Position numbers and translations under genes: made by a program. A stretch of 64,000 bases of DNA from Siphonodentalium dalli (taxonomy: Eukaryota; Mollusca; Scaphopoda; Gadilida; Siphonodentaliidae), in assembly GCA_032622095.1 (NCBI GenBank), contig CP136069.1, positions 30,136,342 to 30,200,341 of the forward strand, given 5' to 3'. Below are positions 1 through 64,000 of this stretch, piece after piece (position 1 is the first letter of the stretch; each line of letters starts with the position of its first letter). The notes below the pieces were generated by a model. The model saw only the letters and a list, made by a program, of their open reading frames with translations, did no database searches and was not told the origin of the DNA.

Positions 1-418
1 GTGATAAAATATATGGGTACGTTCTATGGGGTTACTCAAAGCAGAGGCTGAACAACTTCTTGTTAATAGTGTCTATAGTAAACACATTTCCGTTGCACTT
101 AAAAACATGACTCTAGGCTGCAATGTGACATATTTGATGCGCACTGTCAACAGAAACATGCTCTGTTCAAATTCATGGATAATGCTGGTGAATAATAAAC
201 TAAAATTTGCTGCTCTCAATGAATCAGAATGTGTATTTTAGCGACCAATTTTCAACTTACAATAAACATATCTAGGTTTCTCTCCCCTAGTAACAGTTTA
301 TTACATATGTAATGTTATATTGACATAACAGTGATGTTGGCCTGGTGTCATGGAATTTTCAGTGTATTCGATTTCATTTTCATCAATAGCTTGAAAGGGC
401 GGATACATACGTGTATTC
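1..418. other. Intron after ODF2 exon 16, nothing recognised
   Basis: AT-rich sequence with no convincing coding frame and no repeat that I can match elsewhere in the window. Downstream ODF2 exons should lie further left, outside the window. Confidence 0.5.
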
Positions 419-752
419 TTAACCCTTCATGATCGGCGCTTTCTGACATTTTGCAAGCATTCTCATATATATGCGAGTCTCCCATATGGATCCTCACATA
501 TATAACAGAATACATTGGCCTAACAATGTTTACCTTGACCTTGTAACCCAGTGCATTCCCTTATATATGCGAGTCTCCCATATGGATCCTCGCATATATA
601 ACAGAATACATTGGCCTAACAATGTTTACCTTGACCTTGTAAGTCAGTGCATTCTCTTATATATGTGAGACTCCCAGACTCGCATATATAAGAGAATGCA
701 CTGGCACAGGATCTTTAATGCTGCACCAGCACAGCTCCCATCATGAACCTCA
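419..752. mobile_element. TTAA-type hairpin MITE
   Basis: Starts TTAACCCTTCATGAT and contains palindromes of the form GCATTCTCTTATATATGCGA with its complement. The right end (GCTGCACCAGCACAGCTCCC) lacks the closing AAAGGGTTAA, so this copy is truncated. A TTAA duplication and CCC ends suggest piggyBac-type mobilisation (inference). The hairpin segment is internally duplicated (471-560 against 566-660). Confidence 0.65.
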
Positions 753-754
753 TT

Positions 755-1470
755 GGTGATCAAATAGAAATAGAGAATAATCTTGCTCAAAGTAGTTATT
801 TGTTACTAATATTAATATTAATAAACACTTGTCATTCTTATGTATTAAAGTGATGTGAAACACTCAGGTATAGGGTGATCAAATAGAAATGGAGAATAAT
901 CTTGCTCAAAGTAGTTACTTTTACAAATATTATATCTAAATTGACAACACACATCGTCATATTATATTATATATTAATTAAATGCAGTGACTGCCGATGG
1001 CGAAATCGTTTTCGTTAGTTTATCGCCGATAGATGCGTCCCGATTCGAGTATTAAATATTTACAAATTTGCGTAGTTCAGACGATGTTTTCTATGGAGTG
1101 GTATGGTCGATTTGATTGAGATTTTCGGTTATGTTAGTACAAATGTGACATTCCTCCAGTTGGCATAGCACCTGAATACTAACTTATCAGTTTGACGCAC
1201 CCGAACAAGTACATAATATATCTTTAATTAAAAGCAATGACTCTCGATGGTGAAAAGATTTGTGTTAGATTATCCCTGATAGTTGCGTCCCGAATCGAGA
1301 TGTAAATATTTACAATTGGGCATAATTGATATGATGTTTTCTATGGAGTGGTATGGTCGATTTCTTTGAAATTTTCGGCGATGTTAGTAGAATGGTACAT
1401 TCCCCATGTTGGCATAGCGCCTGAGTACTAACTTATCAATTTCTCACACCTGAACAAGTCAATAATATGT
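755..1470 (+). repeat. Interspersed repeat, partly tandem (family also at 48.2 and 54.6 kb)
   Basis: Begins with GTGATGTGAAACACTC and includes GGAGAATAATCTTGCTCAAA and TTTTCTATGGAGTGGTATGG. A second shortened copy follows at 1,195-1,440, and part of its start is duplicated at 755-810. Related copies are at 48,155-48,520 (inverted) and 54,571-55,190. No coding potential seen and class unknown. Confidence 0.7.
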
Positions 1471-1501
1471 CTTTAATAAGAGAATTTAAATGAATATTCA
1501 C

Positions 1502-1583
1502 CGAGTTTTGAAGCAGAGATTCTTCTTTCTTTGATACAGCTGCCATCAGATCTCTGTTCTCATCCTCTGTATCTCTTAACCTC
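1502..1583 (-). CDS. ODF2: ODF2 exon 16 (codons 672-699)
   Basis: Twenty-seven codons plus one base, containing DTEDENRDLMAAVSKKEESL, which aligns with the ODF2 segment ending in IAKREEAIHQS. Acceptor TTTTATCAG lies at the right edge and donor GTGAAT at the left. The first base completes an AG|G arginine codon with exon 15. It is the last exon seen; the rest of the C-terminal coil continues off the left edge. Confidence 0.88.
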
Positions 1584-4500
1584 CTGATAAAAGAATGTAA
1601 GTCACTGTCATGTACTCTTAGTATGTAAATCATGTATAAATCCTTGGTGTGAGAGGAAATAATGTACTCTTAGTATGTAAATCATGTATAAATCCTTGGT
1701 GTGAGAGGAAATAATGTACTCTTAGTATGTAAATCATGTATAAATCCTTGGTGTGAGAGAAAATAATGTACTCTTAGTATGTAAATCATGTATAAATCAT
1801 CGGTGTGAGAGAAAATAATGTACTCTTAGTATGTAAATCATGTATAAATCCTTGGTGTGAGCAGGTGTGAGAGGAAATAATGTACTGTTAGTATGTAAAT
1901 CATGTATAATTCCTTGGTGTGAGAGGAAATAATGTACTCTTAGTATGTAAATCATGTATAAATCCTTGGTGTGAGAGAAAATAATGTACTCTTAGTATGT
2001 AAATCATGTATAAATCCTTGGTGTGAGCAGGTGTGAGAGGAAATAATGTACTCTTAGTATGTAAATCATGTATAAATCCTTGGTGTGAGAGGAAATAATG
2101 TACTCTTAGTATGTAAATCATATATAAATCCTTGGTGTGAGAGGAAATAATGTACTCTTAGTTTGTAAATCATGTATAAATCGTAGGTGTGAGCAGCTGG
2201 TTTGAGTGGAATTAATGATCCTAGGTCTCAGGTAACCAGAGGGTAAATTTGGTGATGCTAGACCACTATGTGGGATAGTGTCACTAATTTTACCCTCTGG
2301 GGACCTCATTCTTCAAATGTCAGACACACTAAATTCAGACTTGCACTCATACGGACATACAGAGTCTATCATAGTTGCATTGAAATGTCATTTCTCAGAA
2401 GCATGTGAGCAAATTACATAACACTGCAGTACAGCATGCAACAATTTGTGACCCGCCATATCAAATCCAGTCGTAAGTCGAGATTTTTTTTACCCTGTGC
2501 CAATGCATTCTCTTATATATGCGAGTTGACCATAGGTCGCCTCACATATATAAGAGAATGCATTGGCCTAAATTTTTTTTACAATTTTAATAATTTTTTC
2601 TTGTATTCTTTAACAATTTTATAATTTCACCCATACAGAGCCCCAGACAAACATGAGCAGGCGACACTCTTCTATATGGTAGGGAATGCTTTGGCACAGG
2701 GTAAAAAAAATCCCGACTTAAGACTGGATTTGATATGGCGGGTCACATTTCATTTCAGATTTCTTACCTTTCGATTGTTTCAATCTTGCTTTGATAAATT
2801 CTATTATCATCCTCAATAGTATGACACTTGTCTCTCATTTGTTCCAGTGATTCAGACAAATGTTCAACCTGTAAAATATATTTAACAATGTGTTCAATAT
2901 TGGTTGAATATTTAGAATGGGTTGAATGTTTATATTTACCCTTCCATGACTGGAGCTTCCTGAAATTATGCGAAAACCCTGTGTCAATGCATTCTCTTAT
3001 ATATGTGAGTCTGCCTCACATATAAAAGAGAATACATCAGATGGCATAACAATATATATCTTGACCTTGTAAGTGCATTATTTTATACATGTGAGGCTCC
3101 CTGTGATAGACTAGCATATATAAGGGAATGCACTGGCAAATGATCTGTAATGCTGCACCAGTGCACCTCCCGTAATGAGAGGGTTAACGCTCCCCAGAGG
3201 GAGAATTAGTGACGCTATCGCGCACAGAGGGCTAGCAACACCAACTTCACCCTCTGGGGACCTCATTCTGTAAATGTCGGACACACTATATCCAGACTTG
3301 CCATGAGCCCTTCTGTTCAGTTTCTGTATCCCCCAATTTGCAGAAGATAAAATGTGATAATCGAGGTGACTAATGAGTGAACATCACTGGCCACTTCAAC
3401 TGGGGAACTTCAATCTGGTCCTTGGTCTTCCATAGCAGTTGAGGCCAAAGCAGAATGAATTCCCTCTGTCGACCTAATTATGCAAATGTCAGGCAAACTA
3501 TTTCCAGACTTGTGTACGAACCTTTGCAGTGAGTTCTGCTGTGAATTTACTATTGTCAGTGTTCTTTTTTTCATTCGTCAGTAATCGATCATTTGCATCT
3601 TGGAGACGTATCTCGGCAGATCGTAGTAATTCCGGCAGTGGTTCTAGTTCCTGAAGGCGCTGGTGTAATCTGTATTTAACCTACAAAAGAAAGAGATAAA
3701 ACCTTCAAATTAATCTTCAAATTAATAATTCTTCCTTTCGTTGTTGCTTTTAATAAAAAAAACAAAACAAGAAAGGTTTGATGAACACTGAACTCAACAG
3801 CAATATGTACAATACAAATAAAGAAGATTTTGGTTTGTTTTTACCAGAAACAAAACTTTTGGGTCGTTCAGGCCTGCTGTCAAAGTTAAAGCCCTGTGCC
3901 AATAAATTCTCTTATATATGCGAGTCGACCATAGGTCGCCTCGCATAAGAGAATTCATTGGCCTAACAAATTTTATATTATTTTTTATAATTGTTAAAAA
4001 ATGTAAGAAAAATGATAAAAAATAAGAAAAAATGATATAAAAAAAATGATAAAATTGTTAAAGAATGTAAGAAAAAATAAGAAAAAATTGTTAGGCCAAT
4101 TATATATGCGATGTGACCTATGGCCGTTTCACATATATAAGAGAATGCATTGGCACAGGGTCTTTAATGTTGTGCCAGTTCAGCTCACGTCATGGAGGGT
4201 TAAATGAGACATATCTTCTCCTTGACACTTCTGATATAGAAATCAATTTCCTTATTTGTATATAAATGAAAAGATTAAATGTATTGCCGTTCTGTTCTGA
4301 CAGATCACTGAATAATATTAACCCTTTCTTTGCTAGATGGATCCTCCCATTCAGTTATAAAAGTATACATTGAAATAGTCTATGCATTGGCATAGGTCGC
4401 CTCGCATATATAAGAGAATGCATTGGCCTAAAAAAATTCTTATTTTAACACTTTTTACCATTTTTTCTTACATTCTTTAACAATTTTATAATTTTTTCTT

Positions 4501-7500
4501 ACATTTTTTAACATTTTTTATAATATTTTTCTACATTCTTTGACAATTTTATCATTTTTAATATGTGTTAAGCCAATGCATTCTCTTATATATGCAAGGC
4601 GACCTATGGTCGACTCGAATATATATGAGAATGCATTGGCACGGGGCCGTTCTGTTGGGTAAAGGGTTAATAAGTCCAACAAATGACCTATGGTTGGTTG
4701 TTGAACCTATTAACTGAACATTTCCTAACAGAACTCCTCGTTGATGAATATTTAGTAAAGAAAGGGTTAAAGATACTTGACAGATTTGTTATGTTGATAA
4801 TGGTCACCAGAATGGTCGAAAACTCATGCGATTAACCCTTTCATGATGGGAGAGAGCTGGTGCAGATTAAAGATCCTGTGCCAGTGCATTCTCTTATATA
4901 TGCAAGTCTCCCATGGCATAGGGGACCTCGCATATAATAAGAGAATGCACTGGTCTTACAATGTCAAGGCAAATATTTTTAGGCCCATGATTTCTCTTAT
5001 ATATGAGAGGCTATCTACATGGGAGACTCGCATATATAAGAGAATGAATTGGCACATGGTTTTCTGATCTATTGAAAATAAACTCCATTTATTATTCACA
5101 TGTCACGTACCTTCTCTATTTCGATATCACCCTTCTGTTGTTCTTCTAATCGCACCAGAGTGTCATCAGCATCTCTGCGAGATAAATTCATCTGTAATAG
5201 AGAATCAACAAACTAGCTAGTATCACAAAATTCATCCTCTGGGTATCTCATTCCGATTACAAATTACTGGGTATATGTGACAGAATTAGTTCAATTTACA
5301 ACAACATGGTGTTGTTTATGTTTACAGCATGAGTACCATGAAGGAAAAAGCCAAGTTCAATTCAGGAGGTCAAATGCAATCGTACTTTTTTTAAATAATG
5401 TAAACATTGCGATCTAATGTATTTTCCATATTGAATTACCGCTTTCAATTGGCAACTGTTGTGGAGTTCAGAACAAATAACATGTTTTCTATGGAATAAA
5501 CTTGTTTAATGTCACAATTGTGATATTTGATTACATTTATTGCTGGTTTTAGGTGAGCGAGTGGTCTGGGTGTAAAGTCCATCATAGAGGACCATAGCGA
5601 TGGGACTCAAACGTAAAACATGATCTCGTCTACCAGTGTAACTAGCTGGTTTAAGTGCGAGCAAACTTGGACTGGGATGGATCCAATTTTATATCGCTGG
5701 CCAAGCTTTGTTAAAATGGATTGTAAACTTCTCAATGAGTCTTTTGGGGAGTAACAACTTTAAAGGGGGAAGGTATATTTACTTCACTTCTGTATTTGTA
5801 TATGTGTTGGGGGTAGGGGGTGTTTATGGTGGTGTAGTTACCTGACCTCTGTATTTGTATATTTGTTGGGGGTAGGGGGTGTTTATGATGGTGTAGTTAC
5901 CTGACCTCTGTATTTGTATATGTGTTGGGGGTAGGGGGGTGTTTATGATGGTGTAGTTACCTGACCTCTGTATTTGTATATGTGTTGGGGGTAGGGGGGT
6001 GTTTATGCTGGTGTAGTTACCTGACTTCTGTATTTGTATATGTGTTGGGGGTAGGGGGGTGTTTATGATGGTGTAGTTACCTGACCTCTGTATTTGTATA
6101 TGTGTTGGGGGTAGGGGGGTGTTTATGATGGTGTAGTTACCTGACCTCTGTATTTGTTGGGGGTAGGGGGGTGTTTATGCTGGTGTAGTTACCTGACTTC
6201 TGTATTTGTATATTTGTTGGGGGTAGGGGGGGGGGGGTGTTTATGGTGGTGTAGTTACCTGACCTCTGTATTTGTATATTTGTTGGGGGTAGGGGGTGTT
6301 TATGGTGGTGTAGTTACCTGACTTCTGTATTTGTATATGTGTTGGGGGTAGGGGGGTGTTTATGATGGTGTAGTTATCTGACCTCTGTATTTGTATATGT
6401 GTTGGGGGTAGGGGGTGTTTGTGATGGTGTAGTTACCTGACCTCTGTATTTGTATATGTGTTGGGGGTAGGGGGGTGTTTATGCTGGTGTAGTTACCTGA
6501 CCTCTGTATTTGTTGGGGGTAGGGGGTGTTTATGATGGTGTAGTTACCTGACCTCTGTATTTGTATATGTGTTGGGGGTAGGGGGGTGTTTATGCTGGTG
6601 TAGTTACCTGACCTCTGTATTTGTTGGGGGTAGGGGGGTGTTTATGGTGGTCTAGTTACCTGACCTCTGTATTTGTATATGTGTTGGGGGTAGGGGGGTG
6701 TTTATGATGGTGTAGTTACCTGACCTCTGTATTTGTATATGTGTTGGGGGTAGGGGGTGTTTATGGTGGTGTAGTTACCTGACCTCTGTATTTGTATATG
6801 TGTTGGGGGTAGGGGGTGTTTATGATGGTGTAGTTACCTGACCTCTGTATTTGTATATGTGTTGGGGGTAGGGGGTGTTTATGGTGGTGTAGTTACCTGA
6901 CCTCTGTATTTGTATATGTGTTGGGGGTAGGGGGGTGTTTATGATGGTGTAGTTACCTGACCTCTGTATTTGTATATTTGTTGGGGGTAGGGGGGTGTTT
7001 ATGATGGTGTAGTTACCTGACCTCTGTATTTGTATATGTGTTGGGGGTAGGAGGGTGTTTATGGTGGTGTAGTTACCTGACTTCTGTATTTGTATATTTG
7101 TTGGGGGTAGGGGGGTGTTTATGATGGTGTAGTTACCTGACCTCTGTATTTGTATATTTGTTGGGGGTAGGGGGGTGTTTATGGTGGTGTAGTTACCTGA
7201 CCTCTGTATTTGTATATGTGTTGGGGGTAGGGGGGTGATTATGATGGTGTAGTTACCTGACCTCTGTATTTGTTGGGGGTAGGGGGTGTTTATGATGGTG
7301 TAGTTACCTGACCTCTGTATTTGTATATGTGTTGGGGGTAGGGGGTGTTTATGCTGGTGTAGTTACCTGACCTCTGTATTTGTTGGGGGTAGGGGGGTGT
7401 TTATGATGGTGTAGTTACCTGACCTCTGTATTTGTATATTTGTTGGGGGTAGGGGGTGTTTATGATGGTGTAGTTACCTGACCTCTGTATTTGTATATGT

Positions 7501-10500
7501 GTTGGGGGTAGGGGGGGTGTTTATGGTGGTGTAGTTACCTGACCTCTGTATTTGTATATGTGTTGGGGGTAGGGGGGTGTTTATGCTGTGTAGTTACCTG
7601 ACTTCTGTATTTGTATATTTGTTGGGGGTAGGGGGGTGTTTATGCTGGTGTAGTTACCTGACCTCTGTATTTGTATATGTGTTGGGGGTAGGGGGGTGTT
7701 TATGGTGGTGTAGTTACCTGACTTCTGTATTTGTATATTTGTTGGGGGTAGGGGGGTGTTTATGATGGTGTAGTTACCTGACCTCTGTATTTGTATATGT
7801 GTTGGGGGTAGGGGGGTGTTTATGCTGGTGTAGTTACCTGACTTCTGTATTTGTATATTTGTTGGGGGTAGGGGGGTGTTTATGGTGGTGTAGTTACCTG
7901 ACTTCTGTATTTGTATATGTGTTGGGGGTAGGGGGTGTTTATGGTGGTGTAGTTACCTGACCTCTGTATTCATCAATGAGCGTCTCGTATTGCTTGAGAT
8001 TTGATTGTAGCTGCACAATCTCTTGTTCAGATTGAGAATATTTATTTTCAAGCGACGCAATGGAAGACTGAAACAGAAAAACACATAATCTATATACAGT
8101 AATTCCCAAAGTAATTGACCACTTAACCACAGCAGAATTATGGGTAATTTTTCAGGATTTAGTCGGAAATATGGCTTGTTGCCATTCATTGGAAAGCTCT
8201 CGGTGAGAGCTTTCAGATGAATGGCAACAAGCCAAATTTCCGACTAAATCCTGAAAAATTACCCATAATTCTGCTGTGGTTAAGTGGTCAATTACTTTGG
8301 GCATTACTGTAAGGCATTGGAACAGACAGTGTAAAACCAGTATAGTGAGTAAGAACACCATTATACTAAGTAAACATACTTTAAGTATGCTGTTGGGACA
8401 AATGCATAATTGTATATAAGAGAGAAGTCACTTCTCCCTGGGACAAAAATAGGGAGAAGTGGCACATTTTAGGGAGAAGATGTCGCCCAAGTCACCCTCT
8501 AGGCTGGTCCCTGTTTGTAACCTCAAATTTAAATATATAAGATTTTCAGAAAAGGCGAGCAATTTTCAATAAAATTTCAAAACTTTATATGTTTTACAGA
8601 TGTTTATATTTTTACACATTTACCCAATGCGAGTGCATTGGGTCCCTTTAACTGCTATGTCGGTAGTTTTTAATGAATTCTTGTGTGCCATCTATCAAGA
8701 AGCAAGCGTGAGTTTAGTGTGACTGTCATTTGCAGAATGAGGTCCCCAGAGGGTGAATTTAGTGACGCTATCCCACATATCCCGCATAGCGGGCTAGCAT
8801 CACTAAATTCACCCTCTGTGGACCTCATTCTGCTTGGGCCTCATCTTCTCTGGAAAATCTCTTTATTATCAAATTTCTATAGAAACTTCTTCACATAGAT
8901 TCTATTTCTTTTTTAGTTTAGTTTCTCTATATCCCCAAATTGGCAGACGACACATAACATATCGAGGTTCCCAATGGGTGTACATCACAATATTCACCAT
9001 TTGGGAACTTCAGTCTGAGTCTATGTTTCCCATAGCAGATGAGGCCATGCAGAATGAGGTTCCCAGAGTGTGAATTTAGTGATGCTAGCCCGCTATGTGG
9101 GATAGCATCACTAAATTCACCCTCTGGGGACCTCATTCTGCACATGACAAGCACACTAAACTCAGGCTTGTTAAGAAGTCATTGAACTAACCTGTAGCCT
9201 ATCATTATCTAGTTGTAAGTTTGCAACCTCCGTGTTTTTATCATGCAGCCTTGTTGAAGCATCGTCCAATTGGATTCTAGTTTTTTCCTCGACCCTGGTA
9301 ACCAAATTTTCAAGCTCATCAGTACGCCTGCAATACATAAATTCTTCAAATGTGACCCGCCATATCAAATATATAGGTCGCCTCGCATATATAAGAGAAT
9401 GCATTGGCATAATTTTTTTTTATCATTTTAAAAAAATAAATGTTTCTTACAATTTTTAGGACATAAAATAAAAAACATCCATTACCCTGCAGGGAGCCCC
9501 ACACATAAATAGAACCATATAGAAGAGTGTCGTCTGCTCATGTTTGTCTGGGGCTCTGTATGGGTGAAATTATAAAAATGTTAAAGAATACAAGAACAAA
9601 TTATTAAAATTGTAAAAAATTGTTAGGCCAATGCATTCTCTTATATATGTGAGGCGACCTATGGTCGACTCGCATATATAAGAGTATGCATTGGCACAGG
9701 GTAAAAAAAATCCCGACTTACGACTGGATTTGATATGGCGGGTTACAAATTGCTCAATAATTTCGAATAAATGTTGATCAATAAAGTCATTGCATCCCCT
9801 TCATTTTCATTATAAAATTTGTCTCAAGATTCAATAATATAAACTTTGAGGGCAAATAAATACAAATTGTGTGTTCTCAGACACCTCCCTCATCACTCAA
9901 GCACCTCCCTTGTCACTCATTCACCTCCCTTGTCACTCACACACCTCCCTTGTCACTCAGGCACCTCCCTCGTCACTCAGGCACCTTCCTTCTCACAGAA
10001 TTGTATTTAAAAGCCTCGTCAAACATATTTTTCAATATTTTTTGTTTGAAATATTGGATTTGAATAAAGAAAATAAATTTTAGTTTGTTACTTGAGTTTT
10101 CCTGATTTTGGGGAAAAAAATTAAAAATAGTTTGGTGCCAGGCTGCCCCGATTCGATAACACAGCATTGGCTGGTGCCAGGCTGACAATTCAAAACTCAT
10201 ATAAATACATTGGCGTTTTTAGTGTATTTATTTTCATGAATTCTGTTTTCTCCCACTCTCTTTCTTTTTTCTCACTCTTAGTAGGTAATAAAGTTAGAAG
10301 AAATCCATAGCAAAATTGACTCTGAGGTGGCTCAAAAGCGCAAGATTAGTGCCCAACACTGTAAAATAAGTGTATAAATAGTGAAAATCGTCTATTGATA
10401 CAAGTAGTGAAAATCTTCTATAGATAGTGAACATTGTCTATAGATAGTGAAAATCATAGATCTATAGAGAGTGAAAATCATAGATCTATAGATAGTGGAT

Positions 10501-13500
10501 ATAAATCAGTAAAGTTTTGAACAATAATGTGAATGTGACGAAACAGATATCAACCAATGAAAGGAACAGAAAGGTTTTAGACAATAATGTGACGATGGTG
10601 AGGAGATATGAGGACAAAATGAATGTAAAAGAAAAATAACCAACGACACAAACAGAAAGGTATCTACACCAAAATGAAAGCAATAAACCAGAATAAAGAA
10701 ACAATTCTATGAATCTAAGTATCGAATCAAAAGGAATTAAAAAACATTAGCCAAATAAATTTGACAAATTACTTTGCGCAACCCAGATGAAGCTTATTAG
10801 GAAAGATTTTCACAATAGTTTAATGAACTGGTTAATTTTTGACATAATCAGACTAAATCCAAAATGTACTATATCAGTGAGGTCAGAGGTCAGATTAACC
10901 ATGTGTTTCTTTTCATGCTGAAACTTTACAGCTTAAAGTTAACCCTTTCATGACGGGAGCTGTGCTGGTGCAGCATTAAATATCCTGTGCCAGCACATTC
11001 TCTTATATATGCGAGGATCAAGGTAAATATTGTTAGGCCAATGCATTCTCTTATATATGCGAGGCTCCCTAAGAGAATGCATTGGCACAGGGTTTTCGCA
11101 AAATTTCAGGAATCTCCAGTCATGGAAGGGTTAAAGCCTAAAAAAGCAGGCTACTAATTTTTACTCATAAAGACTTACTCAGAATGACACTAGTGTGTGA
11201 ATGGGTTTGTCGATACAGCACGACTGTTACAGCTGAGAGCACAAGTGCCGTATCAACAAACCCATTCACACATGGATAATTCTGTGTTTAGTACCCGCCA
11301 TGAGTTTTAGAATCAATTAATTGAAAACAAAAAGACTTACGAAGTTTATTCAGAATCAGACAGGGCTTGTCTTGTCATGTGTGATGATGCTTTTAATTTA
11401 TTGTTTATAAAAGTTGACATGGCCTAAACACGGTCAAAAACAGGCATGTATTAAACAACACAATGGAGAATAGACATGGCTTCGGTAAAAATAACAAAAC
11501 TAGCAATCATTCAACAAACTGGAAAAAAGTTTGTGTTCATCTAAAATTTACATTTAATTGCACACAAGTTGACCGACCTCTAAAAAATGCCGAAAAAAAC
11601 ATAGTAGATGGCAATTGTATAACCAAAAAAAAAAGAAAGAAATTTACCATGAAAATTTCATTGCGAAAACAAGTTTCCTGATTCACTGTAAACATGCGCT
11701 CGGACTATATTTTCAAATAATTATCAAATTTGCTATTCTTCCTCTAAAATTATTACCCATTCAGCTAATAAAAGGAATGATTGGTAAGTGTATCCAAAAA
11801 AACTGATTACTTCTAAATTTTTTTTTACATATTTTGCAGCAAATAATTTCAAGTTGCCTATTCTCATGGTAAAACACGTGGTTCTGGTTATGTCGAGTGA
11901 GGTCCCCTCATCCTTGAGTAGAAATTAGATACATGTATAAGTTTTTATTCTATATTTGATTTTAGACTGAAAACCAACAAATATTTGGTAATACAATATT
12001 AAGGGGGAGGTCAAGTGACCATATTTAACGGGGATTTCCATGCAAATCTCCCCAGCAAAAGTTATATATATGAAGCAGTTGTCAAGGAACTAAAGCAATC
12101 ATATAATTATACAGACATGACATTTAACTGGTAAATAGGCAATTGTTGCTATAAATATATTTTTGAGAATTTTTTTCTGGAATAACAACACTTGACCAAG
12201 TTTTGAAAAATCAATACAAAATAAAAATAAATAAATAATCAACATTCTAATGGAACAAATTCCAAGCCAACCCATCAGATAAATGTGTATTATAAAGTAA
12301 TACCCAGAAATATTTGCAACTCTGTAACTTTTGGCAGAGATTTGCATGGAAATGCCCCTTCAAAATTGGTCATTTAACCTCCTCCTTAAAGTTCAAATAA
12401 CTGTTTTTGAAAAAGATTACGTTCATATCAGGCTTTCAAAATATAGTAACCACAAGAATACCAAGCTTTCAAAAAGTACAGTAATGCTCTAAGTAATCGA
12501 CTTCTTAACCACAGCAGAATTATGGGTAACGTTTCAGGATTTATGGCTTGTTGCCATGCATCGGAAAGCTCTCGGGGAGAGCTTTCCAATGAATGGCAAC
12601 ACGCCATATTTCCGACTAAATCCTGAAAAGTTACCCATAATTCTGCTGTGGTTAAGAAGTCGATTACTTAGAGCATTACTGTAACCGCAACAACGAATGC
12701 ACAAACTTAAAAGCTGCAATTAAAATTTCTAAAAAAGTACCGAAGCATCAGGAACGTGAAAACAGAACAGGAAAGGGTTAATTACATTATAAGTGCACTC
12801 TTCTCGGCAGTTGATTGTGCTCGCTCTTTATGCATTTTATCAAAACGTAAGTTAGTGTGGCTCAGCTGAGCCTGTACGTCCGCGATGTGAGTATCTTTTT
12901 CCATCAGCTGTAGCCTCATTTTTTCAAGCGCGTCTTGACTTCTTTCGGCTCGCTGTTTCTGAACTCTGTGGAGTAAATTAGCAATGTCTAATCAGACCCT
13001 ATCATTGGAGCTAATGGGTCAAGTTACTACCAGGATTCAGACACATTTTTTAGACTGAAATTCCATGAATTTTCCATGATCCAATATAATTTTTCTATGA
13101 TCTGATAGATTGGTACCAGACACATGCTAACCGAGGACACATTCATTCAAAAAAAGGTTGGAGGTGTACACACATGCACTGCACAAACAGTATAGTCGGG
13201 GAGCCAATAAGGTCCACCTGCACCCCCCCGATGATTACAAATAACCTTATTTTTATTGTTCCCTATGGTATCCAGATAAAGAATCCGGAATTCACCGAAA
13301 AATAAAGGTGGCCCTACTAGGTGCTAGAGCCATTTGAATCCAAGATGGCCGCCATTTCCTCTAATTCCGACCAGCTGTATTTAATCGTTGTAATAGATCG
13401 GTTGTTAGCAAAAGACACAGACAAAATATATGATATTTGTTGGTGTGATGTCCTTCTTCAAAATGACGGCAAAAAATTTCGAAAACAATTCAAAATGGCC

Positions 13501-16500
13501 GCCGAAAAATGACGTCATCTGCACGAAAATAGGAAATTTAATTAATATTTCACCATATCTTCCATTTTTCCTCACATTAATCATTAGTAAATGGCAATGT
13601 TTTTGAGACAGTCATCAAGCGTGATATTATAGCGTCATTTTAAGACATTTGCCATTGACGAGGGTTCCGTAATAGATACAGAAAGAGGATTTGAAAAAGA
13701 GGGGTAAAATTTTCGATTTTTTGCAAGACGATTTTGATAGTCATTTTATCGACAAACCACACAGGCTGTTAATAGAATGTCAACAACTGTGTGCTTTATT
13801 TTATTGGACGGATGTTTTACTTCAATGGGAATGAAATTGGTGTAGAAAATTTCCAAAATGGCCGCCGAAAATATGAAAAATGGTAAATATTGCCCCAGGG
13901 TGTCCTGCAATGGCTTACAAGTTGTGGTTAATATATAAAATTGGCTAATCTGTATTATATACATTGCATACTAACATGTCTGATGCACCATGGATCATTG
14001 TTTCTATTGTCACCACTGACATCACCAGAAATATTGGATATTTCTCTCACAAACTTGACATAAATTTCGGCAAAAATTCACTTTTCAGGGTTGGACAATT
14101 GTTTTAAGTAAAATGCAACTATCATTGGTATCAAAGGTATTTATTGTTTTGGTCTATCTTAAATGTGTCACACTACGGTGTTTATAGACCAAATTGCTCA
14201 AGATGGCTTCCAAAATGGCAACCAAATTTGTAAAATGTTAATTATTTACATATATCCCGAACATTATTCTCTGCGTTATCCGACAAGGTAGTAAATTGTG
14301 ACTCACTTGGTTATTGTACGTGTTAGTCAATTAACTGACAACTACGTTCTATTATGTTTGTCCCAGTTCCGTATGGGCATGACAAATTCATTTTAAAGTT
14401 GCAGTATGGAATTTTGCGGAGAACCTCTTTTGTGTTTCTTGCCATATTATTGAAAGGAAATGGGCAGAACTTTGAAACGGAACTGAGATGAACCATAATA
14501 TGTGGCTATTCTGGTCCATTATGATAAAACATATCAACTGGATACACGGTGGATGCCAAGATGGTAGCCAGGGAGTTACTATATGATCATAGATGAGGTG
14601 AATAGGTATACAGGGAGTTATTGTATGGTCAACGGTGAGATGAGTACATGTATGTATACAATTAGTGACTGTATGATCATAAATGTAATGAATAGCTATA
14701 CAGGAAGTGACTAAATGGTCATGTGTCAGGTGTATGAGTATACCCGGTGTTCCTGCTTGGTGACGTGTAGGTCATGTGTAGGTTATACGGGTATACACAT
14801 GTGTTGCTATATGGTCATGGGCGAGGGGTATGTGTATATAGCGAGCGGCTATATGGGCATGGATGATGTGCATATGCATACATGGAGTGAATATACTGAC
14901 ATGGCTGGGGAGTATTAGTATATCTTGAGTGGCTATTCTGCTATGGTGTGACAATAGGGATACGGGGAGTGACATGGCCAAGGGTGAGGTGAATATATAT
15001 ACAGGGAGTTACTGTATGTGCATGAATGGTGTGAATATGTATACAAGGAGTGACTATATGGTTATGAGTGGGGTGTCCATGGTGAGATGCATAGGAATAT
15101 AAGGAGTGGCTGTATGGGCATGTGTGAGGTGAATCGGTATACATGTAGTGACTGTACGGTGTATTGTTGTGTGTGGCCGATGTGACCGTATGGGCATTGC
15201 TGTGGTGTATAGATATAACGAGAGTAGCTACATGGTCATCTGTGAGTTGTTTATGTATATATGGAGTGACTGTAATGTCGTGGTGGGATGTATATGTGTA
15301 CCGTGTGTGGCTGTATTGTGACATGTGGGTGTATATGTATATTTGTGCTGTCTGTATGATCATGGATGGAGTGCGTTGATAAATATGGAGTGATTTTATG
15401 GTTATGGGTAATGTGTATAGGTGCACCTGGTATGCCTGTACGGTCAAGATTGAAGTTATATGCATACCTGTGGCTATATAGGGAGTGCCCTTTTGGTAAC
15501 GGGTGGGTCGTATATTGATATATGTTGTGGATGTATTATCATCGGTGGTGTATAGGGTGTAGATGAATGATCATGGATGGCGTGTATAAGTATACAGTGA
15601 GTTGCTGAATTGTCATGTGCGAGGTGTATATGCAAGTATGAAACTTATGAGTGGTCGTGTTTGCGGGTATTGGTATATTTGGAAGGGCTCACCATTGGTG
15701 AGGTGTATATGTATATATGGATTGACTCTATGGTCATGGGTATGGCGAATAGATATACATGTAGTGGCTGTATGGTCCACGGTGAGGTGAATAGGTATAC
15801 AATGAGTGACTTTATGATCGTGAATGTGGTGAATATGTATACACATAGTGACTATATGGTCAGGTGTAGGAGTATACCTGGTGTTCATGCATGGTGACTC
15901 ATGGCTGTATCGTCATTTGTGGCATGTACCAGTATAACCAAATATGGCTGTATGGTCAGGTGTACGTGTATAGAGTGGGTGACTATATTGTCATTTGTGT
16001 GGTGTTTATGTACATATGAGGTCATGGGTGGGTTGTACATGTGTAATTTGGGTGGCTATCGCTTTCCACAATAACTCAAGGATATGTTAATCAATAGAGA
16101 GGTCATATCAAAGAGTTCTCCACCATGATAGTGTTTGTGTACATGGGGGAACTTTAAACGTGAAAAGCGATAGCCACCCATTACCACACAGTCATTCCAT
16201 ATATACATAAACACACAGACATAACAATATAGTGACCAACTGTATAAACGTACACCTGACCCATGACCATGGATGGCCATACAGCCATGAGTCACAATGC
16301 AGTCACACCGGGTATAATCCTAAACATGACCCATAACCATAGAGTCACTCCTTGTATACCCATTCACCTCACTATTGGCCATACGGTCATCCCATGTATA
16401 CCTATTCTCCACACACACATGGTCAAATAGACATTCAATATATACATCAACACCACAACAATGACCATAGAGTCACCCCGGGTATACATATCCACCTCAC

Positions 16501-19500
16501 CAATGGTCATATAGCCACTCGCTTCATACACATACCCTCACCCATGGCACCTGGTATACTCCTTCATCTGACCTATGGCCATATAGTCACACCGTGTGTA
16601 CCTATTCAAAACATTCGTACATGATCATGGTCAATCATTGTATATATATTCACCTCACCCTTGGCCATGTCACTCCCCGTATCCCTATTTGTCACACCAT
16701 AGCAGAATAGCCACTCAAGATATACTAATACTCCCCAGCCATGTCAGTATATTCACTCCATGTATGCATATGCACATCATCCATGGCCATATAGCCGCTC
16801 GCTATATACACATACCCCTCGCCCATGACCATATAGCAACACATGTGTATACCCGTATAACCTACACATGACCTACACGTCACCAAGCAGGAACACCGGG
16901 TATACTCATACACCTGACACATGACCATTTAGTCACTCCCTGTATAGCTATTCATTACATTTATGATCATACAGTCACTAATTGTATACATACATGTACT
17001 CATCTCACCGTTGACCATACAATAACTCCCTGTATACCTATTCACCTCATCTATGATCATATAGTAACTCCCTGGCTACCATCTTGGCATCCACCGTGTA
17101 TCCAGTTGATATGTTTTATCATAATGGACCAGAATAGCCACATATTATGGTTCATCTCAGTTCCGTTTCAAAGTTCTGCCCATTTCCTTTCAATAATATG
17201 GCAAGAAACACAAAAGAGGTTCTCCGCAAAATTCCATACTGCAACTTTAAAATGAATTTGTCATGCCCATACGGAACTGGGACAAACATAATAGAACGTA
17301 GTTGTCAGTTAATTGACTAACACGTACAATAACCAAGTGAGTCACAATTTACTACCTTGTCGGATAACGCAGAGAATAATGTTCGGGATATATGTAAATA
17401 ATTAACATTTTACAAATTTGGTTGCCATTTTGGAAGCCATCTTGAGCAATTTGGTCTATAAACACCGTAGTGTGACACATTTAAGATAGACCAAAACAAT
17501 AAATACCTTTGATACCAATGATAGTTGCATTTTACTTAAAACAATTGTCCAACCCTGAAAAGTGAATTTTTGCCGAAATTTATGTCAAGTTTGTGAGAGA
17601 AAAATCCAATATTTCTGGTGATGTCAGTGGTGACAATAGAAACAATGATCCATGGTGCATCAGACATGTTAGTATGCAATGTATATAATACAGATTAGCC
17701 AATTTTATATATTAACCACAACTTGTAAGCCATTGCAGGACACCCTGGGGCAATATTTACCATTTTTCATATTTTCGGCGGCCATTTTGGAAATTTTCTA
17801 CACCAATTTCATTCCCATTGAAGTAAAACATCCGTCCAATAAAATAAAGCACATAGTTGTTGACATTCTATAAACAGCCTGTGTGGTTTGTCGATAAAAT
17901 CGTCTTGCAAAAAATCGATAATTTTACCCCTCTTTTTCAAATCCTCTTTCTGTATCTATTACGGAACCCTCGTCAATGGCAAATGTCTTAAAATGACGCT
18001 ATAATATCACGCTTGGTGACTGTCTCAAAACCAGTGCCATTTACTAATGATTAATGTGAAGAAAAATGGAAGATATGGTGAAATATTAATTAAATTTCCT
18101 ATTTTCGTGCAGATGACGTCATTTTTCGGCGGCCATTTTAAATTTTTTTCGAAATTTTTGCCGTCATTTTGAAGAAGGACATCATACCAACAAATGGCAT
18201 ATATTTTGTCTGTGTCTTTTGCTAACAACCGATCTATTACAACGATTAAATAGAGCTGGTCGGAATTAGAGGAAATGGCGGCCATCTTGGATTCAAATGG
18301 CTCTAGCACCTAGTAGGGCCACCTTTATTTTTCGGTGAATTCCGGATTCTTTATCTGGATACCATAGGGAACAATAAAAATAAGGTTATTTGTAATCATC
18401 GGGGGGGTGCAGGTGGACCTTATTGGCTCCCCGACTAGTAAGCTTAAATTTAGGAATAAGACCTGCAATCATGAAACAGACCATGGACTGCACATATCAT
18501 ACTTTATCATGCCGATATTGTTGGATATATATTTGATTCTATATTGTATGGAATTATCATTCTCAGGGATAGAAGGAACAAATCAAAAAAATCAAGATCA
18601 TTGCTGGGGCATGGCAAAAGTAGCCTGTGGTAATTTCAACAATGCCATAACTCAGGTGAAAATTGCAGGGCGGAACCCAAATTCGAACTTGACCTGTATT
18701 TTGTGTTAGTAAACCCACATACCAAATTTCATTTTATTCAGTTCCGACTTACTAAAGTTTTCATCAGGAAACGAAAAAGGGAATGGATGGACATAATGTC
18801 GTTTTTCCAACACGGGTGTATAAAAACTCATTCCAATGAGATTTTCATGACTTTTCCAGGCCTGAAGGTTGGAATGAGATTTTCCATGACTTTCCCCAGG
18901 ATGTCCAGGACCCATACGCACCCTGTACTACAGTTTTTTTCACATTTTCAGACCAGAAAACAGTCTATATAATTTGAAAGTTACCAAGTGCTAAGAAAAA
19001 CACAGATGGTCAACTAAAAATCACAGACGGCGTTTCAATGGAATAATTTATGCACTAAGAATTTGTGGCATTGAGACAAAAATTCATTGTTCAAACTGGT
19101 TGAAACATACTATTACTTCTGTGAGGTGCAAACCACGAGAGTTGAATGAAAACTTCACACAATAGAGTTGTCCGTGCCCAAATTGAATGAGCCATTCATA
19201 GTAACTTGACCTCATCAGCATCCCTGAAAGCTTGGAATGGACACAAAACATTCAGGACTTAACGAAACAAACGTAATTCAGGACTTAACGAAACAAACGT
19301 GAACAAGGAATCACAATTATTGAGCACAGTTAACAACTCAATACATGGTGTATATAAGACCAAATAATTAAAAAAATCTGTGTTCTGAAGCACCTCACTC
19401 ATCACAAAAATGATCTTTTAACCCTTTCATGCCTGGAGCTTTTTGCAAAAACCCTGTACCAATGCATACTTATATATGCAAGTTGACCATAGACCGTTCG

Positions 19501-22500
19501 CATATATAAGAGAATGCATTGGCCTAACAAATATATATTATTTTTTATATAATTGTTAAAAAATGTAAGACAAAATGAAAAAAAAAAATAATAAAAAAAT
19601 GTTAAAGAATGTAAGAAATAATGATAAAAAATGATAAAAATTGTTGAAGAATGTAACAAATAAATGATAGAAAATATTATTGAATTGTAAGAAAAAATGA
19701 TAAAAATTGTTAAAAGAATGTAAGAAAAAATGATAAATATTGTTAAAGAATGTAAGAAAAATTGACAAAAAATGATAAAAAATTGTTAGGCCAAGCATTC
19801 TCTTATATATGCGAGGTGACCTATGGTCTACTCACATAAAAAGAGAATGCACTGGCACAGGGTTTTGAATGATGCGCCAGCGCAGCTCCTGTCATGAAAG
19901 TGTTAAAAAGCCTAGTTAAACATTTTTATCAATATTTTCTCAAGATTAGAAATAATGATTTGAACAATGAAAAAGACTTGTTTGTTTCTGGAGTATGTCT
20001 TCTAGATTTTGAGAAAAAAATAAAAATAAATAGCCTCCCTCCATGATCTCAAAATTGCGATCTAATTGCCTGATATATTCAGGGTGGTGGCAAAAGTGCA
20101 AGTCTGAATTGTAAAGAAAACCATAGATCATCAATTTTGTAGCAGGAGCAGTTTTCAGTTACAATCCAGATAAAGATATCCTTGGGAGAAACAATATCTA
20201 CCCTCCACATACATTGACATTCACAGAACAATCACAGACAAAAACACAAACTCTCATGCAGTGACACATTGTTTCCGGAACATTCCAATTCTGACACACT
20301 AAAAAGAAGACAAGACTTCATTCAATGGCATTTGAAGTGTTTACACCTGCGAAGTTTAAAACCATAGTAGTTCATGACCTTGCTTTAAAAATAGTAAGAA
20401 AATTATATATTAAGAATGTGTCTATCGAGTGGTATAAATTTATCATCTTAACAATTTACTTCGTAAAAAATTGAATTTAAACATAACAAAAAACCAAATT
20501 GTTCTGATACAAACAAAACTAAAATAATTTGTGTTTGAGGATTGCCAGAATATTTTATAGAAGACAGAACACAATCACATCCATCAAAAGTCGGGAAAGA
20601 ATTTTTATCACTGTAAAAAGCAAGCGGTCAGTAATTGTAAAATTTCCATTCAAATAAGCCTGCATGAAGCCTTGAGAACCTTTTGATAATTAAACCCACA
20701 TACCTAAAATAATGTCTGCAAATATTAAACAAAAATTAATTTAACATTTCACAGGGACATTTTATGGCATAAACGGTTGATAACAAGAACATTGCCAGGG
20801 CGTGGCAGGGATTAATAGTGATTACCATTGATATCACTGGGGGGGGGGGGGGGGGGGGGCAGATTATAGGATCCTTTCCCAATGCTAAATGTATACATGA
20901 CTTCCCCCCCCCCCAATTAAGAATCTGAAATTTCTGAAATAGGAGGATTGTCAAAATTTTATTTAAATCTTGACAATTGCAAATGATTACCTGATGTGTT
21001 GTTAGTACAGTATACATCACTAGACAAACTGGTTTTCATCTTTTGCTGACAGCTGTTGTTATAGCAATGCCAATTTATAGAAATATACAGTAGTTCAACT
21101 GTTTAAATTCCTCCATCACATTAATTTTCCCCAATAGCATGGGCCTGGGCCCCCTTCCCAATGAGGATATATAATTTTTGCATCATGTTGGTAAAGTGGG
21201 ATAAAATCTTCAAGCCTAATATTAACCTAGTAATAGCTCGTTCCTGTCATGTTCTTAAGTGGCAAATACTCTTCAAGCCTAATATTAACCTAGTAATGGC
21301 TCGTTCTTGTCATGTTCCAGGGATAAAAATAGGTCAATATATAAGAGAATACATTGGCTTAACAATATTTAACTTGACCTTGTAAACCAGTGCATTCTCT
21401 TATATATGAGAGGCTCCCTATGGGAGACTCGGACATATAAGAGAATGCACAGGCACAGTATCTTTAATGCTGCACTAACGCAGCTCCCACCATGAAAGGG
21501 TTTTAAGGATAGACTTCATATGACTTGGTGTATTCCTCCTGGGAATCAGGCCTCAGCTTGCAGGTTGAGAATAGGGAGAAGTGACTTCTCCCTCTGGCAG
21601 AAATAGGGAGAAGTGAGAGAAAAATAGGGAGAAGTGAGAGACTGGAGAATAATTTCATCTGATAATTTATTTAATATGATGTTAAACAAACGAAAAAAAC
21701 ATTATCATGGAAAAAAATTCAAATTTTTCATTTAAATGTAATATAGATTGTTTGTTGCATTTGGTTTGCATATATATGCCACAATTAACGGCCTTGACTT
21801 GAGTCTTGACATCGACTACCGAGTGTCTCTAAAATCACTGAATCATTGGGAATAAAATTACGATTTTCCGGTTATGGATCACGTTTTATTTCGAACAAGG
21901 CAATACAACGATTAAAACTTTATTTGCACACTATAAAATGGTGCTCTCGGATAATTTTGTCGTCAAATATATTCAGTAACATCAGGTAACATCGGATAAT
22001 TTAAAGGGAGTACGATTCAATAGAATTATTTGAGGTCCGTTCGATTAGCATTCTGTTATTGCGTAAAAACACGGAATACCACAAAGACGGAAACGGAACT
22101 AAAACAAACAAAATGTTTAAATCGGCAATATAATAATAATTTGAGTCGGCGGTTTTAAAGCAGTCAGTCGGGACGAGCAGAAACCAACACTTTATTAAGT
22201 ATGGCCAAAACAGAAGGCTTCTTTGTTTGATATATTATAATCCTTGTCTGGACATTGAAGACCGCATTTACTTACTCAGCGCTGTTAAACAAAAGGAGTC
22301 GACCTTGTGTCAACATTTTGTCACTGTTTGACTCGCAGGCGATATATTCATAATTGATTTGTAACACTATAGCATGCATGGCTTATTGCTTGCTACAGCC
22401 GTAGGCTAATTTCGGGTTTTATCTTTTGAATAGGGAGATTTCGTTTCCCAATCGGGAGTATGCACTGGAGAAATGACACAAAATCGGGAGACTCCCGACG

Positions 22501-25500
22501 AAATCGGAAGGCGACTTCACTTCTCCCTGACGCGACACTAAGGCGACTTCGAGGCGTCGAGGGCGACTATTTCGCCCTACTCGCCTGGTAAGCTGAGGCC
22601 TGCTGGGAATGAGTGCGGTTATTCTATATCGCATGTAAAAAAATTAATCCTTGTTAGATTTTTCCTGACACATTAAAATTAAAGAGTGTTGATCATGCTA
22701 TTTTGACCACAAGAACATGAGAATAGCGAACAGGTTCAGTCTAGTCTTGAAGATTATATGGCGTTTAGGGGCTTGTTACATGGGCCGGGACAACTTGGCT
22801 AGTCGGGACAACTTGGCTAGTCGGGACAACTCGGTTTGCCGGGTGGCCCAGTCTAATGTGCTTGCTCACTGAACATATGGTGTGCTGTTACATGAGCTGG
22901 GTCAACTCGGCAAACCGAGTTGTCTCATCCCGCTTTGTCAGGACAACTCGGTTAGCCGGGACAACTCGGCTCACATAACAGCGAGTCATCTCATCTAGCT
23001 GGCATGAAAGTCTGGAATGTAACAGATTCGTTGTGACTTGACATGATGTTAGCCAATAGAATGCGCACGTCATCATAGTGAGGTTTAGTGACAACCCAGG
23101 CCACTCACTTATGGGCGTGCCGACATTAGGTACTGACGTCGTGACGCGTGATTGACAGCTAGATGGATAGCTAGTCGCATGAACGTCAAACCAAGTTGTC
23201 CCGGTTAACCGAGTTGTCTCGGCTCACATAACAGAGTGCTTGAGTTGTCCCGGCAGACCTGTTGTCCCGGCTAGCCGAGTTGTCCCGGCCCATGTAACAA
23301 GCCCCTTAGACACAGAATACTGACCTTGTGGCTTTTTTGAGAGCCTCCTTGTCCTTATCTGAGCGACTCTTGGCGGTGGATACAAGCTGTTGTAGGTGAT
23401 CCATATCTATTTTGTTCTGGGCAATCTCACCCTCTAGCGTCTATAATAAAATGAGCAGAAAGAGTATAAATACTTACTATGAAGAAAACAAATAGATTTC
23501 AAATCTCAGAAGAAACTTAAAAACTCATACCGTATTATTCTACGAGTTTCTTTCATTCTTGAAATTGAAATGGAAATAAGAAGAAAAAATGTACTTCATA
23601 TACTAGAATTATTCACAATTTCTAAGGAAGGGTCCTGTCCTGTGTAGTTTAAAATTAAGACTCGCAATATAAAAAAAAAATTACATGCTGGGAAATAAGA
23701 GTTTCTAAAATTTGAGGCAATTTAAAGTGGGACTGTACCCTAAATCCTGCCATTTGTGGAACCATCTCCTTTTATACTCAACAGAATATATGCAACAAAT
23801 GAATGAATTTGAGCCATGGATGAGTGCAAAATACAAACATTTTCTTTATGTATGATACAAAAAACATGGTAATTATAATGAAAATGAATTTATGACTCCA
23901 GTCATAAATTCATTTTCATTGTGACTACCATCTTGATTGCATCGTTCATAGAGCACATGAGTGTATTTTGCACTCATCCATGGCTCACATTCATTCATTG
24001 CATATATTCTATTGAGTATAAAAGGATATGGTTCCATAAATGGTCAGATTTAGGGTACAGTCTCCCTTTAAGCATCTTAAGTGTCCAACTCACTCTATCA
24101 CATACTCTGCAAGTCATTTCTCTTCATCCTGAATTTGATCTATCTCTTCCTGGCAAAGCTTCCAACAACAATTTTTTTTCGGAAACTCGTTTTGAAGGTT
24201 TGATTGTATTACTATTCCCCAAAACACAGAGAAATATGGGGCATTGCACAGATTTCTATAAAGAATTTCAGAACATACACACATCACAGCTTAACAGTGA
24301 AAATAGCCACATGTTCTGTCCCATTTTCTATTACTAGTAGGAGTACATATTATTTCAGAGTGACAGAAACTCCCAAAATTTTATAATGGCCCTGATTCTG
24401 TATAGAAAGCTATAGGAAGATATATACAGCATATAATATAATATAATATATATAATAAAGCATATAAATTCAAAGCTCTAAAAATTTCATATAAATAGAA
24501 TTGCAATATTTTCATATTTTCTCACCCGGATTTGTGCAGCCATTCTGTTACACTCACCCTTATCTGTACAGCCATTCTGACACTCACCCTTATCTGTACA
24601 GCCATTCTGACACTCACCCTTATCTGTACAGTCATTCTGACACACTCACCCTTATCTGTACAGCCATTCTGACACTCACCCTTATCTGTACAGCCATTCT
24701 GTTACACTCACCCTTATCTGTACAGCCATTCTGACACACTCACCCTTATCTGTACAGCCATTCTGACACACTCACCCTTATCTGTACAGCCATTCTGACA
24801 CAATCACCCTTATCTGTACAGCCATTCTGACACTCACCCTTATCTGTACAGTCATTCTGACACACTCACCCTTATCTGTACAGCCATTCTGTTACACTCA
24901 CCCTTATCTGTACAGCCATTCTGACACTCACCCTTATCTGTACAGCCATTCTGACACTCACCCTTATCTGTACAGCCATTCTGTTACACTCACCCTTATC
25001 TGTACAGCCATTCTGACACTCACCCTTATCTGTACAGCCATTCTGTTACACTCACCCTTATCTGTACAGCCATTCTGACACTCACCCTTATCTGTACAGC
25101 CATTCTGTTACACTCACCCTTATCTGTACAGCCATTATGTTACACTCACCCTTATCTGTACAGCCATTCTGACACTCACCCTTATCTGTACAGCCATTCT
25201 GTTACACTCACCCTTATCTGTACAGCCATTCTGACACTCACCCTTATCTGTACAGCCATTCTGTTACACTCACCCTTATCTGTACAGCCATTCTGACACT
25301 CACCCTTATCTGTACAGCCATTCTGTTACACTCACCCTTATCTGTACAGCCATTCTGACACTCACCCTTATCTGTACAGCCATTCTGACACTCACCCTTA
25401 TCTGTACAGCCATTCTGACACTCACCCTTATCTGTACAGCCATTCTGACACTCACCCTTATCTGTACAGCCATTCTGACACTCACCCTTATCTGTAGTCA

Positions 25501-28500
25501 TTCTGTTACACTCACCCTTATCTGTACAGCCATTCTGTTACACTCACCCTTATCTGTACAGCCATTCTGTTACACTCACCCTTATCTGTACAGCCATTCT
25601 GACACTCACCCTTATCTGTACAGCCATTCTGACACTCACCCTTATCTGTACAGCCATTCTGTTACACTCACCCTTATCTGTACAGCCATTCTGTTACACT
25701 CACCCTTATCTGTACAGCCATTCTGACACTCACCCTTATCTGTACAGCCATTCTGACACTCACCCTTATCTGTACAGCCATTCTGACACTCACCCTTATC
25801 TGTACAGCCATTCTGACACTCACCCTTATCTGTACAGCCATTCTGACACACTCACCCTTATCTGTACAGCCATTCTGTTACACTCACCCTTATCTGTACA
25901 GCCATTCTGACACTCACCCTTATCTGTACAGCCATTCTGTTACACTCACCCTTATCTGTACAGCCATTCTGACACTCACCCTTATCTGTACAGCCATTCT
26001 GACACTCACCCTTATCTGTACAGCCATTCTGTTACACTCACCCTTATCTGTACAGCCATTCTGACACTCACCCTTATCTGTACAGCCATTCTGTTACACT
26101 CACCCTTATCTGTACAGCCATTCTGTTACACTCACCCTTATCTGTACAGCCATTCTGTTACACTCACCCTTATCTGTACAGCCATTCTGACACTCACCCT
26201 TATCTGTACAGCCATTCTGACACACTCACCCTTATCTGTACAGCCATTCTGACACACTCACCCTTATCTGTACAGCCATTCTGTTACACTCACCCTTATC
26301 TGTACAGCCATTCTGACACTCACCCTTATCTGTACAGCCATTCTGTTACACTCACCCTTATCTGTACAGCCATTCTGACACACTCACCCTTATCTGTACA
26401 GCCATTCTGTTACACTCACCCTTATCTGTACAGCCATTCTGACACACTCACCCTTATCTGTACAGCCATTCTGTTACACTCACCCTTATCTGTACAGCCA
26501 TTCTGACACACTCACCCTTATCTGTACAGCCATTCTGACACACTCACCCTTATCTGTACAGCCATTCTGTTACACTCACCCTTATCTGTACAGCCATTCT
26601 GACACTCACCCTTATCTGTACAGCCATTCTGACACACTCACCCTTATCTGTACAGCCATTCTGTTACACTCACCCTTATCTGTACAGCCATTCTGACACA
26701 CTCACCCTTATCTGTACAGCCATTCTGTTACACTCACCCTTATCTGTACAGCCATTCTGACACTCACCCTTATCTGTACAGCCATTCTGACACTCACCCT
26801 TATCTGTACAGCCATTCTGACACTCACCCTTATCTGTACAGCCATTCTGTTACACTCACCCTTATCTGTACAGCCATTCTGACACTCACCCTTATCTGTA
26901 CAGCCATTCTGACACTCACCCTTATCTGTACAGCCATTCTGTTACACTCACCCTTATCTGTACAGCCATTCTGTTACACTCACCCTTATCTGTACAGCCA
27001 TTCTGACACTCACCCTTATCTGTACAGCCATTCTGTTACACTCACCCTTATCTGTACAGCCATTCTGTTACACTCACCCTTATCTGTACAGCCATTCTGT
27101 TACACTCACCCTTATCTGTACAGCCATTCTGACACTCACCCTTATCTGTACAGCCATTCTGACACTCACCCTTATCTGTACAGCCATTCTGACACTCACC
27201 CTTATCTGTACAGCCATTCTGACACACTCACCCTTATCTGTACAGCCATTCTGACACTCACCCTTATCTGTACAGCCATTCTGTTACACTCACCCTTATC
27301 TGTACAGCCATTCTGTTACACTCACCCTTATCTGTACATCCATTCTGTTACACTCACCCTTATCTGTACAGCCATTCTGACACACTCATCCTTATCTGTA
27401 CAGCCATTCTGTTACACTCACCCTTATCTGTACAGCCATTCTGTTACACTCACCCTTATCTGTACAGCCATTCTGACACTCATCCTTATCTGTACAGCCA
27501 TTCTGTTACACTCACCCTTATCTGTACAGCCATTCTGACACTCACCCTTATCTGTACAGCCATTCTGTTACACTCACCCTTATCTGTACAGCCATTCTGA
27601 CACACTCACCCTTATCTGTACAGCCATTCTGTTACACTCATCCTTATCTGTACAGCCATTCTGACACTCACCCTTATCTGTACAGCCATTCTGTTACACT
27701 CACCCTTATCTGTACAGCCATTCTGACACACTCATCCTTATCTGTACAGCCATTCTGTTACACTCATCCTTATCTGTACAGCCATTCTGACACACTCACC
27801 CTTATCTGTACAGCCATTCTGTTACACTCACCCTTATCTGTACAGCCATTCTGACACACTCACCCTTATCTGTACAGCCATTCTGACACACTCATCCTTA
27901 TCTGTACAGCCATTCTGTTACACTCACCCTTATCTGTACAGCCATTCTGACACAATCACCCTTATCTGTACAGCCATTCTGTTACACTCACCCTTATCTG
28001 TACAGCCATTCTGTTACACTCACCCTTATCTGTACAGCCATTCTGTTACACTCACCCTTATCTGTACAGCCATTCTGTTACACTCACCCTTATCTGTACA
28101 GCCATTCTGTTACACTCACCCTTATCTGTACAGCCATTCTGTTACACTCACCCTTATCTGTACAGCCATTCTGACACACTCACCCTTATCTGTACAGCCA
28201 TTCTGTTACACTCACCCTTATCTGTACAGCCATTCTGACACACTCATCCTTATCTGTACAGCCATTCTGTTACACTCACCCTTATCTGTACAGCCATTCT
28301 GACACAATCACCCTTATCTGTACAGCCATTCTGTTACACTCACCCTTATCTGTACAGCCATTCTGTTACACTCACCCTTATCTGTACAGCCATTCTGTTA
28401 CACTCACCCTTATCTGTACAGCCATTCTGACACTCACCCTTATCTGTACAGCCATTCTGACACTCACCCTTATCTGTACAGCCATTCTGTTACACTCACC

Positions 28501-31500
28501 CTTATCTGTACAGCCATTATGTTACACTCACCCTTATCTGTACAGCCATTCTGTTACACTCACCCTTATCTGTACAGCCATTATGTTACACTCACCCTTA
28601 TCTGTACAGCCATTCTGTTACACTCACCCTTATCTGTACAGTCATTCTGTTACACTCACCCTTATCTGTACAGCCATTATGTTACACTCACCCTTATCTG
28701 TACAGCCATTCTGTTACACTCACCCTTATCTGTACAGCCATTCTGTTACACTCACCCTTATCTGTACAGCCATTCTGACACTCACCCTTATCTGTACAGC
28801 CATTCTGACACTCACCCTTATCTGTACAGCCATTCTGTTACACTCACCCTTATCTGTACAGCCATTATGTTACACTCACCCTTATCTGTACAGCCATTCT
28901 GACACTCACCCTTATCTGTACAGCCATTCTGACACACTCATCCTTATCTGTACAGCCATTCTGTTACACTCACCCTTATCTGTACAGCCATTCTGACACT
29001 CACCCTTATCTGTACAGCCATTCTGTTACACTCACCCTTATCTGTACAGCCATTCTGACACTCACCCTTATCTGTACAGCCATTCTGTTACACTCACCCT
29101 TATCTGTACAGCCATTCTGACACTCACCCTTATCTGTACAGCCATTCTGACACTCACCCTTATCTGTACAGCCATTCTGTTACAGTCCCCTTCTTTTGTG
29201 CGGAGTTGTTTTTGTAGATGAGCTCGGGTTCCTTCCACATTGCTCTGAAGACTGCGTAGATTCAGCATGTCTGACTGTGAAAATAGAAAAATGTGTTTAA
29301 ACGAAAATGGCTCATTCGCAACCCAAAAATTGTATACATAATTTGGCAAGTTGTATCTTCAATCATATATAAATCGAAGATTTCCCGAACAAATGATATA
29401 GCGCTGAAACTACATGTTTTGTTTCTTAAATTGTTTGAAAAATTTGACATTGTTTCTTTTCTGCCGGTTGAATTTTAGTCAGCAGTCGTATAAACGGTAG
29501 ACCATGGGAAGAAAATCTAAAGCTGTCGTCGCTGTGAAACATTTATGATACTACATAATTGCTATGACTAAGGCAATGCGTGAAGTCTTAAATTAGTTTC
29601 ATGTTCAGATAATGTAATATACCTTATCCGGAAATTCCGATTCCAGAATTCCAATGAATATATATGGCACCATTTTTGTACGGGGCCCATAAATTTGTGT
29701 TCAGAGTTGTAATTTTTATGACTTCAATGAGTCTTTTTGAGGCATATCATGCTCGTAGAAAGGAAGTTCAGGTATTTATCAACCTATTTTGATACTGAGA
29801 AAAATTAAAAAGCGACTATTAATAGGTGGATTTTGGAGCACAAACTACTATGTGGCTTCAAATTGTACCTTGTTTTCAATCTATTTTCTGGATATATTGC
29901 TGAAAATATGAATTATAGTAAGTCATACTTCTAACCCTTTCATGATGGGAGCTGCACTGGTGCAGCATTAATACTCTGTGCCAATGCATTCTCTTAAAAT
30001 GTGATTCTCCCATAGAGAGCCTCACATATATAAGAGAATGTACTGGCTTACACGGTCACATTAAATATTGTTAGGCCAATGTATTCTCTTATATATGCGA
30101 GACTTGCATATATAAGAGAATGTATTGGCACAGGGTTTTTCGCAAAATTTCAGGAACCTCCAGTCATGGAAGGGTAAATATAACTCCTCTCACCACGTCC
30201 AAAGTTTTATCTAACGTCCTTACATTTTAAAAATTAGATATGTCTTTCTGGGACAAAAAGAGTTTGAATGAAATTATTTTATCACATAATTTGGCCATAA
30301 AAGCAGTTTCATAATTATCGGTAATAGACACGTTTAATATCAGTGCGTGCGATGACGTCACGGCGTTCTTCAGATAACTTGCGATCGCTGTATTTTATAA
30401 TTGTTGTTTTCGATGAATATTTCGCGTTGCTTCGGGTTTATTTGATCATGTGATAAAAGGTATCTCACACTCGTCCTATTTTATATGTAATTTATCAACC
30501 TCGTCCTCTAAATTCTATTTGAGCCTCGGTAAACCTCGGCTCAAATCGAATTTAGTGAACTCGGTTGATAAATTCTGTATAAAATAGGAACTCATGTGAG
30601 ATCCTCTATTTATGTATTTATCAAACTACAGTCGATTCCACTTAATAGCATAGCATTGGAGCAAGGGTTTTTCTATTTGATTAACTGAATATTCGTTTAG
30701 ACGAAATGCACTAAATTTTCTTCCTTTTAATTGAAATGAAAGCAGGAATGGCTGGTCGGTAATTAGATACTAGCCATGTTTATCAGCATACTAGTTGTAC
30801 ATAGTTCATTGAAATCACTGATAATTAATCATATTCTTAATAATTGTCGAAAAGAACAGTATATTTCAAGATATATGAGAAAAATTCTATGAAATTCTTA
30901 TTCAAATAAGCAGAATTTCACCGAAGTTCTATGCAAATATGTGAACATAAGATTGAGAAATCTATTGGAAATGGTTTTGGAATTTGATATTTTATAATTA
31001 TATCCGAAATATTTGATTAACCCTTTACCCAACAGAAGGGCCCTGTGCCAATGCATTCTCTTATATATGCGAGTCGACCATAGGTCCCCTCGCATATATA
31101 AGAGAATGCATTGGCTTAACACATTAAAAATTATAAAATTGTTAAAGAATGTAAGAAAAAATGTTAAAAAGTGTTAAAAAAAGATTTTTGTTTAGGCCAA
31201 TGCATTCTCTTATATATGCGAGGCGACCTATGGTCGACTCGCATATATAAGAGAATGCATTGGCACATGGCATAACTGTAACTATCACAATGTGGTCAAG
31301 GAGCCGGTTCCAATGATACCCATATTTGTATGGTTCTATTGAGAAAGACCGAAGATATGTTAGGCTGTTGAAGCTTTATTTGGCCGGTTTTGGCCGGTTT
31401 GTTGGGTAAAGGGTTAACACTTGTAAAATAATCAGCACTTACCTCCTGAACACCTATCTTTGATTGTAGCTCAGACATCATGAAGTCTTTGTCCAACAGA

Positions 31501-34500
31501 TCTCTTTTCAGTCGCTGCAATTGGAACCGGTTCATTAGTGTAAACAATATTTTATTCTGAATAGCAAGTGTGTACATACATATACAATTTTAATTACAAC
31601 ACATATATTTATTACAAAATGTTTACACGTGTGTCCCAGCATATAAGAGATGAGAAAAGGATCTGACTGTAAGCTTTGTAAGCTTATATTTGTCATTTCC
31701 CCATTGGATATTCACATGGGTGATAACTGGTTTATCATTAATATCTAAGTGAGTTATGTTGACTGCGAATTAATAATGGATATATATAGCTTCCTGCCTG
31801 CCCACCCCTCAGCGCCCATATGGTCCCCACCAACCCGTTCAATGAGACAAGGGTTGCCGCATTGTTGATAGCATAGTTTGTTTTCTCTCAGTTAGTCGCG
31901 AATCTTTTTGTAAGTAGAATATATTTCTGTACTTTTGCGAAGATATCGATGTTTTGATCTAGTGTTAATGACTGAGATCCTTTAATAAGATCATTTAAAC
32001 ATGGTCTGTTATGAAGACCTTGGAAGCATATCGTTCGTTCGTTCGTGAACTTTCGACAGTATAAGAAGAAGTGTTCAGTTGTCTCTGTCAGGCCACAATA
32101 AGTACAATCGGAATTATCCTGTAAGTGATTTTGGTGCAAGTGATCATTCAGATTACTGCATTCGAGACGGATTCGACAGTGGATTACTTGACTTTGCCGT
32201 GTATATGCATACTCGTAGAATTGTGGAGGTTCTATACAATCTTTATTCAGGAATTGTTTAAATTCGGAAACCGTTTCGCACATTTTCGCTTCGTCTGATA
32301 ATTCATTCCAAAGTTTAATAGCATGTGGTATGAATGATTTTTGTAAAGAGGTAGAAAAGCAAAAGGGACGTCTTAAGTTATCGTGCCTGAATGGGTATCC
32401 ACTTGAAGTTGTTGAATCCCTTGGGACATAGTTATATAGATATTGTGGGGTTGATTTTCTCGTCATTTTATAGAATTGAGCAAGTTTTGATTTTTCTCTC
32501 CTTTTCGATAGTTTCTGCCATCCAATTTCTACCAATAATTCATCCCTATTACAACTCCTAGTAGCCCCCGTTATTATACGTGCTGCTTCATATTGTATAT
32601 CTTCTAATAATTGTGATTCTTCAGCCGTGCAATTGTCCCACACAGGGGAAGCATATTCCAAGACGGGGCATATAAATGATAGATAAATTCGTTCTAATGT
32701 TCTCCTATCTAGGGCATATTTATTCTTCCTAAGTATGTATAATCGTTGTGAGGCTAGCTCTTCAATATCTTCGATGTGATTTTTCCACTTCCCTTCATCG
32801 TTAAATGTCAGTCCTAGGTGCTTATGTTCAGTCACCTCTATGATATCTTCACCTGCCATCCTAAGGGGTGGATGATCTTCAATAATATTCTTCCGTGATA
32901 CTAAGATAGACTCTGTTTTCAATGGATTAAATTTAACGGCCCAGATTTGCGACCATTCATATATTCGCTGTATATCTTGGTTCATTACGTTGGCAGCAAG
33001 GGTGGGGTCTTCAACGGCAAGAAAAAGGGAAGTATCATCCGCAAATAGGCGAATATTGCTAGTTATCCCTCCAACAATATCATTTATGTAGACCAAAAAT
33101 AGCAGAGGGCCAAGTAAGGACCCCTGGGGGACTCCAGCTGAAACAGGCATCCAATTAGAGCTCACCCCATTGATTGTAACTCTTTGCTCTCTAGATTCCA
33201 AGTAATTCTCAAGAAGTTTATACATATTTCCTGTTATTCCCATTCTTTTCAATTTAAAGAGCAGTCCTCGATGCCAGACCTTATCAAAAGCTTTACTTAT
33301 ATCGCAAAAGACATATCTTATTTCTTTCCCCTCATCTAGTGATGATATGATATAGTGGTATATGTCGATTAATTGAAACACAGTACTGTCGTTGGGAGTA
33401 AACCCTGATTGCAGATCGGACAACAATTTGTGTTCACGCAAATAGTCTGACAGACGACGGTATATGCATTTTTCAAAGATTTTAGAGAGACAACTCAGAA
33501 GGGAAACAGGGCGATAGTTTGACGGTATACAAGGGTCATCTTTTTTAAAGATTGGACATACATTTGCCTTCTTCCACTCAATGGGAAAGTATGCATGTTT
33601 TAAAAAAATATTAAAAATAAATCTTAATGGTGCAGTTAAGGAAGAGGCACAGTTTTTCAATACTTTTGGGCTTATGCCATCATAACCGGAGGCTTTTGAC
33701 GTCTTAATTGACCGTAGGCATTTGTGAACAAGTTCGTCGTCGATTTCTATGTCACTTAGTTCGCTTTCTGTTAACTGGTCAAAGCGAGGTAACTCTATCT
33801 CCCTTTCGTTTGGCAATGACGATATTGAACAAAAGTATTTGTTGAAGGTGTTGGCTTTTTGTAAGTTGTCATTTATCAATTCATCGTTAAATATGAGTGC
33901 TGGTATAGGCTTAGGTTCCGGTTTCATTAATTTATTCAAAGTTTTCCACCAAAGTGAGGATTCAGTGAAGCAACTTCCCAATATACTTTGGGTTTTGGCG
34001 CAATAAGATTGTTTGGCCCGTCTGATAGCCGAAATAGCAGAATTTCGTTGTGATTTATATTTTGCCCAAGCATCATGAGAACATTTCCGTTTGGCTGCCT
34101 TGTATAATCGTTTTCTCTGCCTTATCATACCACGGATTTCGTTATTCATCCATTCTTTTTCATTTTGGCGAGTAGTTACTTGTTTGTTTGGTATATATTG
34201 CAATGTTATTTCATTTATTTTATTTGTCAATATATTCGCTAATTCGATGTATGGGGTATTAGATAGTTCTTTCTTGTAATTCCAATTTTCAAATTCGGCA
34301 TTCATTGCATTATAATCTGCTCTTGAGTAGTCCCATACCTTCCTTTTCACGATTCCACTCGATTTCTCTATACGAAAATTCAAATACATCACTATTGGAC
34401 AGTGAAATCGAGTCAAATCTGAGAAGAAAGGGTCAATAACTTCGCTATGTTTAACAAATTGTCCTTGGTTTGTTAAAAATAAGTCTATGAGAGAAGATGA

Positions 34501-37500
34501 ACTCTCTGTAAAATGAGTTGGATCTTTGATTAACTGTTCCATTCCGAATCGATTACGAATATATTTGACATATTTTGATTCAGATGGAAGTTGATTGGAA
34601 TTGAAGTCGCCAGTTAGAATCACGTGACGAATAACTTTCCTGTCTCCAAGGGCCATATCTATATTTGAATATATTTTCTCCCATGTATCTACTGGTAGAT
34701 TTGGAGGTTTATATAATGTACCAAGTAGAAACTTTGTTGACGACGAAAGCATGACTTCCACCCAGATACATTCGATTTCCGGAGTTTCTAGATCAGCACG
34801 TCTCCTAAAATAGTACGAATCCTTTATATACACAGCCACTCCTCCTCCTAATGTGGGTCTATTTAATCTCTCTGGGGCATGGAACCCGAGTATGCTCAGT
34901 TCTGCATTCGAAGTTTGTTCAGTGAGCCAGGTTTCAGTGAATGAGACAATATCGTAACTAGATGCTTCTATCGCCACAACGTCTAATTTTGGAAGCAAAC
35001 TTTGTATATTCAAACACATAATGGAGAATGTCTGTTCATAGTTATCTGCGGTAGGACCTGGATTAATTTTTATATCAAATGCTCGCCTTATTAATCCAAT
35101 TATGGTAAGTGCAATAGTTCTGGAAAGATTTGTTATACTATTTGTAACATCGCGATGTTTCCTTCGCATGTATTTCTGAAGTAACGCCCTATATGTTTTA
35201 TTTTTCATTTTGGAATATTTAGTTTTTAATAGTTGTTTTAGATGCAATGCAAAAACAATAGTATTTCGCACGATACTTTCAGTTATGCCTGAGTTTTCCG
35301 ACATCATTTCAAATTTATACGCAATTTGGTAAGGCAGTGTGCAATTGAGATCAAGCATAAAGTGCATTACAACTGTCAAAAACGCAATTTCCTGAGATAT
35401 ACCTCGCGCCCTTAATGTAATATATGAAAGTAAATTCAAAGATGCCAATGGGCTTAATGGTTTGTCTCTTGTCCCCTTGAAAGCTCTACCGTAGTACGAC
35501 CCAATTCTTGCCCTATATGTTTCCAGACTAATCATTACAATATGAACACGGAATAAAAATCCGTATCCAAGAATCAGACACATTAAGGGCAAGTATTGGG
35601 CTATACACGATCAATCCTAATAGCATGATGCTGGTGTGGCCCAAAGGACCTAAGGGGGTGATAGCAGGCAGTTTTTTGTAGCTAATATATGTGTGAAACT
35701 TACATGTTGTAGATATGAGAATAAAAATAACATGAACAGCAATATACATGAATGTTGGTTGAATATTTCCGGCAAAACGGCTTCAAATTTTCTTCCATCT
35801 ACACTTTTTGTTTGGTTTACGTTCTATATCTGGGATACATTTGTCACATTTTAACATATACAATCACAATCTTTCCGAATACACACATATACACATATAA
35901 ATGAATTTGTATATATAAAGTATTTTTGAAACGTATGGGATGGTCACTGCAACAGTTACTATCTACATAATCCATTTCAACTCCAAATTACAATCTGTTA
36001 CACTCAATCCCAATCAGTTATTAAGGTCCAACAAATTAATCCATAAATTGTTATCGAAATTTATATAAGGAGATGTAATTCAGGATAATACAATAATATT
36101 ATATTGTCAACCAGACTCGATGAAACCACTATATATAACTAGGGGAAATCTATTATTTGCCATTGTACGTTAGGTGTCAGCCACGCCCGGTTCATTGACC
36201 ACATTGTGATGGTTACAGTTATGCCCTGTGCCAATGCATTCTCTTATATATGCGAGTCGACCATAGGTCGCCTCGCATATATAAGAGAATGCATTGGCCT
36301 AAAAAAAATCTTTTTTTAACACTTTTTACGATTTTTTCTTACATTCTTTAACAATTTTATAATTTTTTCTTACATTTTTCAACAATTTTTATAATATTTT
36401 TCTACATTCTTTGACAATTTTATCATTTTTAATATGTTAAGCCAATGCATTCTCTTATATATGCGGGCGACCTATGGTCGACTCGCATATATAAGAGAAT
36501 GCATTGGCACAGGGCCGTTCTGTTGGGTAAAGGGTTAAACACCTTTATATTACTATTTCTTTGGCTTTGGGGATAAAACAAATCTGATTCGAGTCGAGTC
36601 GAGGAACTAATAAAAAAAGATCAGAGTGATCAGATATCGATTTTTGAAATCATTTATTTCTTGAGATGTGTAATTTTTTCTGCCTAGCAAATATTCGTCA
36701 AACCGACCAAATTGCGGATGAAGATGGATAACTCTAAAATCAAGTGGTAATTTCGTGATAATCAAGTGATAATACGGCGATATTTCGTTGATAAACATAT
36801 TTTGGGAAATTTTATACCATAGTTGACAGTGGTTAGCATTATTTTGTTGTATTTTAATCGATTCTGATAAATAAAGCATATTTCGAAGAAATGTTGTTGT
36901 TGTTGTAACTTGATGATATGGGGACTGTCTGATCGGATTGAGTACCTTTAAAGCATAGGTAGCAAAGTGTTTGTTGTCAAAGTGCTCAAGAACATGTGAA
37001 AACTTTGAAATATTGACAGAACTTTCTCAGGAGTACAGGCATGCTCAAACAATACAGCTTTATTACTTTGAACCCTTTCTGTATTGAATGGATTCTTCAG
37101 CCAATTATTAAAGTAAGTATACATTGGAATGGTCTATTATTTGGAGGGATTTAACACTTTCATGAAGGGAGCTGCATTGGTGCAACATTAAAGATCCCAT
37201 TCTCTACAGGGTCCCTTATCTCCGGGACCATTTATACACTATTCTCTATGGGAGACTCACATTTATATAAGAGAATGCACTGGCACAGGATTTTTGCAAA
37301 ATTTTAGGAAGCTCCAGTCATGAAAGGGTTAAATCCGCAGGTAAAATAAGCGTATTGACAATTTTTCATACTGCCCATACTACACAGTAGAGGAAACTGT
37401 TAAAATTCACAATTTATTTCTGTGTACGGTACGACTTCACTACATTCATGAAACAAATTTTATACCATGAATTATTCCTGATCAACGTTCAGTGGCTAAC

Positions 37501-40500
37501 ATCTGAATCTGGTCTACATAATCATAAATCAGAACAGAATGTTAATTGAGAACGTAATCACGGGCCGTAACCAGGCACAATCAACCACGTGGCTTTTAGC
37601 TATGACAACTTCTATATCCAGCCCTCGAAATTAGGAAAAATGTCCCATGGCAAATTTATTGCTGTGGCATTCCACATGTTGCCACGGAATTTCCCATGAC
37701 ATTGCTTATTGCCATGGCCAATTTCGAGGACTGTAAATCTTTCCGAATAAGGTGGTAATTGTCGATGTGTGTAGCTCTGAAAAAGCATTTTTGTTTTTCA
37801 CAAAATGGTTCACTAGTGAATAGCATTAACTGGTAAAAATTTTTATCTTCGTTTATCATTCCGTTGGTCTTATTTAGTGGCAGTAACAAGGTGTTGTATG
37901 CATTAATCTGTGGATCATGTAGGGGAATATGGCAGAGGGGAAATTTGTGCCAGGGGAAAGGGACCACTACACCTCCAGCTGAAACCCTGTCTATACATAC
38001 ATCATTAGTTTTGTCAGCATCTGTGAGTCTTCTGAGGAGGATATCACGCTGTTCGTCTAACCTGATTGCAGCCGCTTCCTGCCGATGTTGTTCGCGTAGC
38101 AGTCTCCTCAGCGTTCTATTGGTTGCTTCAAAGTCAGCGAGTTTCTCCATCAACAGATCCTTGGTCTTAGCTAATTTAGCCGAGTCAGATGCTGATATCC
38201 TGTTCTCCTACAGAAAATTAGGAGATAGTTTCAACACAAGCCTTGGAAATATATAACCAACAAAAATAGCTTGTTTCTAATTTAGCGCCTTGTCCCATTT
38301 ATTGCCACCAATAAATAAACAAATGTAATGCCAAGCATGGCATATGCCCGACGCTCAGTTTAGAGAGTGGGCAATGGATTTTTTTTTTCTACATCCAAGA
38401 AGTGGGTATCCTGTCCCCTTAAACTGGGCTACCAATACACCAAAGCACAACACAATCCGATGATACATGCCCAAGTTAGTTAATTTTTGCTGTCTGCAGA
38501 CTTCCACAGTGTGACAGGCAATGTCTCCAGCAATTTGTTTAAATTTTGCACAAAACATCGGCTAAGCTTGAAAATTTGCCTTGGCTTAAAAATTGCCTAC
38601 AAATTTTTTTTTGGCTAGGTATTTGCCTCGACTTAGCCAACGCTAATTAACAAGGCTGCATATGTGTTCAAATAGAAGCTTTCACAATGAAAATAATAAT
38701 CGCAAAGTGTAAATTTTATAACCGAATAAAACCAAGATCACATCTGTAAAGATAGGGCGACAATTTGGTAACCCAGAAGTTATGATATTTCTAAATCAAA
38801 ATATCTTCAATTGCAAAAATTTGCATTATTAAAAACATGATTGCATACGGCAAATTTTATTGCTTTTGCTAAAAATTTAATTAATTTGACATTAATTATC
38901 ACCATGACAACATACCTCTCTGAGTCTCCTGAAGGAATCTCTCAATTCACCGATTTGTTTTGATGCGGCCTGTCCATCCATCTCGACCTCTATTAACTGC
39001 TTCATCAGAGCCTCCCTCTCAGCACTGAAAACATCACGCTCCGACCTGTAATGTATTCATAAAAAGAGAAAGAGTTGGTTAGCTGTTAATTTCCAAATAA
39101 TAGACAATTATAGGGGCGGGGTAAACAAAAATGATAGACAATTACAGAACAAAATCATAACAGGTTAGAAAATTGTGGTCGTGTTGTTTATCACAGGTCT
39201 TATACTCATTATTGTTATATATTATGGCTATAATTAACCTTGTCGATACTAAATGGATTCTCCCATTCAGTTATAAAGCTATAAAAGAATGGAAACATAT
39301 TTAGAAATTGTAGAATTTGCTTGCATTTCCAGAAGAAATTTGAACTTGTTGCATGTACTCAAGAGTTGCATGTACTGTCTTAAATTTTCAGGTTGATTTA
39401 ATATGTTTTCATTAATATAACAAAAACACATTGTCTTTATCAATCGGTACAAAAGTAATATTTAATCATGGATATAATAATATATACAAATATCTGTTTT
39501 GGGTGGTTGAATGCAGCCTAAAATATAAGTCAATAGATAACCAACTGATAAGCAGATTGCAGCAAAATTTTGTTTCTCAAATCTTTTAGACATGCGGCCG
39601 TGATCGGTGTGCAGTACATGTACTTCTCAAAAAGAAGGTCAGAAGGATTCCTAATAATTGGTGCAAAATGTTCAGATATTAAGTTCAACAAACGGCCTGT
39701 AAATTTCCTGAGGGAACTAATCGTCAATGAGCATTTAGTAAAGAAATAGTTAACAGGTATTCATTTAATTGGGCTGTGCACACAATAATACAGACCCTCA
39801 TGTTTATACGCACATCAGGATGCAAAATTTGGAAGCCAATGATTATGAAATGACCTACCAAATATTTTATGAATACCAGTATTTTAATTTAAGATGAAGT
39901 ACATGATGCATTGAATTATGAACTATAAATCATGATGCTTTGATATACTGTATAAACCCGTCAGTAAGCCCTGGGGGGGCTAGTCCACGTTTTTGCTAAA
40001 AAAGTGGGTACTGGGCTTACTGAGGAGGACCCCCCTGTGCAAAAATACAGTTCGCCTTCAGGTGCCGACCTACAGTCATATTTTATACCAATACCATGTT
40101 TTGTATTGAATAAAGATAATAATGTGTTTTATTTATATTATAAAGAAGATAAAATCAAATGACAATAAATAGTGATGGACAGATACATTTGGGATCAATT
40201 TGAATAAGGTTGTAAATTTGGGGATTAATTTGTAAACACAATAGGGTTGTATGATGAGTTCACAAATTAATTAGTTACACTAATGCTTATTAATCAAGCT
40301 CATTATTATAAAAACACAACAGTGAGATGCGGTGAACATACATCACTCTTCTGCATTATCAAAGGATCCTACAAACACACCAAGTCATTACTCCCCATCC
40401 CATTGGATTTACTCTGATAGAGGTGTGAACAGTAAGTGACCTATACTTTGATTTTATTGATTTGATACCTCTTTGATTGATCCAACAACTAAGTGTAGAA

Positions 40501-43500
40501 TAAGATGTCCATATAATACAATATTAACACAAGTATATACTGTTATACATATTTATTTTTTTATAAGAAAAACAACTGGAAAAAATAATAAAAGCACAGA
40601 TGTGCTTGAGTATCTTCTCCTATTCTACAGGATAGAAAGACGTGATTGTATTCACCTTCCAAATGCTCAAAAATGGGGGTGGGCTTATCTACGAGGACCT
40701 ATCTATATTCACCTTGTGACGTCAGCTTCATCGACCAATAAATCCATGCGCTTTCTCAGGACGTTGTTTTCACGCTCTGTTGCTGATAACTCATCCCTAT
40801 ATTCCTGAATCTCAAACTCTTGCTCCTCAAGGATGCGCTTCGATGAGTTTAGCTCAACATCTTTATCCTCCATGTCATCGAGAGTTTTCTTGAGCATAGC
40901 CTGGAAGAATTTTACAGTAAATACAAAACTTAAAGATTGTCTATCTCTTCCGAGCCACCATTTACAACAATTGAACATCAAGCCTGAATTTAGTGTGCCT
41001 GTCATATGCAGAATGTGGTCCCCGGAGGGTGAATTTTGTGACGCTATGCTGCACAGTGGGCTAGCATCACTAAATTCACCCTATTGGGACCTCATTCTGC
41101 ATGGCCTCAACTACTATGGGAGACAAAGACTCAGATTGAAGTTCCCAAAGCTGAATATTGTGATGTACACCCATTGGGAACCTCGATTATGCAATGTATT
41201 GTCTGCCAATTTGGGGATAACTAAACTAAACGAGAGGCCGATCACGATCGGCAGATGTTAACCTATCCCTTGGTGATAGTAAATTACTATGATCGGAATC
41301 ATAAATGAGAGTTTTGACGTTGAATTATAGAGTATACTGTTATGTACTATTATAGACAAATGTACATAACACAAATTATTGGAATTTATGGGTCACTCAC
41401 ATGTATATAAGAGAATGCTCTGGTACAGGATCTGTAATGCTGCACCACCACAGCCTTGGGTTAAATGTGAAAAAGGTGACCTGGACATGGAATACTTGGG
41501 TTAAGAGAGTCAAATTTAAGTTTACCAACACCCATCAAGATAAAAACACCTCACTGCTAACCCATTAACATCAATTATATAGCAGAGCTGTCAACAAATC
41601 ACAGACATTGTTTATATTGATGCTGGCATCTCTGTTCAATCAATAACATTTATAATGACCTCAGGCCATCTGTCGAGTGATATACTCAGTGATATACATA
41701 GCTTTCTTTATTTGCACATTGGCATAAGAGACATCAGAAAATAAAATCGCCTTATCAATAGCTAAGTAGTCCAAAGGCATGGGATGGAATTGATGAATTG
41801 GGTTTAAAGTCGCTCCAAACAAATTTACAAGTACATAACACAAGATTATGCACCGATTTAAACCAAATTTGGTGTGGTGACTCGGGGTACCCTTGGCAGA
41901 GTTATAATGGTGTTAGTTTTTCAAATTTGTTTAACTTTAAAAATGTTTTTTTTTTTTTTTTGAGTGAATATATTTTTTCGAAAAAGGGCCATAACTCAGT
42001 TAAAGATAGTTGGATCAACCCATATTCGAACTCGATCTGTATTTTGGGCTGAGAATCTCACATACCAATTTTGGTTCCGATCACATAGAAAATGTTTTAG
42101 TTATCGCATTATGCGTAAAGCGTCTACGGACAGACGGACGAACAGACAGACGGACGAACGACCAGTGGTCATTCCGGACGTTGACACTATATGGTATGGG
42201 TAAACATAAAAAGAAATATAATCTAAGTGAAGAAGTTTCAATAGAAATTTGATTATAAAGAAACTTTCCAGAGAAGATGAGGCCAAAGCAGAATGGGTCC
42301 CCAGAGTGTGAATTTAGTGATGCTAGCCAACTATGCAAGATAGCATCACTAAATTCACCCTCTGGGGACCTCATTCTGCAAATGACAGGCACACTAAACT
42401 CAGACTTGAACAAAATACAGATAAAACTGAAGACTAGGTTAGTGTTGAAACGATTTTAAGGAATCGACTAGTCGCCAGAGGTAATCGACTACTAGTCGAC
42501 TAAGAGTTCCCGTTTCTATGCCCATATGACATATAAAATGGGCCATGTGGCATCGCATTTTCGAGTATCCAACTCTTCCGTGTCAGAACATTCAAACGGA
42601 AAGCACGTGAACTATGTAATCTCCGTTTTGCCGGTGAGTCTCCCAATTTTATGTATTAAACCCGGCTTTCCTGCAACCTCCATATAATCTCACAGTTTGG
42701 GGAATGCAGGTAATAAAAACATTTTATTTAAACAAAAATTGCCGCCGGTAACCTGGAAATAAATAGGCAAGTCTCGTTCGTAAGTCTCGCTAACGAGATG
42801 TCAGGTGTGTTCTATTGTCTCTCTGACTTGGCGCCTCATGTGTCGCGGGGGGTTGGGGGGTATGGGTATAAGAATGATCTAGAATTTATCCAGTTACCTA
42901 GTTGGCTTTACCAGCTTGACTTGTCGCAAATTATGTTTCGTATATCATTGAAGCCATTTTGTTGCATCATTACTCTAGTATTACACGTGCGATAGTGAGA
43001 AGTTATCACTGGTCAATTGCGTCCCATGGATCTAGACAGTGTTCAGTCGGCAGCAACACTTTGAACATGTCTTTGATGATCAACATAAAAGAAACTGCGC
43101 CTACAAGTGCATACATTGGGTTCAGTTCAGGTCATGGAGTTCACCGCCCTTGCATGACTGGCAGTGGCATCGTTAAAGGAACAATGCAATGAAAGTGTCA
43201 ATGACACTGTAGCTCAACTTAGGTAGGGGAATAATTTAATGGTTGACAGTAAATGGAGGAATAGGAAAGGTGCTACCGTACCGGCCGGTGGATAAGTCGC
43301 ATCTTTTTAACCCAATTTGCCCTATTAAAATCCTTCTGCGACTTATAGATCGGTAAGTCAATGAGGGGCATATTTTCAGCCGAATTTTGAGGAATCAACT
43401 GCGATCACAGGTAAATAACGGGACAAAATGCCGACGCAAACTAACTGCAACGCGATAAAATAATACAATTCGGTATACAAAAAATAAATAAATACCCATC

Positions 43501-46500
43501 CTCATATGTACTTTGTCTTTATTTTATTGCCTGTCCGACATTTAAAACATATATATCGTATTATATGTATTAATATCTAAGAATTCAACCGCAATTATAA
43601 ACAGCAGCAAATTCACAAACAGTGGGCGTCCTTGACCTGACTGTGTAACACGTGCATGAGTGACCCACATTCAATGACTGCGGTATGATCTCTTTGATGT
43701 CTGCAAACTTCTAGCAGATGACGTCACATCGGAATGTTTATTTAATGCCCTAAAGACTCTAAATGCATGTCTGGACAGCGTGTTCTCATATTTTAATGAG
43801 GCTTATGTGCGAACTCCTGTTTATATTACATAAACATTATTTTATGCTGTACCGTGTACGCATAACATTTAATCCCCACGTTGAGTAGTTGACACTTAAT
43901 ACTGAAGAGTGCATTGCATCACTATTAGCCCAAAGCGTTTTCATTCATGCTTCGCGACAATTAGGCGACAACTAAATTAACGAGGCCATTATCCTAAAAC
44001 AACAGTAAGCCGAGTCTCAGTTTTATATTCCTATAAATGATAGGATATTTTGTGTCTTTCCTCATACCTTAAAACTATTCAAACGACATCGTGCTTCATT
44101 ATACCTATCAGTTTTCTTCGAATTCAAAATGGATAAACGTGGCATCAAAAGGAAACGTCTAAGTTACGAAAGTTCATACAAGTTGAAAGTGATAAAATTC
44201 GCAAATGAACATGGTAATCGGCCCGCAGAACGAGTTTGGTGTTAGCGAGAAAATAATCAGGGACTGGCGCAAAAAGAAAGATATAATAAGTTTTATAATC
44301 CATGTTCCCACACACTCCTAATGAAAGTGAACCAATGTTATCTCCCCTGCTTGGGAATTCCCCCAAATCACATTGGGAATACCGGAAGCATTGGTGGAAT
44401 GTTCGTTCATTTTTACGTCTGTGATAAATTCTATTTACAAAAAACATTTCCTCTGCTCTAAATAACTCTAAATCCAGGTCAATCTGTCATTTTGATGTTC
44501 CCTTACAAGCCACTGAAATAGGTGCGACGTATACAACAGAAAGAGCCAAAAGGCAACATTTTAAGCTTCAAAATTCAATGCAACTTATCCAACGATGCGA
44601 TTTATCCACCGGCCGGTATGGTAATTGAAATGTCTAACCTGCGCCAAAGGATTTAGTGATGCAAAGAGTAAAATACGACTCCAAAATCACTCGTTCCCAT
44701 CTACATGTCAGTGTTAATTTAATAAAGATCAGACCAAAGGTATGACCTGTAGCCCATGCCAAAGGATTTAGTCATGCAAAGAGTAAAATGCTGGTGGCCA
44801 TGTTTTTTGACCGAATGACCCCAAAACGACTCGCTCCCATCTACATGTCATTGTTATAATTCATGACAAATTTCATGACCATCTGACCAAAGCTACGACC
44901 TGTAGCCCGCACCAAAGGATTTAGTCATGCAAAGAGTAAAATCCAAGATGGCTGCTGGCGGCCATGTTTTTTGACCGAATGACCCCAAAACGACTCGATC
45001 CCATCTACATGTCAATGTCAACGTCCATGACAAATTTTATAAAGATTAGACCAAAGGCAACCTATAGCCCGCGCCAAAGGATTTAGTCATGCAAAGAGTA
45101 AAATCCAAGATGGCTGCTGGCAGCCATGTTTTTTGGCCGAACGACCCCAAAATCACTCGTTCCCATCTACATGTCATTATTAACATCAATGACAAATTTC
45201 ATGATGATCAGACGAACAGTACGATCTGTAGCCCGCGCCAATGGATTGAATCTTGAAATCCAAGATGGCTGCCAGTGGCCATGTTTTTTGGCCGAATGAC
45301 CCCAAAATGACTCGTTCCCATCTACATGTCAATGTCAACATTCATGACAAATTTCATAAAGATCAGACCAAAGGTACGACCTGTAGCCCGCGCCAAAGGA
45401 TTTAGTCATGCAAATAGTAAAATCCAAGATGGCTGCTGGCGGCCATGTTTATTGGCAGAACGACCCCAAAATGACTCGTTCCCATCTACATGTCAATGTC
45501 AACATTCATGACAAATTTCATAAAGATTAGACCAAAGGTACAACCTGTAGCCCGCGCCAAAGTATTTAGTCATGCAAAGAGTAAAATCCAAGATGGCTGC
45601 TGGCGATGTGTTTTTTGGCCGAACGACACCAAAATCACTCGTTCCCATCTACATGTCATTATTAACATCAATGACAAATTTCATGATGATCAGGCGAACA
45701 GTACGATCTGTAGCCCGCGCCAATGGATTGAATCTTGAAATCCAAGATGGCTGCCAGCGGCCATGTTTTTTGGCTGAATGACCCCAAAATGACTCGTTCC
45801 CATCTACATGTCAATGTCAACATTCATGACAAATTTCATAAAGATCAGACCAAAGGTACGACCTGTAGCCCGGCCAAAGGATTTAGTCATGCAAAGAGTA
45901 AAATCCAAGATGGCTGCTGGCAGCCATGTTTTTCGGCCGAACGACCCCAAAATCACTCGTTCCCATCTACATGTCATTGTTAACATCCATGACAAATTTC
46001 ATGATGTTCCGATCGAAGCTACGACCTGTAGCCCGCGCCAAAGGATTTAGTCATGCAAAGAGTAAAATCCAAGATGGCTGCTGGCGGCCATGTTTATTGG
46101 CCGAACAACCCCAAAATGACTCGTTCCCATCTACATGTCAATATTAACATCCATGACAAATTTCATGATGATCAGACGAACAGTACGACCTGTAGCCCAC
46201 GCCAATGGATTGAATTTTGAAATCTAAGATGGCCACCAGCGGCCATGTTTTTTGGCCGAATGACCCCACAATGATTCGTTCCCATCTACATGTCAATGTC
46301 AACATTCATGACAAATTTCATAAAGATTAGACCAAAGGTACAACCTGTAGCCCGCGCCAAAGGATTTAGTCATGCAAAGAGTAAAATCCAAGATGGCTGC
46401 TGGCAGCCATGTTTTTTGGCCGAACAACTCCAAAATCACTCGTTCCCATCTACATGACAGTGTTAACATCCATGACAAATTTCATAAACTTCCGACCAAA

Positions 46501-49500
46501 ACAATGACCTGTAGCCCGCGCCAAAGGATTTAGTCATGCAAAGAGTAAAATCCAAGATGGCTGCTGGCAGCCATGTTTTTTGGCCGAACGACCCCAAAAT
46601 CACTTGTTCCCATCTACATGTCATTATTAACATCAATGACAAATTTCATGATGATCAGATGAACAGTACGACCTGTAGGCCGCGCCAATAGATTGAATCT
46701 TGATATCCAAGATGGCTGCCAGCGGCCATGTTTTTTTGGCCGAATGACCCTACAATGATTCGTTCCCATCTACATGTCAATGTCAACATTCATGACAAAT
46801 TTCATAAAGATTAGACCAAAGGTACAACCTGTAGCCCGCGCCAAAGGATTTAGTCATGCAAAGAGTAAAATCCAAGATGGCTGCTGGCGGCCATGTTTAT
46901 TGGCCGAACAACCCCAAAATGACTCGTTCCCATCTACATGTCAATATTAACATCCATGACAAATTTCATGATGATCAGACGTACAGTACGACCTGTAGCC
47001 CACGCCAATGGATTGAATTTTGAAATCTAAGATGGCCACCAGCGGCCATGTTTTTTGGCCGAATGACCCCACAATGATTCGTTCCCATCTACATGTCAAT
47101 GTCAACATTCATGACAAATTTCATAAAGATTAGACCAAAGGTACAACCTGTAGCCCGCGCCAAAGGATTTAGTCATGCAAAGAGTAAAATCCAAGATGGC
47201 TGCTGGCAGCCATGTTTTTTGGCCGAACAACTCCAAAATCACTCGTTCCCATCTACATGACAGTGTTAACATCCATGACAAATTTCATAAACTTCCGACC
47301 AAAACAATGACCTGTAGCCCGCGCCAAAGGATTTAGTCATGCAAAGAGTAAAATCCAAGATGGCTGCTGGCAGCCATGTTTTTTGGCCGAACGACCCCAA
47401 AATCACTTGTTCCCATCTACATGTCATTATTAACATCAATGACAAATTTCATGATGATCAGATGAACAGTACGACCTGTAGGCCGCGCCAATAGATTGAA
47501 TCTTGATATCCAAGATGGCTGCCAGCGGCCATGTTTTTTGGCCGAATGACCCCAAAATGACTCGTTCCCATCTACATGTCAATGTCAACATTCATGACAA
47601 ATTTCATGAAGATCAGACCAAAGGTACAACCTGTAGCCCGCGCCAAAGGAAATTGTTGACGGACACACGGACGACGGACGCCAAACCATGGCAATAGCTC
47701 AAACTTACAAAAGTAAGTTGAGCTAATAAGGCTTTAAGAAGTTAATATGTGTTAACTGTTACAGATTACATGATAATATGGCCGTGCAATGGCACTGCTG
47801 TCATGATAGCCCATAGGTACTGCTTTTTCCCCAGACTAGTCGACTAGCAGATTTCGGGATCGACTAATTTAATAATCGCATCGATTTCGACTAGTCGATT
47901 AATAGTTTCAACACTAGACTAGGTATATTATTTGTCATAATCAAGTGGTTTATTTCAATCATACAATCTATAGTTGAAATATAATTTGCCTTGATGGAGG
48001 CTGCTAACAATATTGAGTTGTCCTACTTGGTATGCAATGTATGTTTTCGCATATATTTCTGTTCTAAAAATAGTCCCTAATTTGGACTAAAACTGTCCCG
48101 TGGATGTAATAAGAAATTCTAAATAAATTCATATTATTAAAGACATATTAAGTACTTGTTCGATTGCGTGAAACTGATAAGATTGTATTGTGGGCGCTAT
48201 ACAAATTGGAGGGATGTAAGATTCTACTAACATCGCAGAAAATCTGAAGAAAATCGACCGTACCACTCCATATAAAACCTTGTCTGAACAACGCTCAATT
48301 CTAACTATTTACTACTCGATTCGGGACGCATCTATCGACGATAAACTAACGAAAACGATTTCGCCATCGAGAATCACTGCATTTAATTAATATATATTAA
48401 AGAATGACCATGTGTGCTGTCTCTTTGGATATAATATTTCAGAAAAATACTACTTTGAACAAGATTATTCTCCATTTCTATTTGATCGCCCTACTGGGGT
48501 GTTTCACATCACTTTAAACTGATAGAAACTTTTTTAAAGTTATACCCCGGAATGCATATAAAACTTTCTGGGAAGAAATATTTTCTCCCGTGATACTCTG
48601 GACATTCACCATCCTACTAAAACTTTTTTTTATATTAACCCTTCACATTAAAAACATTCATTCACTAGTAGTTCCCTTAGGAAATGTTCAGATAATAAGT
48701 TCAACAAACAACCATAGATTGTTTGTTGAACTTATTGCCTGAACATTTCCACCAATGAATATGAATCCTTCTGCTCTCGTATAATCTGTTTTTCTGTCTG
48801 TTATCTGCTTGTTGTTACCTGAACACCCCTCCAAATGAATAAAACGCCATTCCAATGTACTTTTATAACTGAGTGGGAGGATTCATTTAGTATAGTAAGA
48901 GTTAATTGTATACTCACTGAAGAGTAGTTCCTTTATTGAGTTTATTCCCATTTATTCATTTATAGGGATGTTCAAGTAATGTTGATAAATAAGTTGCTAA
49001 TCCAGTGCTAGAATTTGGGTACGATATACTTTTATTTTGTATTCAGATGCAAGTTTGGTGTTTAGTGGGACTGTAACGATTCATCATGAAATCGATACAT
49101 GTGTCACAATACACTTGCAAATGATACGCATATCGTATCGTGTCATGTGAATCATGATAAAGGAAATAAAGTGAACTGGGCATGTGTAAAAGAGCAAAAC
49201 GGGCAATGTTCTCTCAAGTTTACAGGTCTATTATTAGTCTTTATCTAGCTAACTATTAAACCATGCCTAACAATATTTACCTTGACAGCCAGTGAATTCC
49301 CTTATATATAACCAAGGCTCCCTATGGGAAACTCGTGTATATAGGAAATTGCTCATGATCATTAATGCTGCACCAGCGAAGCTCCTAGTGATGGGCGGTT
49401 ATCCGAGAAAACAACTCGGTTTCGGTTTTTGACAATAAACCGAAAACCGACCGACGCGATTCTGCTCAAACCGACATTACGTTTTTTTTTTATATGTTTA

Positions 49501-52500
49501 TTTTTCACTTAAATATAGAATATGTAGCTAGTGTCGTTGCTTAAAATGTTTATGTCCGTGAGGGGGATTTGAGCATCTATTGGGCGAGGTTTTGCCGAGT
49601 CCAATAGATGCCAAATCCCCCGAATGGACATAAACAGTTTAATCGACGACATTAGCTACATATTTTATTTATCCATCGCACAAAACTTGCCTTTTGTGAG
49701 GTAAATCTGTCATTTTCCTCAGTTTTAAATTCGTTACTTCGATGACGCCATTACATTTATTAGGTCAAGCAAACCAATTAGCATTCATGACGTGGGAAAA
49801 CAGGAGTGCAGCTTAGAGCGAAATAGTTCGTTGGCATTTTTACATTTATTATAAGCAGACCTTGTTCTGATGATTTATATATGTTTTAGAGCTAAAACAT
49901 ATATCATTTTACGAATTATTTTAGTGAATTATACACGATAAAAACGTTCTGAAATCACAATGACGTCATTAAGGCCGGTTGACGTCCCTAGTTACCTGCG
50001 CAATTTGCATATCAATTTACGTCATAAAAGTAGTACTAACCTAATAAAGCTACATTGACGTAATAAACGTAACGTTTATTAGGCAGGCTTTATGTAGTCA
50101 ATAGACGTAGTGAGCGGTGGATAAATCGACTTATTATACCTCCCCAGGTACTTGGTAGTTGATATTGTTATCAAATTATCGTCCTCTCTGATCAATATTA
50201 TATCGGAATGTGTCCATTTCGTCTCAGATATGTGTTGTTATAATATCGTAGGCGACTGTTTTTGTTCTTTTTCAAAACATGGCCAAACAAAATAACGAAC
50301 AGGGTACAACAAAAAGCCCTGTTTGGAGTTATTTTACGCGTCTAACTGGAGACAACTCCAAAAAATGTCGCTGCTTAATATGTCATAAAAACGTCGTATC
50401 AGAGCATGCAAATACCAGCAACCTGGCCCGACAGTCGAAAACTAAACCAAGTAAATAGTATGAACACTTTGATCGTCTGGACATTCCGATGTGACGTAAT
50501 CTGGGCAAACCATGTGCAGCTTGTAAACTGTGTCGCAACATCAATCACAGACATCAAAGCGATCACACCGCAGTCATTGAATGTGGGTCAATCATGCACG
50601 TGTCAAGAATTGTTACACAGTCAGGTCAAGGACGCCCACTGTTTGTGAATTTGCTGTTTGCGGTTGAATTCTCAGATACTATAATGCATATAATATGATA
50701 AATATGTTTTAAACATGTCAGAAAGGGATGAACATTGAACAGTGAATATGGGGGTGTTTATTTTTTTAAATACCGAATTGTATCATCTTTATGATCTTTA
50801 GTGATGTTCCGATAATCGGAATCGGAATCGGCCATCGGCCGATAATAGCCCATCGGAAATTAATCGTACCTCGCAGTTGAACATCGGCTTTTACCGATTG
50901 TCAAAATAAATAAAAACGTTCTAGTATCTAAGCGCAATGTGCACGCTTTAATAAACATACGCAATACAACTGTAGTATTGCATGAATGTAAAACGCAGTT
51001 GCAACAGCCTAAAAAGAAGCCATTGGCATCATCAAAGCAGTTTGATATGATGATATATTATAAGAATGGCAATACAATACACATGCCCGACATCCCGTGT
51101 AATATGAAGTTATTGGTTCAATCGCGTTGACACGAAATAGATTCAAAGAAAGCTTTAATTAAAAAGCTGACCTGATTACAGTGAGGCTTCCTCTAGAGCA
51201 CGTGTCATGTGACGTCACATGCTATGTAAATAACTTGAAGCACACAATGAATGAATTAATACAGTTGTTATCAGAACTGTCTTCAATAACGATCAACGTT
51301 AGTAGGGGCATAATTAGCTTTTTCGTCTGTACAACGTATGCTATGAAATACGCTTAGCTCCACGTTGAACTTGCGAAACAAAAATTGAGCAGGCGGAACT
51401 ATAAAAGCTTCCGAGTTGTTAAAAGATAAAAGGTGTGACCAATGGAAACTTGGGAAATCTCAGACAAATATGACAGCAATTATTATCCATCAATCAAAAT
51501 TTAGTTAATAATCATCGCCATTCCATGCATTGTTGCAACTTACAAGTATTCAATCAAGACTTTTACTCCGCATGCAAGTGTTCCACACATGGTCATAACG
51601 TTACTCTGAGTCGGCACCTTTGATCTCTTTGTCAAAACAACTACCGGTATACATCAAAGGAAGCACACAACCGACGTCGGCAGAAATACTGTCACGACAG
51701 TGTGTATATATTTCTTTGATGTATTTGGCTTTGAAACTATGCGGGATATGGAGTGCATTGGGTATATACAAGTCCATTATAGGAACAAACGCACAATATA
51801 TATAAACATCGGAATCGGAATCGGAAATCGGCCGATTGTGCCTCCAGTTATCGGAAATCGGTCCGATAAGCTTTTTCATTATCGGAACATCACTAATGAT
51901 CTTATCGCATTGGATTCATTTTGTGTCGGCATTTTGTCCCGTTGTTTACTGGTGATCGCAGTTCCTTCCTCAAATATTCAACGTTATTGGGACATTATTG
52001 ACTCTAATTACGGTTACTTTGAAAGTATATACTCAAATTGTATGTATTTCAGTATAATTTCACTAAAAAACCGAAAACCGAACCGAAACCGAGGTTTTTT
52101 CTCCCAAAAAAAACGAAACCGAACGTAAAAAATCAAAACCGCCCATCTCTAGAAGCTCCCATCATGAATGCGTTAAACTTATTATCTGAACATTTCCTAT
52201 GGGAACTACTTGTCAATATGTATTCAGTAAAAAAAAGGAAAAGCCAGCAAAATATGGAATTGCATGAAAATAATAGTAAATGAAGAGATGCCATCTTTCT
52301 GTATATATGAATGTGAAGGAATTGCTTCTTTGATATCAATTTCAGCATTTTCTCATACCGGAAGGGCGTTTGTGTTATGCCGGGTTGTGCCCAAATGAAT
52401 GGAATATCTAAAGGTCTGCAGGGGCACCGGAAGAGGGGGGGCAGAGGGGGCAGCTGACCCCCCTGCCCTTGACCAAGGGGGGCCAGCGGGGGCAGGACTT

Positions 52501-55500
52501 GCCCTTTTTCTGGAGACAGAAAATGCTTTTTGTGTGTTTAATCTCGTGTTTTTATAGCAAAATGTGACTTTTTTGGTCCAAATACCACCAATTTCACAAG
52601 GAATATTAATTTTTTGCCAATTTTATCACAAAACGGCCATAAAAACCGACAAATACCATTAAAATAGGGATTTTTGCCACAATGAATTTATGGTTATTTT
52701 CCCGAGTTTGCGGAGAAAATGTCCTTTTTTGCGGAAAAGTGCCCTTTTTGTAGGCTCTGCCCCCCCCCCCCCCCCCTGCCCTTGGATGCTTCCGGCGCCC
52801 CTGAAGGTCTGAACGACCCTTACAAATACCGGTAATCGCATTCTATATTAAACAGATTCAGTTATATAAGAATAAATTGGAATAGAGTATCATTTCTTTG
52901 GAGGGGTGTCAAGAAAAAATGCGCAGACGACGGACATACGAAAAAAAATTATATACAAGTTCAGAAAGATTCATATTCACTGGAGGGAAATATAAAACGA
53001 TCTACATGTTTTTTTGTTGAACTTATTATTAATCATCAACGAGTTTTTAGTATATAAAGGGTTAATAAGGCATTCCAATAAATATATGTAGTGGCCAAAG
53101 TTTCTGAAAAATGCCCAATAAATTTCTGAAATTGCCAAAATATTTTTTTGGCCAGCGCGATCGCATATAAAATCATTTAAACATATAATATCACTGCACA
53201 CCTAGAAAATCATTTGAACGCATAATAGCTTGAAACTTACCTCCGATTTCAGATTGTTGACTTCGAACATTAAATTGCTGATTTTATTTTCGTAACCTTT
53301 CATCTTCCCATGAACATGGTCCTCGTCGTCGGTATCCAAATCCTCCATTCGAATACGATCAGGCATGTTAACCTCCAGTCGATGGGAAGGTCCCTATAAT
53401 TATACACAATTGTTGAATCATTTTCATATTATCATCAATGAAATCAGTTGATATTTGTTCAAGTTATCTTCGTATTATAATCAAGCATGTTAAAATCCAG
53501 TTGATGTGAAGTAACCTGTGGATGTAAAAAGTTAGGGATGTAAAGATACATTGATGCGTCCGCGATACAGCACTAATGGTACGGTCATCGATACTTGTGT
53601 TCAAATGATACATACATGTATCTCGATACACAAACCACCATTTGTTATTACATATGCAGGTAAGTAAGCAGCAGTCGCCACGAAACAAGAAAGATCAATG
53701 TTGAATCAGTATCTTAACATAAAGTTATGGTTATCCCCAGCTGTAATCCCCATAATAAATAATAACATGATAACCATTCCCTATTTATTGCGGGTAACAG
53801 TAAGGCCAACAGACTGTATTGTATCAATTTGCATGAGTAGCCAACCCGAGGCCATCTTCATGAAAAACACTGTATTAAGAGAACAATCAGTCACCAGTGA
53901 AACACTGATTGAAGCCCAAACCTAACCTGATAGATCAATGACAATGACCTATTTCAATAGTACATGTGATGTCATGTAGCAAGTGAGCAATTTTGTTAAT
54001 AAAGTGTTGGCGGCAAAGGGAAATTGAATTTGCTTGGCCTTATGTTACCTCATTTGGGTTGACTAAATACAATGTAGCATGGTGTGCAGTATAATTCCTG
54101 AACAATTTCTCAAATAAACGGGTTCGTCAGAATCATATGACAGGCATTAATAGAAGCTACTGTCAGAATAATTTGCAGTAATATTGTATCATCAGTGTTC
54201 TCACCAGCCATGATACCCAGTCCTTCCCAGAGTACCCGTGAATTGAGCATACAGGTTCGAGAGCAATGGCCCCTGTCTCCTGGGAAGGACCGGACACTCT
54301 GGATGATTTCGATGGTTTTCAAAATTGTGTATCAGAAGTCTCACCTGCCATGATACCCTTGACGATTTCGATGATTTTCCTGGAGCAGGAATCCATGGCT
54401 CCTCCCCAGGACTCTTACTTCTGGCACGAGCTGTACCTTTTCTTATTTTCCCTCTGGTTACCCCAGATCCTGTGATTGAAGATCCAAGCTTTCTCTGAAA
54501 AATACAGGAATCAGTTTAGCAAACGTTCATAAAAAGCGACCAAATAATTCCAATTAGTTACTCAGATCTTAAAGTGATATGAAACACTCTGGTAGGGTGA
54601 TCAAATAGAAATGGAGAATAATCGTGCTCAAAGTAGTTAATTTTACGAATATTGTATCCAAATGAACAACACACACTGTCGTTCTTATATATTAATTAAA
54701 CACAGTGACTCTAGATGGCGAGATCATTTTCGTTCGTTTATTGCTGATAGTTGTGTCCCGAATCGAGAAGTAAGTATTTACAATTGAGTGTAGTTCAGAC
54801 GATGTTTTCAATGGAGTGGTACGGTTGATTTGCTTGAGATTTTCAGCAAAGTTTGAAGTATGCTACCTATACAGTCCTCCTGTTGGCATAGTGCCTAACT
54901 ACTAACTGATAAGTTTTACGCACCTGAACAAGTCCATAATACAGTAATGCCCTATCGACTCCTTAACCACAGCAGAATTATGGGTAACTTTTCAGGATTT
55001 ATTAGGAAATATGACTTATTGCCATTCATCGGAAAGCTCTCAGAGCTTTCGATGAATGGCAACAAGCCATATTTCCGACTAAATCCTGAAAAGTTACCCA
55101 TAATTCTGCTGTGGTTAAGGAGTCGATTAATTAGAGCATTACTCTATGTCTTCAATATTTTGATAGAATAGTGCATTCCACAGTAAATTAGTTTCAAAGG
55201 GCTTTACATGAAGCTGTAGGTGTTGGGCCTGGTAACGTTGTAGGTAAAAGTCAATACGTGTTAAAGAGTTAATGCTGCACCAGCAGAGCTCCTGTCATGA
55301 ACACAGGCCCCTGGGGGAAATTACCAGATACCGCTATTCTCAAAGTAATTGACCAGAAAAACGGGGTGATACCCCGGTCATGACCGCGGTGATACCGGTA
55401 ATAAACGGTAGCGGTATCGAGACGGTCATGGCGTGGAGTTACGGTATTGGGCGATAATGATACCGTGGTCTTTTAGCGGGCACCGCATTAATTTTGTTGA

Positions 55501-58426: not shown

Positions 58427-58477
58427 CGTGGAAGGCACTGTAAAGTAATCAAATAGAAATGTCTGAAAACGTGGAGA

Positions 58478-58777
58478 TAAGCCTTGCAATAGTGTGTCTG
58501 TCATTTGCAGAATGAGGTCCCCAGAGGGTGAATTTAGTGATGCTACCCCGCATAGCGGGTTAGCATCACCAAATTCACCCTCTGGGAACCTCATTCTGCT
58601 TACACCTCAGCAGAATGAGGTCCTCAGAGGGTGAAATTGGTGATGCTAACCCCGCAATCGGGGTAGCATCACTAAATTCACCCTCTGTGGACCTCATGCG
58701 GGGTAGCATCACTAAATTCACCCTCTGGGGACCTCATTCTGCAAATGACAGACACCCTACATGTATTTCAAGGCTTG
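58478..58777. mobile_element. hAT-type palindromic MITE, 8-bp duplication YGTGGAGA
   Basis: Ends TAAGCCTTGCAATAGTGTG and CATGTATTTCAAGGCTTG; flanks CGTGGAGA and TGTGGAGA. It contains three GTCCYCAGAGGGTGAA-type palindrome arms, one more than usual. Starts 40 bp upstream of the exon 1 acceptor. Confidence 0.7.
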
Positions 58778-58789
58778 TGTGGAGATATT

Positions 58790-59170
58790 CAAGTCTGAGT
58801 TTAGTGTGCCTGTCATTTGCAGAATGAGGTCTCCAGAGGGTGAATTTAGTGATGCTATCCTGCACAGTGTGCTAGTATATCCAAACTCACCCTCTGGGGA
58901 CCTCATTCTGTATGGCCTCATCTGCTACATGGGAGACATAGACTCAGATTGAAGTTCCCAAATTTTTGGTGAATATTGTGATGTACATTTTGTACATGTT
59001 ACACCCATTGGGAACCTCGATTATGCAATGTGTCGTCTGCCAATTTGAGGATATAGAGAAACTAAACTAAAAAAGAAATGGAATCTGTGTGAAGAAGTTT
59101 CTGTAGAAATTGGATAATAAAGAAACTTTCCAGAGAAGATGAGGCATACGGTACAAGCAGAATGTCATAC
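58790..59170. mobile_element. hAT-type palindromic MITE, right end missing
   Basis: Starts CAAGTCTGAGTTTAGTGTG, with palindrome and full middle block (GAACCTCGATTATGCAATGT, GAAGAAGTTTCTGTAGAAAT), then fades at GCAGAATGTCATAC. Confidence 0.7.
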
Positions 59171-61463
59171 ATGTAACTAGTATGCCAACTCTAAGAGGAT
59201 CTGACAGGGATAATCTTAGATATTTTTGGGAAAGGGTCCAGGGCCCATGCAATTGGGATAAATAGATACCATAGAGGGGTGAATTGAGAATTTTCGAATT
59301 GAAATAATGACACAATCAAATGAATTTAAAAAATAAGATGTTTAAAACTTAATGAACTAATGAGTAAAAGAACAGTGTATATTTCAGCTCATACTATAAA
59401 GTCTGTGAGACAGTACCTCTACAAGTACATGTACAAACCAGCTCATACTAAGTCAATACATGTACCTCTATAAATCTGATATAGATTTTATTCTAGTAGT
59501 TGAAATTATTATGTACAAATTATTGTCAGGACTATTACATGTATATATGATTGAATCTTGGTAAAACTTAATACATGCATGTAAAATTAAGTAGTTATTT
59601 CATAATAACATGTTGCGTTAAAGCACGAGTTCCCCGTATGTGAATAATATTAAACCTGCTAAAAAAATGCCCACCTCCCTTGCACCTTCCCACAACTCAT
59701 CAATGTTTCATCCAATTTTCATACTGGGGTTACATGCTTCAGTACCTAACTATCAGAACACTTAACAACAGATTGTTGAGAATTTGTATGAAGCAATCAG
59801 TTGTCATATATGTACATGTACAAAGTCATTTAATTTCTATTATTCAACACCCCTAAACATATCAAATTGAGATTGAGTTAATAAACATATTCCATTCCCA
59901 TCAGTCTAATAGACTTTGGGTTAAAGTTGTCTATTTTTGAGGAATTGTGTTTTTGGATGTTTGTTAGCCCACAAACCCCAGTTTGGTGTGTTTTGTGAGT
60001 GCAATTTTGCAAGTTAATTAGGCTAATGACTCATTGAATTAAAATCAGCAACTGAAACTAATAGAAACTGGAAGAATAAAGTCAAGTTGGGAGAATGAGA
60101 TTGGTAATTTTCAGACTGTAAATTGGTAAATTTGGAACCACCCCATGTGCACTGCTCTGCATCGGCACTGGTGATTTTGAATTAGCTTCATGTGCGGAAA
60201 AATTTAAAGTAAGATTTTATTTGGAGCCGATATTAAACATTAATAACAACATGATTTTCTCTGGTGTTATGTTAATGTTATTGACATATTCATGATATTG
60301 TATACAATAGCCAACTGAGATTAGGTAAATTGTCAATTATGAGCGCCTCGAAACAGTGCGCGGAACTGAGCGGTAGAAATAAAACAGTTAGTATGCATGT
60401 GTTGCAGGTGGGGTTGAATTATAACATTTATATTAATGAAATATAGTAGAACATCTTAATTGCGAATTTGCAAGGGTTTTTTAAACGTTTTATTAGAGAG
60501 AGCGAGTGGTAGGATCTCCCGCGCACTGTTTCAAGAAAATTTACTGCCCTGTATCGGATTAGTTAGTAGCCATACGGCATGCGCGGGTGCGTCGGAATAC
60601 CAAGCTGAACCAAGCTGTGGGGAAAATAAGGCAAAACATGACATTTAAAGCATGTTTTGTGCTCTATAATGAAGAAATAAAACAAAATAATGCAACATGG
60701 TGTTATTTCATATGAGTTTTGATGACATAGAAAGTGTAAATCTATAGAAAACAGTTCAGCGATCCCGAAAACTTCAGCATGGAGTACAGGTAGTAGAGTC
60801 TGTTCATGTGGACAACGAAACGACATGTGAGATATTTGCGGATTTAAAACTAAATACTAGTACACGTATTGCCAGAAGATACAAACATATAAATAAAGAA
60901 GTTATGGAACCATGTCGCCAAGTATGCTACAGCAACCATATGAGACACAAGCTCAGAATAAATAAACTAGAAAGTGAGGTTTTATCACAAATAAATATGT
61001 TTTGCATTTACACTTTCTCTCCTAAATGCAGGTAATTCATAATTTTAAAATGAACATCTGATTGCTCTTTTTATCGAGCTACATGTTCTGGTATATTTAA
61101 TAGCCTTTCTTGAAGGCCCGATCACAATTTTATCACGTCGATGTTGTCATCGGGACACTCTTTTATGAAACCTTGCACGATTACATATTACTGCCAAACG
61201 TCCCTGAATTCTTATTGCTAATCCGCGATGGCACATCGGTAATTAATCAACAACAAAGGCTACCATTACACTGAGGTTAATTAATTATCACCTGTCGCTG
61301 ATGCACCAAGCAGTAGTCCTATCGGTAAATAACGAAATAAAATCACACTATTTGTTGCTTATTTTGTTTTATTTCTCCATTATACACTACAAAACATGTT
61401 TTGTTCAAAATCGACCATAATCAAGATGGTTATTCACTTTAATTCAGAAACATCAGCGGAGAC
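59171..61463. other. Upstream of ODF2 exon 1; no gene recognised
   Basis: Could hold the ODF2 promoter or first exon, but no CpG-rich stretch or clear core promoter is visible. CGAAACAGTGCGCGG (60,349) and its complement CCGCGCACTGTTTC (60,518) form a 190-bp inverted pair. The 75-codon frame at 60,808-61,035 has no domain I recognise. Confidence 0.4.
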
Positions 61464-62821
61464 TAGGGCCCTGCGAACCTTAGATTTTAGGTGGAACCGA
61501 ACCTTGAAACCGAATCATCGTCTCGGTTTCGAATCGAACCGAACCTCGAACCCAAACACCGACTGTTGTTGTAGACTCATGATACAGTGGACAATCAGAA
61601 TAGTTAGTGGACATTATTATAGTAAAATCAACGATTATTTAAGTATTGACCATATACACTATAAGATAATTACATAATAAAGAATTATTTTATATTGGAG
61701 ATGGATATGCTGTTTATTCGTCCGCGACTTTGGTTTCAAATATCCGCATTTTGTGTTCTGATCTTTTCTGTTTTTTTTTGCAAGGGACTTACAATTTCTT
61801 ATCGGAAAAGTATTAAATGTAGGGTCCCAATAAGGACTGTGCAGGGGGAATTATTATTGTAATAACGACACTCAGTAACTATTAACAGACAGCTAAATTG
61901 TAGCAAGACATCAAAGCACTCGACCCTCAATTTATAATTCTGTGACAACACACGACAAAGATCAATGCATGCAGACGTCGTGCTGAAGCAATTTAAGTGT
62001 CACACAGTCACAAGACAAAGAGCATCGGGTAACATAATCATGTCAATCATTTGTCCTGATAAACAAGGACCACACCCTCTCCTCACTGTGATTGGTTGAA
62101 TCCAATTTTAGACACTGAAGTGCTGCCCAGAAATACCCGTTGGAGATGGCTTAAGATAAGCATTATGCTTACTGCCAAATCCCATTATAACCATCAATAT
62201 CTCTCATCATCATACCGTGAATTTTGTACACTATATTGGTTAAAATAAAATATGTTTAAACTAAATACCCGTTTCAGCCAGTTTACGGAATTCAAAAAGG
62301 CTTGTTCGTTCTGTATTTATGTATTCACCCATATTCATAACATGTTGTCTTGTTAGTTAGGTATAATCACATGTCTATTAGTATAATAATGGGGAATAAA
62401 ACAAACTTTGATGACAGACTGAGATAGAACACCAGAAATCTTATAGTTTTACTAATTAATTATTCCAAATTTGACATGTCCGACAGGACCGTTTAGCGGG
62501 AACAGAATAAGGCGATTATGCCAAAAGACCTCTTCAACAAAGTATCACCCAGTTACCCCGCCCGAGTAATGATCAAATTAATTATGTCCAATGTAAACAT
62601 TATAAGCATAAAATCATAATATCATTCAGATTTAGAACAGTTGTGTGAAAACCAATTTAATATACTGTATGTTTACAATTCATACTATGCAAAATTTGCT
62701 CATTTTGCGGGACTTAAGAAAAGGTTCGATATAAACGAATCCCGTCTAAGGTTTCGAACCGGACCAAATTATCACAGCGGTTTCGAATTGAACCGAACCT
62801 CAAACGGTTCGCAGGGGACTA
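61464..62821. mobile_element. hAT element, near-exact 8-bp duplication GCKGAGAC
   Basis: Left end TAGGGCCCTGCGAACC, right end GGTTCGCAGGGGACTA; flanks GCGGAGAC and GCTGAGAC (7 of 8). GAACCGAACCT words occur at both ends. No transposase frame seen. Confidence 0.82.
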
Positions 62822-62829
62822 GCTGAGAC

Positions 62830-63699
62830 ATTATTATATTTTAAAAAAAATATGTGTTCTTGAATGTTTCATACACACACTGTTTTTTTTTTTATAAAAT
62901 CGCTCGGATTAGCCGAACACCGCAAAAATTACAACTTTAGAAAAATTAACGGTATTTTTTTGTAATGGCATCAGTTGCCCTACCCGCATCATGGCAATTC
63001 AGCAGGACCACCAGGATTGTAGCATATTAGCAGGACCACGTACTTGACAGGGGTGAGACTGCCCACCACCGAGACATTGTGTGGCTTTGGAATATGGAGT
63101 ATGGTACAGTCAATACAGTAAAGATTGCTAGTTTCTCACCTGAAAAAAGTCTAACTATTAAACTGATATAATTTTTATTAACAATTTTTCAATGGAAATA
63201 TTTACATACATGTAATATGTGCAAGCGATCGCCCGATGTTAGCACATGCTTTACAAGTTTTGTTATTAAAATTACACTTTTTAAGTTTTAGTAATCAAAT
63301 TAATGAGCTGTAAAAAAAATTCTATGCAACTATACACATTTATTTTTGCTCTTAAAATGAAGCTTGTGTGATTTTCTTTCTGGTGATATGGGCAAAGTCG
63401 CTGCCCAACTCGGCCCAATTTGAGTTATTTACATTTTCCTAGAAAGCACACAGCGATATTTTGTGGTATTTGTACACAAAACGTCATGCGTTTACGTCGA
63501 AATAACATAACGCCATCGACATAGGCGTAGTCACTGTCACTGGAGGCCAAAATTTCCAACTCCAGAAAATATGGGAAATTCCAAAAATTCAATCGCTCAT
63601 ACCTTTTTTTTTTACTCAATGTCATTTAAAAAGAATTAATGTTTTGGATTCAGAATGAGAGTACCTTTAAAATGACATACACTATTATGGATAACATAA
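62830..63699. other. Unassigned AT-rich stretch
   Basis: No gene or repeat recognised; a 66-codon minus frame at 63,425-63,625 has no domain. Confidence 0.4.
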
Positions 63700-64000
63700 C
63701 AGTACTCGGCATGTGAAGAGGAGAAACTGTACAATCATATAATATATATGGGCGACATAGGTTATGGCTATGCAAGAAGGGAAACACTAAATATTGCCTC
63801 AGATTACGTCATCTCCTTGAATAAAATGGATAAAAATGGATTAATAAGCAAAAACTGGTTTTATGGATTTCTTGACAGATGGCCAGAGTTGAAGCTCAGG
63901 AAGCCGCAGAAATTAACCATTTCAAGAGCCAGGGACGTCTCCAGGGAATGTATAGAAAAATACTACGAAGAACTTGGACACGTTATGGATAAATACGGCT
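63700..64000 (+). CDS. pogo/Tigger (CENP-B HTH) transposase fragment, runs off the right edge
   Basis: The frame is open from 63,700 to the end. It reads EEEKLYNHIIYMGDIGYGYA, then ISKNWFYGFLDRWPELKLRK and ECIEKYYEELGHVMDKYG. This is the second (CENP-B-type) helix-turn-helix of pogo-like transposases, with the WFYxFxxRWPEL signature (family knowledge). A stop at 63,697 cuts it from any upstream DNA-binding part, and the frame may have shifted near 63,705-63,716. It could be a broken transposon or a domesticated gene; the DDE domain would lie outside. Confidence 0.72.

Follow-up and report, generated by a model that had tools for sequence, protein, structure and literature searches.

Background

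Mirages, as they are described in the openly available parts of two lancelet studies, are minisatellites that duplicate a splice junction, and they have been reported in several genes, namely Adh3, the globin genes BflGb6 and BflGb9, troponin C and PGBD5 (PMC3087553, PMC3902484). According to the same parts, either the 5' or the 3' boundary is copied, and many, not all, copies keep their splice signals (PMC3087553, PMC3902484). The units of BflGb6 number 3 to 6 and measure 150-160 bp, compared with 10-72 bp in Adh3; units at the edge of a mirage escape homogenisation, and mirages were judged harmless to regular splicing, as far as the available text goes (PMC3087553). Instability in length, between alleles or in somatic cells, counts as a further mirage trait. 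Repeat arrays are also described in the first intron of earthworm metallothionein genes, in the accessible part of that report (PMC12783039). A search for junction minisatellites outside lancelets found none in the titles and abstract openings of a limited set of open papers; in the literature searched, the published mirages come from lancelets. Introns are also said to be created by tandem duplication of AGGT-containing exon segments, reportedly described by Rogers in 1989 and by Gao and Lynch in 2009.

Here, we analysed a window, that is, the whole stretch of 64,000 nucleotides, and established the anatomy of a large array of splice donors, the gene in which it lies (ODF2), its consequences for the reading frame, and the recurrence of such arrays at other splice junctions in the genome. 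The ODF2 array is very probably a mirage: a short tandem duplication straddling a junction, which expanded and is tolerated with the first donor being used.

The ODF2 gene and its 149-unit donor array

A tblastn search with a human ODF2 query gave exon matches that are colinear on the minus strand, running from 53.4 kb to 2.8 kb of the window, and splice sites on that strand are readable at most of them. The features around the array are as follows.

29158-29274, minus strand: ODF2 exon heading the array, 39 codons, ending in phase 0 at AGG|GTGAGT (tblastn with human ODF2)
29158-29184, minus strand: exonic part of the first unit, 27 bases (unit table)
24520-29184, minus strand: donor array, 149 units of exon tail plus GTGAG (TRF; splitting by donor)
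24520-24552, minus strand: diverged far-end unit, ATCCGG|GTGAGA, adjoining the unique part of the intron (sequence)
23325-23440, minus strand: next ODF2 exon (TLEGEIAQNKIDMDH...), acceptor TTATAG|ACG (tblastn and sequence)

The exon heading the array has the acceptor CACAG and the donor AGG|GTGAGT, as read from the sequence; its peptide ends in ...KEGDCNRMAVQIR and aligns from residue 338 of ODF2 (match 338-386, 34.7% identity, E 6e-4). The tail of this match runs on into the array. The frame is kept across the junction, with the exon at 23325-23440 carrying on I-R-T-L-E after the exon at 29158-29274, and the human ODF2 residues run on between the adjacent exon matches on either side of the array. 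A search of solved structures with two exon peptides did not find a relative of ODF2 (best E 0.047). A further ODF2 match at 32440-32622 is weak and lies inside a retrotransposon-like frame, and was set aside.

TRF revealed a single array at 24521-29192 (period 32, 149.3 copies, 94% matches), which splits by donor into units spaced 32 bp (96 spacings) or 30 bp (52 spacings). Each unit is made up of the last 27 coding bases of the ODF2 exon and the first five intron bases, GTGAG, as a sequence-only reading had proposed, and the first unit matches the commonest form exactly over its 27 exonic bases. That reading had placed the array at 24521-29274; there is indeed an array, but the array proper covers about 24520-29184, and 29185-29274 is ordinary exon outside it. 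Among the 149 units, the commonest form, of 32 bp, accounts for 55, a 30-bp form with two bases fewer near the unit start for 49 and another 32-bp form for 23, the remaining 22 being minor variants. About 150 donors, with AGG|GTGAGT in every unit, had been expected. The number holds, but GT is kept in 141 of the 149 units and GTGAG in 138, the variants being GTGAT (3) and ATGAG (8). The repeated donor reads GTGAGT because its sixth base is supplied by the next copy.

The diverged unit at the far end, whose donor ATCCGG|GTGAGA was read correctly before, has four base differences from the commonest form. There is no need to take it for the ancestral exon end, as had been suggested: a second array in the window also finishes with a diverged unit, and edge units of lancelet mirages are reported to escape homogenisation, according to the open part of that work (PMC3087553). 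Beyond it, about 1.1 kb of non-array sequence separates the array from the next acceptor (near 23440) and forms the 3' part of the intron. The longest repeated block of unit types is 6, a length that was reached in 273 of 300 shuffles; therefore, we do not claim a higher-order repeat.

Consequences for the reading frame

Two features at the start of the array determine what the use of an inner donor would do.

29098-29157, minus strand: extra units 1 and 2, each of 30 bp, open and in phase with the exon (unit table)
29068-29070, minus strand: in-frame TAA in the third extra unit (offset 87 of the insert); 29068 is also where the open frame terminates

Units of 30 bp keep the frame and units of 32 bp shift it, as had been pointed out. 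Computation shows that donors 2 or 3 of ODF2, if used, would add 10 or 20 residues in frame. The third extra unit is 32 bp long and carries TAA, and the frame is shut for every later donor, leaving a stop-free insert for donors 0, 1 and 2 only, of 149. Thus, the isoforms with in-frame insertions that the sequence-only reading suggested are possible for the first two extra units but not beyond them.

Other arrays in the window

Tandem repeats are abundant in the window (51 TRF rows), and two further arrays lie at ODF2 exons.

7957-8067, minus strand: ODF2 exon heading the second donor array, ...LKQYETLIDEYRGQ|GTAACT (tblastn, sequence)
5782-7970, minus strand: second donor array, unit of about 60 bp (TRF 5789-7970)
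1610-2193, minus strand: acceptor-side array, 52 bp, 10.8 copies (TRF, sequence)

The end of the exon at 7957-8067 reads DEYRGQ|GTAACT, and the array that follows has 38 donor-like sites, 36 of them exactly CAG|GTAACT, at spacings of mostly 59-60 bp. The exonic part AATACAGAGGTCAG is present in 29 of the 38, an in-frame stop occurs 15 bases in, and the far unit is likewise diverged (AATACAGAAGTGAA|GTAAAT); the ODF2 exon after this array (MNLSRRDADD...) starts near 5191. In total, two of 14 tabulated ODF2 exon ends head donor arrays, where three of the exons were recognised by eye and some ends were placed approximately. A gap of about 25 bp separates the array at 1610-2193 from an acceptor near 1584 that belongs to another ODF2 exon. 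The array unit contains a pyrimidine-rich stretch and AG, although the array falls short of the AG that is used; this exon was recognised by eye, and the array was left out of the junction counts.

Donor arrays elsewhere in the genome

The assembly comprises 2.23 Gb in nine contigs; searches for the mollusc haemocyanin and GFP families, each run with no positive control, gave no match. A search for three copies of AGGTAAGT spaced 23-53 bp revealed at least eight arrays on contig C1 among the matches listed, with no excess of raw matches for this triple motif (2151 versus 2127 in the control). A satellite on C1 carries the AGGTAAGT motif. An excess was observed for triple AGGTGAGT (2141 versus 520) and for triple CAGGTAAGT (1387 versus 451), in raw counts that include long arrays many times. 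Distinct arrays were counted for AGGTGAGT only, on C1 and on C2 up to 167.5 Mb, and amounted to 23 against nine for the reversed motif (P = 0.02); the 23 are not all independent, as L022/L025 and L020/L021 look like paralogues. One of the nine reversed-motif control arrays is itself a donor array.

Flanks were translated upstream of 31 motif-found arrays and on both sides of eight of the nine control arrays, and the Pfam scan covered 21 of the 31. For eight of the 31, the frame at which the array begins has a Pfam match above the cut-off:

L003: LEM
L008: USP47_C
L010: PSI_PlexinA-B (frame picked by eye)
L020: ShK
L022, with L025: NIDO (L022 scanned)
L026: zf-C2H2
L033: Ras

L025 is counted because its flank translation is identical to that of L022, and the Ras-match peptide of L033 is presumably Rab2. 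L026 is counted with reservation, since zinc fingers are repetitive in any case; stops occur in each of the three frames of its array, which is therefore not simply a set of extra coding fingers. Frames were picked by eye for L010, L014, L032 and L021. The control loci gave 16 frames from eight loci, and the seven that were sent to Pfam, from six of these loci, had no match above the cut-off. The contrast between donor and control arrays is not significant, either over all loci (8/31 versus 0/8, P = 0.17) or over the scanned loci (8/22 versus 0/6, P = 0.14).

Exons were also sampled without regard to repeats. We used 100 of 123 kinesin-domain matches (eight near-identical paralogues and the 15 lowest rows were dropped) and 40 of 96 AAA_6 matches of dynein, taken from the top and leaving out paralogous copies; each match, together with 300 bases before and 450 bases after it, was analysed by TRF, and flagged loci were inspected by eye. 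Arrays straddling the donor were found at 11 of 100 kinesin exons (exact 95% interval 5.6-18.8%; L051, L071, L074, L090, L092, L098, L102, L106, L113, L118 and L128), of which L051 and L102, with about two copies each, are counted with reservation. Among the dynein exons, one of 40 has such an array (L172), likewise counted with reservation, as its copies lack the stretch around the junction. The repeated exonic part of L092 encodes MNLVDLA, presumably the switch motif of kinesins. Within the 300 upstream bases, the acceptor AG in use is part of an array at five of 140 exons, three of 100 in kinesins (L090, L121 and L132) and two of 40 in dyneins (L157 and L166); the acceptor array of L090 has the AG in its unit and no exonic bases. 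L117, whose array abuts the acceptor and does not contain its AG, was left uncounted. Units mirror the end of their own exon and, judged by eye, differ between genes, while the paralogues L022 and L025 share theirs.

The kinesin loci also hold arrays away from junctions. With a period of at least 24 and about two copies each, these are L050, L076, L095, L096, L131 and L137, while TE-like or AT-rich arrays are present at L057, L081, L105, L115, L135, L136, L139 and, as a second array, L113. For arrays with a period of at least 24, plus one of 22, placement was compared with a null in which the upstream edge of a downstream array is uniform over one unit plus the 450-base flank. Eleven of 15 non-TE kinesin downstream arrays straddle the donor, whereas 1.4 are expected (P = 1.8e-9). 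When TE-like arrays, a label that for some non-junction arrays is our own reading, are included, the figures are 11 of 22 and 2.3 expected (P = 2.2e-6). In the kinesin sample, the statistics thus show that donors are preferred birthplaces of arrays. The placement test covers the kinesin set only, and the dynein rate of 1/40 compares with the kinesin rate of 11/100 at P = 0.18. The dynein set has non-junction arrays of more than three copies, one at L146 and one common to L158 and L180. Donors show no significant excess over acceptors (12 versus 5 of 140, P = 0.13).

Alternative explanations

One function that could be imagined for the array is to bind U1 under selection, either as a sink for U1 snRNP or by suppressing premature polyadenylation in a long intron. 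GT in 141 of 149 units and GTGAG in 138 are consistent with this, and the repeated GTGAGT is a better match to U1 than GTGAGA of the far unit. However, changes within the five donor bases affect 11 of the 149 units, the same number as changes within the 20-odd exonic bases taken together, the latter number leaving out the differences that define the three main unit forms; eight units have ATGAG. The repeated donor bases are no better preserved than the remaining bases of the unit, an argument against selection on U1 binding. Copy numbers are low in other arrays, and their donors are weak, for example GTATAA, GTCAGT and GTACAC. We therefore consider U1 binding very unlikely, and do not retain the earlier suggestion of U1 soaking, for which the number of donors was the support. 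It is also unlikely, though slightly less so, that the array generates isoforms by adding variable numbers of 10-residue repeats to ODF2 through alternative donors. Its first two extra units are 30 bp long and open in the exon frame, as this would require, but of the 149 donors, all except 0, 1 and 2 give an insert with a stop. Thirteen of 19 framed arrays stop within the first extra unit, the second ODF2 array doing so after 15 bases; this count takes one nominal unit length per array and leaves out L074, which has no frame, and the first spacing differs from the nominal one in four arrays (both ODF2 arrays, L011 and L074). Seven of 20 arrays have a nominal unit length divisible by three, which is about the chance level. 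These frame-blind unit lengths and early stops indicate that the arrays as a class are not built for isoforms.

The array could also be an ordinary intronic minisatellite that met the exon by chance, as the 51 TRF rows of the window and the arrays away from junctions at sampled loci might suggest. The repeated part, however, is coding sequence of independent genes, and 11 of 15 non-TE kinesin downstream arrays start at the donor where 1.4 are expected. Taken together, the kinesin arrays already make chance contact unlikely, although any single array could be due to chance; for the ODF2 array we regard it as extremely improbable. Equally improbable is that the intron was gained by tandem duplication of an AGGT-containing exon piece. 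We take human ODF2 to have an intron at the position of the array, and human ODF2 residues continue across the junction between the exon matches. In addition, the intron does not derive as a whole from a duplicated segment, as about 1.1 kb, with its own acceptor, lies outside the array. In favour of intron gain, the lancelet study suggests that new introns may arise from mirages, according to the available text (PMC3087553).

Origin and significance of the arrays

We thus favour a tolerated, expanded junction duplication for the ODF2 array. A short tandem duplication, straddling the exon-intron junction and including 27 exonic and five intronic bases, would have expanded into the intron, up to 149 copies. 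In the arrays inspected, the repeated piece is each gene's own coding end and donor, which places the start of the duplications at the junction and not in the intron. The spliceosome would pick the first donor, as expected from exon definition and introns of kilobases, and treat the remainder as intron. If donors 2 or 3 were chosen now and then, the protein would gain 10 or 20 residues, and use of later donors would lead to TAA and to degradation. Since the first donor is predicted to be used, the copies would be tolerated as cargo that makes the intron longer. Among the three ideas of the sequence-only reading, this one, that the array is tolerated since the first donor wins, is the best supported, with use of the first donor being our inference.

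Similar arrays occur at roughly one in ten sampled exon ends, and thus the ODF2 array is no one-off. Whether splice junctions, and donors above all, are hot spots of minisatellite birth through a mutational process aimed at or coupled to the junction, such that about one donor in ten heads an array, is in our view evenly balanced. The preference for junctions would fit both a splice-coupled process of break and repair and selection for a spare donor. If the hot-spot reading is true, extrapolation gives thousands of arrays genome-wide, and much intron growth would stem from them. With arrays of donor copies at about a tenth of donors, if this rate holds, the genome would be a natural experiment on how the spliceosome chooses among near-identical neighbouring sites, and counting could test the long-standing proposal that introns grow and are gained through duplications at junctions.

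Comparison with known systems

Like the arrays of the earthworm metallothionein genes, the ODF2 array is an intronic minisatellite, but the earthworm arrays are not described as copies of a splice junction in the accessible part of the report (PMC12783039). With intron creation from AGGT duplications, it shares a tandem duplication that spans a junction; unlike in that process, the ODF2 copies are contained in an intron whose own 3' part is unrelated to them. The closest likeness is to the mirages of amphioxus; the sequence-only reading had recognised neither this likeness nor the recurrence across the genome. As in mirages, the ODF2 arrays span the exon-intron boundary and their copies carry splice signals (GT in 141 of 149). 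In addition, both boundaries are involved in the present genome, the acceptor arrays being at loci other than the 149-unit array, and units differ from gene to gene, by eye here and in the available descriptions of mirages. What is new in comparison with known mirages is scale. The 149 units of 30-32 bp in ODF2 stand against 3 to 6 units of 150-160 bp given for BflGb6 in the open text, and a sampled rate can be stated for the present genome (11/100 and 1/40 donors). The lancelet genome is about 0.5 Gb, versus 2.23 Gb here. Mirages can thus reach 149 copies, and, if the host is not a lancelet, they are no lancelet peculiarity.

Additional repeats and a retrotransposon-like frame

Satellite-like arrays were found on one contig (C1) of the assembly under study (G000), and a second tandem repeat was found at L012, a locus with a donor array:
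C1:231979802-232057385 and C1:257632637-257639710, satellite-like arrays
L012, about 981-1170, tandem repeat of about 51 bp, immediately ahead of the donor array

The satellite-like arrays have units of about 26 bp and about 33 bp, many of which contain a consensus donor, AGGTAAGT; possibly, they derive by amplification from earlier junction arrays, that is, tandem copies of a splice junction. The L012 repeat includes an acceptor-like site, TTTATAG|GTAACTCAGC, and this locus may hold one exon with arrays flanking both sides.

The window itself contains further elements:
480-740 and 4400-4700, dispersed fold-back elements
44789-47650, tandem array within an ODF2 intron (164-bp unit, about 18 copies)
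31888-35610, minus strand, open frame of 1240 residues between ODF2 exons

Both CATTCTCTTATATATGCGAG and its complement are present in the fold-back elements, and short AT-rich repeats lie close to the one at 4400-4700. Two kinesin-domain loci with donor-straddling arrays, L106 and L113, end in similar copies. The open frame, with motifs such as FADD, presumably resembles a non-LTR retrotransposon endonuclease-reverse transcriptase.
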